NCBI RefSeq assembly: GCF_003122085.1
Contig: NZ_QEXV01000001.1
Location: 1-64,000 of the forward strand
Origin: Marinicauda salina
GTDB taxonomy: Bacteria > Pseudomonadota > Alphaproteobacteria > Caulobacterales > Maricaulaceae
Length of the DNA stretch: 64,000 nt
Direction: 5' to 3'
This document shows, piece after piece, positions 1 to 64,000 of this stretch. The notes beneath the pieces were generated by a model that saw only the letters and a list, made by a program, of their open reading frames with translations, was not told the DNA's origin and ran no database searches. Made by a program: the position numbers and the translations under genes. Numbering within the stretch: the first letter of the stretch is position 1; every line of letters starts with the position of its first letter.

Positions 1-34
1 CGCCGGTCCGGCCCGCGACTTCACCCCACCCTGG

Positions 35-54
35 CCCTCCCCTCAAGGGGAGGG
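35..54. repeat. Short palindromic intergenic hairpin
   Basis: A perfect 9-bp inverted repeat (CCCTCCCCT with AGGGGAGGG) lies in the 88-base stretch beyond the end of gap. It resembles the inner hairpins of the element at 28362-28485 and the motif near 63317. It is probably a member of a dispersed C/G-rich repeat family and could also stop transcription of gap. No T-run follows on either strand, so I do not call it a terminator. Confidence 0.5.
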
Positions 55-88
55 AATCACTGCGAACACGCGCTTCTGACGCGCGCGC

Positions 89-1099
89 CTAGATAAACCG
101 GCCCATCGCCTTGGCGGTGTCGATCATCCGGCAGGCGAAGCCCCACTCGTTGTCGTACCACGTCATCACGCGCGCGAGCCGTCCGTCGACGACGTTCGTC
201 TTGTCGATCGCCACGACCGAAGACCGCGGATCGTGATTGTAGTCGATCGAGACCAGCGGAATGTCGTCATAGCCGAGCACGCCGGCGAGCGGGCCGTCGG
301 CGGCGGCCCTCACCGCGGCGTTGATCTCCTCGGCGGTTGTGTCGCGGGCCGCGGAGAACACCATGTCGATCAGCGACACGTTCGGCGTCGGCACGCGCAC
401 CGCCGCGCCGTCGAGCTTGCCGCGAAGCTCGGGCAGCACCTCGCCGACCGCCTTCGCCGCGCCGGTCGTCGTGGGGATCATCGACATCGCCGCGGCGCGC
501 GCGCGATGGAGATCCTTGTGATTGCGGTCGAGGGTGGGCTGGTCGCCGGTATAGGCGTGGATCGTGGTGACGTGGCCGCGCTCGATCCCGACGGCGTCGT
601 TGAGCACCTTGGCGACGGGGGCGAGCCCGTTGGTCGTGCACGAGGCGTTGGAGACGATGACGTCGTCGGCGGTGAGCGCCTCGTGATTGACGCCGTACAC
701 GACCGTCCGGTCGACGTTCTTGGCCGGCGCCGAGCACAGCACCCGCTTCGCGCCGGCGTCGAGATGGGCCGAGGCGGCTTCCTTCGAGTTGAACTTGCCG
801 GTGCACTCGAGAACGAGATCGACCCCGAGATCGGCCCAGGGCAGACGGCTCGGATCGCGGTCGGTGACTTTCCGGATGCGCCCGAAACCGGCGTCGAACC
901 AGTCCTCGCCGGTCTCGATCTCGCCGGGATAGCGGCCGTGGACGCTGTCATACTTGAGCAGATGCGCGTTGGTCGCCGGCGGCGCGGAATCGTTGACGGC
1001 GACCACCTCGACCTCGCTCCAGCGCTTGTGCTCCAGCACGGCGCGCAGAGCCAGACGACCGATCCGGCCGAACCCGTTGATCGCCACGCGAAGGGCCAT
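89..1099 (-). CDS. gap: Glyceraldehyde-3-phosphate dehydrogenase
   Basis: This is a phosphorylating GAPDH of 336 residues, the usual length. It converts glyceraldehyde-3-phosphate, NAD(P)+ and phosphate into 1,3-bisphosphoglycerate in the cytoplasm. The Rossmann motif GFGRIGR is at residues 9-15. The catalytic cysteine is in SNASCTTNGLAP near residue 154, and the C-terminal WYDNEWGFACRM segment is present. The start is the ATG at 1097-1099. It is divergent from sqdB across 211 bp that must hold both promoters. No pgk or tkt is next to it, so it is not in a Calvin/glycolysis cluster here. Confidence 0.97.
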   Translation of the reverse strand: MALRVAINGFGRIGRLALRAVLEHKRWSEVEVVAVNDSAPPATNAHLLKYDSVHGRYPGEIETGEDWFDAGFGRIRKVTDRDPSRLPWADLGVDLVLECTGKFNSKEAASAHLDAGAKRVLCSAPAKNVDRTVVYGVNHEALTADDVIVSNASCTTNGLAPVAKVLNDAVGIERGHVTTIHAYTGDQPTLDRNHKDLHRARAAAMSMIPTTTGAAKAVGEVLPELRGKLDGAAVRVPTPNVSLIDMVFSAARDTTAEEINAAVRAAADGPLAGVLGYDDIPLVSIDYNHDPRSSVVAIDKTNVVDGRLARVMTWYDNEWGFACRMIDTAKAMGRFI

Positions 1100-1310
1100 G
1101 AACCCGCTCCCTGATGAATTGAGATGTGATTGTCGACCGGACCGGGACCGCGCGGCCCCGGAGCTCGCGCGCGGTTTAGCCGCTTAATTCCCGCGCGTCC
1201 ACACGCCCGGACGCTTCGGCGCGGCGACCGCTTGCGGTGCTTGCATATGGGGTCGGGTCCTGCCAGAACCTCACGGATTCTGCCTCATGCGATCTGGCAC
1301 GGAGTTCGCG

Positions 1311-2516
1311 ATGAAAGTTCTGGTTCTCGGCGGCGACGGATTCTGCGGCTGGCCTTCCGCGCTTCACCTTTCCGCGCGCGGCCATGACGTCGTGATCGTG
1401 GACAACCTGTCGCGCCGCAAGATCGACATCGAACTCGAGGTCGACAGCCTCACGCCGATCCGGCCGATGAGCGAGCGGCTCGCGGCGTGGAAAGAGATTT
1501 CGGGCCGCGAGATCGGCTTCGTCAATCTCAGCGTCGGCCAGGACTACCAGGAACTCGTCGATCTCATCCGCGACGAGAAGCCCGACGCGATCATCCATTT
1601 CGCCGAGCAGCGCGCCGCGCCGTACTCGATGAAGTCGGCGCGCCACAAGCGCTACACCGTCGACAACAATCTCAACGCCACCAACGACGTGCTCGCCGCG
1701 ATCGTCGAAAGCGAGCTGGACATCCATCTCGTCCATCTCGGCACGATGGGCGTCTACGGCTACGGCACGGCGGGGATGAAGATCCCCGAGGGCTATCTCA
1801 AGGTGAAGGTGGAGACCGAGGAGGGGCTGAAGGACCAGGAGATCCTGTACCCGGCCAATCCCGGCTCGATCTATCACATGACGAAGACGCAGGATCAGCT
1901 CTTCTTCTATTTCTACAACAAGAACGACCACGTGAAGATCACCGATCTCCACCAGGGCATCGTCTGGGGCACCCAGACCGAAGAGACGCGCAAGGACGAA
2001 CGGCTGATCAACCGCTTCGACTATGACGGCGACTACGGCACGGTCCTGAACCGCTTCCTGATGCAGGCCGCCGTCGAGCATCCGCTCACCGTCCACGGCA
2101 CGGGCGGCCAGACGCGGGCCTTCATCCACATCCAGGACACGGTGCGCTGCATCCAGCTGGCCGTGGAGAACCCGCCCCAGAGCGGCGAGAAGGTGCGCAT
2201 CATGAACCAGATGACCGAGACCCACCGGGTCCGGGACCTGGCCAAGATGATCGCCGACATGGCCGGCGCCGAGGTGGCCTACCAGCCCAACCCGCGCAAC
2301 GAGGCCGACGAGAACGACCTCCACGTCGAAAACGACACCTTCCTGTCGATGGGGCTCAAGCCGATTACGCTCGCCGAAGGGCTGATGGAGGAGGTCGCCG
2401 ACATCGCGAAGAAGTATCGCGACCGTTGCGACCGCTCCAAGGTCGTCTCCGTGTCCTACTGGAACAAGGAGCGCGAGGCCGCGCAGACCGAAGGTCCGCG
2501 CAAGGCGGCGGGCTGA
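1311..2516 (+). CDS. sqdB: UDP-sulfoquinovose synthase
   Basis: SqdB joins sulfite to UDP-glucose to make UDP-sulfoquinovose, the head-group donor of the sulfolipid SQDG. The 401-residue protein is an extended SDR enzyme. It has the NAD motif GGDGFCGWP at residues 6-14, a GTMGVYG segment with the active-site Thr, and a YHMTK catalytic Tyr/Lys pair; the family-typical TRAFIHIQDTVRC segment follows. I chose the ATG at 1311 because GGAG sits 6 nt upstream; an in-frame ATG 24 nt earlier lacks a ribosome site. No SQDG glycosyltransferase (sqdD/sqdX) is adjacent. A strong terminator follows at 2541. Confidence 0.93.
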   Translation: MKVLVLGGDGFCGWPSALHLSARGHDVVIVDNLSRRKIDIELEVDSLTPIRPMSERLAAWKEISGREIGFVNLSVGQDYQELVDLIRDEKPDAIIHFAEQRAAPYSMKSARHKRYTVDNNLNATNDVLAAIVESELDIHLVHLGTMGVYGYGTAGMKIPEGYLKVKVETEEGLKDQEILYPANPGSIYHMTKTQDQLFFYFYNKNDHVKITDLHQGIVWGTQTEETRKDERLINRFDYDGDYGTVLNRFLMQAAVEHPLTVHGTGGQTRAFIHIQDTVRCIQLAVENPPQSGEKVRIMNQMTETHRVRDLAKMIADMAGAEVAYQPNPRNEADENDLHVENDTFLSMGLKPITLAEGLMEEVADIAKKYRDRCDRSKVVSVSYWNKEREAAQTEGPRKAAG

Positions 2517-2540
2517 CGCCGGCGCGCATCCCAACGATCG

Positions 2541-2568
2541 AGGCCGGGCGGCGACGCCCGGCCTTTTT
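2541..2568 (+). terminator. Rho-independent terminator of sqdB
   Basis: A 9-bp perfect stem (GGCCGGGCG paired with CGCCCGGCC, loop GCGA) is followed directly by TTTTT. It starts 25 bp past the sqdB stop. Because argE converges from the other side, it also separates the two transcripts. Confidence 0.88.
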
Positions 2569-2587
2569 CATGCGCGGGAGGCGCGGC

Positions 2588-3742
2588 TCAGGAGGCCGTC
2601 AGGCGCCGCTCGAGCTTTCTCAGGAAATCCAGGCACGCCGCGAGCTGGTCGATCTCGACATACTCGTCGGGCTGATGGGCCTGGGCGATCGAGCCCGGAC
2701 CGCACACCACCGCCGAGAAGCCGGCCTGCTGGAACTGGCCGGCCTCGGTGCCGTAGGCGACCGTGCGCGGCGCGTTGTCGCCGGTGAGCGCGCGGGCGAG
2801 CTGCTCGGCCTCGCCCTCGTCCTCGGGCGACATCGGCGGCACGTCCGACATCACCGTCACGGCGACGCGGGCCTCCGGCGCGGTCTCGCGCATCTTCACC
2901 TCGGTCTCGCGGGCCTTGTCCATGAGGCGCGCGCCCAGTCCCGGGCCGTCGTCCCAGGGCGCGGGCCGCATCAGGGCCTCGAACCAGGCGGACTTCGCCA
3001 GGATGTTCACCGCCGTCCCCCCGCCCATGCGCCCGACGGTGAGCGTGCCGAAAGGCGGGTCGAACGGGCTGTCTTCGGGCGCGGCGGCGCGCAGGCGCTC
3101 GGCCTCGTCGACCAGGAACTGCATCAGCGGGACGGCGTGGGTGACCGCGCACGCGCCGTCGCCGACGAGGCTGGAATGCGCCTCCTTGCCGGTGACCTCG
3201 ACACGGACGGAGTAGAGCCCCTTGTGACCGGTCACCACGCGCATGTCGGTGGGTTCGCCGACGATGACGCAGGACGGCCGCGGCGCGGCTCCGGCCATGC
3301 GCTCGATCATGGCCGGCGCGCCGAGGCAGCCGACTTCCTCGTCATAGGAGAAGGCGAAATGGACCGGCCGCTTGAGATCGGCCTTCGCGAAGTCCGGCGC
3401 GGCGGCCAGCGCGCAGGCGATGAAGCCCTTCATGTCGGCCGCGCCGCGGGCGTAGAGCCGGCCGTCGCGCTCGGTCAGCGCGAACGGATCGCTCGACCAG
3501 TCCTGGCCGTCGACGGGGACCACGTCGGTGTGGCCGGACAGCACGACGCCGCCGTCGACATCCGGCCCGATGACGGCGTGGAGATTGGCCTTGCTCCCGT
3601 CGGCGCTCGCGATGCGCTCGCACCGCGCGCCGAGATCGGAGAGCCGCGCCTCGATCCAGCCGATCAGCTCGAGATTGGAGTTTCGCGACGTCGTGTCGAA
3701 GGCGACCAGCTCGGAGAGCAGCGCCTTCGCGTCGTCAGTCAC
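2588..3742 (-). CDS. argE: Acetylornithine deacetylase, M20 family
   Basis: ArgE hydrolyses N-acetylornithine to ornithine and acetate in arginine synthesis. The 384-residue protein has the M20 dimetal signatures: GHTDVVPVDGQDW near residue 70, DMKGFIACAL near 102, and the catalytic glutamate pair in YDEEVGCLGAP near 132. Close M20 relatives (DapE, generic deacetylases) share these motifs, but the length and N-terminus fit ArgE best. The start is a GTG at 3740-3742 that overlaps the end of the FKBP gene by 8 bp, so translation is probably coupled. It is the last gene of a likely operon. Confidence 0.85.
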   Translation of the reverse strand: MTDDAKALLSELVAFDTTSRNSNLELIGWIEARLSDLGARCERIASADGSKANLHAVIGPDVDGGVVLSGHTDVVPVDGQDWSSDPFALTERDGRLYARGAADMKGFIACALAAAPDFAKADLKRPVHFAFSYDEEVGCLGAPAMIERMAGAAPRPSCVIVGEPTDMRVVTGHKGLYSVRVEVTGKEAHSSLVGDGACAVTHAVPLMQFLVDEAERLRAAAPEDSPFDPPFGTLTVGRMGGGTAVNILAKSAWFEALMRPAPWDDGPGLGARLMDKARETEVKMRETAPEARVAVTVMSDVPPMSPEDEGEAEQLARALTGDNAPRTVAYGTEAGQFQQAGFSAVVCGPGSIAQAHQPDEYVEIDQLAACLDFLRKLERRLTAS

Positions 3743-4490
3743 CGCGCTCGCCCCGCTCGCCCTCGGTCTCCTCAGGCTCCGGCTCGGCGGGCGCGGCCGT
3801 CGCGCTCGGAAGGCCGAGCAGCTCGAGGCGGAAGATCAGCGCCTGGTTCGGCCCGATCGGGCCGCCCGGCGTGCCCTGGACGCCGTAGGCGAGTTCCGGC
3901 GGCACGTAGAGCGTCCACTCCTCGCCGACGCGCATCAGCGGCAGGGCCTGAACCCAGCCCTGGATGAGGCGGTCCGAGGGGAAGGTCGCCGGCTGACCGC
4001 GCTCGTAGGAGCTGTCGAAGACCGTGCCGTCGACCAGGCGGCCCTCGTAATTGACCGTGACGAGGTCGCCGTATTCCGGCGAAGCGGCGTCCTCGCCGGC
4101 CGCCTCGACGATGCGGAACTGGAGGCCGCTGTCGAGGGCGAACACGCACGACCGTTCGACATTGCCGGCCATGAACGCCTCGGCGACGCGCAGATTGTAG
4201 GCGCGCTCATTCTCCCCGTCCTCGCGCTCGGGCGGCGCGAAGGCGTCCATGGACTCGCCTTCCGGCGCGACGCAGTCGCGCGCCTCGGCGACGACGGCGA
4301 GATCGGCTTCGGCGGGCCCGGTCGACGGCTCCGGCGCGGGCTCGGCCGGCGCGGACTCCTCGGATTCGGGCGCGGCTTCGGCGGTTTCGGGCTCGGCGGT
4401 TTCCGGCTCGGCCTCCTCCGACGGGCCGCCGCAGGCGGCGAGCGCCAGCGCGATCGCCGGCGCCGAGACGGTCGAGATCAGCAGTCGCAT
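3735..4490 (-). CDS. FKBP-type peptidyl-prolyl isomerase lipoprotein
   Basis: This predicted periplasmic peptidyl-prolyl cis-trans isomerase is anchored by lipid. The N-terminus is a lipoprotein signal with lipobox LAAC (Cys near residue 19). An acidic linker rich in PE/AE follows, to about residue 65. The C-terminal FKBP domain (residues 130-235) shows VTVNYEGRLVDGTVFDSSYERG, the GWVQAL core and the PPELAYG segment. It is 251 residues, similar to Mip/FkpA-type secreted FKBPs. The gene lies 91 bp after the S9 peptidase on the same strand. A role in folding exported proteins is inferred from the family. Confidence 0.88.
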   Translation of the reverse strand: MRLLISTVSAPAIALALAACGGPSEEAEPETAEPETAEAAPESEESAPAEPAPEPSTGPAEADLAVVAEARDCVAPEGESMDAFAPPEREDGENERAYNLRVAEAFMAGNVERSCVFALDSGLQFRIVEAAGEDAASPEYGDLVTVNYEGRLVDGTVFDSSYERGQPATFPSDRLIQGWVQALPLMRVGEEWTLYVPPELAYGVQGTPGGPIGPNQALIFRLELLGLPSATAAPAEPEPEETEGERGERGD

Positions 4491-4581
4491 GGGTCCAGTC
4501 CTTCTGCTCCGGCGGAGAGATCGGCGGCGATGATAGAGACGCCCGGCGCGGGGGTCGACCCGCGCCGGCGCGCCCGGCCGT

Positions 4582-6507
4582 CTAGTCCAGCCCGAGGATA
4601 TCCCGCAGGAACATCGTCTCGGCCTCGCGCTGGAAATCGCGATTGGACTTCTTGGCGAAGCCGTGACCCTCGTCCATCGCGAGCAGGTACCAGGCCTCGT
4701 TGCCCGCCTCGCGGACGGCCTGGAGGATCTGTTCGGACTCGGAGGCTGGAACGCGCGGATCGTTCGCGCCCTGGATGATGAAAAGCGGGGCGGTGATCTC
4801 GTCGGCCCGGTTGGAGGGCGAGATCTCCTCGAGGAAGGCTCGCATTTCCGGATCGCGCTCGTCGCCGTACTCCGCGCGCCGGAGATCGCGGCGATAGCCC
4901 GACGTGTTCTCGAGGAAGGTCACGAAGTTCGAGATGCCGACGATGTCGACGCCGCCGGCCAGTCGGTCGGAGTAGTGCACGAGGCTGGCGAGGACCATAT
5001 AGCCGCCGTAGGAGCCGCCATAGACGGCCGTGCGCTCGGCGTCGAATTCCGGCTGCGCGGCGATCCAGTCGAGCAGCGCGCCGATGTCGCGCACGGAATC
5101 CTCGCGGTTCATGCCGTTGTCGAGCGCGACGTACTGGTTGCCGTACCCCGCCGAGCCCCGGACGTTCGGCGCGATCACCGCCGCGCCGAGCTCGTTGACC
5201 CAGTACTGGATGCGCGGATTGAAGCCCGGGCGCTCCTGGCTCTCGGGTCCCCCGTGGATGTCGACGATGACCGGATGCGGGCCCTCGCCCTCGGGCCGGT
5301 AGACGAAGGCGGGAATCTCGAGGCCGTCGAAGCTCTCATAGCGGATCAGATCGGGCGCGACGAAGGTCTCCGGCTCGAGCCCGCCGACCTCGGATTGCGT
5401 CCAGCGGGTGAGGCGCTCGGCTTCGAGATCGTAGGTCCAGACATCGCCGGGCGAGGCGGGCGAGGTGTGGGTGAAGCCAAGCCGCGCGCCGGCGTCGTCG
5501 AACTGCAGACCGCCGATCAGGCCGGCCGGCAGCTCGGGCGCGGGCAGCGCCGCGCCGGTCTCGGCGTCGATGAAGTGCAGCTCCTCCACCCCGCCGGCGT
5601 TGATCGTATAGGCGATCGTCGAGCCGTCCGGCGAGAGATCCATCGCCTCTACGTCCCAGCCGTGCTCGGGCGTCGCCTGGCGCATGTCGCCGGTCGCGAG
5701 ATCGATCTCCATGATCCGGTGGAAGTCCGAGTCCTGGTCGGTGACGACGAAGACGCTTTCGCCGTCGGGGGCGAACTCGGCGCCGCGATAGGCGACGTCG
5801 GCGTCGGGATTGATCTCGACGACGTCTCCGGAAGCGAGATCGAGGGCGAACAGGTCGGCGTGCGTGATCGAGTAGTAGCGCGCAAACAGCAGCCGCTCGC
5901 CGTCGTCGGACCAGTCGGCGGGATAGATCGCGCCCTCGCCCTCGTGGACGACCCGGCGGCTTTCCGGGTCGGACGGGTCGGCCGCCAGGATGTCCCAGTC
6001 GGGATCGCCCTCGGTGGAGCGATACCAGGCGACGCGGGCGCCGTCCTCCGACCAGACGAAAGCCCCGTTGCGCGTGTCGTCCTCGGTGAAGCGGGCGACC
6101 GAGCCGTCGGCGGGGTCGTAGAGATAGCCCTGGTAGTACTCGTCGCCGCCGGTGTCCTTGGCGAACACGAACTCGCCGGCGCCGCCCGGGCGGGCGCTCG
6201 CGCCGCCGACGGGCTCGTCATAGAAGGTGATCTGGCGGCGCATGCCCATCGGCGCGGCGACGTGATGGACCTGGCTCGTCTCGCCGAAGCGCGTCGAGAT
6301 CAGCACGCCCCCGTCGGGCGCGAAATCGGAAAAGCCCGCCGCGCGCACGTTCTGGTACTGGCGCAGGCGCTCGCGGACCTCGGCGGGAATCTCGGGAATG
6401 TTCTCCATGACGAGATTGCCCTCGGTGACGCGCTCGACGTCGGTCTGGGCGAACGCCGGCGCGCCGGCGACGGCGGCTGCGGCGACAGCAAGTAGGAAGC
6501 GCTGCAT
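4582..6507 (-). CDS. Secreted prolyl-oligopeptidase family (S9) peptidase
   Basis: This serine peptidase is probably periplasmic or secreted. The 641-residue protein starts with a Sec signal ending near AFAQ (residues 1-21). It continues with a beta-propeller of WD40-like SPDG repeats (such as LSPDGSTIAY and FAPDGESVFV) and ends in an alpha/beta-hydrolase domain. The nucleophile is in GGSYGG near residue 497, the acid in GANDPRVP near 582, and the histidine in DEGHGF near 612. It lies 42 bp downstream of the M16 peptidase gene. The two are probably co-transcribed and may act in turn on peptides. The subfamily (acylaminoacyl versus dipeptidyl type) is not resolved. Confidence 0.92.
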   Translation of the reverse strand: MQRFLLAVAAAAVAGAPAFAQTDVERVTEGNLVMENIPEIPAEVRERLRQYQNVRAAGFSDFAPDGGVLISTRFGETSQVHHVAAPMGMRRQITFYDEPVGGASARPGGAGEFVFAKDTGGDEYYQGYLYDPADGSVARFTEDDTRNGAFVWSEDGARVAWYRSTEGDPDWDILAADPSDPESRRVVHEGEGAIYPADWSDDGERLLFARYYSITHADLFALDLASGDVVEINPDADVAYRGAEFAPDGESVFVVTDQDSDFHRIMEIDLATGDMRQATPEHGWDVEAMDLSPDGSTIAYTINAGGVEELHFIDAETGAALPAPELPAGLIGGLQFDDAGARLGFTHTSPASPGDVWTYDLEAERLTRWTQSEVGGLEPETFVAPDLIRYESFDGLEIPAFVYRPEGEGPHPVIVDIHGGPESQERPGFNPRIQYWVNELGAAVIAPNVRGSAGYGNQYVALDNGMNREDSVRDIGALLDWIAAQPEFDAERTAVYGGSYGGYMVLASLVHYSDRLAGGVDIVGISNFVTFLENTSGYRRDLRRAEYGDERDPEMRAFLEEISPSNRADEITAPLFIIQGANDPRVPASESEQILQAVREAGNEAWYLLAMDEGHGFAKKSNRDFQREAETMFLRDILGLD

Positions 6508-6549
6508 GATCGATCTCCTGTGTGGTCGCGTCGCGCGGGCCGGCGTCGG

Positions 6550-9480
6550 CTAATCGCCCGCGCCGCTGTCCGCGGCGTCCATGTCCTCGGGAAGAATGCT
6601 TGCGCGCCAGGCTCGTTCCGGCTGCAGGAACTCGCTGGCCAACGCGACGACCTCCTCGACGGTGACGGCGCGGTAGTCGGACTCCAGCGAGCGCAGCCGG
6701 TCGAGCCGGTCGGGATCGGTCTGGGAGCGCCGCAGCGCATTGAGCCAGAAGCCGTTCGTCTCGCGCGCCTCCTCGATGCTTTCCAGGATCGGCTGACGCG
6801 CGCGCAGGAGCTCGTCCTCGGTCACCTCGCCGGCGGCCATGGAGGCGGCCAGCTCGTCGGCGATCTCGTACATGCGCGGGATATCGTCGACCTGCACGTC
6901 GAGCCCCATCCAGAGGAAGCCGTAATCCTCGAACACGTCGGATTCCTGGTTGGAGACGATGGCCGAATAGGTCGCGCCCTCGCGCTCGCGGAAGCGATCG
7001 GTGGCCTTCAGGTCCAGCACCGCGGCCATCAGGTCGATGGCGCGGGCCCGGCGCGCGTCGATGGCGTCGTCGGTCGGCCAGTAGACGTTCGCCATGCCCT
7101 GGTAGGACTGGCCGTTGAAGCGCACGATCTCGGGCTCTTCGTTCGGCTCCGGAAACGAGACGCGACGGTTCTCCTCGTAGGCGGGCCACTCCTCGGCGCG
7201 ATCGGCCAGCGCGCCGAAGGTGGCCGCGACGGCGTCGACGGCGCGCTCGGCCTCGATGTCGCCGACGATCGTCACCTCGATGGGCGCGCGGTCCAGCGCG
7301 TCGCCGAGCAGGGCGCGGGCGTCGTCCATCGTGAAGGCCTCGATCTCCTCCTGCGTGGGGAAGCCCCAGCGCGGATCCCCGCTGCGCAGCATGCGGCTGA
7401 CCCGGTTGATCGCCACCTGAACGGCCTGGGCGTTCTGGCCGCGGCGGATCTCGTCGGCGATGGCGCGGAACCGGTTGAGCGCGTCGTCGCGCCAGCCCGG
7501 CGCGGTCATGAACGCGGTGAGAACCTGCATCTGCAGCTCGAAATCCGTCGGCGTCGTCGACTGCGAGAAGTAGAAGGAGTCCGACGTCACGCCGACGCCG
7601 TATCCGACCGAACGCCCGGCCAGCAGGCGCTCCAGCTCGTCGCGGTCATGGGCCTCCAGCCCGCCGCCGCCGAACACCGCCCCGACGATCGACCCGGCCG
7701 CCGGAGTCGGCTGCGGCGCGAGATCGCCGGCGCCGAAATCGACGCGGACGCGGATATTGTTGTCCTCGAAATCGGTCGTCTTGACGTTCAGCCGGACGCC
7801 GTTGTCGAAGACGTACTGCTCGACGCCGAGATCCTCGACCGTTTGCGAGGAGACGACCGCGCCGGGCTCGCCGAAATCGGTGTAGGCGAATTCGGTCGCG
7901 CCGCCTTCCTCGGGCGGCTCGACCATCTCGGCCGTGGAGCTCAGCCAGGCCTCGCGAACCGCGGCGTCGCCGTTCTCGATCTCCTGGTTGGCCGCGACGA
8001 AGACCTGCGGCGGCGCCGCCGTCCAGATCTCGCGGAACGCCGCCTCGACGGCCTCGACGGTGATCTCGGGCTCGAACGCCTCGAAGAAGGCGAGCGCGAA
8101 ATCGGGATGATCGTAGACGTTCTCGTTGATCCAGGCCTGCCAGATCTTGTCGGCCAGGTTCGCGCTCCGGCGGGTTTCGGCCTCGTCGGCGGCGTTTCTC
8201 AGCGCGGTGCGCAGATTGGCCAGCTGCTCGTCCAGCTCGGCCTGCGTGAAGCCGTGCTCGACCGCGCGGCGCAGCTCCTGCTCGACCGCCGCGACGCCCT
8301 CGCGCCAGCGGTCGGGCGAGGACACCGCGAACACGCCGGCGCGATTGGCCAGCTCGAAATCGTTCGAATAGGACAGGCTGGCCTGGACCAGCGGGGATTC
8401 GCCGGAATTGATCTCCGACTGCAGCCGGCGCTGAACGATCGCGTTGCCCAGGCTGCGCAGCATCCGGCGGCGACGGGTCTCGCGCGTGTCGGCCTCGGGC
8501 TCGCCGGGCGTGACGACGTCGACATTGATCAGCGTGTAGATGTCCGGATCGTGGAAGAAGCCGAAGCCCGGCTCGTCGAATTCGGCCACCTCGCCGATGT
8601 CGGGATCCGGGCCCGCATCCTCGGGCTGGCGCCAGGTGGAGAAGCCCTCGACCCGGTCGAGATCGACGCCCTCGATGTCGATCTCGAAGCCGTTGCGGAT
8701 CTTCTCCTCGACGATGTCCGCGTCGATGTCGCCGGCGACGACCAGCATGGCGCGCTCGGGCGCGTAATAGTCCTGGTAATAGGCCTCGAACTCCGCCGCC
8801 GGCGCGGTCTCGATGACCTCCACGGTTCCGATCGGATCGCGCTCGACGACCAGCGTATCGGGATAGAGGAAGTCGTAATAGGCGTTGAAGAAGCGGCGGA
8901 TGGGCGTGTTGCGGTAGCGCTCCTCGCCGAGGATCACGCCGCGCTCCCGATCGATCGCCTCGGCGTCCATGAGCATTTCCGACGCGGTCTCGCGCATCAG
9001 GAACAGGCCGACATTGACGACCTCCTCCTCGACGCTGGGCAGGTCGAGCTGGTAGCCGACCAGCTCGCGCGAGGTGAAGGCGTTGGTGTCGGGACCGAAG
9101 GCCAGCCCGTAACGCTCGAGCAGCGGCACCATCTCGCCCTCGGGCACGTTGGTCGTGCCGTTGAAGGCCATGTGCTCGATGAAGTGGGCCAGCCCGCGCT
9201 GGGCGTCAGTCTCGGCGAAGGAGCCGACATTGAGCACCAGGCGCAGCGCCGCGGTTCCGCTCGGCGTGTCGTTCTCGACGATCGCGTAGCGCATGCCGTT
9301 GTCGAGCACGCCGTAACGCACCGCCTCGTCGGCGGGAATGTCGCTCGCCTCGTGCGCCCAGACGGCGCCCTCCCCGCTCTGCTCGAGCGCCGGATCGGAC
9401 GTCGCGTCGCGCTCGCCGCAGCCCGCCGCCAGCAGCGCGGCGGCGAGCGCCGAGAACCGCAAGAACCCGCCGAATGTCAT
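6550..9480 (-). CDS. M16 family zinc peptidase lipoprotein (pitrilysin-like)
   Basis: This large M16 metallopeptidase of 976 residues has several M16 domains in one chain. It begins as a lipoprotein: signal MTFGGFLRFSALAAALLAAGC, with the lipidated Cys near residue 21. The inverted zinc motif HFIEH is near residue 100, followed by the downstream FTSRELVGYQL segment of the active domain. The second half (from about residue 520) is a degenerate M16 domain. I chose the ATG at 9478-9480 because GGGGAGA precedes it and it gives a proper signal; an earlier start would add 32 atypical residues. It is first of the run M16, S9, FKBP, argE. Confidence 0.92.
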   Translation of the reverse strand: MTFGGFLRFSALAAALLAAGCGERDATSDPALEQSGEGAVWAHEASDIPADEAVRYGVLDNGMRYAIVENDTPSGTAALRLVLNVGSFAETDAQRGLAHFIEHMAFNGTTNVPEGEMVPLLERYGLAFGPDTNAFTSRELVGYQLDLPSVEEEVVNVGLFLMRETASEMLMDAEAIDRERGVILGEERYRNTPIRRFFNAYYDFLYPDTLVVERDPIGTVEVIETAPAAEFEAYYQDYYAPERAMLVVAGDIDADIVEEKIRNGFEIDIEGVDLDRVEGFSTWRQPEDAGPDPDIGEVAEFDEPGFGFFHDPDIYTLINVDVVTPGEPEADTRETRRRRMLRSLGNAIVQRRLQSEINSGESPLVQASLSYSNDFELANRAGVFAVSSPDRWREGVAAVEQELRRAVEHGFTQAELDEQLANLRTALRNAADEAETRRSANLADKIWQAWINENVYDHPDFALAFFEAFEPEITVEAVEAAFREIWTAAPPQVFVAANQEIENGDAAVREAWLSSTAEMVEPPEEGGATEFAYTDFGEPGAVVSSQTVEDLGVEQYVFDNGVRLNVKTTDFEDNNIRVRVDFGAGDLAPQPTPAAGSIVGAVFGGGGLEAHDRDELERLLAGRSVGYGVGVTSDSFYFSQSTTPTDFELQMQVLTAFMTAPGWRDDALNRFRAIADEIRRGQNAQAVQVAINRVSRMLRSGDPRWGFPTQEEIEAFTMDDARALLGDALDRAPIEVTIVGDIEAERAVDAVAATFGALADRAEEWPAYEENRRVSFPEPNEEPEIVRFNGQSYQGMANVYWPTDDAIDARRARAIDLMAAVLDLKATDRFREREGATYSAIVSNQESDVFEDYGFLWMGLDVQVDDIPRMYEIADELAASMAAGEVTEDELLRARQPILESIEEARETNGFWLNALRRSQTDPDRLDRLRSLESDYRAVTVEEVVALASEFLQPERAWRASILPEDMDAADSGAGD

Positions 9481-9579
9481 GAAGCAATCTCCCCGCGTAC
9501 AAAGCCGACCATTCTTTTTGAGCTCGAAACTAGGCCGGACCCGCGCCAGCGCAAATGAATTCGCGGTCAGCTGCAAGGC

Positions 9580-9912
9580 TCAACCGCGCCCGAAACCGTA
9601 GGCCCGCTCGACGCGGGCGACCCGAAGCTCGTAGGCCGCGTAGAAACGACGACGCCCGGCCTCGCGGACGGCGGCGTGCTCGGCGTGATCGCGCCAGCGG
9701 GCGATCGCGGCCTCATCCTTCCAGTAGGACACCGTCATCCCGAGACCCGTGGAGTCCCGCACGCTCTCCATGCCGAGAAAGCCGGGCATGTCCTGCGCCA
9801 GCGCCGCCATCCGGTCGGCCGCCCGGGCGTATTCGCGATCGTCGCCCGCGCCGCGCACCGACGTGAAGATCACCGCGTAGTAGGGCGGCTCCGGCGTGCT
9901 TGCGAGCGTCAT
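9580..9912 (-). CDS. Antibiotic biosynthesis monooxygenase (ABM) fold protein
   Basis: This 110-residue protein belongs to the ABM dimeric alpha/beta-barrel family. The features are PYYAVIFTSVRG near the N-terminus, the MPGFLGMESVRD strand-turn around residue 45 and SYWKDEAAIARWRDHAEHAAVRE around 62-85, including the W-x-x-H pattern typical of the family. Members are quinol monooxygenases, haem-degrading enzymes or proteins of unknown role, so no substrate is assigned. AAGGAG lies upstream of its ATG. It starts 15 bp after the ABC ATPase gene ends and is probably its operon partner, without an obvious functional link. Confidence 0.82.
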   Translation of the reverse strand: MTLASTPEPPYYAVIFTSVRGAGDDREYARAADRMAALAQDMPGFLGMESVRDSTGLGMTVSYWKDEAAIARWRDHAEHAAVREAGRRRFYAAYELRVARVERAYGFGRG

Positions 9913-9927
9913 CGCGACTCCTTCGCG

Positions 9928-11799
9928 CTAGGCCGGCGCCTCCTCGTCGAGCACGGCCTCGATCGGATCGTGCTCGGCGACCCAGTGATCCGGCGCGACC
10001 TCGATCAGTTCGGGCCGGTACTGCTCGGCGTCGGGATCGTCGATCACCTTCGATTTGAGGAAACGCAGGGGCGCCCGGCTGTCGAGCGGGCTCGGCAGGT
10101 CGCCGACGAGCTTGATCCGCTCGCGCGTCTTCTCCACCGCCGGGTCGGGAATCGGCACCGCCGAGATCAGCGCCTTCGTGTAGGGATGGCGCGCGTCGGC
10201 GTAGATCGCGTCACGATCGGCCAGCTCCACCACCTGGCCCAGGTACAGAACCATCACCCGGTGCGCGATCTCGCGCACGACCGACAGGTCGTGGGAGATG
10301 AAGATCATCGACAGGCCGAAATCCTTTTGCAGGCCGATCAGCAGGTCGATGATCTGGGCCTGGATGGAGACGTCGAGCGCGGACACCGCCTCGTCGCAGA
10401 TCACCAGCTTCGGTCTCAGGATCATCGCCCGCGCGATGCCGACGCGCTGGTTCTGCCCGCCCGACAGCTCGTGCGGGTAGCGGTTGATCATGTCGGGATC
10501 GAGCCCCACGCGCTCCATCATCGCGCGCACCTCGGCCTCGCGCTCCTTCGAACTCATCGCCTTGCGGAAGGTGAGCATCGGCTCGGCGATCGAGGCGCCG
10601 ATCGTCATGCGCGGGTCGAGCGAGGCGAGCGGATCCTGGAAGACGATCTGGAGATCCTCCCGGGCGGCGCGCATCTGCCGCGGCCCGAGCGAGAGGAGGT
10701 CCTTGCCGATCCACGACACCGCGCCGGCGCTCGCCGGAACGAGGCGGAGCACGGCGCGGGCGAGCGTCGACTTGCCGCAACCGGACTCGCCCACCACGCC
10801 CAGCGTCTCGCCGGCGCGCAGCTCGAAGCTCACTCCGTCGACGGCCTTGAGCGGCTTGGTCTTCGGGAACAGCCCGCCGCCCACCTTGACCGGGAACCAG
10901 ACCTTCACCCCGTCGGCGTCGAGCAGCGTCTCGGCCTCGGCCGAGGGCCGCGCGAGCAGATCGGGATGGCCCGGCCGGTCGGTGCGGTCGATGCGCGGCA
11001 TCGCGTCGAGCAGCATGCGCGTATAGTCGTGGCCCGGGCGCGCGAAGATGTCGTGCACCTCGCCGCTCTCGACATACTCGCCGTAGCGCATCACCTGGAC
11101 GCGGTCGGCCATGCGCGCGACGACGCCCATGTCATGGGTGATCAGCGCGATCGCCGCGCCGGTCTCGTCCTTGAGCTCGTCCATGATGTCGAGCACCTGG
11201 GCCTGGACGGTGACGTCGAGCGCGGTGGTGGGCTCGTCGGCGATCAGCAGGTCGGGCTCGCAGAGCATCGACATCGCGATCATCACGCGTTGGCGCATGC
11301 CGCCCGACAGCTCGTGGGGATACTGCTTGAGGCGGCGCCTGGCCTCGGGGATGCGCACGCGCTCGAGCCAGTCGACGCAGCGCTTCTCGGCGGCCTCGCC
11401 GCGCAGGCCGAGATGCACGCCGAGCACCTCCTTGAGCTGATCGCCGACACGCATGTGCGGCGTCAGCGAGGTCAGCGGATCCTGGAAGATCATCGTCATC
11501 GACTTGCCGCGCACGCGATTGAGCTTCGCGGGCGACAGGTTGAGAATCTCGGTTCCGGAATAGCGGATCGAACCCGTCGCGGTTCCGTTCGACGCGAGCA
11601 GGCCCATAGCGGCCAGGAAGGTCTGGCTCTTGCCGGAGCCGCTTTCGCCGACCACGGCGAGACACTCGCCGGGACGGATATCGAGATCGATCCCGCGGAC
11701 GGCGTGGACTTCGCCGTCGGGGGTGTCGAAACGGACGTGGAGATCCTTCGCCTCGAGAATGGGCGCGGCGGCGTTCGTCAAGCTGACGGCTCCCCTCAC
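9928..11799 (-). CDS. Double-ATPase peptide ABC transporter protein (DppDF/YejF type)
   Basis: One chain carries two oligopeptide-transporter ATPase domains. Domain 1 has Walker [10 protein letters not shown], signature LSGGMRQRV and Walker [14 protein letters not shown]. Domain 2 has [18 protein letters not shown] and [13 protein letters not shown], and the C-terminal oligopeptide [12 protein letters not shown] segment follows. It would power uptake of peptides or similar solutes. No permease or binding-protein gene is nearby, so it is an orphan here. I prefer the GTG at 11799 (623 residues), which has GAGG four bases upstream; an in-frame ATG at 11838 has no ribosome site. Position 11799 is not certain. 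Confidence 0.88.
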
Positions 11800-11910
11800 A
11801 TGGCCTCGCCGGCGCACAATAGCCCCTGTTCGCCGCATGGCCAGAGCACAGGGCGCCTGTCCGCGCTATGCTGTGCAGCACGCGAATCAGCACGGAGCCG
11901 ACCCGGCTCG

Positions 11911-14514
<2,604 letters not shown>

Positions 14515-15327
14515 CGCCGCTTGCGGGACATGATCCACAGTCGCCGCAGCCGGATCACGAGCAGGGTCAGCCCCGCCAGCACGACGACCACGGCGAGGAT
14601 GCCTGCTCCCTGAAGGAGCGGGTGGTTGAAGTCCTCGCGGGCGTCGTAATCCATGATGTGGAGCATCCAGACGAAGTCGAAGACGCGCCACATGTCGTTG
14701 CGGCGTGCGGTCACCGCGCCGGTCTCGCTGGAGACGTAGAGCCGCGTGCCCTCGCCGTCGGCGAAGCTCACCCGCCAGGCCGGGCCGGCGCGGCGATACT
14801 CCCAGCTCGGCTCGGCGAAGAATTCGACCGCTTCGACGGGAGCGTCGCCGGCGAAGTTCGCGCGCGCCGCGGCGACGGCCTGCTCGGCGTCGAGCGGGCT
14901 CAAGCGCTCGCCGCTCGCGGCGTCGACGAGGATATCGCCCGCCGGCGTCTCGAACAGCCAGGCCGGCTGGTCGATCCAGGTGTGCAGAGTCGCCGAGGAG
15001 ACGGCGTCGACGCCGGCTGCCGCAGCCGCCTCGGCCGGCGCGAGCACGTCCAGCTCCAGGGCGGGCGGGGCCTGAAGCGGGATGGTGTGCTCGGCGCGCA
15101 CCGTCTCGATCGGCAGAAGGCTCATGGTCAGGCCGCCGGCGACCCAGAGCGCGATCTGGATCCCGATGATCAGCGCCAGCCATTTGTGGATGCGCACCAC
15201 CCAGCGCGTGAACGCCATCTCAGCCTCTCCCCGGTCGATTTCGGCCGCCGCCCCCGCGCGGCGCGGCGCGGACGCTCCCCCGTGCGCCGCGGAAGGTCAA
15301 GGCGCAACCCGCCAAAAGACCCGCGGT

Positions 15328-16737
15328 TCAGTGGTCGCCGTGATCCATTCCGCCATGATCCATCCCGCCGTGATCCATCCCGCCATGACCGCGCGCCGGC
15401 GCGGCGCCCGGATCGATCCCGTCGCGGCGAAGCTCTTCAGACGTCGCGGGCCGCGCCTGGGTTCCCGCGGGCGCCTCGTACCAGCCCGGATCGCCGCCGC
15501 CGGCGGGCAGACGCTCGCGCACCTTCAGGATGGTGAACATGCCGCCCATGGTGATGTAGTCGTGCGGGCCGCGGGCGCCGACCATCGGGATCGAGTTCTC
15601 CGGGACGTCCATGTGGCCCATCTCGACATGGGCGCCCATCTCGCCCATCCCGTCCGTCCCCATCGTCATGTAGTCGGGCAGCACGGCGCGGACGGCGCGG
15701 TTCAGCCGCTGCGCGTCGGCGCCGATCATGTTCGGGAAGTCGTGGCCCATCTGGTTCATCACGTGATGGGTCATGTGGCAGTGCATCGCCCAGTCGCCGG
15801 GATTGTCGGCGACGAACTCGACCGTGCGAGTCGCGCCCACCGGCACCAGCGTCGTCGTCTCCGGACGCTGCGCGCTCTCGGGAATGTCGCCGCCGTCGGT
15901 GGCGGTTTCGCGGAAGGCGTAGCCGTGCAGATGGATCGGGTGGTGGTCCATCGCCGAGAGATTGCCCAGCCGGATGCGCACGCGCTCGCCAAGCTCGGCG
16001 GTCAGCGGATCGGTGCCCGGATAGGCCTTCGCGTTCATGGTGAGGACATTGAAGTCCGTCATCTCGTTGGGATCGGGCCGCGACGCGCCGGGCTCGATCT
16101 TCCAGGTCGACAGCATGATCGCGTAGTCGCGGTCGGGCGGCGGCGTGCGCGGATGACGGGGATGCACGACGAGCATGCCCATCATCCCCATCGCCTGCTG
16201 GGTCATCTCGTCGTGATGGGAGTGGTACATGAACGTGCCGTGCTGGCGGAACGTCCATTCGTAGACATAAGTCTCGCCGGTTCGGATGGCGCGCTGCGAC
16301 AGCCCGCCGACGCCGTCCATGCCCGAGGGCAGGATCACGCCGTGCCAGTGCACCGTCGTCGGCGCGGCGAGCCGGTTGGTGACGTAGATGCGCACCCGGT
16401 CGCCCTCGACGGCCTCGATGGTCGGGCCGTGCACGCGGCCGTTATACCCCCAGCACGTCGCTGTCAGGCCCGGCGCGAACGCGTGCTCCACCTCCTCGGC
16501 GATCAGGTGGAAGACCTTCACCCCGTCGACGATGCGATGGGGCAGCGTCGCGCCGTTGGGCGTCGTCACCGGCGTGTAGTCGCGGCCCGGACGGCCCGGC
16601 GCGACGCGTTCGCCGTCGGACATGGTGCGCGAATAGGTTGTCCCGCCAGATTGCGCGAACGCGGCCGAGGAGACGAGCGGGGCGGCGGCGAGGCCGCCGG
16701 CCCCGGCGAGCAGGGCGTGTCGCCGCGAAAGCTTCAT
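15328..16737 (-). CDS. Tat-exported multicopper oxidase with His/Met-rich tail
   Basis: This 469-residue oxidase is probably periplasmic and may oxidise Cu(I). The Tat signal is SRRHALLAG at residues 4-12. All four copper motifs are present: TVHWHG near residue 130, MYHSHH near 166, HPIHLHGYAF near 265 and HCHMTHHVMNQM near 318. The polypeptide ends in three MDHGG-type units and a final DHGDH, a likely copper-binding tail. The ATG overlaps the stop codon of the TolC-type gene by one base (TGATG), so translation is coupled. It resembles CopA/laccase-type oxidases, but I do not assign a symbol. Confidence 0.92.
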   Translation of the reverse strand: MKLSRRHALLAGAGGLAAAPLVSSAAFAQSGGTTYSRTMSDGERVAPGRPGRDYTPVTTPNGATLPHRIVDGVKVFHLIAEEVEHAFAPGLTATCWGYNGRVHGPTIEAVEGDRVRIYVTNRLAAPTTVHWHGVILPSGMDGVGGLSQRAIRTGETYVYEWTFRQHGTFMYHSHHDEMTQQAMGMMGMLVVHPRHPRTPPPDRDYAIMLSTWKIEPGASRPDPNEMTDFNVLTMNAKAYPGTDPLTAELGERVRIRLGNLSAMDHHPIHLHGYAFRETATDGGDIPESAQRPETTTLVPVGATRTVEFVADNPGDWAMHCHMTHHVMNQMGHDFPNMIGADAQRLNRAVRAVLPDYMTMGTDGMGEMGAHVEMGHMDVPENSIPMVGARGPHDYITMGGMFTILKVRERLPAGGGDPGWYEAPAGTQARPATSEELRRDGIDPGAAPARGHGGMDHGGMDHGGMDHGDH

Positions 16738-18110
16738 CAGTGATCTCCTCCGCCGGAGCGGCCGGCGCCCATGTCCGGACCGGCGCCGGCGCCGTCCATG
16801 ACGACCGCGGTTCCGCCGGCGCGCATCTGCTCCATGCGGATGCGCGCGCGGTGATGGCGCTCGAGCGCGGCGACGTAGGACTCGCCCGCCGCGGCGCGGG
16901 TCTCGAACGCGGCGATCAGGTCGAACACGCCGCGCTGCATGGCGTTGTACTGGCGCGTCACGCCGCGCATGACGGCCTCGCTGGTGGGCAGGACCTCGTC
17001 GCGGACATAGGACGCCTGCTCGGCGGCCAGCGCGGCTTCCTCGGCGGCGACCGTCGCGGCGGCGCGGGTCTCGAGGCTCATCTGCGCGAGCCGATCGAGC
17101 GCCTGATCGGCGCGAATGCGCGCCGCATCGCGCTCGGCGCGGCCCCAGTTGAAGATCGGGATCTCGGCCTCGAGGACCGGGCCCTCGGCCCATTCGCCCT
17201 CCTCGCGCTCGATCATCACGCCCAGCGCGGCGTGATCGAGCAGGCTCTCGACATTCGCGAGATTGGCCGCCTTCGCCTCGGCTTCCGCCCGGGCGCGGGC
17301 GGCGGCCAGCGGCAGCGAGGCCTCCAGCGCCGCGTCTACGGCGCCATCGCGGATCGCGGCGGCGCCGGCCTCCGGCAGCCTATCCGGCAGCATCAGCGGG
17401 TCGCCCGGGTCGAGACCGAGGCGGGCGCGCAGGCGCTGCTCGGCGGCGCGTGCGGCGATCCCGGCGTTCTCGGCGTCGAGCCGGGCGCGCTGGGCGAGCG
17501 CGCGTTCGCGGTCGACGTCGACGGCGGGGATATTGCCCGCCGCGCGCAGCTCTTCGGCGGCGACCAGCGCGGCCTCGGCGGCTCGGCGGATGGAACGGGC
17601 GAGTTCGGCGCGCTGGCGCGCCGCGACGGCTTCGACCCAGGCGATGCGGGTCTCGGCGGCGAAGTCGATCACCGCCAGCACCGCATCCGACCGCGCCGCA
17701 TCGTAGCGGTCGCGCGCCTCGGCGCGTCGTGCGGGCAGAGCCAGCAGCCCGAGCACCGGCGCGGTGAAGTCCAGATCGATCATGTCCGGCTCGCCGGACT
17801 CGGGAATGAGGCTGCCGTGGAAGGCGATGTTCGGGGGCAGGCCGGCCTCGATCCAGGCGGCGCGGGCGAGCCCCGCCTCGGCGAGATCGGCGCGCAGGCC
17901 GCGATTGCGCGCCAGCGCGATCGACACGGCGTCGGCCTGATCGAGCGGCTCATCGAGGCGCGCCGCGATCGCGGCGTCTTCGGCGGGCGCGGCCCCGGCC
18001 CGCGTCCCGACTTCGGCGAAGAGCTCGGCGCGTTCGGCGGTCATATCGACGCCGGCGCAGGCGGACAGCGCGAGCGCGGCGGCGAAGGCGAGGACGTGGT
18101 TGCGTGACAT
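16737..18110 (-). CDS. TolC-type outer-membrane efflux lipoprotein
   Basis: A 457-residue outer-membrane-factor-like protein with lipobox LSAC (Cys near residue 17) and long Ala/Glu-rich helices typical of the two-repeat OEP family. Examples are LAEAGLARAAWIEAGLPPN near residue 80 and VLEAEIPIFNWGRAERDAARI near 315. The first gene of copper locus 1, it is divergent from csoR and co-translated with the multicopper oxidase. It would normally pair with RND and periplasmic adaptor proteins, but none is encoded here. The chosen ATG at 18108-18110 gives a proper lipoprotein signal. It has no Shine-Dalgarno, consistent with a leaderless transcript from the promoter at 18121-18144. Confidence 0.83.
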   Translation of the reverse strand: MSRNHVLAFAAALALSACAGVDMTAERAELFAEVGTRAGAAPAEDAAIAARLDEPLDQADAVSIALARNRGLRADLAEAGLARAAWIEAGLPPNIAFHGSLIPESGEPDMIDLDFTAPVLGLLALPARRAEARDRYDAARSDAVLAVIDFAAETRIAWVEAVAARQRAELARSIRRAAEAALVAAEELRAAGNIPAVDVDRERALAQRARLDAENAGIAARAAEQRLRARLGLDPGDPLMLPDRLPEAGAAAIRDGAVDAALEASLPLAAARARAEAEAKAANLANVESLLDHAALGVMIEREEGEWAEGPVLEAEIPIFNWGRAERDAARIRADQALDRLAQMSLETRAAATVAAEEAALAAEQASYVRDEVLPTSEAVMRGVTRQYNAMQRGVFDLIAAFETRAAAGESYVAALERHHRARIRMEQMRAGGTAVVMDGAGAGPDMGAGRSGGGDH

Positions 18111-18128
18111 AAACGACGCGGATACCAT
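18100..18128 (+). promoter_or_regulatory. csoR promoter, predicted leaderless
   Basis: A TTGCGT -35 element (18100-18105), a 17-bp spacer and a TACCAT -10 element (18123-18128) point to a transcript start at about 18135-18136. That is exactly the csoR ATG. The copper operator overlaps the -10. On the other strand TTGCGA, 18 bp and TATCCG give a mirror-image promoter for the TolC-type gene, with its start near the ATG at 18110. Both genes lack Shine-Dalgarno sequences. The boxes are read by eye. Confidence 0.5.
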
Positions 18129-18144
18129 GCCCCCCATGGGTATC
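18121..18144. promoter_or_regulatory. CsoR-type operator
   Basis: GATACC and GGTATC (18121-18126 and 18139-18144) form a 24-bp inverted repeat around a C-rich 12-bp centre. This matches the GC-centred ATACC/GGTAT style of CsoR/FrmR-family operators. It overlaps the -10 regions of both divergent promoters, so CsoR would repress itself and the efflux/oxidase genes together. A related palindrome lies before copA at 45593-45609. Confidence 0.72.
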
Positions 18145-18444
18145 GCAACCGAACAGGACGCGCCGCACGAGACCGCGAAGCACAAGGCGACGCTCGATCG
18201 GCTCAAGCGGATCGAAGGCCAGGTGCGCGGCGTCTCGGCCATGGTCGCCGAGGACCGTTACTGCATCGACATCCTCACCCAGCTCTCGGCGATCAAGTCG
18301 GCGCTCGCCTCGGTGGAGCGCGAAGTCCTCAAGAACCACGCCCGTCACTGCCTCGAATCCGCGATCGCCTCGGGCGACCCGGCCGATCAGCGCGAGAAGT
18401 TCGAGGAGCTCGTGGCGCTCCTGTCCAAACACTACAAGCTGTAG
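18136..18444 (+). CDS. csoR: Copper-sensing transcriptional repressor
   Basis: CsoR represses copper genes and leaves DNA when it binds Cu(I). The 102-residue all-helical protein carries the KATLDRLKRIEGQVRGV DNA-contact helix. It has the exact Cys-x24-His-x3-Cys spacing of Cu(I) sensors (Cys in DRYCIDIL, His and Cys in KNHARHC), which separates it from RcnR, FrmR and CstR. I chose the ATG at 18136. An upstream TTG and another ATG are in frame, but the operator covers that stretch and no ribosome site precedes any of them. The gene converges with valS after 7 bp. Confidence 0.9.
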   Translation: MGIATEQDAPHETAKHKATLDRLKRIEGQVRGVSAMVAEDRYCIDILTQLSAIKSALASVEREVLKNHARHCLESAIASGDPADQREKFEELVALLSKHYKL

Positions 18445-18451
18445 CCGCGCC

Positions 18452-21028
18452 TCAGTCGGCGGCTTCGGCCGGGGCCATCTCCAGGGCGACGGTGAAGCGC
18501 TCGTCCGGCGAGGCCGCCTTCGGCGCGTCCGCGGGCGCGTCGCCTGCTGCGACCGCCTCGGCGGTGGTGACCGCCTTGAGGTCCTCTGTCGTGTCGCCGA
18601 TCACGGCCTCCAGCCCGGACTCGGCGCCGGAGACGGTGAGCGTCGTCACCGGCGCGCGCATCGAGACCTGCAGTTCCGACTTCACCTTGCGCGCCGCGGC
18701 CAGGATGGCGACGAAGGCGTCGCCCTCGTCGCGGAAGACGCCCGCCTCGGCCTGGTCGTCGGCCTTCGGCCAGCTTCCCCGCGCGTGGACGGTCGGCGCG
18801 GCTTCGTCCTCGGAGCCGTGCAGAAGCTCGTGGAGCGTGTCGGTGACATAGGGCGTGAACGGCGCGTAGAGCCGGATCAGGATGTCGCTGGCGTGGAACA
18901 GCGTGTGCAGCGCCGAGCGCTGGCCGTCATCGGGCGCGCCCTCGAAGCGCGTGCGCCGCTTAACGATCTCCAGATAGTTGTCGCAATAGGTCCGCCAGAA
19001 GAAGTCCTCGGTCGCGCGCAGCGCCTGGGCGTACTCGTAGGTCTCGAACGCCTCGGTCGCCTTCGCGACGGTCTCGGAAAGCCGGCCGAGCAGCCACTGG
19101 TCGAGCGGATGGGAGATCGCGCCCGAGGCGATGTCGGCGGCGGGCGAGACCGGATCGATTTCGGCCTGTTCGAGCGCCATGTGGGCGAGCTTGACGGCGT
19201 TCCACAGCTTGGTGACCAGCCGCTTGCCCTGCTGCAGCGTGTTCGGCGAGGTGACCGTGTCGTGGCCGAGCCGCGACGTGCCCGTCCAATAGCGCACCGC
19301 GTCGACGCCGTACTCGTCGAGCAGCTTCACCGGATCGATGATGTTGCCTTTCGACTTCGACATCTTCGAGCCGTCGCTGGCCAGGCACCAGCCGGAGATC
19401 GCGATGTTGCGCCAGGGCACGTCCTGCTCGTGATGGAGCGCCTTGACGATGGTGTAGAACGCCCAGGTCCGGATGATGTCGTGGGCCTGCGGCCTCAGCG
19501 CCATCGGGAAGAGCCGCTTGTGGGCCTCGTAGTCCAGCGCGAGGTCTTCATTGATCGAGCGCGTGACCAGCTGCGGGCTCACCGACGAGGTCGCCCAGGT
19601 GTCCATGACGTCGCGCTCGGGCTCGACTTCGTCGGGGGCATAGCCCTTCGGCGCGTCCGCGGTCGGATCGACGGGCAGCTCGTCGGCCTCGGCGACGATG
19701 ATCTTGCCTTCCTCGCCCGGCCGCTTGGAGTACCAGACCGGCAGCGGCACGCCGAAATGGCGCTGGCGCGAGATCGCCCAGTCCCATTTCAGGCCCTCGA
19801 CCCAGCTCTCGAAGCGCTGGCGCATGTATTCCGGCCGCCACGTGATCTCGCGGCCCTTGGCGAGAATCTCGTCCTTGAAGTCGAGCGTGCGGATGAACCA
19901 TTGCGGCGTGACGATGATCTCGAGCGGCGCGCCGGACCGTTCGGCGACGGGCACGACCTGCTCGGTGACGTCCTGCTTCAGGATCAGCCCGCGCTCGGAC
20001 AGCATCTCCAGGATCGCGGCCTTGGCCTTTTCGGCCTTGAGCCCGGCGAGCGCGTCGACGGTCGCCCGCGCGCTCTCGGGATCGAGGCTCGGCCACTCGT
20101 CGGTCCCGATCGGAAGCGAGTCCTTCATCTTGCCGGCCTGGTCGATGACCAGACGGAGCGGCAGCTTGTGGGCGCGCCACCAGGCGATGTCCTGGACGTC
20201 GCCGAAGGTGCAGCACATCACCACGCCGGTGCCCTTCTCGGGATCGACGGCCTCGTCGCCGACGATCGGGACCGGCACGTTGTAGAGCGGCGTGATCGCG
20301 CGCTTGCCGATGAGCTCGGCCGCGCGGGGATGCTCGGGATGGATGATCAGCGCCCCGCACGCCCCGATCAGCTCGGGCCGCGTCGTGGCGATCACGGCGG
20401 GCTCGCCGCCGCCCTCAATCTCGAACGGGATCTGGTTGAGCTTGCCCTCGCGCTCCTTCTCCTCGACCTCGGCCTGGGCGATCGCCGTCCGGTCGGCGGG
20501 ATCCCACAGCGTCGGCTCGAGCCGGCGCTCGAGCAGGCCCTTCCGGTAGAGATCCAGGAAGGACATCTGCGAGACCTGCCGGCTCTCGTCGGAGATGGTC
20601 TGGTATTCGCGGCTCCAGTCGACGCTGAGCGCCAGCCGCGAGAACAGGTCGCGGAACTGCTGCTCGTAGGGCGGGATGACCTCGCGGCAGAGATCGACGA
20701 ATTCCTCGCGCGCCATCGTCCCGCCGCGGACCTTCTTGACCTTCTCGACCAGGCGCTCGGTCGGCAGGCCGTTGTCGTCCCAGCCGATCGGGTAGAGCAC
20801 GTTGCGCCCGCTCATCCGGAAATAGCGCGCGATGATGTCGGCCTGGGTGTAGGAATAGACATGGCCGACATGCAGCGAGCCCGACACGGTCGGCGGCGGC
20901 GTGTCGATGACGTAATCGGACTCCGCCGGCTGGGCGGGATCCCACTTGAAGGCCTCGTCGTCGGCCCATCGGCGCCGGCAGTCGGCCTCGGCCTCCTGCG
21001 GCTTGTACTTCTTCGGAAACGGTTTCAT
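18452..21028 (-). CDS. valS: Valyl-tRNA synthetase
   Basis: This class I synthetase charges tRNA-Val and edits mischarged Thr. The 858-residue protein shows the HIGH-type motif HVGHVY near residue 55, the PIGWDDNGLPTE segment, the CP1 editing domain (about 200-370) and KMSKS in SKMSKSKGN near residue 558. It is shorter than the roughly 950-residue E. coli form and has no long C-terminal coiled coil, like many ValS proteins of this smaller class. The ATG is preceded by a 150-bp divergent region shared with the site-2 protease gene. Confidence 0.96.
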   Translation of the reverse strand: MKPFPKKYKPQEAEADCRRRWADDEAFKWDPAQPAESDYVIDTPPPTVSGSLHVGHVYSYTQADIIARYFRMSGRNVLYPIGWDDNGLPTERLVEKVKKVRGGTMAREEFVDLCREVIPPYEQQFRDLFSRLALSVDWSREYQTISDESRQVSQMSFLDLYRKGLLERRLEPTLWDPADRTAIAQAEVEEKEREGKLNQIPFEIEGGGEPAVIATTRPELIGACGALIIHPEHPRAAELIGKRAITPLYNVPVPIVGDEAVDPEKGTGVVMCCTFGDVQDIAWWRAHKLPLRLVIDQAGKMKDSLPIGTDEWPSLDPESARATVDALAGLKAEKAKAAILEMLSERGLILKQDVTEQVVPVAERSGAPLEIIVTPQWFIRTLDFKDEILAKGREITWRPEYMRQRFESWVEGLKWDWAISRQRHFGVPLPVWYSKRPGEEGKIIVAEADELPVDPTADAPKGYAPDEVEPERDVMDTWATSSVSPQLVTRSINEDLALDYEAHKRLFPMALRPQAHDIIRTWAFYTIVKALHHEQDVPWRNIAISGWCLASDGSKMSKSKGNIIDPVKLLDEYGVDAVRYWTGTSRLGHDTVTSPNTLQQGKRLVTKLWNAVKLAHMALEQAEIDPVSPAADIASGAISHPLDQWLLGRLSETVAKATEAFETYEYAQALRATEDFFWRTYCDNYLEIVKRRTRFEGAPDDGQRSALHTLFHASDILIRLYAPFTPYVTDTLHELLHGSEDEAAPTVHARGSWPKADDQAEAGVFRDEGDAFVAILAAARKVKSELQVSMRAPVTTLTVSGAESGLEAVIGDTTEDLKAVTTAEAVAAGDAPADAPKAASPDERFTVALEMAPAEAAD

Positions 21029-21178
21029 CGCCCGCGCTTGTCTCGTCTGGTCCGGCCTGGAACGGATCGCCGGTCTTAGACGATTTTTCGCAGGCGCAAA
21101 AGACGAGGCGCGGTTGCCAGCCGCGCCGTGTCGCGCTCAAGTCCTCCCGGGGTCTCAACCGCCTGAAAGGACCGTCGC

Positions 21179-22300
21179 ATGGCCGCGCGCAATCTCGATC
21201 TCGGCCGGGTGTTCGGCATCACCATCCGGGTGAACATAAGCTGGGCGTTCATCGCGCTCCTGATCGCCTGGTCGCTGGCGGAGGGCTTCTTCCCGACCGT
21301 CTACGAGGGCCTGCCACAGCAGATGTACTGGTGGATGGCCGTCGCCGGCGTGATCGGGCTGGCCTTCTCGATCGTCGCCCACGAGCTGTCGCACTCGCTG
21401 GTGGGCCGCGCCTTCGGCATCGAGGTCAAGACGATCACGCTGTTCCTGTTCGGCGGCGCCGCGCAGATGGAGGACGAGCCGCCCGATCCGCGCGCGGAGA
21501 TGTTCATGGCCGCGGCCGGCCCGGCGATGAGCCTGGCGCTCGCCGGCGCGTTCAATATCATCGCCTTCTGGACCTCGGCGTTCTCCGAGCCGCTCGCCGT
21601 CGTGCTCGGCTATCTCGCGATCCTCAATCTCGTGCTGGCGATCTTCAACATGATCCCGGCCTTCCCGATGGACGGCGGCCGCGTGCTGCGCGGCGCGATC
21701 TGGGCGGCGACGGGCGATCTCAGGAAGGCCACGGGCATGGCGTCGCGCGCCGGCGCGGCGTTCGGCTGGATCCTGTCAGGCCTCGGCGTCGTGCTGATCA
21801 TCGGCGGCGCCTTCGTCGGCGGGCTGTGGTGGATCCTGATCGGCCAGTTCATCCGCATGGCCGCGCTGTCGTCATGGCGCCAGCTGGAGGCCCGGCGCGT
21901 GCTCGGCGGCAAGCCCGTCCGCGATTTCATGACGCGCGATCCCGTCAGCGCGCCGGCCGACATCACGCTCGAGCGCTTCCTCGAGGACTGGCTCTACCGC
22001 ACCCACCACGAGGCCTACCCGGTCGTGCGCGACGGCCGGCCGGTCGGGCTCGTCGGAGTCTCGGAGCTGAAGCAGACGCCGCGCGAGGACTGGTCCAGCC
22101 GCTCCGTCGCCGACGCGATGACGCCGGCCGACGAGGCCTCGCTGCCCGCCGATATCGAGGCGATGGACGCGATCCGGCGCATGCAGGAGAGCGGGCGGAC
22201 CCGGCTGATGGTCGTCGAGAATGGCGAGCTCGTCGGCATGATCACGCTCAAGGACCTGATGGAGCACCTCGCCATGCGGCTCGATCTCGGCCAAGGCTGA
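21179..22300 (+). CDS. Site-2 protease (M50) with C-terminal CBS pair
   Basis: An intramembrane zinc metalloprotease of 373 residues. The membrane part includes HELSH (zinc ligands, near residue 68) and the downstream NMIPAFPMDGGR motif with the third ligand Asp near residue 163. From about residue 245 the chain carries two CBS modules (MTRDPVSAPADITLERFL and MTPADEASLPADIEAMDAI), which usually bind adenosyl ligands. This is the layout of Rip3/SpoIVFB-like proteases. No substrate can be deduced from neighbours. AAAGGA precedes the ATG. Confidence 0.9.
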   Translation: MAARNLDLGRVFGITIRVNISWAFIALLIAWSLAEGFFPTVYEGLPQQMYWWMAVAGVIGLAFSIVAHELSHSLVGRAFGIEVKTITLFLFGGAAQMEDEPPDPRAEMFMAAAGPAMSLALAGAFNIIAFWTSAFSEPLAVVLGYLAILNLVLAIFNMIPAFPMDGGRVLRGAIWAATGDLRKATGMASRAGAAFGWILSGLGVVLIIGGAFVGGLWWILIGQFIRMAALSSWRQLEARRVLGGKPVRDFMTRDPVSAPADITLERFLEDWLYRTHHEAYPVVRDGRPVGLVGVSELKQTPREDWSSRSVADAMTPADEASLPADIEAMDAIRRMQESGRTRLMVVENGELVGMITLKDLMEHLAMRLDLGQG

Positions 22301-22395
22301 CGCGCGCCGGTGCGACAACTTGTCCGCGACGGCGCGGGATCGAACCCGCCCCGCGCGCCGTTCCTCCCATCGCCAGACAAACCGGAGGCATGGCC

Positions 22396-22602
22396 ATGAC
22401 CGTCGCACGCGTAACCGAGATCTCCACGACGTCGCCCAAGAGCTTCGACGACGCCGTCGAACAGGGCATCGCGCGCGCCTCGAAGACCCTTCGCGGGGTC
22501 AAGAGCGCCTGGGTGAAGGACATGAACGTGTCCGTCGATAACGGCAAGATCACGCACTACCGCGTGAACCTGCTCGTCACCTTCGTGCTCGACGACGCCT
22601 GA
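22396..22602 (+). CDS. Dodecin family flavin-binding protein
   Basis: Dodecins form 12-subunit shells that store or buffer flavins. This 68-residue protein has the family pattern: VTEISTTSPKSFDDAV near the start, ASKTLRGVKSAWVKD with the flavin-stacking Trp near residue 37, and the closing YRVNLLVTFVLDD strand. I use the ATG at 22396 rather than 22390 because GGAGG ends 7 nt before it and only 1 nt before the other. A strong terminator follows, so it is transcribed alone or with the protease gene. Confidence 0.9.
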   Translation: MTVARVTEISTTSPKSFDDAVEQGIARASKTLRGVKSAWVKDMNVSVDNGKITHYRVNLLVTFVLDDA

Positions 22603-22630
22603 CGCCGGTTTTCTCTCCCCGACCTGAGCG

Positions 22631-22659
22631 CCGGCGGCCGCGACCGGCCGCCGGCATTT
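22631..22659 (+). terminator. Rho-independent terminator of the dodecin gene
   Basis: A perfect 10-bp stem (CCGGCGGCCG with CGGCCGCCGG, loop CGAC) is followed by CATTTTT. It lies 28 bp past the dodecin stop. Confidence 0.85.
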
Positions 22660-22687
22660 TTCGGGCGGGCCTGGCCGGATCGTCGGT

Positions 22688-23635
22688 TCAGTCGGCGAGC
22701 ATCGCCTCGATTGCGCCGCGCGCGAAATCGGGCATGTCGGCGTCCTGCACGCGCGCGATGTCGGCGAGGCTGGCGCCGGTCTCGCGCAGGTGCGCGATGA
22801 CGAGATATCCCGCGCAATAGGCCTCGCGCTCGAGGCCGGTCGGGCCTTCGCCGATCGTGAAACGCATCACGGTCTCGCTGTCGGATTGCGCGAGGACCGG
22901 CAGGATTCCCGCCAGCACCTCCGGCGCGTTCGCCCTGCAGCGCTCCAGCCATCCGGGCTCGTGCTCGATATAGGCGGTCTCCGGCCGGCCGGGGACGACT
23001 TCCCGGGAGACATGGGCGGCCAGCCCCTCGCTCAGGAGCGTGTTGGCGATCGAGCGCTCCCAGCCTCCGGACAGGCCCGCCAGCTCCATGTGGACGGCGT
23101 GGGCGAACTCGTGGGCCTGCGTGACCTCGCGCGTGCGGGGGTCCATCTCCACGGGCAGGCTGACGGCGGGAGTCCCGTCCCGGCCCCGCGCGGTGAAGGC
23201 GTTGTGCTCGAACATGCCGACATAGGCGACGAGGCGGACGCGCAGCGGCGCGTCGGCGTCGAGAACGCCGGCGACCGCCTGCAGGCTCGCCATCGGCGCG
23301 GGCTCGAGGCCGGCCGCGCCGGCCTCTATCACGTCGCGGGCGTCGGCATAGCGCGGCCAGGCCTCGTCCAGCATGGCGCGCGCCATCTCCCGGCCTTCCT
23401 CCGTCGGAGGCACGGCGGCGAAGCCGTAGCGCGCCTCCCAGATCTCGAAGCGCGCATCCGGATCGGCGTCCCGCGCGGCGGCCTCGAAATCGAGGAAGCG
23501 CGGGGTGAGATCGAGGATCTCCAAGGTCAGCGCGCCCGAGGTCTCGACGCGGGGTTCGAGCGGCAGGGGCTCGGCGGCGGACGCCGCGGCGCCCAGCGCG
23601 AGAAGTAACAGCATCGCCGATCCGGTCTTCTTCAT
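22688..23635 (-). CDS. Secreted putative zinc protease (DUF2268-like)
   Basis: A 315-residue exported protein with a clear Sec signal (MKKTGSAMLLLLALGAAASA). It has an HEFAH (HEXXH) zinc-protease motif near residue 172 and a glutamate-bearing NTLLSEGLAAHVSR stretch about 28 residues later. That layout fits gluzincin-type predicted proteases such as DUF2268. The substrate is unknown. It is transcribed towards the dodecin terminator and has no obvious operon partner. Confidence 0.68.
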   Translation of the reverse strand: MKKTGSAMLLLLALGAAASAAEPLPLEPRVETSGALTLEILDLTPRFLDFEAAARDADPDARFEIWEARYGFAAVPPTEEGREMARAMLDEAWPRYADARDVIEAGAAGLEPAPMASLQAVAGVLDADAPLRVRLVAYVGMFEHNAFTARGRDGTPAVSLPVEMDPRTREVTQAHEFAHAVHMELAGLSGGWERSIANTLLSEGLAAHVSREVVPGRPETAYIEHEPGWLERCRANAPEVLAGILPVLAQSDSETVMRFTIGEGPTGLEREAYCAGYLVIAHLRETGASLADIARVQDADMPDFARGAIEAMLAD

Positions 23636-23734
23636 GTCTTTCAGCTCATTGCAGCCTCTGGGGAGGCCGGCAATCTGGCCGGCAACGGGCGGGAATGCAG
23701 CTTAAATATCGGCAAGCCAGACCGCGAACGCCGC

Positions 23735-23770
23735 CAAAAAAACAGGCGCCGGCCGAAGCCGACGCCTGTT
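23735..23770 (-). terminator. Rho-independent terminator of the methyltransferase gene
   Basis: Read on the minus strand, AACAGGCG-T-CGGC, a TTCG tetraloop and GCCG-G-CGCCTGTT form a 13-bp stem with one G-T position, followed by a run of T. It begins 28 bp past the stop of the methyltransferase gene. Confidence 0.88.
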
Positions 23771-23797
23771 CTCTCATCGGCCTGAGAGCCGATGTCC

Positions 23798-24415
23798 TCA
23801 GACCACCTCGAGCACGCAGAGGCGGCACTTGTTCAGGTGATAGGGGGCTTCGGCGGTCGACTTGATCTTCACCGCGCCCTTCTCCTCGAGCGCCTTGAAG
23901 TGCTCCTCGTAGCCGTCCGGCCAGACGCCCTCGTGGACGGTGGCGACGATGAATCCGCCAGGCTTGGTGATGCGGACCAGCTCGTTGAAGCCCTTCGGCC
24001 CGACATGGGCGTGGGTGAAGGTGCCCACGCAGGCCACGGCGTCGTAGACGTCGTCGTCATAGGTCAGCGGCTTGGTCATGTCCTCGACCTGGAGATTGCG
24101 GAACGCGCCCTTCTCGCGGGCCTCGTCCAGCATCTCCGGGGAGATGTCCATGCCGTCGATCGTCTTGAAACCGCGCTCGGCAAGCTCCACGCCCGCCAGG
24201 CCGGTGCCGCAGCCCGCATCGAGCACGACGGCGTCGCCGTCGACCAGCTCGGCCACCGTCTCGGCGACGATCCGGGGCGCGACATAGCCCATGCCCTCGA
24301 CGGTGTCCTTGTCATAAGACTTCGCCCAGTCCTTGTACGCGTCGACGCACTCTTCCGGGCCGCCGTCCATGGTGTAAATGCGGTTGAGAATCGGATTCTC
24401 AGACGTGGCGGTCAT
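23798..24415 (-). CDS. SAM-dependent class I methyltransferase
   Basis: A 205-residue methyltransferase. Motif I is VVLDAGCGTGLAG near residue 72, an acidic end-of-strand-2 residue lies in IDGMDISPEML, and motif IV is DDVYDAVACVGTF near 120. The N-terminal YTMDGGPEECVDAYKDWAKSYD and the KPGGFIVATVHEGVW segment resemble the UbiE/Williams-Beuren-type small-molecule group. The substrate is unknown. GGAAGG lies upstream of the ATG at 24413-24415. It is divergent from uup across 210 bp that is more AT-rich than its surroundings. Confidence 0.85.
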   Translation of the reverse strand: MTATSENPILNRIYTMDGGPEECVDAYKDWAKSYDKDTVEGMGYVAPRIVAETVAELVDGDAVVLDAGCGTGLAGVELAERGFKTIDGMDISPEMLDEAREKGAFRNLQVEDMTKPLTYDDDVYDAVACVGTFTHAHVGPKGFNELVRITKPGGFIVATVHEGVWPDGYEEHFKALEEKGAVKIKSTAEAPYHLNKCRLCVLEVV

Positions 24416-24625
24416 TATGGCCTTCCCGATTTGCTGGAGGTGATGAGGCGTCTGATTAACGTCCTGGAACCGGGATTGCAAAATTTCGGGCGAATATTTT
24501 CATCGATCCGGAAATTATTGTCCGTTCTCTGAGCGATCGCCGCGCCCCGCTCGACGGCGCCGCGCCGATGACAGCCGCGCGCGCGTGCGCTAACGCCTGT
24601 CCGCCCGCGCTGTACGAGGACCCGC

Positions 24626-26437
24626 ATGGCCGCTCCGCTGCTCACGCTCCAGGACATCCGCCTCACCTTCGGGGCGACGCCGCTGCTCACGGGCGCGGAG
24701 CTGATCGTCGCGCCGGGCGACCGGATCTGCCTGGTGGGCCGCAACGGTTCGGGCAAGTCGACCTTCCTGAAGATCGCGGCGGGGATGATCGAACCCGATT
24801 CCGGCGAGGTCTTCCTCCATCCCGGCGCGACCACGCGCTATCTCGCCCAGGAGCCCGATCTCGCGGGCTTCGACACGGTGATCGACTATGTCCGGAACGG
24901 CCTCGCGCCGGGCGATGCGGATTATCGCGCGCCCTACCTGCTGGAGAATCTCGGCCTCACGGGCGAGGAGGACCCGAAGACGCTTTCGGGCGGAGAAGCG
25001 CGCAGGGCGGCGCTGGCCCGCGCGCTGGCGCCCGATCCCGACATCCTCATGCTCGACGAGCCGACCAACCATCTCGACCTGCCCGCGATCGAGTGGCTTG
25101 AGGCCGAACTCGCCGCGCGCCGGGGCGCGCTGGTGCTGATCAGCCACGACCGGCGCTTCCTGGAGACGTTGAGCCGGGCGACCGTCTGGCTCGATCGCGG
25201 GATCACGCGGCGCCTCGACAAGGGGTTCGCCCATTTCGAGGCCTGGCGCGACGCGACGCTCGAAGCCGAAGCCGAGGAGCTCCACAAGCTCGACCGCAAG
25301 ATCGCCCGCGAGGAGGACTGGCTGCGCTACGGCGTCACCGCGCGCCGCAAGCGCAATGTCCGCCGGCTCGGCGAACTACACGAACTGAAGCGCCGCCGGC
25401 GCGAGCATCGCGGACCGCAGGGCGTCGCGACGCTGGAGGCGACCGAGGCGGAGGCCTCCGGCAAGCTCGTCGTGGAGGCGAAATCGATCTCCAAGGCCTA
25501 TGACGGCCGGCCGATCGTGGACGGTTTCTCCACCCGCATCGCGCGCGGCGACCGCGTCGGCCTCGTCGGCCCGAACGGCGCGGGCAAGACGACCCTGCTG
25601 AACATGCTGACCGGCGATCTCGAACCCGACTCCGGAACGGTGCGCCTCGGCGCCAATCTCGAGATCGCCTCGCTCGACCAGCGCCGCGCAGCGCTCAAGC
25701 CCGGCTGGACGCTCGCCCAGGCGCTCACCCAGGGCGGCGGCGACATGGTCGAGGTCGGCGGCCGGCGCAAGCACGTCGTCGCCTACATGAAGGACTTCCT
25801 GTTCGCGCCCGAGCAGGCCGGCACGCCGGTCGCCGATCTGTCCGGCGGCGAGCGCGCCCGGGTGATGCTCGCCCGCGCGCTGGCGCTGCCCTCGAACCTG
25901 CTGGTGCTCGACGAGCCGACCAACGATCTCGATCTCGAGACGCTCGACCTGCTCGAGGAGCTGATCGCCGATTATCCCGGCACGGTCATCCTGGTCAGCC
26001 ACGACCGCGATTTCCTCGACCGAACGGTCGACCGCACGATCGCCTTCGAGGGCGACGGCGTCTGGCGCGAATACGCCGGGGGCTATTCCGACATGATCGC
26101 CCAGCGCGGACGCGGGGTGGAGGCGCGCGAGGCGGAGCCGGGAGCGAAGCAGGCCGCCGCGAAACCGTCCAAGCCGGCCGCGCCGAAGCCGAAATCGCGC
26201 AAGATGACTTTCAGGGACAAGCACGCGCTGGAGACCCTGCCCGGCGAGATCGAGGCGATCGAGGCCCGGCTGGCCGAACTCGAGGCCGAGCTCGCCGACG
26301 CCCAGCTCTTCACCCGCGATCCCGACCGCTTCCACGCCGCCACCGCCGAGCACGCCAGACTCGCCGAGGAGAAGGCGGCGAAGGAGGAGCGCTGGCTGGA
26401 ACTCGAGATGCAGAGGGAGGAGATCGAAGGCGGCTAG
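24626..26437 (+). CDS. uup: ABC-F ATPase, Uup type
   Basis: A soluble ABC-F protein of 603 residues that acts on ribosomes or DNA recombination intermediates rather than transport. It carries two ABC domains: GRNGSGKST, LSGGEARR and LDEPTNHLDL in the first, GPNGAGKTT, LSGGERAR and LDEPTNDLDL in the second. The linker between them is charged. A C-terminal coiled coil (about residues 530-603) is typical of Uup. GAGGA precedes the ATG. Its stop overlaps that of the next gene in a CTAG palindrome that ends both reading frames. Confidence 0.9.
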   Translation: MAAPLLTLQDIRLTFGATPLLTGAELIVAPGDRICLVGRNGSGKSTFLKIAAGMIEPDSGEVFLHPGATTRYLAQEPDLAGFDTVIDYVRNGLAPGDADYRAPYLLENLGLTGEEDPKTLSGGEARRAALARALAPDPDILMLDEPTNHLDLPAIEWLEAELAARRGALVLISHDRRFLETLSRATVWLDRGITRRLDKGFAHFEAWRDATLEAEAEELHKLDRKIAREEDWLRYGVTARRKRNVRRLGELHELKRRRREHRGPQGVATLEATEAEASGKLVVEAKSISKAYDGRPIVDGFSTRIARGDRVGLVGPNGAGKTTLLNMLTGDLEPDSGTVRLGANLEIASLDQRRAALKPGWTLAQALTQGGGDMVEVGGRRKHVVAYMKDFLFAPEQAGTPVADLSGGERARVMLARALALPSNLLVLDEPTNDLDLETLDLLEELIADYPGTVILVSHDRDFLDRTVDRTIAFEGDGVWREYAGGYSDMIAQRGRGVEAREAEPGAKQAAAKPSKPAAPKPKSRKMTFRDKHALETLPGEIEAIEARLAELEAELADAQLFTRDPDRFHAATAEHARLAEEKAAKEERWLELEMQREEIEGG

Positions 26438-27513
26438 CCGAGCTCGATGGTGAGCGCCTTGCGGCCCGGAACCCTGTTGGCGACGAGGTCGCGATAGGCC
26501 GACAGCGCGCCCTCCATGCCTTGACGGGCCTCGAATTCGAACAGACCGGCGGCGTCTCGGGCGAAGGCGAGCCAGGCGCTCTGATAGCGCTGCGCGAACG
26601 CCTCGGCGCCCCACTCCGCGATCCGGTCGCGGGCGTGATCCGGCGCGAAGAAGAAGACCGGCTTCGGCCCTGGCAGATCAGACGGCGGAGCGCTTTTCTC
26701 CCAGTGCGCGCCGCCGACCCGGATGTTTCGCTTCAGCGAGTCGCCGAGCCGGGCGTGAAGCCGGCGCGTCAGGTCGTGATCGCCGGCGAAATCGACGATC
26801 ACCCGCGCCGCGCGATCATCCATCGTCTCGATATCGTCGTAGACGACGACGTCGTCGAAATAGCCGAGCCCGGCGACGAAACCCCGGTTTCCGGCTGAGG
26901 TCAGCGCCTCCAGGCGCACGCCTTCGGGCTTGTCCTCGGCGAGGAGATGGGCGAGCGCCAGCGCGGTCTTGCTCGACGCGCTGGTGAGACTGACGACACC
27001 CGCGCCGGACATCGCTTCGTCGCGCAGGTGCCGGTCGATCAGGAACGAGGTGACGAAGAGCGGCTGAAGCACCATCTGCGCGGCTTCCAGCTCCGGCCGA
27101 TAGCCGGGATCGCCGGCGCAGCGCACATACCGATTGTAGGCGGCCGGCAGCTGCGCGCGATGGGGCGCGCCGTCGATGAAGCTCTCCGGCCGGGCGCCGA
27201 CCGGGCGCAGCACCGCGGTCTCCGCGGCCGGGAAATAGCCGTAGATGCGCTCGCCCGTCTCGACGCCGTCGGCCCGGCTCTCCGCGATCGTGGCGAACCC
27301 CCAGACCGGCAGGCGCCCGCTTCCGTCGGCGGACGGGAAGAACGCCCAGTAACCCATAGCCTCGCCGAAGGCGGCGTAGGTGACGTTGTTGGCGGTCAGG
27401 GCGAAGCGCTCGATCGTCACGCGGACTTCGCCGTCCTCGAGCGCGCGATCGGGATCGGCCGCCAGCGCGGCGGCGGAGATGTCGCTCGTGTCGATCGCAA
27501 TAGCCTGGCTCAT
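26434..27513 (-). CDS. DUF2855 family protein (MDR-like fold)
   Basis: A 359-residue protein matching the DUF2855 family: VRVTIERFALTANNVTYAAFGEAMGYW near residue 30 and the late GAHWEKSAPPSDLPGPKP block. The chain has the outline of zinc-free medium-chain dehydrogenases, with a SLTSASSKTALALA nucleotide-like turn near residue 180, but its activity is unknown. I chose the ATG at 27511-27513; the frame stays open upstream but with atypical residues. It lies 67 bp after ppk2 on the same strand. The 3' end overlaps uup by four bases. Confidence 0.82.
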   Translation of the reverse strand: MSQAIAIDTSDISAAALAADPDRALEDGEVRVTIERFALTANNVTYAAFGEAMGYWAFFPSADGSGRLPVWGFATIAESRADGVETGERIYGYFPAAETAVLRPVGARPESFIDGAPHRAQLPAAYNRYVRCAGDPGYRPELEAAQMVLQPLFVTSFLIDRHLRDEAMSGAGVVSLTSASSKTALALAHLLAEDKPEGVRLEALTSAGNRGFVAGLGYFDDVVVYDDIETMDDRAARVIVDFAGDHDLTRRLHARLGDSLKRNIRVGGAHWEKSAPPSDLPGPKPVFFFAPDHARDRIAEWGAEAFAQRYQSAWLAFARDAAGLFEFEARQGMEGALSAYRDLVANRVPGRKALTIELG

Positions 27514-27580
27514 CGCGCACTCCTGAAAATCCTGGAAGGAGCCTTGAGCGCTTCCCGCCCGAAGGCAAGGCGCCTGCCCC

Positions 27581-28336
27581 CTACTGCGCCAGGAAGTCTT
27601 CCGGCGACTCGCCCGCCCGCCAGACGCGCAGCACGGCGGGGTCGGCCGGATCGATCGGTTCGGGCAGGTCGGGGATGGGGACCGAGGCAAGGATGTCGCG
27701 CATGATCGCGAGCCGCGCCCGGCGCTTGTCGTCGGCGCGCACGATCCGCCAGGGCACCGGGTCGCCGGTCGAAGCGAGCATCCTGTCGCGCGCCCTGGAA
27801 TAATCGTCGAACCTGTCCAGCGCGACGGCGTCGATCGGAGAGCGCTTCCACGCCTTGAGCGGGTTGGTGCGGCGGTCCTCGAGCCGGGCGGCCTGCTCGG
27901 TGCGCGAGATGTCGAGATAGTACTTGAACAGGATCAGCCCGTCGTCGACGAGCAGCTTCTCGAAATCGCCGACATCGCGCAGGAAGGCGGCGTGCTCGGC
28001 CTCGGTGCAGAAGCCCATGACAGGCTCGACGCCGGCGCGGTTGTACCAGGACCGGTTGAACAGGACGAACTCGCCGGCGGCGGGCAGGTGCTCGACCCAG
28101 CGCTGGAAATACCAGCTCGACCGGTCGCGCTCCGTGGGCTTGCCGAGCGCGACGACGCGGGTCTCGCGCGGCGAAAGATGCGCCGTGATCCGCTTGATCG
28201 TGCTGTCCTTGCCCGCCGCATCGCGCCCCTCGAAGATCACCAGCAGGCGCCGCCCTTCGGCGATCATATGGCGCTGCAGCGCGACGAGATCGATCTGGAG
28301 GCTGCGCAGCGCCTGCTTGTAGTCGCGCTTGTTCAT
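27581..28336 (-). CDS. ppk2: Polyphosphate kinase 2
   Basis: PPK2 enzymes move phosphate between polyphosphate and nucleotides. The 251-residue protein has Walker A in FEGRDAAGKDSTIKR near residue 35, the family segment SSWYFQRWVEHLPAAGEFVLFNRSWYNR (residues 72-99, with the Walker B-like VLFNRS) and the lid region EDRRTNPLKAWKRSP. DST after the lysine differs from the GGT seen in many class I enzymes, so direction and nucleotide preference stay open. GGAGA lies 6 nt before the ATG. It is probably co-transcribed with the DUF2855 gene. Confidence 0.9.
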   Translation of the reverse strand: MNKRDYKQALRSLQIDLVALQRHMIAEGRRLLVIFEGRDAAGKDSTIKRITAHLSPRETRVVALGKPTERDRSSWYFQRWVEHLPAAGEFVLFNRSWYNRAGVEPVMGFCTEAEHAAFLRDVGDFEKLLVDDGLILFKYYLDISRTEQAARLEDRRTNPLKAWKRSPIDAVALDRFDDYSRARDRMLASTGDPVPWRIVRADDKRRARLAIMRDILASVPIPDLPEPIDPADPAVLRVWRAGESPEDFLAQ

Positions 28337-28361
28337 GGCGGTCTCCGGCCTCGCGCCTGCT

Positions 28362-28485
28362 CCCCTCACCTTACTTCTCCCCTGCAGGAGGGGAGAAGCG
28401 ACGTCGAGGTCGATGCTTATTCTGAACGCTCGCGCCGAGCGCCGATTCCTCTCCCCCTCTCAGGGGGAGAGGCAAGGTGAGGGGG
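28362..28485. repeat. Palindromic mosaic intergenic element
   Basis: A 124-bp element has outer inverted ends CCCCTCACCTT and AAGGTGAGGGG. It also contains two inner hairpins at 28375-28399 and 28448-28472, built on CTCCCC/GGGGAG. It fills most of the gap between ppk2 and the monooxygenase gene. Related hairpins lie at 35-54 and near 63317-63343. It looks like a mobile-type repeat (REP/MITE-like) and may fold in RNA from either strand. Confidence 0.7.
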
Positions 28486-28501
28486 CGGTCTGCGAGAACC
28501 G

Positions 28502-30031
28502 CTACTCCGCCGCCTCGGCGATATTCGGCGTCGACGGCGCCGAGCCCGCCCGATCGCCGGCGCGGCCGAAGCGCATGCAGCCGTCCTCGAGGCGGCCGAA
28601 GCGGATCGCGAACATGTCCTGGAAATAGTTCTGATAGGTCCGCCAGGGCGGCGTCGCGCCCTGCCTGGGCAGGTGAGGCAGGGCGCGCTGGACATAGCCC
28701 GAGGAGAAATCGAGCAGCGGCTTCGCCTCGAGGCCGTCCGGCGCCTCGGGGACGCAATAATCATAGCCCCTGGCCCGCATGTGGTTGAGCGTCCGGCAGA
28801 CGCGCTCGCAGGTGAGATCGATCTTCAGCGTCCAGCTGGCGTTGGTGTAGCCGAAGGCGAGCGCGGCGTTGGGCAGGCCCGACAGCATCATGCCGCGATA
28901 GGTGAAGGTCGACGGCGGGTCGAGCGGGGCGCCGTCGACGCGGATGTCGATCCCGCCGCCGACGAGCATGTCGAGACCGGTGGCGGGAATGACGAGATCG
29001 GCCTCGACCTCCTCGCCCGACTTCAGCCGCACGCCGGTCTCCGTGAAGCGATCGATATGGTCGGTGACGATCGAGGCCCGTCCCGATTTCAGCGCGTCGA
29101 AGAAATCGCCGTCCGGCGCCAGGCAGAAGCGCTGGTCCCACGGATTGTAGTGCGGCGAGAAATGGCGCTCGACGTCGAAATCCTCGCCCAGCTCGGCGCG
29201 GATCTGCTTGAGCACGCCGCGTTTGACGAACTCCGGGAAGCGCCGCGACATCTGGAAGAAGATCATCATCAGAAGGACGTTCTTCATGCGCGTCAGCGCA
29301 TAGGCGGCCTTGCCGGGCAGCACCGCGCGCAGGGCGTCGGCGATGCCGTCGCGCGCCGGTCGGGCGGCGATATAGCTCGGCGTGCGCTGCAGCATGGTCA
29401 CGTGCGCGGCGGCGTCGGTCATGGCGGGCACGAGCGTGATCGCCGTCGCGCCGCTGCCGATGACCAGCACGCGCTTGCCCGAATAGTCGTAATCGTCGGG
29501 CCATTGCTGGGGATGGACGACGTCGCCGGCGAAGTCCTCGATCCCGTCGAACTCCGGCATGTAGCCGTGCTCGTAGCGGTAATAGCCCGAGCACAGCATC
29601 AGGAAGCGGCCGACGAAGCGCCGCCGCGCGCCGGCCTTCGTCTCGACCTCGAGCGTCCAGCGCGCGGTTCCGCTGTCCCAGTCGGCGCGCACGACCCGGT
29701 GGCCGTAGCGGATATGATCCTCGACGCCGGTCTCGCGGGCGGATTCGCGGACATAGGTCTTGATGCTCGGCCCGTCGGCGAAGACCGCGCCGTCCGTCCA
29801 CGGACGGAAATTGTAGCCGAAGGTGTACATGTCCGAATCCGAGCGGATGCCCGGATAGCGGAACAGGTCCCAGGTGCCGCCGAGATCGTCGCGCGCCTCC
29901 AGGATGACGAAGCGTTCCTGCGGCGATCGCTTCTGCAGATGCCGCGCCGCGCCGACGCCGGAAATGCCCGCCCCGACGATCAGAACGTCGGTCTCGATCG
30001 TCTCGGAAGGGTCGGGGTTCGCAGCGTCCAT
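28502..30031 (-). CDS. Flavin monooxygenase, Baeyer-Villiger type
   Basis: A 509-residue class B flavoprotein using FAD and NADPH. The FAD motif is GAGISGVGAA near residue 20, the Baeyer-Villiger fingerprint is FAGDVVHPQQWP near residue 157, and the NADPH motif VIGSGATA follows near 178. The family is known to insert oxygen next to ketones or to oxidise N and S atoms; the substrate here is unknown. The ATG at 30029-30031 has GCGGAGA upstream; a longer in-frame start has none. It is flanked by repeat elements on both sides. Confidence 0.88.
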   Translation of the reverse strand: MDAANPDPSETIETDVLIVGAGISGVGAARHLQKRSPQERFVILEARDDLGGTWDLFRYPGIRSDSDMYTFGYNFRPWTDGAVFADGPSIKTYVRESARETGVEDHIRYGHRVVRADWDSGTARWTLEVETKAGARRRFVGRFLMLCSGYYRYEHGYMPEFDGIEDFAGDVVHPQQWPDDYDYSGKRVLVIGSGATAITLVPAMTDAAAHVTMLQRTPSYIAARPARDGIADALRAVLPGKAAYALTRMKNVLLMMIFFQMSRRFPEFVKRGVLKQIRAELGEDFDVERHFSPHYNPWDQRFCLAPDGDFFDALKSGRASIVTDHIDRFTETGVRLKSGEEVEADLVIPATGLDMLVGGGIDIRVDGAPLDPPSTFTYRGMMLSGLPNAALAFGYTNASWTLKIDLTCERVCRTLNHMRARGYDYCVPEAPDGLEAKPLLDFSSGYVQRALPHLPRQGATPPWRTYQNYFQDMFAIRFGRLEDGCMRFGRAGDRAGSAPSTPNIAEAAE

Positions 30032-30136
30032 CAACGATCTCCGCTCAGGCCCGATCGGCGGGCCGGCGAAAAGTGAACACCGTTCGCTGAATTCCGGCAA
30101 GGGGCGGACGCCGCGCCGGCCCTCGACCAGCTCAAC

Positions 30137-30213
30137 CGTCATTCCCGCGAAAGCGGGAACCCAGAGAAGTTCGCGCGCGTCGCCTCTGGATCCCCGCCTC
30201 TGCGGGGATGACG
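30137..30213. repeat. CGTCATTCCCGC palindromic repeat
   Basis: An intergenic element of 77 bp has ends CGTCATTCCCGC and GCGGGGATGACG and inner GCGGGAACCCAG-type arms. The element at 32009-32100 has the same ends and layout. This type is widespread in alphaproteobacterial genomes. Confidence 0.78.
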
Positions 30214-30244
30214 AACATTCATTGCGGCGCTGTAGTGGAACGCC

Positions 30245-31924
30245 TCAACACCCCAGCTCGGCGCTCACCGCCGCGCCGTCTTCGGCCCACCATTCCGCGA
30301 CCGCAGCGGCGACAGCGCAGCGTTCGGACTCCTCGAGGCGCTCGTCGACGGCGAGGTCGGCGGCCAGGCGCGACAGGTCGTCGGTCCCGTCGATGATCTC
30401 GGCGGGACCCCCGTCGTCCGGGCTGTCGAAGCGCATCAGGAGGCCGCCGGCCTGCCAGCGCGTCCAGACCGGCCGGGCGGGATCGCCGCCGCGGCCGGGC
30501 TCGCCGGTGCGCGCGAACTCCGCCCAGTAATCGCCCATGGCGCCGGCCAGCGCGGCGCGTCCCTCGGCGTTGCCGCGGTTGAAGAGCGCGCTGTCGAGCC
30601 GGCCGAAGAAATCGAAATGGTTGAACACGAACGGGATATCGACCCCGTGCGCGGCGCCGAGGAGGAAGCCGAGATCCATGAACAGGACGCGTCCGCCCTC
30701 GTCCCAGTCGAAGCGATACGCCCAGACTTCCGAATGGCCGGCTTCCAGCATCGTCGTCGCCGGACGATCGACGGCGCGGATGCGCCAGACCCGGCTCTGG
30801 TAGTCCGCGACGACGTCGTAAAAGTCGCGGTCGCGGGCGGTGTAGAGCACACCGAACCAGCTGCGCGCATAACGCTCGTCGAGCAGGTTGAACAGCCTGG
30901 TCTCGTCGCGGTTCGTCCCGGTGATCACCGGCGCGTTCGGCCCCGAAGAGGCCAGCGCGCCCTCGATCCCGCCCGGCGGCAGGGTGACGCCGTCGGCGAT
31001 CATGGTGGGCAGCTCGTAGCGACCGTCGGCGGCGGGCTCGTAGGCCGCGAACAGCGCCTCCAGCTCCATCGCGCGCAGGTCCGCCGCGGTCGGCGCCGCG
31101 TCGAACGCCGTCCCGAGCCGCGCCTGCGTCGTCTCCATCGCCTCGTCGATCGGGACGCTATGGGTCAGCCCGCTCTGGACGATGGCGCGGTGGAACAGCC
31201 CGTCGGCGAGCGGCGAGGCGAGCAGGCCGTAGACATTGTGGCCGCCGGCGCTCTCGCCGAAGATCGTCACACGCTCGGCGTCGCCGCCGAAGACGTCGAT
31301 ATTGTCGCGCACCCATTCCAGCGCGGCGATCTGGTCGAGCAGGGCGAAATTGGCCGCCGCGTCGCGCGGCGTCGCCGCATCGGCGCGCAGCGCGTCGTTG
31401 GCGAACCAACCGAGCGGACCCAGCCGGTACTGGACGGCGACGACGACGACGTCCTGGTCTTCGGCGAGCTGCGCGCCGTCATACTGCGCGGCGTAGCCCC
31501 AGGTGTTGCCGCCGCCGTGGATCCAGACCATCACCGGCAGATCGTCGCCCGGCGCGGCGTCCGCGGGCGCGTAGACGTCGAGATAGAGGCAGTCCTCGGA
31601 ACCGACGAGCTGACCGGCTTCGACCCCCTCGCCCTGGTCGAGCGGGATGGTCATCTGGGCGCAACGCTCCGGCGACTCGAGCGCCTCGAGGCGCCCCTCG
31701 AACGCCGGCGCGGGCCGCGGTGCGCGCCAGCGCAGGTCGCCGACCGGCGGGGCGGCGAAGGCCACGCCGCGCCAGACCTGGGCGCCGTTGTCGGACCGGA
31801 AGCCGACGAGGTCGCCCTGCGCGATGGTGCGCGCGGTGGTCTCGTCGGGATCGGGCGGCGGCGGTTCGCCGCGCCCGCAGGCCGCAAGGCCCAGCAGCAG
31901 AATTCCGATCAGAAGCCTGCGCAT
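30245..31924 (-). CDS. Type B carboxylesterase lipoprotein
   Basis: A 559-residue serine esterase probably anchored to a membrane. The lipobox LAAC has its Cys near residue 16. The oxyanion segment is VMVWIHGGGNTWG near residue 130, the nucleophile elbow is GESAGGHN near 223, and the catalytic histidine lies in AHGVDIPFVFNHF near 430. This is the carboxylesterase B/cholinesterase-like fold. It probably hydrolyses esters in the periplasm; the substrate is unknown. It is bounded by repeat elements. Confidence 0.92.
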   Translation of the reverse strand: MRRLLIGILLLGLAACGRGEPPPPDPDETTARTIAQGDLVGFRSDNGAQVWRGVAFAAPPVGDLRWRAPRPAPAFEGRLEALESPERCAQMTIPLDQGEGVEAGQLVGSEDCLYLDVYAPADAAPGDDLPVMVWIHGGGNTWGYAAQYDGAQLAEDQDVVVVAVQYRLGPLGWFANDALRADAATPRDAAANFALLDQIAALEWVRDNIDVFGGDAERVTIFGESAGGHNVYGLLASPLADGLFHRAIVQSGLTHSVPIDEAMETTQARLGTAFDAAPTAADLRAMELEALFAAYEPAADGRYELPTMIADGVTLPPGGIEGALASSGPNAPVITGTNRDETRLFNLLDERYARSWFGVLYTARDRDFYDVVADYQSRVWRIRAVDRPATTMLEAGHSEVWAYRFDWDEGGRVLFMDLGFLLGAAHGVDIPFVFNHFDFFGRLDSALFNRGNAEGRAALAGAMGDYWAEFARTGEPGRGGDPARPVWTRWQAGGLLMRFDSPDDGGPAEIIDGTDDLSRLAADLAVDERLEESERCAVAAAVAEWWAEDGAAVSAELGC

Positions 31925-32008
31925 GTTCCGCTCCCCGCCCCGTTCCGGCGAAGGCTACGCCGGGCGGCGGCGGCGCGGCAAGCGGCGAGCGAATGCTTCC
32001 TCGCCCTC

Positions 32009-32100
32009 CGTCATTCCCGCGCAGGCGGGAACCCAGGGATCGAAGGGCGCCGCGCGGCCTCCCTGGGTTCCCGACAGCGCTACGCGCTTCGGGAATGACG
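32009..32100. repeat. CGTCATTCCCGC palindromic repeat, second copy
   Basis: A 92-bp element has perfect ends CGTCATTCCCG and CGGGAATGACG, and inner GGAACCCAGGG and CCCTGGGTTCC arms. It is the same family as 30137-30213. With the next element it fills most of the 320-bp gene-free stretch 31925-32244, where I see no gene. Confidence 0.82.
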
Positions 32101-32120
32101 AAGGCAAGAGCCTCGCCGCC

Positions 32121-32210
32121 CGTCCTTCGAGACGCCCTGCCCCCTCATCCTGAGGGCGCGCGAAGCGCGCGTCTCGAAGGGCGAGGGGACAGGGCTCCTC
32201 AGGATGAGGG
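32121..32210. repeat. CCTCATCCTGAGG palindromic repeat
   Basis: A second repeat type of about 90 bp. CCCTCATCCTGAGG occurs near 32143 and its inverse CCTCAGGATGAGGG ends at 32210. Between them are CTTCGAGACG-type arms and the inner hairpin GCGCGCGAAGCGCGC. It lies just past the end of leuS and could affect the 3' end of that mRNA. Confidence 0.72.
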
Positions 32211-32244
32211 CGTCGAGGCGGGGGCGGCGCAGGCGGCGGCGCCC

Positions 32245-34938
<2,694 letters not shown>

Positions 34939-35092
34939 CGCTCCGGTCCCCGCCCGGGTGTTCGTGAAAATCGTCGAACCCGCATCTATAGCCGCGCCGT
35001 CGGCGAGGCCAAGGGGCGAAGCCCATATCGTTCCGCCTGTCCGGATGACCGGATGGCGAAACGATGCTAGCGCGAAGCGCGAGGAGACCGCC

Positions 35093-36025
35093 ATGACCGA
35101 GATCGCGACCGCCCGCGCGCCGGCGAGCATCGGCAATATCGGCGTCGGCTACGACGTGATGGGCCACGCCTTCGACGCGCTGCACGATACGGTGACCGCC
35201 CGGCGCGAGGCCGCGCCCGGCGTCCGCCTCGGCGCCGTGACCGGGCTCGTGGACTCCCTGCCCGAAAGCATAGCCGACAACGCCTGCCTCGCCGCGGCCG
35301 CCGCCGTGCTCGACGCCGCGGGCGCGGACTTCGGCGCGCGGCTCGACATCGACAAGCAGATCCCGCTCAGCGCGGGGCTCGGCGGCTCCGGCGCCTCGGC
35401 GGTCGCCGGCGCGGCGGCGGCGAACGGCCTGCTCGCCAAGCCGTTCGGGATCGACGCGCTCTTGCCCTTCGCGCTCGAAGGCGAGCGGGCGGCCTCGGGA
35501 TCGCCGGCCTGGGACAATGTCATGCCGAGCCTGATCGGCGGGCTGGTCATGGCCGCGCGCCTCGATCCGCCGCTGGTGCGCGTCATTCCCGCGCCGAGCG
35601 GCGTGGTCAGCGTGGCGGTGCTGCCCGAGGCGACGATCGAGACGCGGGCCGCCCGCGCCGCGCTGGCCGAATCGACCCCGCTCGCGACCGCCGTCGAGCA
35701 CGCAAGGCGCATCGCCGCGTTTGGGGCGGGCTGCGCGATGAACGATCTCGACCTCGTCGCGGCCGGCCTCGAGGACGTGCTGATCGAGCCCCAGCGCGCC
35801 AGGCTCCTGCCGGCCTTTCCCGCCGTGAAGGCCGCCGCCATGAAGGCGGGCGCGCTGGGCTGCTCCTTCTCCGGATCCGGCCCGGCCATGTTCGCCTGGG
35901 CGCTGGAAGACGACGCCGACGCGGCAGCCGACGCCATGCAGGCCGCCTTCGACGCCGCCGGGCTCGCCTCGCGGGCCTGGCGCTCGGCGATCAACGCCGA
36001 AGGCGTCACGGTCGAGCGCGGCTGA
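35093..36025 (+). CDS. thrB: Homoserine kinase (GHMP family)
   Basis: ThrB phosphorylates homoserine on the way to threonine. The 310-residue GHMP kinase has N-terminal ARAPASIGNIGVGYD, the ATP loop PLSAGLGGSGASAVAG near residue 88, and the C-terminal GCSFSGSGPAMFAW motif near 265. GAGGAG lies 6 nt upstream of the ATG at 35093. The match favours homoserine kinase over other GHMP enzymes. No thrA or thrC is adjacent. It converges with the AhpD-like gene after 4 bp. Confidence 0.88.
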   Translation: MTEIATARAPASIGNIGVGYDVMGHAFDALHDTVTARREAAPGVRLGAVTGLVDSLPESIADNACLAAAAAVLDAAGADFGARLDIDKQIPLSAGLGGSGASAVAGAAAANGLLAKPFGIDALLPFALEGERAASGSPAWDNVMPSLIGGLVMAARLDPPLVRVIPAPSGVVSVAVLPEATIETRAARAALAESTPLATAVEHARRIAAFGAGCAMNDLDLVAAGLEDVLIEPQRARLLPAFPAVKAAAMKAGALGCSFSGSGPAMFAWALEDDADAAADAMQAAFDAAGLASRAWRSAINAEGVTVERG

Positions 36026-36029
36026 GGCT

Positions 36030-36593
36030 TTAGTCGATCAGCCCGGCCGCCCGCGCCCAGCCCGTATAGTCGCCCTCCCGGCGTTTCTTCAGCTCGGCCT
36101 CGTCGGGCGCGGCGAATGTCGGCTTGGGTTCGATGCCGGCCGCGTCGAGGATGCGGTTCATGAAGGCGTAGAGCGCGGCGACCTGGGCGGCGTCATAGAG
36201 CGCGTCCTCGCTCCAGCCCGCGGCGTAGACCGCCTCGGCGAGCGCGTCGGTGGTTTTGGCCGGTTCGAGCGTGACCTGGCGGACGAAGGCCAGGAGCGGC
36301 TTCAGCGCCTCGTCGACCGGCGCGGCGTCGGGGCCTTCATTGACCAGCGTCTCGACCAGGGCCTCGTCGACGCCGAAGGCGCGCGCCATGGCCTTGTGCG
36401 CGCCATAGCAGAAGGCGCAGGCGTTGAGCCCGGAGACATAGGCCGCGATCAGCTCGCGCGTCGCCACGTCGAGCTCCGACGGCGCGCGCATCACCGCGTC
36501 GTGCAGCGCGATGATCGGCGCCACCCCGCGCGGGAAGCGCCGCCACAGCGCCTCGAGATGATCGCCCTCGGCGAGGCTGGGAAATCGCGGCAT
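36030..36593 (-). CDS. AhpD-like peroxidase-related (CMD) protein
   Basis: A 187-residue carboxymuconolactone-decarboxylase-fold protein. The active-site pattern is CAFCYGAH near residue 60 (CxxC followed by His three residues later), as in AhpD-type alkylhydroperoxidases. The ATRELIAAYVSGLNAC lead-in and the YAAGWSEDALYDAAQVAALYAFMNRI block match the peroxidase-related subfamily. It probably acts in redox protection, with no partner gene beside it. Confidence 0.87.
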   Translation of the reverse strand: MPRFPSLAEGDHLEALWRRFPRGVAPIIALHDAVMRAPSELDVATRELIAAYVSGLNACAFCYGAHKAMARAFGVDEALVETLVNEGPDAAPVDEALKPLLAFVRQVTLEPAKTTDALAEAVYAAGWSEDALYDAAQVAALYAFMNRILDAAGIEPKPTFAAPDEAELKKRREGDYTGWARAAGLID

Positions 36594-36756
36594 GCCGGCG
36601 CCTCCTGTCGCATCGTGCTGGCGGACGCGACGCTAGCAGAGCCGCGCGCCCGCGCCAGCGCGCTCACGGGTTTATGAGCGGCCGTTGCGGGGCCGTCGGC
36701 CGCGCCTGTCCGCGCGCTTGACTGGCCGGGGCCGATCTTTAGGTTTCGCGCGCGCC

Positions 36757-36846
36757 GGTGAGGTGGCCGAGTGGTCGAAGGCGCACGCCTGGAACGCGTG
36801 TAGGCGGGCAACCGTCTCGTGGGTTCGAATCCCACCCTCACCGCCA
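36757..36846 (+). tRNA. tRNA-Ser (anticodon GGA)
   Basis: A 90-base tRNA with acceptor GGTGAGG pairing CCTCACC, discriminator G and encoded CCA at 36844-36846. The anticodon stem CACGC/GCGTG encloses loop CTGGAAC, so the anticodon is GGA (reads UCC and UCU). The long variable arm is the class II feature of tRNA-Ser, and GGTTCGAAT marks the T arm. The 303 bp after it (36847-37149) show no convincing gene. Confidence 0.96.
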
Positions 36847-37149
36847 TCAGACCGCCGCGAACCGGTCTCTCCTGCAGAGCCCCTCAGCGCCCGCCGCGCA
36901 CCACCCCTGCTCGACACGGGCCTCGAACGCGTCGCACTTGATCGGGCCGGACAGCATGAAGGTGCGAAGGCCCGGACGTCGGCCCCGTCGGCGGACACAC
37001 CCCCGTCGGCCCTCATTTGCCGCGCGCCTCCGTCCACGAATCCTCCCTCGCGGGAAGGCTTCGGCCAGGGACGTTTCAAAGCCGGTTGGCGGGCGGAAGG
37101 CTCCTTCCGCGGCTTGCATCCCGGCGGCGGACGCGCGGCGTCTCCGGGG

Positions 37150-39417
37150 TCAGCGCACCTCGATCACCCGCCGCGCGACAATCTCGCGATTATCCACGTC
37201 GATCAGGCGGAGCTCGTAAAAGCCGGGCGCGTCCGGCAGGTTGATTTGCGCCGGCGCGCCATCCTCCGCCTCCACCGCCACGATCCAGGTGAAAAGGGAC
37301 TGGCCTTGCCGCGCGAGCGCGACCCGCCGATCGCCGCCTTCGCCTTCGGCTCGCCAGCCGACGTCGATCGTCGCGCCCGGCGCGGCGGTTTCCGGCGCGG
37401 ACAGGGAGCCGCCCCGCTCTATCGGCGCATCCGCGTCCAGAACCTCGATGGTGGCGCGGGCGAGAGTCCGGTCTCCTTCATCGAGTACATAGCGCACCTC
37501 GTAGAGGCCCGGCGCGTCGGGCGCGCGCAGGCTGTCCTCGGACTTGTCGCGCACCCGGAAATGGTTGTCCCGGCTTCCCTCGTCGGCGTCGACCGGCACG
37601 ATGGTGACGTAGTCGGCGCCGTTGACCGCGCCCGTCCAGGAGACCTGGAATTCATCTCCAGATCGAATGTCCTCCGGCGCGGTCAGGCTCACCTCCGGCT
37701 CGGTCACCTCGATGCCCTGCGAGGCCAGCGTCCGGTCGCCCTCGTCCAGCACGTAGCGCACCTCGTAAAGCCCCGGCGCGCCGGGCGCGCGCAGGCTGTC
37801 CTCGGTCTTGTCGCGCACCCGGAAATGATTGTCCCGGGTCCCCTCGTCGGCGTCGGCCGGCACGATGGTGACGTAATCGTCGCCGCTGACCGCGCCCGTC
37901 CAGCTGACATCGAACGCCGAACCGGCCAGCGCAGTGTCCGGCGCGGTCAGGCTCACCTCCGGCTCGGTCACCTCGATGCCCTGCGAGGCCAGCGTCCGGT
38001 CGCCCTCGTCCAGCACGTAGCGCACCTCGTATAGGCCCGGCGCGCCGGGCGCGCGCAGACTGTCCTCGGACTTGTCGCGCACCCGGAAATGGTTGTCCCG
38101 GGTCCCCTCCTCGGCGTCGGCCGGCACGATGGTGACGTAGTCGTCGCCGCTGACGGCGCCCGTCCAGCTGACGTCGAATGCCGAACCGGCCAGCGCAGTC
38201 TCCGGCGCGGTCAGGCTCACCTCCGGCTCGGTCACCTCGATATCCTGCGAGGCCAGCGTCCGGTCGCCCTCGTCCAGCACGTAGCGCACCTCGTAGAAGC
38301 CCGGCGAGCCGGGCGCGCGCAGACTGTCCTCGGACTTGTCGCGCACCCGGAAATGGTTGTCCCGGCTCCCCTCTTCGGCGTCGGCCGGCACGATGGTGAC
38401 GTAGTCGTCGCCGCTGACCGCGCCCGTCCAGCTGACATCGAACGCCGAACCGGCCAGCGCAGTGTCCGGCGCGGTCAGGCTCACCTCCGGCTCGGTCACC
38501 TCGATATCCTGCGAGGCCAGCGTCCGGTCGCCCTCGTCCAGCACGTAGCGCACCTCGTAAAGGCCCGGCGCGCCGGGCGCGCGCAGGCTGTCCTCGGTCT
38601 TGTCGCGCACCCGGAAATGGTTGTCCCGGCTCCCCTCGTCGGCGTCGGCCGGCACGATGGTGATGTAATCGTCGCCGCTGACCGCGCCCGTCCAGCTGAC
38701 ATCGAACGCCGAACCGGCCAGCGCAGCGTCCGGCGCGGTGAGGCTCACGTCGTAGGCCGGTTCGGGCTCCGGCTCCGGCGGCGTCGTCTCACTCACCGTC
38801 GCGGCGATCTCGCCCAGCGCATCACCGAGTTGACCGGCATCCGCGGCGGCGAGATACCGCCCGCCTGTCTCTTCGGCGATGCAGGCCAGGGAACCGGCCT
38901 CGCCCTCGCTCAGGCCGAAACCCACAACATGAGCGGTGAAACTCACGCCCGTCCGCTCGAGCTCGGCCGCGAGTTCGCAGGGATCGCGTCGGCAGCTTTC
39001 TATGCCGTCTGAAATCAACACGACCGTCGCCGGGCGATCCCTGTAGGCCAGGGTCTGCGCCGCCTGCTCCACCGCGTCCGTCAGGGGCGTCTTTCCTTGC
39101 GGCGTGACCTCGGCGATTCGACTGCGGATCGCTTCTGCGTTGCCGGGCGCGGGCTCAACCAACAGCTCGATATCGGAGCAGTCCCCGCGGCGCCGATGTC
39201 CATAGGCCATCAGCCCGACGGCGCGCGTCTCGGTCCAGTCGCTCAGCAGGCGATCCATGGCGTTGCGTGCGATCTCGATCTTGGCGGCGCCTTCGATCTG
39301 TCCCCACATCGAGTTCGAACCATCGAACACGACCATGACGTCCTCAGCCATCGCCGCGCGTGTTTGCAGGCCGGACGCCGCCAGCATGACGAGGAAGAAA
39401 ATGCGCAAAGCAGTCAT
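37150..39417 (-). CDS. Secreted VWA protein with five tandem Ig-like repeats
   Basis: A 755-residue exported protein with a signal ending near AAMAE (residue 25). The von Willebrand A domain (about 25-210) has an intact MIDAS motif in [10 protein letters not shown] and a later TPLTDAV segment. A Pro/Glu linker leads to five tandem 88-residue beta-rich units, each with a [16 protein letters not shown]-type core and an [10 protein letters not shown] segment. A divergent sixth Ig-like domain ends the chain. AAGGAG lies before the ATG at 39415-39417. Similar proteins may bind metal-dependent ligands outside the inner membrane; this one has no assigned role. Confidence 0.82.
37428..38747 (-). repeat. 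Five 264-bp tandem repeats in the VWA gene
   Basis: The same DNA segment recurs exactly every 264 bp; for example CTCACCTCCGGCTCGGTCAC starts at 37688, 37952, 38216 and 38480. Four units are almost identical at DNA level, with one fifth unit diverged over its first half. The period is 88 codons, so the frame is kept. Such identity implies recent duplication or gene conversion and may hamper assembly. Confidence 0.95.
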
Positions 39418-39674
39418 GGGACGGCTCCTTCGATTGGGTCCGCGCCGCGGCCTGGGCGCCCGGCGAAGGGTATGCGAACTCATTTTTTATGGATGCTGGG
39501 CCGCTGCCTGACAAGCGCGGCAAAAGGATAACGAGGCCGGCCCGGGATCCCGCGGCGCTCCCATGGGGCGGCGCCGGGCGCAGGGCGAAACGGCGCGCCG
39601 TCAGTCAGCTGGAACCGGTCGTTCCGCAGAGACCCGTCGCCGCCTCGCACCGCCGCCATCGCGACCGGATGCGC

Positions 39675-40457
39675 CTACGGGCCGAACGCCTCGACTTCGC
39701 TATAGTCCTCCGGCGGTTCGAAGGCGGAGGCGGGAATGTCGGTCTCGCCGGCGGCGGTGATCCGGGTGGTGGCGTCGAGCTCGCCGTCCTCGCCGAACTC
39801 CTCGACGACAAGCGGAAGCCGGCCGTCGAAATTGCCCTCGAGATCGTACATCCAGCCGACATTGGCCATCATCGACATGCCGTCGGCGAACACCGCCATC
39901 TCGCCGTAGAGATCGGCGAGTTCGCGCCCGCCGGTGATCGCGCCGGGCGCGACGGCCCAGACGAGGTGGGAGCGGCGACCATCCTTGCGCACTTCGTACT
40001 GCCGGGCCTGCGCGCCGGAAACGCGCCGCGTCCGCCCGGTGGGCTCGATCGCCGGGGCGTCCGGGGCTTCGGCGCCCGGCATGGCGCCGCCCATCGCCTG
40101 GCGCATCGCCTCGCGCTGCTCGGGCGGCGCGTTCTGCAGGGCCTCGTCCATCATCGCGCGCATCGACGCCATGCCCGCCTCCAGGTCCTCCGGCGTCATC
40201 ACGTTGTAGGTGCGCGCGCCATGGTCGACGCTGATCAACCGGGCGGGATCATTGCGGAAGATGACCTGGCTGTCGGCAGTCCCGAGCTGCGGATCGCCGG
40301 GCTCCTCCATGACGAACTTCCCGTCCTCCAGCCGCATGCTGTTCGTGAGGGTCTCGCCGTCCGGCGAGGTGCGCTCGACCTCGAAGATATGGCCGGCGAA
40401 GGCCGGCGCAGCCGTCAGCACGGCCGCGATTGCGGCGCCGATGACAGGATTTCTCAT
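39675..40457 (-). CDS. Secreted protein of unknown function (DUF4412-like)
   Basis: A 260-residue exported protein with the signal MRNPVIGAAIAAVLTAAPAFA. The mature part starts HIFEVERTSPDG. It has a Met/Ala/Gly-rich helix around residues 95-125, and the pattern of strands around FEV, RLISVDH and ARQYEVRKDGRRSHLVWAV resembles DUF4412-type proteins. I cannot assign a function. It lies next to two more secreted proteins of unknown role on the other strand, across 261 bp of AT-rich DNA. Confidence 0.6.
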   Translation of the reverse strand: MRNPVIGAAIAAVLTAAPAFAGHIFEVERTSPDGETLTNSMRLEDGKFVMEEPGDPQLGTADSQVIFRNDPARLISVDHGARTYNVMTPEDLEAGMASMRAMMDEALQNAPPEQREAMRQAMGGAMPGAEAPDAPAIEPTGRTRRVSGAQARQYEVRKDGRRSHLVWAVAPGAITGGRELADLYGEMAVFADGMSMMANVGWMYDLEGNFDGRLPLVVEEFGEDGELDATTRITAAGETDIPASAFEPPEDYSEVEAFGP

Positions 40458-40718
40458 AATTCCTCCAAGCCTGGAATCAGTATGCGCGCAAGCTCCACGG
40501 CCGCAGGGGCGGCGTCAAGGATGAAAAAGCCGCCTTTACCGAAGACCAATGATTAATGAAAACTTGCGCCGCCGCCATTATTGACTGCACGTTCGGCGTC
40601 ATGCTAGCGCTCGACACTCTGATTTGGTCCATCCAATAATATTTGTATTTTTCTGCTCTGCGCAGAATCCATTCAGGGTCGTCCACGATCCGCAAACGGG
40701 GAGCATCGACGAGACGCG
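40458..40718. other. AT-rich divergent intergenic region
   Basis: These 261 bp separate two oppositely directed secreted-protein genes. The part from about 40540 to 40670 is clearly richer in A and T than the surroundings (for example CCAATAATATTTGTATTTTT). It includes TTGACT near 40582, a possible -35. I see no ORF or RNA gene in it. It may hold both promoters or mark foreign DNA. Confidence 0.4.
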
Positions 40719-41354
40719 ATGATGAAGCTTGTCCGCCTGATGGTCCTGCTCGTGTTTCTGGCGCCGGGCGCGCGCGCCGAGTCGCCCCGCGCGCCGCTCG
40801 AGGCCGCCGACGTGGAGCGCTGGCTCGTGACGTCCATCGACATCACGCGCATGCAGATGCGGCTGCAGGCCGACGGAACGCCGGACGGCGACGTGCTGGC
40901 CGTCTTCTTCGACGAGAAGGAGCGGCTGATTCTCGCACACGGCTACGAATCCGCCGACGCCTACGAGGACGTGAACCAGCGCGTCATGGCCGCCTACAGC
41001 GCGCTCGAGCAGGAAGCCCGGCGCGCGGAGCGCGCGCCCGAGCCGCGCGCGCAGGCCGGCGGCGGCGACATGCAGACCGAGCTGGAGCGCCAGATGGCGG
41101 AGATCCGGGCGTCGGACATGCTCTCGGAGCAGGCCAAGCAGCAGATGCTCGCCCAGCTGCAGGAGCAGGCCGACCGCATAGCGCAGCACGACCCGCGCGC
41201 CATCGAACGCGATCTCGAGGCCGCCGCCGAGGAGATGCGCGCGCCGACGCGGCCGGACTGGCCCGCCGTCGAGGCGCACATGGCCGACATCGAACACTTC
41301 TCGGAGTGGGCGGCGGGCAATCGCGCCGACCCGCCTGTCACCGGCGGCCGCTGA
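40719..41354 (+). CDS. Secreted protein of unknown function with coiled coil
   Basis: A 211-residue exported protein (signal MMKLVRLMVLLVFLAPGARA). The mature part begins with a small alpha/beta region, ADVERWLVTSIDITRMQMRLQ. It then turns into charged helices from about residue 90, with a Gln/Glu/Ala-rich coiled coil near residues 110-165. I do not recognise a family. It stops 44 bp before the next secreted protein gene on the same strand, so they are probably an operon. Confidence 0.6.
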   Translation: MMKLVRLMVLLVFLAPGARAESPRAPLEAADVERWLVTSIDITRMQMRLQADGTPDGDVLAVFFDEKERLILAHGYESADAYEDVNQRVMAAYSALEQEARRAERAPEPRAQAGGGDMQTELERQMAEIRASDMLSEQAKQQMLAQLQEQADRIAQHDPRAIERDLEAAAEEMRAPTRPDWPAVEAHMADIEHFSEWAAGNRADPPVTGGR

Positions 41355-41398
41355 CGGCAGCGGCGGCTGAAACCAAATCACCGAACTGGAGGACGATC

Positions 41399-42346
41399 AT
41401 GAGCGAGACCGGCCGGATGGCGGTTCGAATCAGCGCGGGACTTTCGGTCTGCGCGCTGGCCCTGGCGGGCGCGTCATCGGACGCCGCAGAAGCGCAGGAC
41501 ACAGTCGAGGGCTATGAATACGTCCTGGACGCGGTCAAACCCGACGCCGAGGCGCTGGGCGAATCGCCCGAGACGTTCGAGGATCCGACCCGCCGCATCG
41601 TCGAGCAGGGCCCGGAATTCACGCTCATGTGGATCGAGGATCGCGAGCGGACGCTGGAAACGGCGAGCTTCGCGCGCGGCGAGACGCGCATGGGCCTCTT
41701 CGTGCCCCATCGCGACCTCGATCGCCTGTCGTCTGACCCGGACGGGTGGACGAGCTACGGCGATCCGCTCGAGTACGAACGCTTCGACGTCGAGCTCACC
41801 CGCGGCGACCAGGACCGCACGATCGCCGGCGCGCCGGCGGCGCATTACCGCCTCGCCGCCGACGTCATCGCCCGCGAGGAAGGCGACGGCGCCTATATGC
41901 AGTCGGTTCTGACCAGCGATGTCTGGATCCGCGAGGACGCCCCGTTCAGCTCGGCGCCGCTTTCGGTCGACCGCGCCTACGCCGATCCGCGCCTGCAGGC
42001 CGCGCTCGCCGAGGCGCTCGGCGAGCTGGGCATGATCGTGCGCATACAGAGCCAATACCGGAACCAGGCCCGGAGCGAGGAAGGCGAGGCGCTCGGCTAT
42101 CCCCACGAGGGAACCCACCTCGCCTGGGCGAGCGAGATCGAGCCCGCCTCCGTGCGCGCCGTGGACGTTCCGATCGTGAGCGAAACCACGTGGGAGGCGC
42201 TCAGGGACGCGGCGCGCGAGAACCGGGAGGCGGCGTGCGAAACCGCGCTCGCCGGCGGCGCGCCGGACTTCGTCGAGACGCTGCTCGACGCGGACCAGCG
42301 CGAGGCCTTCCTGCCGCACCTGCGCGAACGCTGCGAAGGCCGGTAG
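41399..42346 (+). CDS. Secreted protein of unknown function
   Basis: A 315-residue exported protein. I chose the ATG at 41399 because GGAGG lies 6 nt upstream and a signal (GLSVCALALAGASSDAAEA) follows. The mature part has a WIEDRERTLETASFARGETRMGLFVPHRDL strand-rich block and a later DVWIREDAPFSSAPLSVDRAYADPRL segment with the style of DUF4412/lipid-binding beta proteins, but the match is weak. Probably in an operon with the gene before it. It converges with the porin gene after 21 bp. Confidence 0.6.
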   Translation: MSETGRMAVRISAGLSVCALALAGASSDAAEAQDTVEGYEYVLDAVKPDAEALGESPETFEDPTRRIVEQGPEFTLMWIEDRERTLETASFARGETRMGLFVPHRDLDRLSSDPDGWTSYGDPLEYERFDVELTRGDQDRTIAGAPAAHYRLAADVIAREEGDGAYMQSVLTSDVWIREDAPFSSAPLSVDRAYADPRLQAALAEALGELGMIVRIQSQYRNQARSEEGEALGYPHEGTHLAWASEIEPASVRAVDVPIVSETTWEALRDAARENREAACETALAGGAPDFVETLLDADQREAFLPHLRERCEGR

Positions 42347-42367
42347 CGAGGGCGGGCCGGCGCGCGC

Positions 42368-43564
42368 TCAGAACGCGTAGCTCAACGCCGTCCAGACCTT
42401 GGTCCGGTCGGCGAAGCGCGACCCGTCCCCGTCATAGGCGGCCGCCTTCAGCTCCAGGCTCCAGCGGTCTCCGATCGAAAGACCCGCGACGGCGTCGATC
42501 TCCGAGCCGAGATCGCCGCCGCCCCGGACCGCCTCGTACTCATGGCCGACCAGGCGCACGGTCAGATCGCCGACGGCGCTGAAGTTCTCGAACGTCCACG
42601 CGGCCTGCAGCGAATAGTCGTCGATCCCTTCCGGCGGCGTGGCGAGGAAGACGTCCGCCCAGCCCTGGAAAGCGTGGAGCGTGGCGAGCGGCGTCGTGAA
42701 CGCCGTCGCGCCGTCGCCGTCGAGCCGCTCGAAACCGCCGCCGATCGAGAAGGGTCCGTTGTCGAGCGACACCTTGAGCGATGCGTAGTCGTGGTCGAAC
42801 GAAGCGGGGTTGTCGCCGTAGTCCGACTGACGCGCATACGCCGCGGCGTAGCGCGCCCGCCATCCGCTCGCCAGCTCACGCCCGCCCGTCAGCCGCGCGC
42901 CCCAGGTTTGCGAGGACACGGCCGGGGCGTCCTCGAGATCGACGAGATAGCCGTATCCGGTGATCGTCCCGACAGGCGTGTCGAAGGCGGCGTTGAGCAG
43001 GTGGCTGTCCGAGTCGAACTCGCCGACCGGGCTGTCGTCGCCGAAGATGCGATGGACCCGATCGATATAGGCGTAGTTCACCGTCACGCCGGGTATGACG
43101 CCGGTCGTGACCCGCGCGGCGTCGTAGGTCTGCTCGTTCTGGCGAAAGCCGACATTGCCCACGAAGCGGGCGTCGTCGAGGATGACGCGCTGGCGGCCGA
43201 CCGTGACCGTCGTGTCCTCGATTCCGGTCCAGGCGATCTGCGCCCGGTTGAGCTCGACGACCTCGGGATCGGCGACGACCGGAAAGCCCGCGCGCCCGTT
43301 GATCGTGTCGTTGTAGTCGTCGATCAGAACGCCGACCGCCTCGCCCTCGACGAGAAGCTGGAGATCGTGACGCTCCGGCGAGACCCACCCGAACCGGGCG
43401 CGCGCGGTGAGCGCATCAGCCTCTTCGGGCGAGCCGTCCTGGTCGACATGCTCGTAGCGCAGGCGCAGGTCGAGGATTACGCGGTCGGCGAGCGCGCCGC
43501 GGTCCTCATCCGCGCCCGGCGCCCCGGCCAGCGCGGCGGCGGCGAGCGAACTGATGACGCTCAT
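42368..43564 (-). CDS. Outer-membrane beta-barrel porin (alginate-export-like)
   Basis: A 398-residue barrel protein with a signal-like start. Strand pairs alternate with short turns, such as RLRYEHVDQDGSPEEADAL, RARFGWVSPERHDLQLLVEGEAVGV and NVGFRQNEQTYDAARV. The C-terminal residue is Phe, as in many outer-membrane proteins. It resembles alginate-export/porin-like families; the solute is unknown. GGAGGA lies just before the ATG at 43562-43564. A perfect NNR/Dnr-type box centred 62 bp upstream suggests anaerobic or NO control. Confidence 0.75.
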   Translation of the reverse strand: MSVISSLAAAALAGAPGADEDRGALADRVILDLRLRYEHVDQDGSPEEADALTARARFGWVSPERHDLQLLVEGEAVGVLIDDYNDTINGRAGFPVVADPEVVELNRAQIAWTGIEDTTVTVGRQRVILDDARFVGNVGFRQNEQTYDAARVTTGVIPGVTVNYAYIDRVHRIFGDDSPVGEFDSDSHLLNAAFDTPVGTITGYGYLVDLEDAPAVSSQTWGARLTGGRELASGWRARYAAAYARQSDYGDNPASFDHDYASLKVSLDNGPFSIGGGFERLDGDGATAFTTPLATLHAFQGWADVFLATPPEGIDDYSLQAAWTFENFSAVGDLTVRLVGHEYEAVRGGGDLGSEIDAVAGLSIGDRWSLELKAAAYDGDGSRFADRTKVWTALSYAF

Positions 43565-43619
43565 GGCTTCCTCCATCCTTGGACAGCTACGGGTGTACGC
43601 TCGCGCCGAGGGCGGCGTG

Positions 43620-43633
43620 TTGCGTCAGCGCAA
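43620..43633 (-). promoter_or_regulatory. NNR/Dnr-type box of the porin gene
   Basis: TTGCG-TCAG-CGCAA is a perfect palindrome with the same half-sites as those beside hemN, norZ and the DUF1858 gene. Read towards the porin, TACACC starts exactly 22 bp after it, the place of a -10 at class II spacing. The decarboxylase ATG is 136 bp away on the other side, so control of that gene is less likely. Confidence 0.65.
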
Positions 43634-43761
43634 ACGCGGGCCCACAAGCGTCTGCGGCGAACCCGCCGCGGTTTGCTCCAGAGCAAGGCGCGGAGCCGGC
43701 GTCCGACGCAGGGTCCGCCCCGACGCGGCCGGCCCGGCCGCCGGAGAAGGATAGAAAACGC

Positions 43762-45522
43762 ATGACGGATCGAAACGGCGGCGGCGCGAAGGCGTATTTT
43801 CTCGGACCGAAATCGGAGAACGAAGCCTGGGCGCGCTCCGAATTCCAGGCGGTGCTAGACGACTGGTTCGACTGGCGCAAGCGCTACCGCGCCGAGGATC
43901 CCGCCGCGGTGACCGACGCCGAGCGCTTCGCGGCGGGCTTTCTCGGCGAACGCGAGCGGATGAGCCAGCAGCTCGACGAGCTCAAGCGCCTGATGCGCCG
44001 CGAGACGCCGACCTATTCGCCCCGCTACGCCGGCCACATGGTCTCCGAGCTGACGCTGCCCGCCCTGCTCGGTCATTTCACCGCGCTTCTGCACAACCCC
44101 AACAACACCTCGAAGGAGGTCAGCCGCGTCGGCACCGTCATCGAGGCCGAGGCGATCCGCATGCTGGCCGGCATGGTCGGCTTCGATCCCGACGCCGCCC
44201 GCGGACACTTCACCTCCGGCGGGACGGTGGCCAATTTCGAGGGCGTCTGGCGGGCCCGCTACCGGCTCGATCACTGGCTGTCGCTGGCGCTGTGGATCGC
44301 CGAGGAAACCGGCGAGCGCCTCGACGTCTTCGCCGCCGCCCACATGGGCTGGGCGCGGTTCGCCGGGCTGGTCGAGCGCTTCAGCCCGACGCAGGACGCG
44401 CTGCGCGCGGCGAGCGCGGTCGCGGGCAATCCCGCCGACGTGTTCCGGCGCATCTCCGCGGCGTCCGGCGAGGCCTATCTCGGCCCGGTCGTCCTGGTGC
44501 CGGGCAACAAGCACTTCTCCTGGCGCAAGGCGGCCAACGTGTTCGGGCTCGGCGAGGAGGCGTTCTGGAGCGTCGCGCTCGACGAGGAAGGCCGGCTCGA
44601 CCTCGCCGATCTCGAGCGCCGGGTCGATCAGGCCGCCGCCGCCCATCGCCCGATCCTCGCCGTCATCACCGTGGCGGGCACGACCGAGACCGGCGAGATC
44701 GACCCCATCGACCGGGTGGCCGACAGGATCGAGGCCTGGCGCGAGACCCGCGGCTGGCGGATCTGGCACCATGTCGACGCGGCCTATGGCGGCTTTCTCT
44801 GCACCATTCCCGGCGGGGCCGGCGAGGAGGTGCTCGACGACGCCGCGATCGCCGCGCTGCGCGCGATCGGCCGCGCCGATTCGGTGACCATCGACCCCCA
44901 CAAGCTGGGCTATGTGCCCTACGCTTGCGGCGCGTTCCTGGCCAGGGACGCCGATCATTACGCGGTGTCGGTGTTCGACGCGCCCTATCTCGAACGCCCG
45001 CACCTGTCAGACGATCTCTGGTCGGCGACGCTGGAGGGCTCGCGCCCGGCGTCGGGCGCGGCGGCGGTCTGGCTCACCGGCCGCACGCTCGGCTTCGAGC
45101 CCGACCGCTTCGGCGCGCTGCTCGCCGGCACGATCGAGTCCCGGCTGGTGTTCCAGACCGCTGTCGAGGCCGCGATTCCCGAGATCCGCTTCCTCAAGCC
45201 CGCCGACACCAACATCGTGTGCTTCTCAGCGGCGCGAAAAGGCGAGCCGCTCTCGGCGTCCAACCGGCGCACGCAGGCGCTCTACGACGCCGTGCGCGAG
45301 GCCGGCGACTTCTTCGTCTCGGCCACGACGCTCACCGACGCCGACCAGCCGCGCCAGAAGACGCGCCACGTCGCGAGCTATGACGGGGTCGAGGACGATG
45401 ACCGGCTGACGCTGATCCGCTGCGTGTTCATGAACCCCTACTGGTCGAACCGGGGCATACGGGAAGCGCTGATCCCGAACTTCATCGACTTCCTCAAGAC
45501 CTGCCTCAGACAGCTCGATTAG
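43762..45522 (+). CDS. Pyridoxal-phosphate group II amino-acid decarboxylase
   Basis: A 586-residue PLP enzyme of the glutamate/tyrosine/aspartate decarboxylase group. SPRYAGHMVSELTLPALLGH near residue 90 and LLHNPNNT match the bacterial tyrosine-decarboxylase branch. HVDAAYGG near residue 335 holds the PLP-stacking region, and the Schiff-base lysine is in IDPHKLG near residue 380. The amine product (tyramine, a diamine or beta-alanine) cannot be read from sequence. I chose the ATG at 43762; AGAAGGA is upstream. It stands alone between the porin and copper locus 2. Confidence 0.82.
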   Translation: MTDRNGGGAKAYFLGPKSENEAWARSEFQAVLDDWFDWRKRYRAEDPAAVTDAERFAAGFLGERERMSQQLDELKRLMRRETPTYSPRYAGHMVSELTLPALLGHFTALLHNPNNTSKEVSRVGTVIEAEAIRMLAGMVGFDPDAARGHFTSGGTVANFEGVWRARYRLDHWLSLALWIAEETGERLDVFAAAHMGWARFAGLVERFSPTQDALRAASAVAGNPADVFRRISAASGEAYLGPVVLVPGNKHFSWRKAANVFGLGEEAFWSVALDEEGRLDLADLERRVDQAAAAHRPILAVITVAGTTETGEIDPIDRVADRIEAWRETRGWRIWHHVDAAYGGFLCTIPGGAGEEVLDDAAIAALRAIGRADSVTIDPHKLGYVPYACGAFLARDADHYAVSVFDAPYLERPHLSDDLWSATLEGSRPASGAAAVWLTGRTLGFEPDRFGALLAGTIESRLVFQTAVEAAIPEIRFLKPADTNIVCFSAARKGEPLSASNRRTQALYDAVREAGDFFVSATTLTDADQPRQKTRHVASYDGVEDDDRLTLIRCVFMNPYWSNRGIREALIPNFIDFLKTCLRQLD

Positions 45523-45588
45523 GGCGGTCATAGCGCCCGCCGACCGCGCAGCGCTTTGCGTCGGGCGCCGGGACGCGTCGTCGCTCGA

Positions 45589-45617
45589 TTGCATACCCTA
45601 GGGGGGTATGGTATATC
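45589..45617 (+). promoter_or_regulatory. copA promoter with CsoR-type operator
   Basis: TTGCAT (45589-45594), a 17-bp spacer and TATATC (45612-45617) form a promoter. Its spacer carries the palindrome ATACCC-TAGGG-GGGTAT (45593-45609), the style of a CsoR-family operator. A repressor there would block polymerase directly. The leader is then about 66 nt to the copA ATG. The half-sites match those at csoR (18121-18144). Confidence 0.72.
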
Positions 45618-45689
45618 CCCCAACAATGAGAACGCGGCGGCGTGCTCGCGCGTTGCGCTCGCCCGCCCCGACGATCAGGAGCGCTCCGG

Positions 45690-47915
<2,226 letters not shown>

Positions 47916-47953
47916 CCGCCGTCACACCCCGGTTATCGAAAGGGAGACCCGCC

Positions 47954-48415
47954 ATGACCCGACCCGCATTGCTCGCCGGCCTCGCGAGCCTGCCCGCGAT
48001 CGCCGCGCTGGCGGCGTTCGCCGTCTTCGCTCCGGCCGCGAGCGCGACCGAGATCGTCGTCCACAAGAATCCCGCCTGCGGATGCTGCGACCGCTGGGTC
48101 GAGCACCTGGAGGAGAACGGCTTCTCGACGCGCGTGGTCGAGCACGAAGACATGACGCCGGTGAAGGCCGAGGCCGGCGTGCCGCAGGCGCTTCACAGCT
48201 GCCACACCGCGATGGTCGACGGCTACGTGATCGAGGGCCATGTGCCCGCCGCCGACATCGCGCGCCTGCTCGAGGAAGGCCCCGAGGCGATCGGGCTGGC
48301 CGTGCCGGGCATGCCCGCCGGATCGCCCGGCATGGAGCATCCCGTCTACACGCAGGACTACGACGTCATCCTGTTCGACGGGGACGGCCGCACCGTGTTC
48401 AGCGAGCACCGCTGA
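47954..48415 (+). CDS. DUF411 copper-associated periplasmic protein
   Basis: A 153-residue exported protein (signal ending near ASA, residue 32). The mature start IVVHKNPACGCCDRWVEHLEENG has the CxCC metal-binding pattern of DUF411 proteins, which are found beside copper genes. The QALHSCHTAMVDGYVIEGHVP block holds another Cys and His pair. AAAGGGAG precedes the ATG. It follows copA by 38 bp and shares its control. A copper-chaperone role is likely from the family but not shown. Confidence 0.85.
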   Translation: MTRPALLAGLASLPAIAALAAFAVFAPAASATEIVVHKNPACGCCDRWVEHLEENGFSTRVVEHEDMTPVKAEAGVPQALHSCHTAMVDGYVIEGHVPAADIARLLEEGPEAIGLAVPGMPAGSPGMEHPVYTQDYDVILFDGDGRTVFSEHR

Positions 48416-48427
48416 ACCCGGCGGAGG

Positions 48428-50563
48428 CTAGAACCCCGCGCTCACCCGCGCGTAGACGCCGCGCCCCGCGCCGGGCAGGCGCGCCCCGACGGGCACGTCG
48501 GCGTCGGCCACCCGGTTGTACCCGGCGAGATGGCGCTCGTAGTCCTCGTCGAGCAGGTTCTCCACGCCGAGGCTGACGAGGACGTTGTCGCGGGCGTACC
48601 AGTCCAGCCCGATCCCGAGAACGACATGGCCGGGCGTGACCGCCTCGTCGTTGGTCGCGGATACGCGATCCTGCTCGGCGACGAAGCGGCTCTCCAGCGA
48701 CAGGCTCCAGTCGGGCCGGTCCCAGGTCAGGTCGATCAGCAGGCGCGGCGGCGCCATGCGGTAGAGCGCGTCGTCGATGTCGCGCCGCTCGCCGCGGACC
48801 CAGGACGCCACCCCATCGATCCGCCAGTCCGGCGCGATGCGCCAGCCGAAATCGATGTCGGCGCCGACGAACTCCGCGTCGACATTAGCAAAGCGCAGCG
48901 GGGTGGGATCGCCGTTCATCGCCGAGACCATTTCCGTGGGGCTGTCGACGACGCCGGGCGTCGCGTCGAACGGGACGCCCTGGATGAAGTCGTCGACGCG
49001 GCGGTAGTAGACGGTCGGGCGGACATAGGCGCCGTCGCCGCGCCAATCGACGCCGGCCTCGACGGACCAGGCGGTCTCGGGGTCGAGGTCGAGGTCGCCG
49101 ACATAGGTGTTGCCGTCGGCGAGCCCGCCCGAGGCCGGCGTCGGCAGCCAGGCGAAGCGCTCGACATAACCCGGCATGCGGGTCTTGCGCGCCAGCGTCA
49201 GCCGCCAGGTGACCGGCCCGTCCGTCTCGCGCCAGAAGCGCGCGACCGCGTCCATTGTGGTCTCCTCGTTATCCCGATCGGCCAGGTTGTAGCTCGCCGC
49301 CAGCACCCGCGGCCCCATGGGCAGGGCCGATCCGAGATCGGCCTCGCCCGCCGACTCCTCGTGCCGGTCGAGCCGCACGCCCAGCTCGCTCTCGAGCCCG
49401 AAGACCGCACCGGTCCATTCCGCGAAGGCGCCGGTCCGGTCGATCGCGATGTCCGGCAAGGTCTCGACGAAGAACTCCCGGTTGTCGGGATTGGTGATCG
49501 TGACGTCATGGCGCGCTTCCTCGCGGTCGACGCCGAGTTCGAGATCGCCGCCGGCGACGGGCAGGCCGAGCGTGAACTCCGCCGTGACGGCGTCGGCGTT
49601 GGCCCGCGTGAAGCGGCGACGCATGGGATCCGCCAGCGGACGCTGGGTGAAATTGTCCATGCCGTGGGCGACGTCGGTCCAGCCGATGGCGGCGTCGACG
49701 AGGAGCGCGCCGAAGGCCCCCTCGTAGGTCGCGCGCGCGATATCGGTGTCGACGAAATTGATGTCCATGGCGAAGGGCGCGTTGCCGGTCGGCCCGGTGT
49801 CGAGGCGCCGCCACGACAGGTCGAACGCATGGTCGCCGGAGGCGACGCCGCCGCCGATCCCGAAGACGGTGCGCTCGTGACCGCTATTGGGGATATCGCC
49901 GCCGGGAAAGACCGCGTCGCCGCCCGCCTCGCGCGAGAACAGGACCTGGATGCGCCGGCCCTCGCTGGAAAGCCCGGCGACGCCGCCGGCCGCGTACGAC
50001 CCGTCGACGCTGCGCACCGCCGTCATCATGTCGGCGGACGGCCGCAACGCATGGCCGTCGGCGAAATCGACGGATTTGAGGACCACGTTGACGCCGCCGC
50101 CGAGGCCGGGGCCGCGGCTGACCGCGGCGACGCCGCGATCGACCTCGATGCGCTCGACCAGCGGCATCGGCGCGTAGTGCAGCGGCGGATCCATCAGATT
50201 CGGACCGCCGGACAGGACCGCCGCGCCGTCGACGGCGACCGGCGCGCGCGGGCCGAACAGGCCGCGATACTGCACCTGGCCGGAGACCGCGCCGTTGTCG
50301 ATGAGCGCCGCGCCCGGCAGCCGGGCGACGAGGCCTGCGGCGTCCGGGCCGAGCACCGGCGCCTGCTCGGGCGAGATCCGGTCCTCGATGCTCGTCTCGA
50401 TCGCCAGGCGGTAGCCGGTGACCACGATGACGTCCTGGGTCGCGGCTTCCGGCGGCTGTTCGGGCCGCTGGACGACGTGCTCCGAGCCGAATGCGTCAGC
50501 GCCCGGACCGAGCACGAACAGGGCGGGCGCGACGCCCGCCAGCAGGACCGATCTGAGTGTCAT
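48428..50563 (-). CDS. TonB-dependent receptor, probable copper receptor (OprC/NosA-like)
   Basis: A 711-residue outer-membrane transporter driven by TonB. The signal is followed by a TonB-box-like DVIVVTGYRL near residue 43, the plug domain (about residues 55-165) and a 22-strand barrel ending in Phe. The segment HGMDNFTQRPLADPMRRRF recalls OprC/NosA copper receptors, and its place beside nirK and pseudoazurin supports copper. Known family ligands vary, so copper is probable, not certain. Start at 50561-50563 with AAGGGG upstream. It follows pseudoazurin by 95 bp on the same strand. Confidence 0.8.
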   Translation of the reverse strand: MTLRSVLLAGVAPALFVLGPGADAFGSEHVVQRPEQPPEAATQDVIVVTGYRLAIETSIEDRISPEQAPVLGPDAAGLVARLPGAALIDNGAVSGQVQYRGLFGPRAPVAVDGAAVLSGGPNLMDPPLHYAPMPLVERIEVDRGVAAVSRGPGLGGGVNVVLKSVDFADGHALRPSADMMTAVRSVDGSYAAGGVAGLSSEGRRIQVLFSREAGGDAVFPGGDIPNSGHERTVFGIGGGVASGDHAFDLSWRRLDTGPTGNAPFAMDINFVDTDIARATYEGAFGALLVDAAIGWTDVAHGMDNFTQRPLADPMRRRFTRANADAVTAEFTLGLPVAGGDLELGVDREEARHDVTITNPDNREFFVETLPDIAIDRTGAFAEWTGAVFGLESELGVRLDRHEESAGEADLGSALPMGPRVLAASYNLADRDNEETTMDAVARFWRETDGPVTWRLTLARKTRMPGYVERFAWLPTPASGGLADGNTYVGDLDLDPETAWSVEAGVDWRGDGAYVRPTVYYRRVDDFIQGVPFDATPGVVDSPTEMVSAMNGDPTPLRFANVDAEFVGADIDFGWRIAPDWRIDGVASWVRGERRDIDDALYRMAPPRLLIDLTWDRPDWSLSLESRFVAEQDRVSATNDEAVTPGHVVLGIGLDWYARDNVLVSLGVENLLDEDYERHLAGYNRVADADVPVGARLPGAGRGVYARVSAGF

Positions 50564-50658
50564 GACGGGACCCCTTACGCGAATGCAAAGCTTCAATGCG
50601 ATGCGGCGCTTTTAGAAATGCGGCGGCGCGCCGGGGAGAGGACACGCCGCCGCAGGGC

Positions 50659-51147
50659 CTATCGGGCGCCGGTTTCCGCAGGACCGGCGGCCGCGTCGCC
50701 GGCCTCCAGCCGGTCGAAGAGCGCGGCCATGCGCTGAGTGGCGCGGCCCGGGTGACGGACGGCGGCGGCGTCTTCGAGATTGGGCGCCTCGCCGTCGCCG
50801 ACCTTGATCAGGGCGACCATGCCGAGCCCGTAGTGGGGCAGGCATTTCACCCCGTAGACCCCGTCCTCGGTGAGCGTGACGGTGATCTCCTGGTTGATGC
50901 GGCCGCGGAAAGGCTCGGCGCCTTCGGGCAGCATGCCGGCGATGATCTCCGCGTTGTGGCTCGGATCGGTCGCCAGGAAGGTGACGGTGTCGCCGGGCTC
51001 GACCTCCAGATAGGCCGGCTCGAAGACCATCATCTCGCCGTCGGCGCCGCGATTGAGCATCCGGACCTCGTGGTCCTCGGCGAAGGCGGCGTTGGCGGGG
51101 ATGACGGCCGCAATCAGGGTCGCGGCGAGAAGGAGTTGCTTGTTCAT
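50659..51147 (-). CDS. Pseudoazurin (blue copper electron carrier)
   Basis: A 162-residue periplasmic cupredoxin (signal MNKQLLLAATLIAAVIPANAAFA) that normally passes electrons to copper nitrite reductase. The type 1 copper ligands are visible: His in DPSHNAEI near residue 64, then Cys, His and Met in KCLPHYGLGMVAL near residues 102-110. It continues beyond the normal ~125-residue mature form by a charged, Ala-rich tail. It follows nirK by 73 bp and is probably co-transcribed with it. Confidence 0.92.
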   Translation of the reverse strand: MNKQLLLAATLIAAVIPANAAFAEDHEVRMLNRGADGEMMVFEPAYLEVEPGDTVTFLATDPSHNAEIIAGMLPEGAEPFRGRINQEITVTLTEDGVYGVKCLPHYGLGMVALIKVGDGEAPNLEDAAAVRHPGRATQRMAALFDRLEAGDAAAGPAETGAR

Positions 51148-51220
51148 CGGTCTGTCCTTTCGGGGTTTGCGGAAGGCGGGCTCGCCGCCCTCCGCGGACG
51201 TTCGGAAATCGGCGCGAGGC

Positions 51221-52264
51221 CTACTCCTCGTTGAGGTCCTCGAAGACCTCCGGGTTCTCTTCGCCGGTGACCTGGAGGATGCCGGCCAGCCCGCGCTCGA
51301 CCCGCGACAGGGCGTGGTCGACGAGGATGTAGTCGCCGGGCACCTCGACCTCGAAGTCGACGACGGTGGCGCCGCCGGGGGCGACGGTGGTCGTCTGCAC
51401 GTCGGTCACGGGCTCGCTGGTCACCGATCCGAACGGGTACATCCGGTCGAAGATCTCGCCGATCACGTGGAAGCTCGAGGTCTTGTTCGGCCCGCCGACG
51501 CCGAAGAAGATCCGCACCTCGTCGCCGACCTCGGCCTGCAGCGGGTTGTCCCTCAGCGCGCCCGCGGCCCCGTTGAACACGTAGTACTCGGGATCCTCGT
51601 CGAGCAGGCGCTCGACGCTCTCGGTGAGGTGGCCCGGCGTGCCGAAGTCCTCCTCGGTGTAGATCTCGCCTTGCATGACGTAGAACTCGCGGTCGACCTC
51701 GGGCAGGCCGTCCTCGGGCTCGACGACGATCAGGCCGTACATGCCGTTGGCGATGTGCTGGGCCACCATCGGGGTGGCGCAGTGATAGACGTAGACGCCC
51801 GGGTTCAGGGCCTGGAAGACGAAGCTCTTCGTCTCGCCGGGCGCGGCCAGCGTCGCCTCGGCGCCGCCGCCGGGACCCGTCACGGCGTGGAAGTCCACGT
51901 TGTGGAGCATCTGGCTGTCCTCGTCGTTGGTCAGCCGGACTTCCACGGTGTCGCCCACGCGCACCCGGATCATCGGACCGGGCACCTGGTCGTTGAAGGT
52001 CCAGTAGGTGTAGGTCGTGCCGTCGGCGAGCTGGCCGACGACCTCGGTCGTCTCCAGCTCGACCAGGTGGCGGCGCGGCTCGTCATAATCGATCGGCGCG
52101 GGAAGACCGGCCGGATCGGCGACGATGTTGACCGGACCGGCCTCGTCGAGCGCCTGGCCGGCGTCGGCCGCCTCGCCCGCGTACTGGCCCTGGGCCGGGA
52201 ACGCCGCCGCGACGGCGAAGGCTGCGCCCGCGAGCAGCGTGGTTTTCAGATACCGGGTCGTCAT
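51221..52264 (-). CDS. nirK: Copper nitrite reductase
   Basis: NirK reduces nitrite to nitric oxide in the periplasm. The 347-residue two-cupredoxin protein has a Sec signal (about residues 1-27). The catalytic Asp and a type 2 His are in LHNVDFHA near residue 120. Type 1 and 2 ligands are in YHCATPMVAQHIANGMYG near residues 159-176. The second catalytic His is in SSFHVIGEIFD, and the last type 2 His is in VDHALSRVERG. AAGGAG lies before the ATG. The promoter and regulator site lie at 52303-52344. It heads a likely operon with pseudoazurin and perhaps the TonB receptor. Confidence 0.96.
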   Translation of the reverse strand: MTTRYLKTTLLAGAAFAVAAAFPAQGQYAGEAADAGQALDEAGPVNIVADPAGLPAPIDYDEPRRHLVELETTEVVGQLADGTTYTYWTFNDQVPGPMIRVRVGDTVEVRLTNDEDSQMLHNVDFHAVTGPGGGAEATLAAPGETKSFVFQALNPGVYVYHCATPMVAQHIANGMYGLIVVEPEDGLPEVDREFYVMQGEIYTEEDFGTPGHLTESVERLLDEDPEYYVFNGAAGALRDNPLQAEVGDEVRIFFGVGGPNKTSSFHVIGEIFDRMYPFGSVTSEPVTDVQTTTVAPGGATVVDFEVEVPGDYILVDHALSRVERGLAGILQVTGEENPEVFEDLNEE

Positions 52265-52302
52265 TGCGCTCTCCTTGTGAGCAGGGGTGTTCGATGAGTG
52301 TG

Positions 52303-52344
52303 GTTCTACCGGCGCGCCCGGGGCGGCTTGTTGCGCTCGAACAA
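52303..52344 (-). promoter_or_regulatory. nirK promoter with degenerate NNR/Dnr box
   Basis: On the plus strand TTGCG-CTCG-AACAA (52331-52344) keeps TTG and CAA at the ends, with one intact half-site. Towards nirK, TAGAAC (52303-52308) follows after exactly 22 bp, matching four of six -10 positions. This is class II activation geometry, about 73 bp from box centre to ATG. The box is weaker than its relatives. Confidence 0.62.
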
Positions 52345-52384
52345 ATGGCGCGCCGGTTTTTCAGCGCGGCCGCTTCGCCCGGTG

Positions 52385-52420
52385 AAAAAAGGGGCCCCGC
52401 ACCGTCAGGTGCGGGGCCCC
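52385..52420 (-). terminator. Rho-independent terminator of the DUF1858 gene
   Basis: A perfect 13-bp GC stem (GGGGCCCCGCACC with its complement, 4-base loop) is followed on the minus strand by TTTTTT. It lies 27 bp past the DUF1858 stop and isolates that gene from nirK. Confidence 0.92.
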
Positions 52421-52446
52421 GGAGCGGGGCGGAGCGGCGTCGGAAG

Positions 52447-52686
52447 TCAGGGGAGAGCCGGACTGCGCGCTTCCGGGCCGACGTCCTCGCCCGCCATGGC
52501 CTCGGCGAGCTCCGCAGCGAGGGCCTCGGGCTTCAGCCCGTACTCGCGCGCGGCCTCGCGCACCGTCATGAACGGCGCCATGACGCAGCCGGGACACGCC
52601 ATCCGGTTCCGGACGAAAACCGGCACAGTCTCGGGCTCGGCGTTCATCAGGTCGGCGACGATCATCGAAAGGATGGGTTCAGGCAT
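52447..52686 (-). CDS. DUF1858 domain protein
   Basis: A 79-residue small protein with the DUF1858 layout: DLMNAEPETVPVFVRNRMACPGCVMAPF (a conserved CPGC pair near residue 33) followed by TVREAAREYGLKPEALAAEL. The family often accompanies hybrid-cluster and NO/nitrogen-oxide genes, but its activity is unknown. The CPGC pair suggests metal, thiol or cluster binding. It sits between nnrR and nirK, has its own perfect NNR-type box upstream and its own terminator, so it is a separately controlled unit. Confidence 0.88.
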   Translation of the reverse strand: MPEPILSMIVADLMNAEPETVPVFVRNRMACPGCVMAPFMTVREAAREYGLKPEALAAELAEAMAGEDVGPEARSPALP

Positions 52687-52740
52687 CTCTCGTCTCCACG
52701 GCTTGCGGAGGCGATCCTGCCCGAGGCGCGCCCGGGCGAT

Positions 52741-52754
52741 TTGCGCCGACGCAA
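52741..52754 (-). promoter_or_regulatory. NNR/Dnr-type box of the DUF1858 gene
   Basis: TTGCG-CCGA-CGCAA is a perfect palindrome placed 61.5 bp (centre) from the DUF1858 ATG, 7 bp beyond the nnrR stop. The porin box lies at nearly the same distance from its ATG. A -10 at the expected 22-bp distance is weak (AGGATC). Confidence 0.72.
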
Positions 52755-52761
52755 ATGAGGC

Positions 52762-53460
52762 TCACGCCTCCTCGGCGATCTCCACGAGGCGATGGGGCTT
52801 GAGGATGACGAGACGGCTCGAGCGCCGGCCCTCGAGGATGCCTTCCTCGATCCACGCCGAGAGGGTGCGGCTGACGGTGTGCAGGGTCGTGCCCGTCATC
52901 TCGGCGAGATCCTGGCGCGCGACCGGGAACGGGATCTCGACCCCGACCTCCGTCTTCCGGCCCGACTGGCCGGCGATGCGCAGAATGGCGCCCGCGATGC
53001 GGCGCTCGACCTGCTGGGTCGCGACCTGCTGCAGGCGCTCCTGCAATTCCTCGATGCGTCCGCCCATCATGCCCATGGCCTTGCTGGCGAGGACGGGATG
53101 GTCCTGCATCAGCGCGGTCATCCGCGCCGCGCTCCAGGCCAGCACGCGGGTCTCCTCCACTGCAAGCGGCGTGGCCGGATAGGGCACGCCGCGGAACACC
53201 GCCACCGAGCCGACGAGGTCGCCGGGGCCCATGAATCGGAGCACCACGTTCTTGCCTTCCGGCGTCGTCTGGTCGAGGCGCAGCCGCCCCCAGGCGACGA
53301 CGAAGTGATGCGTCGCTTCGTCGCCCTGCTGAAACAGGGTTTCGCCCTTATCCAGTGCCCGAACCGACGCGCCCTCCGCGGCGTCCTCGATGGCGGCGCG
53401 CTCGAGCCCGCTGAAGAAGTTGGAGCGTTCGAGCACCGCGGTCCGGGCGGAGGCGTCCAT
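52762..53460 (-). CDS. nnrR: Crp/Fnr-family regulator, NnrR/Dnr type
   Basis: A 232-residue regulator. The N-terminal cyclic-nucleotide-like beta roll (about 20-115) is followed by a long dimer helix and a winged helix-turn-helix with LAEMTGTTLHTVSRTLSAW near residue 185. There are no FNR-type cysteines, so it is not an Fe-S oxygen sensor. The gene content and TTGCG-N4-CGCAA boxes fit the NO-responsive NnrR/Dnr group. I chose the ATG at 53458-53460, which has CAGGAA upstream; an in-frame ATG at 53496 would overlap the promoter region. It is divergent from hemN across 95 bp. Confidence 0.85.
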   Translation of the reverse strand: MDASARTAVLERSNFFSGLERAAIEDAAEGASVRALDKGETLFQQGDEATHHFVVAWGRLRLDQTTPEGKNVVLRFMGPGDLVGSVAVFRGVPYPATPLAVEETRVLAWSAARMTALMQDHPVLASKAMGMMGGRIEELQERLQQVATQQVERRIAGAILRIAGQSGRKTEVGVEIPFPVARQDLAEMTGTTLHTVSRTLSAWIEEGILEGRRSSRLVILKPHRLVEIAEEA

Positions 53461-53506
53461 CGGGAGGTTCCTGCAACTGCGCGCGGCGGCGGTCATTTCC
53501 GCATTC

Positions 53507-53520
53507 TTGCGTTACCGCAA
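53507..53520 (+). promoter_or_regulatory. NNR/Dnr-type box between nnrR and hemN
   Basis: TTGCG-TTAC-CGCAA is a perfect palindrome. Towards hemN, TAGAGG (53543-53548) lies exactly 22 bp on, where a -10 is expected. Transcription would begin at about the hemN ATG. Towards nnrR no -10 is seen at that spacing, so effects there would need a different geometry. Confidence 0.72.
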
Positions 53521-53555
53521 ATCGCCGCGCGCGCCAAACGGGTAGAGGGCTGCGC

Positions 53556-54893
53556 ATGAGACACGACATCATCCTCGCCCGCGCCGACGCGCGCGTGCCC
53601 CGCTACACCAGCTACCCGACCGCGCCGCACTTCAGCGCCGACATCGGTCCGGACCGCTACGCCGGCTGGCTGGGCGAACTCGACCCGCAACAGCCGGTCT
53701 CGCTCTATCTCCACGTGCCGTTCTGCCGGAGCATGTGCTGGTATTGCGGCTGTCATACCAAGGCCACGCGGCGGGCCGAGCCCGTCGACGCCTACGCCGC
53801 CGTGCTCCTCGACGAGATCGAGCTGGTCGCCGGGCGCCTGCCCGCGCGCATGAAAGTGAGCCACATCCACTGGGGCGGCGGCAGCCCGACCTATCTCGCG
53901 CCGGCGCGCTTCGTGGAGATCATGGACCGGCTGCGCGCCCGCTTCGACGTGCTGGCCGACGCCGAGATCGCCGTCGAGGTCGACCCGCGCATCTTCTCCG
54001 GATCGATGGCCTCGGCCTTCCGCAGCGCCGGCGTCACCCGCGCCAGCCTCGGCGTGCAGACTTTCGATCCCGAGGTCCAGAAGGCCGTCAACCGGGTCCA
54101 GGACTACGAGTTGGTCGCCGACTGCGTCGAGCGCCTGCGGGCGGCCGGCGTCGATGCGTTCAACATGGACCTCATCTACGGCCTGCCGCTTCAGACCGAG
54201 GCGAACTGCCGCGACAGCGCGCGCAAGGCGCTCTCGCTCGGCCCGGATCGCTTCTCGGTGTTCGGCTACGCCCACGTGCCCCACATGAAGCCGCACCAGA
54301 AGATGATCAGCGAGGACGCGCTGCCCGGCCCGGCCGAGCGGCTCGCCCAGGCCGACGCCATCGCCGAGGAGCTGGTCGCCGGCGGGCAGGAGCCGATCGG
54401 GCTGGATCACTTCGCCCGCCGCGGCGACGCCCTCGCGCAGGCCCTGCACGACGGCTCCATCCGCCGCAACTTTCAGGGCTACACCACCGACGCCGCCCCG
54501 GCGATCATCGGGTTCGGATCCTCGGCGATCGGCTGGCTGCCGCAGGGCTATGTCCAGAACACGCCGATGACTCACGACTGGGAGCGCCGCGTGCTGGAGG
54601 GCCGGCTCCCGACCGCGCGCGGCTACGCCCTCACCGACGACGACCGCATGCGCCGGACGATCATCGAGCAGCTGATGTGCCGGCTCGAGGCCGACCCTGT
54701 CGCGATCGCGGCCGCCCACGGCCTGCCGGCGCCGGAGGCCGATCTCTCGGACTTTCTCCGGGACGGCGTGGTCGCCATGGACGGCTCGCGCATCGTGATC
54801 GACCCGACCTACCGCCCGCTCGCGCGCAGCGTCGCGGCGGCTTTCGACGCCCGCCTCGCGAACTCGACGGCGCGCCACGCGGTGGCCGTCTAG
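53556..54893 (+). CDS. hemN: Oxygen-independent coproporphyrinogen III oxidase
   Basis: This radical-SAM enzyme makes protoporphyrinogen IX without oxygen for haem synthesis. The 445-residue protein has the N-terminal YTSYPTAPHF motif of true HemN, the cluster CRSMCWYCGC (CxxxCxxC) near residues 55-62, GGGSPTYL near residue 108, and the C-terminal HemN domain. The length also fits HemN rather than the shorter HemW. GAGGG lies before the ATG. It supplies haem for NorZ and other haem proteins when oxygen is scarce. Confidence 0.95.
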   Translation: MRHDIILARADARVPRYTSYPTAPHFSADIGPDRYAGWLGELDPQQPVSLYLHVPFCRSMCWYCGCHTKATRRAEPVDAYAAVLLDEIELVAGRLPARMKVSHIHWGGGSPTYLAPARFVEIMDRLRARFDVLADAEIAVEVDPRIFSGSMASAFRSAGVTRASLGVQTFDPEVQKAVNRVQDYELVADCVERLRAAGVDAFNMDLIYGLPLQTEANCRDSARKALSLGPDRFSVFGYAHVPHMKPHQKMISEDALPGPAERLAQADAIAEELVAGGQEPIGLDHFARRGDALAQALHDGSIRRNFQGYTTDAAPAIIGFGSSAIGWLPQGYVQNTPMTHDWERRVLEGRLPTARGYALTDDDRMRRTIIEQLMCRLEADPVAIAAAHGLPAPEADLSDFLRDGVVAMDGSRIVIDPTYRPLARSVAAAFDARLANSTARHAVAV

Positions 54894-54922
54894 GCTCCGC
54901 GGCGCGGTTCAATCCTCCCGAT

Positions 54923-54964
54923 TTGCGCTGCCGCAACTCCGGCTCGCCGGGCTGCGGCTATCCG
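54923..54964 (+). promoter_or_regulatory. norZ promoter with NNR/Dnr box
   Basis: TTGCG-CTGC-CGCAA (54923-54936) is a perfect palindrome, and TATCCG (54959-54964) starts exactly 22 bp after it. This implies a start near 54971 and a leader of about 55 nt to norZ. Confidence 0.72.
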
Positions 54965-55025
54965 CAAGCACGGGCCGCTCTCCGGACGGGGGCGCGGCCG
55001 CACGTGCAAGCGGAGGGAGAAAACC

Positions 55026-57314
55026 ATGCAGGACCGCTCCATGAGAAAGATGGGCGTCATCCTGGTCGTGATACTGATCGCCTCGTTCAGCGTCCTGGGA
55101 TGGCTGGGCCGCGATCTGTACCGCCAGGCGCCGCCCATGCCCTCGGCCGTCGTCACGACGACCGGCGAAACCGTCTTCACCCGGGACGACATCCAGACCG
55201 GCCGTCAGGTCTACCAGTCGATGGGCGGCCAGCAGGTCGGCTCGATCTGGGGCCATGGCGGCTATCTCGCGCCGGACTGGTCGGCCGACTGGCTGCACCG
55301 GGAGGCGACGGCCCTGCTCGACGCCTGGGCGCAGGACGCCCACGGCGCGCCTTACGCCGGGCTCGACCCGGAGACGCAGGCCGGCCTGCAGCAGCGCCTG
55401 CAGTCCCAGCTTCGCGAGAACACCTACGACGCCGAGACCGGCGAGATCGTGATCACGCCGGAGCGCGCCGCCGCGATCGACGAGATCGCCGGTCACTATG
55501 TCTCGCTATTCGGCGACTCCCACGCGCTGGAATCGCTGCGCGAGGACTACGCCATCGCAAACGGCGCGATCCCCGATCCCGAGCGGCGCGAAGCGCTGAC
55601 CGCCTTCTTCTTCTGGGCGGCGTGGGCGACGGTCACCGAGCGGCCGGACGACACGGTCACCTACACCAATAACTGGCCGCACGAGCCGCTGGTGGGCAAC
55701 CAGCCGTCCGCCCCTAACGTGATGTGGTCGATCGCCAGCGTGATCCTGCTGATCGCCGGCATCGGCGCGCTCACCTGGTGGCACGCGGGGCGCAAGGAGG
55801 AGCCGGCGCCCACGCCCCCGGCGGAGGATCCGCTGTCGGCGCTCAAGCCGACGCCCTCGATGAAGGCGACCCGGAAATATTTCTGGACCGTGGTGGCGCT
55901 CTTCCTGGCGCAGATCTGCCTCGGCGCGATCACGGCTCACTATTCGGTCGAAGGCCACGATTTCTACGGCTTCCCGCTGTCGGAGATCCTGCCCTACGCG
56001 GTGACCCGGACCTGGCACACCCAGCTGGCGATCTTCTGGATCGCGACGGCCTGGCTGGCCACCGGTCTCTACCTCGCCCCGGCGCTCGGCGGCCGCGAGC
56101 CGAAATTCCAGAAGATCGGCGTCGACCTGCTGTACGGCGCGCTGCTCGTCGTGGTCGTGGGCTCGATGGCCGGCGAATGGCTGGCGGTCCAGCAATTCTT
56201 CGATCTCGACATGAATTTCTGGTTCGGCCACCAGGGCTGGGAATACGTCGATCTCGGCCGGTTCTGGCAGATCCTGCTCTTCGCGGGACTGATGATCTGG
56301 CTCGGGCTGATGGGCCGGGCGCTCTACCCCGCGCTCAAGCAGCCGGGCGAAGGTCAGCCCCTGACCGTGATCCTGTTCCTGTCGACGGTCGCCATCGGCC
56401 TGTTCTACGGGGCCGGGCTCACCTGGGGCCAGCACACCCACCTGTCGATGATCGAGTACTGGCGCTGGTGGGTCGTTCACCTGTGGGTCGAGGGCTTCTT
56501 CGAGGTCTTCGCCACCGCCGCCATCGCCCTGCTGCTGGTCAAGATGGGGCTGCTGCGCAACCGCACCGCCAATCACGCCGTGCTGTTCGCCACCATCATC
56601 TTCCTGACCGGCGGCGTGCTCGGCACGCTGCACCACCTCTACTTCTCGGGCGCCACCACGCCGACGCTCGCCATCGGCGCGGTGTTCTCCGCGCTGGAGG
56701 TCGTGCCGCTGGCCCTCATCGGCCACGAGGCGCTGGAGAACTATCGCATGACCAAGGCGGCGAAATGGGTCCAGGCCTATAAGTGGCCGATCATGTTCTT
56801 CGTCGCGGTGGCGTTCTGGAACCTGGTCGGCGCCGGCCTGCTCGGCTTCCTGATCAACCCGCCGGTCTCGCTGTTCTACGTGCAGGGCCTCAACCTGACC
56901 GCCACGCACGGCCACGCCGCCCTGTTCGGCGTCTACGGCCTGCTCGGCATCGGCCTGATGATGTTCTGCCTGCGCGGCCTGTTCGCGCGGGAGGGCTGGT
57001 CGGACCGCCTGGCCGGATGGAGCTTCTGGCTGCTCAATGCGGGGCTGACGATGATGGTGTTCATGAGCCTGTTCCCGGTCGGGATCATCCAGGCCCACGC
57101 CTCCATCACCGAGGGCCTGTGGTACGCCCGCTCGGCCGAGGTGCTGCAGTCGGAGCTCATCCACTTCTTCGTGTGGATGCGGGTGCCCGGCGACATCGTG
57201 TTCAGCATCGGCGCGGCCGTGCTGGCGGTGTTTGTCGCCCGCCTGGCCTGGACCGGCTTCCGCCGGAGACGGGTCGGGGCCGAGACGCCTCCGCTCGGCG
57301 CGCCGGCCGAGTAA
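55026..57314 (+). CDS. norZ: Quinol-dependent nitric oxide reductase (qNOR)
   Basis: qNOR reduces two NO to N2O using quinol. The 762-residue single chain has one helix near residues 10-30, a periplasmic cytochrome-c-like domain without a haem-binding CxxCH (about 40-230), and the 12-helix NorB core. Key residues are in TWHTQLAIFW near residue 337, WVEGFFEVFATA near 487 and HHLYFSGA near 535. The fused N-terminal domain and absence of norC separate it from cNOR. GGAGGGAG precedes the ATG. It is activated by an NNR-type box upstream. Confidence 0.95.
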   Translation: MQDRSMRKMGVILVVILIASFSVLGWLGRDLYRQAPPMPSAVVTTTGETVFTRDDIQTGRQVYQSMGGQQVGSIWGHGGYLAPDWSADWLHREATALLDAWAQDAHGAPYAGLDPETQAGLQQRLQSQLRENTYDAETGEIVITPERAAAIDEIAGHYVSLFGDSHALESLREDYAIANGAIPDPERREALTAFFFWAAWATVTERPDDTVTYTNNWPHEPLVGNQPSAPNVMWSIASVILLIAGIGALTWWHAGRKEEPAPTPPAEDPLSALKPTPSMKATRKYFWTVVALFLAQICLGAITAHYSVEGHDFYGFPLSEILPYAVTRTWHTQLAIFWIATAWLATGLYLAPALGGREPKFQKIGVDLLYGALLVVVVGSMAGEWLAVQQFFDLDMNFWFGHQGWEYVDLGRFWQILLFAGLMIWLGLMGRALYPALKQPGEGQPLTVILFLSTVAIGLFYGAGLTWGQHTHLSMIEYWRWWVVHLWVEGFFEVFATAAIALLLVKMGLLRNRTANHAVLFATIIFLTGGVLGTLHHLYFSGATTPTLAIGAVFSALEVVPLALIGHEALENYRMTKAAKWVQAYKWPIMFFVAVAFWNLVGAGLLGFLINPPVSLFYVQGLNLTATHGHAALFGVYGLLGIGLMMFCLRGLFAREGWSDRLAGWSFWLLNAGLTMMVFMSLFPVGIIQAHASITEGLWYARSAEVLQSELIHFFVWMRVPGDIVFSIGAAVLAVFVARLAWTGFRRRRVGAETPPLGAPAE

Positions 57315-57342
57315 GGCGCCGCCGGCGGCCGGACCAAGCGGC

Positions 57343-57370
57343 GGATCCCGGAGCTCCGGCTCCGGGATCC
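57343..57370. terminator. Hairpin after norZ, weak terminator
   Basis: A perfect 12-bp stem (GGATCCCGGAGC with GCTCCGGGATCC, loop TCCG) starts 28 bp past norZ. Only GTT follows, so it may weaken rather than stop transcription or may stabilise the norZ mRNA. Confidence 0.5.
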
Positions 57371-57397
57371 GTTCCGCATCGTGATATGAAGGACGCC

Positions 57398-57760
57398 ATG
57401 CCCGTTCGTCGCGCCGTCTTCGCCGCCATCGGCCTCGCCCTGGTTCCGCTGGGCGCGGCGGGACTGGTGCTGCCGCTGCTGCCGGGCACGCCGATCCTCA
57501 TCGTCGCGGCGGCCTGCCTGGCGCGCGCCTCGCCCCGGCTCGAGGCCTGGCTGGTCGATCATCCGCGGCTGGGGCCCGGCGTGCGGGCCTGGCGCGAGCG
57601 CGGCGCCATCCCGCGCAACGCCAAGCGCGTCGCGCTGCCGGTCATGGCGGTCTCGGGCCTGATCGCGGCTGCGTCGAGCGCCCCGCTCTTCGCGAAGCTG
57701 ATCGCCGTCGTCGCGCTTGCAGCGGCCGGGCTCTGGGTCTGGTCGCGCCCGGAGGCGTGA
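57398..57760 (+). CDS. DUF454 (YbaN-like) membrane protein
   Basis: A 120-residue inner-membrane protein with helices near residues 7-40 (AAIGLALVPLGAAGLVLPLLPG) and near 80-115. The LPLLPGTPILIVAAACLARASPRLEAWLVDHPRLG block is the DUF454 signature. Its function is unknown. GAAGG lies 5 nt before the ATG at 57398; an in-frame ATG 12 nt earlier has none. It follows norZ after the hairpin and converges with nsrR after 4 bp. Confidence 0.85.
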   Translation: MPVRRAVFAAIGLALVPLGAAGLVLPLLPGTPILIVAAACLARASPRLEAWLVDHPRLGPGVRAWRERGAIPRNAKRVALPVMAVSGLIAAASSAPLFAKLIAVVALAAAGLWVWSRPEA

Positions 57761-57764
57761 CGCC

Positions 57765-58208
57765 TCAATCGCGATCGGGAAGCGCCAGCAGGCGCGCCAG
57801 CTTGTCGCGCCTGGTGGATATCTCGGCGAGCGTGACCTCGTCGAGCACGCCCAGATAGGCGTCGACGGCGCGCTTGAGCACGCCGATCAGCCCGCACGCC
57901 GGGGTGATGACACAGCGGTTCTCCGCCGGCTTGAAGCACTCGGCCTGGGCGAAGCCTTCCTCCATCACGCGCACCACGTCGCCGACCACGATCTCCTCGG
58001 CCGGACGAGCCAGCCGCAGCCCCCCGCCGCGGCCGCGCACGGTCTCGATGAAGCCGTGTTCGCCGAGCTTGCGCACGATCTTCATCAGGTGATTGCGCGA
58101 AATCCCGTAACCCGCGGCGATCTGCTCGATCGTGCAGCGTTCGTCAGGCTGAACCGCGGCGTAGATGAGTACGCGCAGCGCATAATCCGTATGGGCGGTC
58201 AGCCGCAT
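57765..58208 (-). CDS. nsrR: NO-sensing Rrf2-family repressor
   Basis: A 147-residue Rrf2 regulator. A winged helix (HTDYALRVLIYAAVQ, then GISRNHLMKIVRKL near residue 36) reads DNA. Three cysteines in CFKPAENRCVITPACG (near residues 91-105) match the Fe-S ligands of NsrR, so NO would destroy the cluster and lift repression. It is divergent from nrdD, and an NsrR-like site covers the nrdD promoter. IscR and RsrR have other cysteine spacing. Confidence 0.87.
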   Translation of the reverse strand: MRLTAHTDYALRVLIYAAVQPDERCTIEQIAAGYGISRNHLMKIVRKLGEHGFIETVRGRGGGLRLARPAEEIVVGDVVRVMEEGFAQAECFKPAENRCVITPACGLIGVLKRAVDAYLGVLDEVTLAEISTRRDKLARLLALPDRD

Positions 58209-58288
58209 CGCTTCGCTCGCTTCTTCGCTGCAGGCCGCTCCCCGATAACGCGACCATCGGGGCGGAGCCAGAGAAATCCAAGATCGGG

Positions 58289-58317
58289 TTCACAAAGAGG
58301 TATATATTGTGCATCTT
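58289..58317 (+). promoter_or_regulatory. nrdD promoter filled by an NsrR-like site
   Basis: TTCACA (58289-58294) is a near-consensus -35, and CATCTT (58312-58317) lies 17 bp on as -10. Bases 58295-58317 form a 23-bp imperfect palindrome with arms AAGAGG and GTGCATCTT. These match known NsrR sites (AAGATGCAT arms), the right arm almost perfectly. A bound NsrR would block the promoter. The site is also about 90 bp upstream of nsrR. Confidence 0.62.
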
Positions 58318-58359
58318 TTTTGCGGACACACCACCCCTTGATTCGAGATGGAGATGACG

Positions 58360-60270
58360 ATGCTCGACGGCCCCCTCTCTCGCGACGCCGACCCCGACGT
58401 CCCGACGCCTTCGCCAGACACCCGGACAACCATCGACGTCGCCCAGGCCGTCGAGGAATACGTCGGCCGCGCCGACTGGCGCATCAAGGCGAACGCCAAC
58501 CAGGGCTATTCGCTGGGCGGGCTCATCCTGAACGTCTCGGGCAAGGTCATCGCCAACTACTGGCTCGACCACGTCTACCCGGCCGCGATCGGGCGGGCCC
58601 ATCGCGAGGCCGACCTGCACATCCACGATCTCGACATGCTGTCGGGATACTGCGCCGGCTGGTCGCTGCGCACGCTGCTCAACGAGGGGCTCAACGGGGT
58701 GCCCGAGAAGGCCGAGGGCGGCCCGCCGAAGCACTTCACCTCGGCGCTCGGCCAAGCGGTGAACTTCCTGGGCGCGTTGCAGAACGAGTGGGCCGGCGCC
58801 CAGGCCTTCTCCAGCTTCGACACCTACATGGCGGCCTATGTCCGGTCCGACGGGCTCGACTACGCCCAGGTGCGCCAGGGGCTCCAGGAGTTCGTCCACT
58901 CGCTGAACGTGCCGTCGCGCTGGGGCACGCAGACGCCCTTCACCAATCTCACCTTCGACTGGGTCTGCCCCGAGGACCTGCGCGACCAGACGCCGCTCAT
59001 CGGCGGCGAGGAGGCCGACTTCGCCTATGGCGACCTCCAGGCCGAGATGGACATGATCAACCGCGCCTTCATCGAGGTGATGTGCGAGGGCGACGCGCGC
59101 GGGCGCGTCTTCACCTTCCCGATCCCGACCTACAACATCACCGAGGACTTTCCCTGGGAGAGCGAGAACGCCCAGCGGCTGTTCGAGATGACCGCGAAGT
59201 ACGGGCTGCCCTACTTCCAGAACTTCATCAATTCCGACATGAAGCCCGGCCAGGTGCGCTCGATGTGCTGCCGGCTGCAGCTGGACCTGCGCGAGCTGAT
59301 GAAGCGCGGCAACGGGCTGTTCGGCTCGGCGGAGCAGACCGGTTCGATCGGCGTGGTCACCGTCAACTGCGCCCGGCTCGGCCATCGCTTCGCCGGCGAC
59401 TGGGACGGACTGATCGCCGAGCTCGACCGCCTGCTCGAGCTCGGCCGCGACAGCCTCGAGATCAAGCGCGTCTTCATCCAGCGCCTGATGGACCAGGGGC
59501 TGTTCCCCTACACCCGGCGGTATCTCGGCACGCTCAGGAACCACTTCTCGACGCTCGGGGTGAACGGGCTCAACGAGATGGTTCGCAACTTCACCGGCGA
59601 CGCCCACGACATCACCACGCCGGAAGGCGAGGCGATGGCGCTCGACCTGCTCGACCATGTCCGCGGCCGCATGGTCGAGTTCCAGGAGGCGACCGGCCAC
59701 ATGTACAATCTCGAGGCGACGCCGGCCGAGGGCACGACCTACCGCTTCGCCAAGGAGGACCTGAAGCGCTTCCCGGACATCCTCCAGGCGGGCTTCGAGG
59801 GCGCGCCCTACTACACCAACTCCTCGCAGCTGCCCGTCGGCCACACCGACGACCCCTTCGAGGCGCTCACCCGCCAGGACGCGCTGCAGACGAAGTACAC
59901 CGGCGGCACCGTCCTGCACCTCTACATGAGCGAGAAGCTGTCCTCGGCGGCGGCCTGCCGGACCCTAGTGAAGAACGCGCTGTCGCGCTTCCGCCTGCCC
60001 TACATCACGGCCACGCCGACCTTCTCGATCTGCCCGACGCACGGCTATCTCGCCGGCGAGCACCACCACTGTCCCAGGTGCGACGCCGAAGCGGAGGCGC
60101 GGCTACCCGAGGGCGCCGCGCTGGCCGAGGAGGACCGTCAGCCCTGCGAGGTCTGGACCCGGGTCATGGGCTATCACCGGCCGGTCTCGGCCTTCAATCC
60201 AGGCAAGCGGAGCGAGCATGAGGAGCGCACCCACTTCGAGGAGCGCCGCGCCGGTCTCGCCGCCGCGTGA
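58360..60270 (+). CDS. nrdD: Anaerobic ribonucleoside-triphosphate reductase (class III)
   Basis: This oxygen-independent glycyl-radical enzyme makes deoxynucleotides. The 636-residue protein has the ATP-cone-free core. The C-terminal zinc site is CPTHGYLAGEHHHCPRC and the glycyl radical is in RVMGYHRPVSAFNPGK near residue 603. The start is probably 58360 (GGAG 6 nt upstream); two ATGs 6 and 12 nt earlier are in frame. nrdG begins inside its last 53 bases, so both are translated together. Its promoter is covered by an NsrR-like site. Confidence 0.94.
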   Translation: MLDGPLSRDADPDVPTPSPDTRTTIDVAQAVEEYVGRADWRIKANANQGYSLGGLILNVSGKVIANYWLDHVYPAAIGRAHREADLHIHDLDMLSGYCAGWSLRTLLNEGLNGVPEKAEGGPPKHFTSALGQAVNFLGALQNEWAGAQAFSSFDTYMAAYVRSDGLDYAQVRQGLQEFVHSLNVPSRWGTQTPFTNLTFDWVCPEDLRDQTPLIGGEEADFAYGDLQAEMDMINRAFIEVMCEGDARGRVFTFPIPTYNITEDFPWESENAQRLFEMTAKYGLPYFQNFINSDMKPGQVRSMCCRLQLDLRELMKRGNGLFGSAEQTGSIGVVTVNCARLGHRFAGDWDGLIAELDRLLELGRDSLEIKRVFIQRLMDQGLFPYTRRYLGTLRNHFSTLGVNGLNEMVRNFTGDAHDITTPEGEAMALDLLDHVRGRMVEFQEATGHMYNLEATPAEGTTYRFAKEDLKRFPDILQAGFEGAPYYTNSSQLPVGHTDDPFEALTRQDALQTKYTGGTVLHLYMSEKLSSAAACRTLVKNALSRFRLPYITATPTFSICPTHGYLAGEHHHCPRCDAEAEARLPEGAALAEEDRQPCEVWTRVMGYHRPVSAFNPGKRSEHEERTHFEERRAGLAAA

Positions 60271-60964
60271 GGCGCCGGGGTTGAGGGTCGGCGGCTTCGA
60301 ACCGTTCTCGACCCTCGACTTTCCCGGCCGGCTGGCCGCCGTGGTGTTCTGCCAGGGCTGCCCGCTGGCCTGCGGCTACTGCCACAACCCGGACCTGATC
60401 CCGGCGACGGCGGAACGCCTGATCGACTTCGACTCCGTCCTGGCGCGTCTCGAGGCGCGCCGGGACTTTCTCGAGGCGGTCGTGTTCAGCGGCGGCGAGC
60501 CGCTCGCCCAGGCGGCGCTGGCGCCGGCGATCGAGGCGGTGAAGGCCCGCGGCTTCGCCGTGGCGCTGCACACCGCCGTGACCGCGCCGGCGCTGCTCGA
60601 CCGCGTGCTCGCGCATGTCGACTGGGTCGGCTTCGACGTGAAGGCGCCCTTCGACCGCTACGACCCGGTGACCGGCGTCGCGAAGGCGGGTCCGAAGGCG
60701 CGCGCGAGCCTGGAGCGTCTCGCCGCCTCGGGCGTTCCCTTCGAGGCGCGCACGACGGTCTGGCCGGTCGCGCTGGACGCCGACGACATACGCGCGATCG
60801 CGTTTGCGCTGCAGCAACTCGGCGTGCGCCGCTACGTGCTTCAAGAGACGCGGACCGCCGACCGCCGGCCTTGGCCGGGCGGGTCGGCGATCGACGACGC
60901 CGCCCTCCTCGACGAGGTCGGCGCGATGTTCGACGAGTTCGAGGTGCGCCGTGCTGAAAGCTGA
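60218..60964 (+). CDS. nrdG: Anaerobic RNR activating protein (radical SAM)
   Basis: NrdG generates the glycyl radical of NrdD with S-adenosylmethionine. The 248-residue protein has the radical-SAM cluster CPLACGYC (CxxxCxxC) near residues 47-54 and VVFSGGEPL near residue 89. It overlaps nrdD by 53 bp, and GGAG lies before its ATG. It is longer than the ~154-residue E. coli NrdG and closer to the larger pyruvate-formate-lyase-activase-like class. It also overlaps the start of nnrS by 14 bp. Confidence 0.92.
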   Translation: MRSAPTSRSAAPVSPPREAPGLRVGGFEPFSTLDFPGRLAAVVFCQGCPLACGYCHNPDLIPATAERLIDFDSVLARLEARRDFLEAVVFSGGEPLAQAALAPAIEAVKARGFAVALHTAVTAPALLDRVLAHVDWVGFDVKAPFDRYDPVTGVAKAGPKARASLERLAASGVPFEARTTVWPVALDADDIRAIAFALQQLGVRRYVLQETRTADRRPWPGGSAIDDAALLDEVGAMFDEFEVRRAES

Positions 60965-62174
60965 CAAGTCCGCCCTGCGCGCGGCCATGCCGCGCGATCC
61001 GATCGCCGCCCGCCGCGAGTACGCCGGTCCCGCGCTGTTCAGCTACGGCTTCCGGCCCTTCTTCCTGTTCGGCGCGCTCTGGGCCGCCCTCGCCGCGCCG
61101 ATCTGGATGGGCGTGTTCCTGAGCGGCGGCGCGACGGTCGGGACCGCGCCGGCGCTCGCCTGGCACGTCCACGAGATGGTGTTCGGCTTTCTCGCCGCGA
61201 TCATCGCCGGCTTCCTGCTGACCGCCGTGCCCAACTGGACCGGCGGGCTGGCCGTGATGGGCGGGCGGCTGGCCGGGCTCTTCGGGCTGTGGGCGGCCGG
61301 GCGCGCGGCGATGCTCGCCCAGGGCGCGGCCCCGGTCGCCGCGGCGATCGTCGACAGCGCCTTCCTGGTCCTGTTCGCGGCCATGATCTGGCGCGAGGTG
61401 CTGCTCGGCGGCAATCGCAGGAACGCGCCGGTGTGCGCGCTGACGAGCCTGCTCGCGCTGGCCAATATCGGCTTCCACGCCGCGCTGATCACGGGCGCCG
61501 ACTGGCGCGCCGCCCAGGGCGCGGCGATCGCCGCGGTCGCGATGCTCATCGCGCTGATCGGCGGACGCATCACACCCAGCTTCACGCGCAACTGGATGAC
61601 CCAGCGTGGGATGAGCGATCTCCCCGCGGCCATGGGCGCGTTCGACGCCGGCGCGCTCGCCGCGGCGGGCGCCGGCCTGCTGGCCTGGATCCTCGCCCCG
61701 ATGGATTGGTTCGCCGGCGCGCTGTTGCTGATCGCCGGGGCGATGCACGCGATCCGGCTGGCGCGCTGGAAGGGCTGGCACACGACGGCCGAGCCGCTCG
61801 TGACCATCCTCCATGTCGGCTACGCTTGGCTGCCGCTGGGGCTCGTCCTGATGGGCGCGTCAGCGATCGCGCCCGGCCCGGTTCCCGCCAGCGCGGCGCT
61901 GCACGCGCTCACCGCCGGAGCGATGGGCACGATGACGCTGGCGGTCATGACCCGCGCCACGCTCGGCCACACCGGTCGCGATCGCGCGGCCGACGCCTGG
62001 ACGCGCCTGATCTACGGGCTGGTCGTGGCCGGCGCGCTCATCCGCGTGCTCGCCCCGATCGCGCTGGGGGCCGGACAGTACGCCGCGCTCGGCGCCGGCG
62101 CGGCGCTGTGGAGCGCGGCCTTCGCGGTGTTCGTCCTGCGCTACGGACCGATGCTCGTCGCGCCGCGTCGGTGA
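60951..62174 (+). CDS. nnrS: NnrS family membrane protein
   Basis: NnrS proteins are haem- and copper-containing membrane proteins that protect cells during NO stress. The 407-residue protein has about 12 helices and the WHVHEMVFGF motif near residue 72, probably a haem or metal ligand site. GGRITPSFTRNWM near residue 204 is also family-typical. I chose the GTG at 60951 with GAGG 6 nt upstream; it overlaps nrdG by 14 bp, so translation is coupled. It is the third gene of an nrdD-nrdG-nnrS operon. Confidence 0.93.
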   Translation: MLKADKSALRAAMPRDPIAARREYAGPALFSYGFRPFFLFGALWAALAAPIWMGVFLSGGATVGTAPALAWHVHEMVFGFLAAIIAGFLLTAVPNWTGGLAVMGGRLAGLFGLWAAGRAAMLAQGAAPVAAAIVDSAFLVLFAAMIWREVLLGGNRRNAPVCALTSLLALANIGFHAALITGADWRAAQGAAIAAVAMLIALIGGRITPSFTRNWMTQRGMSDLPAAMGAFDAGALAAAGAGLLAWILAPMDWFAGALLLIAGAMHAIRLARWKGWHTTAEPLVTILHVGYAWLPLGLVLMGASAIAPGPVPASAALHALTAGAMGTMTLAVMTRATLGHTGRDRAADAWTRLIYGLVVAGALIRVLAPIALGAGQYAALGAGAALWSAAFAVFVLRYGPMLVAPRR

Positions 62175-62180
62175 AGGAGG

Positions 62181-62840
62181 CTACATCCGGCCGCGGACGA
62201 CCAGATCGTCGCCGGTCACGCCGGACGCCCTGTCGGACAGCAGGAAGGCGACCGCCTCGGCGACCTCCTCCGGCTTCGCCCAGGCCGAGAAGTCCGCGTC
62301 GGCCATGGCCTCGCGATTGGGCGGGGTGTCGATGATGGTCGGCGAGACGGAATTGACCCGCACGCCGTTCGGCTTGAGCTCGGCGGCGAGCGCCTCGGTC
62401 AGGCGCCGCACGCCCGCCTTCGACGCCGCGTAGGGCCCCATGCCTTCATCGGCGTGACCGGCGGCGGCCGCGGCGATGTTGACGATCGCCCCGCCCTTCC
62501 CCAAGCGGCCGGCCGCGGCGCGGCAGGAGACCGCGGCGCTGAGCACGTTCATGCGCCACAGGCGCTCCCACAGATCGGGCTCGCTCTCCAGCACGGGCCG
62601 CCAGTCGAACCCGCCCGCGCAATTGACCAGCCCGGTCGGTTTCCGCCCGTCGGCCTCGAGGCGGTCATAGACGGTCTCGACCTGGCCGGGCTCGGTGAGA
62701 TCGATCCCGCCGAAGACAGCCTCGGCGGCGTCCTTGTCGGGCTGGCCGAGATCGACGGCCGCGACCGCTTGGCCGGCCTCGCGCAGCAGGCTGCACACGG
62801 TCTTTCCGAGCGTTCCGGCCGCGCCGGTGACAACGATCAT
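62181..62840 (-). CDS. Short-chain dehydrogenase/reductase
   Basis: A 219-residue NAD(P)-dependent oxidoreductase. The Rossmann motif GAAGTLGK is near residue 7, NCAGGFDW near 80, and the catalytic Tyr/Lys in YAASKAG near 147. Its substrate is unknown. GGAG lies before the ATG at 62838-62840. The end converges with nnrS after 6 bp. Nothing ties it to NO metabolism. Confidence 0.9.
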   Translation of the reverse strand: MIVVTGAAGTLGKTVCSLLREAGQAVAAVDLGQPDKDAAEAVFGGIDLTEPGQVETVYDRLEADGRKPTGLVNCAGGFDWRPVLESEPDLWERLWRMNVLSAAVSCRAAAGRLGKGGAIVNIAAAAAGHADEGMGPYAASKAGVRRLTEALAAELKPNGVRVNSVSPTIIDTPPNREAMADADFSAWAKPEEVAEAVAFLLSDRASGVTGDDLVVRGRM

Positions 62841-63006
62841 CGAGGGCGTCTCCCTTGTTCGGCGTCGGCCCGTGATAGGCGATGTCGCCCGGGCGGGCAA
62901 AGCCGATCCGCTCGCCCCCGGCGCAGGCTGAGGCGGGGCGCCGCAGGGCCGGCGGCGCGTCCGGCCGGTATCGTGGGGACGATCGAATCAGGAGGTCGAG
63001 CCGACC

Positions 63007-63273
63007 ATGAACCACAAGCACCGCAAGATCCTGCACGCCATCTTCGCCCATCCCGAGCCGGCGAACCTGTCGCCGGCCGATGTCGAGCATGTGCTCGAAG
63101 ACCTCGGCGCGGAGCTGGGCGAGCGCGGCGGCGCGAAGTTCTCCGTCACGCTCAACGGCCAGACGGCGAACTTCCATCACGCCAGGCACTCCCTGCCCAA
63201 GGACGAGGTCCGCGCGATCCGGAAATTCCTCGAAGGCGCCGGCGTCGATCCCGAGCGGGATCATCCGTTGTAG
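63007..63273 (+). CDS. Solitary HicA-like small protein
   Basis: An 88-residue protein with the HicA mRNA-interferase outline: an N-terminal helix, LEDLGAELGERGGAKFSVTLNG in the place of the double-stranded-RNA-binding-like core, a His pair in ANFHHARHS, and the closing helix KDEVRAIRKFLEGAGV. GGAGG precedes the ATG by about 10 bases. No HicB antitoxin follows. The protein could be an inactive or single-gene relative rather than a toxin. Confidence 0.62.
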   Translation: MNHKHRKILHAIFAHPEPANLSPADVEHVLEDLGAELGERGGAKFSVTLNGQTANFHHARHSLPKDEVRAIRKFLEGAGVDPERDHPL

Positions 63274-63800
63274 GGGCTGTCGCGGCTTCGCGGCCCTCGT
63301 TCTTCGAGACCCGATCCCCCTCCCTCCCCTTGATGGGGGGGGTATAGCTAAATCTTAAAAGAAAGACCCCGAGGTTCGTTTGACATCCCTGCCGGGACTG
63401 CAGGGCAATTTAGAAGGCTATTGACGCAGGTGTCGGGAATTCGATCACTCAGCGTGATGAGTTCGGAAAGCCTCTAATTCAAGAAGATTTTGGTGACGAC
63501 CCGCGCTGCCGCCTTTTCTGTTGTTCGGATTGCACCCTGCGCCCTCGCCAGCCGACCAAATAAGCCTGGTTTCCCGCCGCCGGATTTAGCTGGATGTAAT
63601 AGCAGCGTGCGTTACCGAACGTTGAAACTCGCACTCCGAGCTAATCCCACGAAATGGCGTAGCTGAAAGCTTTTTCACAACATCCATGTCGACGGCATAC
63701 GGGGCCTCTTGGGGTCATTGATGGGTCAGATTAACCTTCAAAACTGATTCTGTGCACCACCCCGACTGAGACGAAGTTGATAAAGGCCGGAGTAAGTGAT
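63274..63800. other. Gene-free lower-GC boundary region
   Basis: I see no supported gene in these 527 bp. The first 70 bp include a C/G-rich repeat-like stretch with CCCC-TTGAT-GGGG near 63321-63337. From about 63344 the base content becomes clearly richer in A and T, as for TAGCTAAATCTTAAAAGAAA. This marks the edge of differently composed DNA and could be an insertion border. No tRNA or att repeat is visible. Confidence 0.6.
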
Positions 63801-64000
63801 TTGGACCGACTAGCTACAATTGGTGCCGGCGCGAACGCGGTTGAAACACATCGTTCTGAAACCGGCATCGCAAAACAGTTGGGCGCAATCGATTGGGCCT
63901 TCCCGCAGCGGGGCAAGGGGGAAGCAATTGAGGCGGTCCATCCGTATCCAGCAAAGTTTGTGTCCGATCTTCCTCAAGCCGTTCTGTCTGTGCTTCCAGT
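63801..64000 (+). CDS. Probable DNA methyltransferase, N-terminal part
   Basis: An open frame runs from a TTG at 63801, which has GGAG 8 nt upstream, to the end of the window (66 complete codons, no stop). The translation includes DWAFPQRGKGEAIEAVHPYPAKFVSDLP. The HPYPAKF block is typical of the start of site-specific DNA methyltransferases of the N4/N6 type. The rest lies outside the window, so the catalytic DPPY/SPPY motif cannot be checked. The codon use is less GC-rich than in the other genes. Confidence 0.62.
   Translation, partial: MDRLATIGAGANAVETHRSETGIAKQLGAIDWAFPQRGKGEAIEAVHPYPAKFVSDLPQAVLSVLP

Follow-up and report, generated by a model that had tools for sequence, protein, structure and literature searches.

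Gene organization of the nitrite/NO island

The window, the 64,000-nucleotide stretch of DNA analysed here, carries an island of nitrite and nitric oxide (NO) genes together with a Crp/Fnr-family regulator. The island comprises the following genes:

48428-50596, minus strand: TonB-dependent receptor, following pseudoazurin (PF00593, PF07715)
50659-51147, minus strand: pseudoazurin (TIGR02375, 155.8 bits, cut-off 109.85)
51221-52264, minus strand: nirK, copper nitrite reductase (TIGR02376, 341.2 bits, cut-off 296.3)
52447-52686, minus strand: DUF1858 gene, hybrid-cluster-associated redox disulfide protein of 79 aa (TIGR03980, 60.9 bits, cut-off 44.95; PF08984)
52762-53460, minus strand: nnrR, an NnrR-group regulator of the Crp/Fnr family with 232 aa (Pfam cNMP_binding and HTH_Crp_2)
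53556-54893, plus strand: hemN, oxygen-independent coproporphyrinogen III oxidase (TIGR00538, 406.9 bits, cut-off 324.95)
55026-57314, plus strand: norB-type nitric oxide reductase, norZ (PF22085, PF00115)

From the short gap between them, we infer that pseudoazurin is co-transcribed with nirK; for the window, our list of qualifying boxes contains none before pseudoazurin itself. The order with the TonB-dependent receptor behind pseudoazurin is kept in three relatives, L064 (Maricaulis), L066 (Marinicauda pacifica) and L148 (genome G014), and we would guess that the receptor serves copper uptake. The nitric oxide reductase has no NCBIfam match; its length and fused N-terminal domain suggest the quinol type. 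A search for nosZ gave no match in the genome, nor in any control genome, and so does not speak for its absence.

Boxes and predicted promoters

The original prediction proposed that a single NNR/Dnr-type box with fixed promoter spacing controls the island. The candidate NnrR boxes and -10 hexamers of these genes are as follows:

52303-52308, minus strand: predicted -10 of nirK, TAGAAC, with a predicted leader of 32 nt
52331-52344, minus strand: NnrR box of nirK, TTGTTCGAGCGCAA (motif scan and composite scan)
52741-52754, minus strand: NnrR box of the DUF1858 gene, TTGCGTCGGCGCAA (motif scan)
53507-53520, plus strand: NnrR box of hemN, TTGCGTTACCGCAA (motif scan)
53543-53548, plus strand: predicted -10 of hemN, TAGAGG, with a predicted start at 53555
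54923-54936, plus strand: NnrR box of norZ, TTGCGCTGCCGCAA (motif scan and composite scan)
54959-54964, plus strand: predicted -10 of norZ, TATCCG, with a predicted leader of 55 nt

The exact copies of TTGCG-N4-CGCAA that had been named at 52741, 53507 and 54923 are present, as is the degenerate copy before nirK, TTGTT-N4-CGCAA with two mismatches. The window also has a further exact box, at 43620-43633 on the minus strand, which the original list did not include. Of the arrangement expected of an NnrR system, TTGCG-N4-CGCAA before nir and nor genes, norZ has the exact form and nirK the form with two mismatches. The hexamers TAGAAC, TAGAGG and TATCCG stand where they were claimed, each 22 bp past its box; if such a hexamer occupies -12 to -7, the box centre falls at -41.5. 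Judged by the position of the predicted -10, these have the layout of class II Crp/Fnr promoters. The DUF1858 box has AGGATC at the 22-bp place and no TA hexamer there, which agrees with the original count of three. In L064, L066 and L017, the nirK box reads TTGTT or TTGAC-N4-CGCAA, with TA at 22.

The hemN box is identical in Marinicauda pacifica (L066) and has one mismatch in Maricaulis (L064), both of which also keep the 22-bp spacing to TA. In the window, the predicted start precedes the hemN ATG by a single base (0 bases in Maricaulis, 2 in Marinicauda), so that the mRNA is probably leaderless; 375 leaderless mRNAs have been reported in Caulobacter. The other two hemN boxes with TA at 22, in L132 and L067, come with long predicted leaders.

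The box at 53507 was described as lying between nnrR and hemN; it suits hemN and not nnrR, since towards nnrR no TA hexamer stands at 22 bp, either in the window or in L066. Besides activating hemN, it might repress or modulate nnrR, from whose ATG it lies 47-60 bp upstream on the opposite strand. The nnrR gene of Bradyrhizobium diazoefficiens has a box at -66, and its transcript is described as lower in an nnrR mutant (PMC6710368), but with no hexamer on the nnrR side we regard such a second role as doubtful.

The regulator and its binding specificity

The nnrR start is the ATG at 53460; this methionine is also where the alignment with the orthologs from L017 (78% identical) and L018 (75%) begins. 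Maricaulis, Marinicauda and two more relatives encode proteins that share 75-78% identity with the regulator, and B. diazoefficiens SZCCT0423 one that shares about 44%. The regulator combines Crp/Fnr sensor and HTH domains and has no FNR-type cysteine cluster; the claim that it lacks Fe-S cysteines is borne out, there being no cysteine at all from M53460 on. Its recognition helix, TLHTxSR, is nearly invariant among 22 sequences, with VET at this position in Escherichia coli FNR and in the organism's own FixK-like paralog. In a 31-row tree, 28 NnrR-like rows, including Bradyrhizobium (22 of the 80 named loci, 5 others and the window), form a group separate from FNR and from two paralogs of the same genome, with support of 92/93 (not starred), the outgroup branches being long and their placement unsure.

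Pseudomonas DNR likewise activates nir and nor genes and is a Crp/Fnr protein that lacks the FNR cysteine motif, but its box differs, given as TTGAT-N4-ATCAA in PMC1274295; this pattern has 0 matches in the window at ≤1 mismatch. Of the proposed NNR/Dnr-type box, the NnrR kind stands and the Dnr kind does not. The box type and the published statement (PMC1274295) speak for a regulator apart from DNR, and its sequence fits NnrR.

A FixK/FNR-like paralog (C1:577683) might instead drive these promoters, nirK above all, at low oxygen, with NnrR acting only on norZ and hemN. The genome does encode a FixK-like protein whose recognition helix reads VETVSR; moreover, FixK2 of B. diazoefficiens is described as activating nirK in vitro, the nirK box there, TTGTTGCAGCGCAA, is near that of the window, and the FixK2 box TTG(A/C)-N6-(T/G)CAA would admit TTGC-N6-GCAA. 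However, with 127 bits the paralog falls short of the FixK cut-off, which is 300, and TTGA-N6-TCAA-N22-TA occurs once in the genome (control 1), outside the island. The missing TTGAT-N4-ATCAA box and the TLHTxSR helix of the NnrR group, which goes with TTGCG boxes, also count against this scheme, which we consider unlikely.

Box-to-hexamer spacing in the genome and across relatives

By itself, the 14-bp box is weak evidence. The genome scan suggested in the original prediction returned 6 exact sites against 8 for a reversed-pattern control, so the box alone is unenriched; with ≤1 mismatch there were 83 sites in the whole genome against 200 for the reversed control, and with ≤2 mismatches 42 in the window against 47.55 expected. 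Two exact boxes on contig C4, one inside a DUF2336 gene and one before a gene with DnaJ domains, were considered as extra targets and set aside, as TA is missing at the 22-bp place of both.

The composite of box and hexamer behaves differently. TTG-N6-CGCAA-N22-TA has 4 matches in 2,887,656 bases (controls 0 and 1), all of them in the window, at 43596 and 52307 on the minus strand and 53507 and 54923 on the plus strand, before the porin gene, nirK, hemN and norZ, respectively. The mirror pattern TTGCG-N6-CAA-N22-TA recovers three of these four and no others, with controls of 4 and 2. The composites of G014 (2/2) and G029 (3/3) lie within the matching island. Across the other 47 genomes, the composite occurs less often than its control does (196 versus 301), also in the 17 of them with a more distant NnrR-like regulator (70 versus 122), so that confinement to the island is established for the three close genomes only.

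We then drew on 103 sources, comprising the window, 80 named loci and 22 others, with L016 and L018 excluded as duplicates of the window and of L066. Boxes within ≤350 bp were sought at 132 matches to the five target genes and nrdD, where one gene may yield more than one match. We set aside matches to nnrR, rrf2, tonB and duf454, and also those to nirK, norZ, hemN and nrdD below 40% identity or starting past residue 60. A qualifying box was present at 96 matches, giving 92 distinct boxes from 61 sources, and absent at 36. TA stood at offset 22 in 48 of the 92 (3 from the window) and was missing there from 44; the next best offset, 21, had 10, and all others from 8 to 39 had at most 7. Without the window and its near relatives, the count was 37/77, with a next best of 10. 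By gene, distinct boxes with TA at 22 numbered 4/4 for norZ, 5/8 for hemN, 6/12 for nirK, 19/27 for pseudoazurin and 14/41 for the DUF1858 gene. Since the choice of boxes was blind to the hexamer, the peak at offset 22 independently confirms the geometry with box centres at -41.5. No asymmetry between promoter-distal and proximal half-sites was found among the 48 boxes with TA at 22 (p 0.73), the degenerate half being distal only in 18 and proximal only in 15. That these palindromes arose by chance in GC-rich DNA, as genome counts no higher than the reversed control and two of six exact sites in or beside unrelated genes might suggest, is very improbable given their position, conserved spacing and conservation.

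A porin gene with a conserved box

The fourth composite lies about 9 kb away, upstream of a porin gene:

42368-43564, minus strand: outer-membrane porin, of the Alginate_exp kind as judged by its relatives, with a composite upstream
43620-43633, minus strand: NnrR box of the porin gene, TTGCGCTGACGCAA, with TACACC 22 bp on, at 43597-43592
43673-43686, minus strand: second, weaker porin box, TTGCTCTGGAGCAA, lying 53 bp further upstream

The window porin itself has no Pfam match; of four relatives compared with the PF13372 cut-off, L200 scores above it and three just under. A porin box with TA at 22 also occurs in L066 and L148, with GAGCAA replacing CGCAA, so that the box and TA are found in 3/3 porins that lie beside an NnrR island with their own promoter region. 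All three have a second upstream box, at 53 bp in the window and 57 bp in L066 and L148. In L065 and in genome G042 (L200), the porin directly follows pseudoazurin or nirK. The porin survey listed 63 matches in 56 of 385 genomes, and the box search covered 30 fetched loci; the other 28 porin homologs examined had no nirK in their short flanks and no TTGCG-type composite. In one of them, L214, TA stands 22 bp past a TTGAT-N4-ATCAA box. The Marinicauda porin frame is cut short.

An adjacent Rrf2-family regulator

Beyond norZ lies a second putative regulatory unit:

57765-58208, minus strand: Rrf2-family regulator, NsrR- or RirA-like, with cysteines 91, 99 and 105
58295-58317, plus strand: NsrR-type operator, AAGAGGTATATATTGTGCATCTT, with 2 mismatches to AAGATGYATN5ATRCATCTT
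58348-62174, plus strand: nrdD, nrdG and nnrS in a row (TIGR02487, TIGR02495 and, at 61032-62168, PF05940)

We named the operator by the pattern AAGATGYATN5ATRCATCTT, which we take to be the NsrR consensus; its matches in 100 shuffles averaged 0. It is kept in G014 (L148) as AAGAGGCATATTTAGTGCATCTT and not clearly in Marinicauda or Maricaulis. The Rrf2 protein resembles NsrR in its three late cysteines and in this operator, and its best solved relative is NsrR 5n07. Unlike NsrR, it scores higher against RirA (146.5 bits, cut-off 193) than against NsrR (133.4 bits, cut-off 182) and passes neither NCBIfam cut-off, so the signal could be iron. With this regulator and operator before nrdD-nrdG-nnrS, the notion that one box controls the island appears too simple.

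A probable compact NnrR regulon

We propose that an NnrR dimer would bind TTGCG-N4-CGCAA-type boxes centred at -41.5 and activate transcription in the class II manner. Its direct targets would be nirK (with pseudoazurin and perhaps the TonB-dependent receptor), hemN, norZ and the porin gene, and the DUF1858 gene, whose -10 is weaker, would probably be a fifth. Binding as a dimer, activation, including direct activation of nirK, and the NO signal are inferred, the last from NnrR of other Alphaproteobacteria. We put the probability of an NnrR regulon packed in one locus, with class II activation of these units by the dimer, at roughly 85%. As for the four units originally assigned to the regulator, the local set stands, the porin composite enlarges it, and the DUF1858 gene fits less well, having no TA hexamer.

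Rodionov (2005; PMC1274295) gave ctTTGcgnnnncgCAAag as the NnrR motif and nir and nor genes as targets, with putative sites before hemN in some Alphaproteobacteria, and the window resembles this Rhodobacter sphaeroides-type regulon in consensus and targets. There, nnrS is listed as an NnrR target, whereas here it lies behind nrdD-nrdG and the NsrR-type operator. The B. diazoefficiens regulon described in PMC6710368 is also alike, with such boxes on nnrR, a DUF1858 gene, hemN2 and nirK, all lower in the nnrR mutant, and with the same TTGTT-N4-CGCAA nirK box. It differs in having norCBQD and nosRZDFYLX, where the window has a norB/norZ-type enzyme, and in its many scattered candidate targets and FixLJ-FixK2 cascade, where the composites here, including that of the porin, lie at one locus. 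That account names norCBQD as the only known direct NnrR target, ascribes the lowered nirK level of this mutant to toxic NO and notes that activation by NnrR in vitro seemed recalcitrant. In our own set, Bradyrhizobium L132 has nnrR, hemN and a nirK gene that carries its published box, and the SZCCT0423 stretch (L115) has neither the published boxes nor matches to nirK, hemN or the DUF1858 gene. Open-access literature gave no match for NnrR in Maricaulis or for NnrR start sites at nirK with -41.5, and most queries joining NsrR, nrdD and Alphaproteobacteria were without a match.

The box, the regulator group and most targets are already published, and the regulon is ordinary in kind. The apparent additions are the porin with a conserved box, norZ, the probably leaderless hemN mRNA and the adjacent Rrf2 regulator with its NsrR-type operator. 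In Bradyrhizobium, NnrR is described as acting on nirK either indirectly or together with FixK2 (PMC6710368); the strict distance from box to -10, which recurs in relatives from several genera, speaks in favour of direct activation of the class II type. A compact regulon of this kind offers simple promoters for testing activation by NnrR, and suggests the porin as a member of the denitrification regulon.

The nrdD-nrdG-nnrS row would answer NO through the separate Rrf2/NsrR-type repressor, a possible second NO regulator, here for anaerobic nucleotide synthesis. Tentatively, and at somewhat under even odds, we speculate that the locus is a self-contained two-switch NO module, in which the genome's whole class II NnrR regulon sits beside an NsrR-type repressor that releases nrdD-nrdG-nnrS. 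If so, a single locus would hold the respiratory genes, haem synthesis via a leaderless mRNA and a tandem-box porin, and anaerobic DNA precursor synthesis would be tied to NO.

Genes and sites around the nitrite/NO island

Two stretches of the window are as follows.

42368-43686: Alginate_exp-like porin (reading frame 42368-43564, minus strand) with two NnrR-type boxes (TTGCG-N4-CGCAA or a near variant), offset from each other by 53 bp
45642-48415: heavy-metal P-type ATPase and DUF411 gene, flanked by this porin and a TonB-dependent receptor (48428-50596, minus strand)

The ATPase and DUF411 gene could perhaps supply copper for NirK. In the matching locus of Marinicauda pacifica, the porin's box is retained, yet the porin reading frame (locus positions 15430-15936) is truncated.

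Within the window, one 14-mer returns five times between 37547 and 38616 at steps of exactly 264 bp, which suggests a tandem repeat. On contig C4 of the same genome, an exact box adjoins a gene-transfer-agent tail gene (GTA_TIM, Rcc01698; 8455-10872 of the surrounding locus).

Island variants and a neighboring regulator

The M. pacifica island carries two DUF1858 matches in tandem (8778-9259), and that of Maricaulis an additional Crp/Fnr-like match (10831-11894), flanked by DUF1858 and nirK and preceded by a hybrid box, TTGAT-N4-CGCAA, with TAGAGC 22 bp on. Adjoining the island in the window (57765-62174), an Rrf2 regulator, an NsrR-type operator and an nrdD-nrdG-nnrS row possibly constitute a second NO switch.
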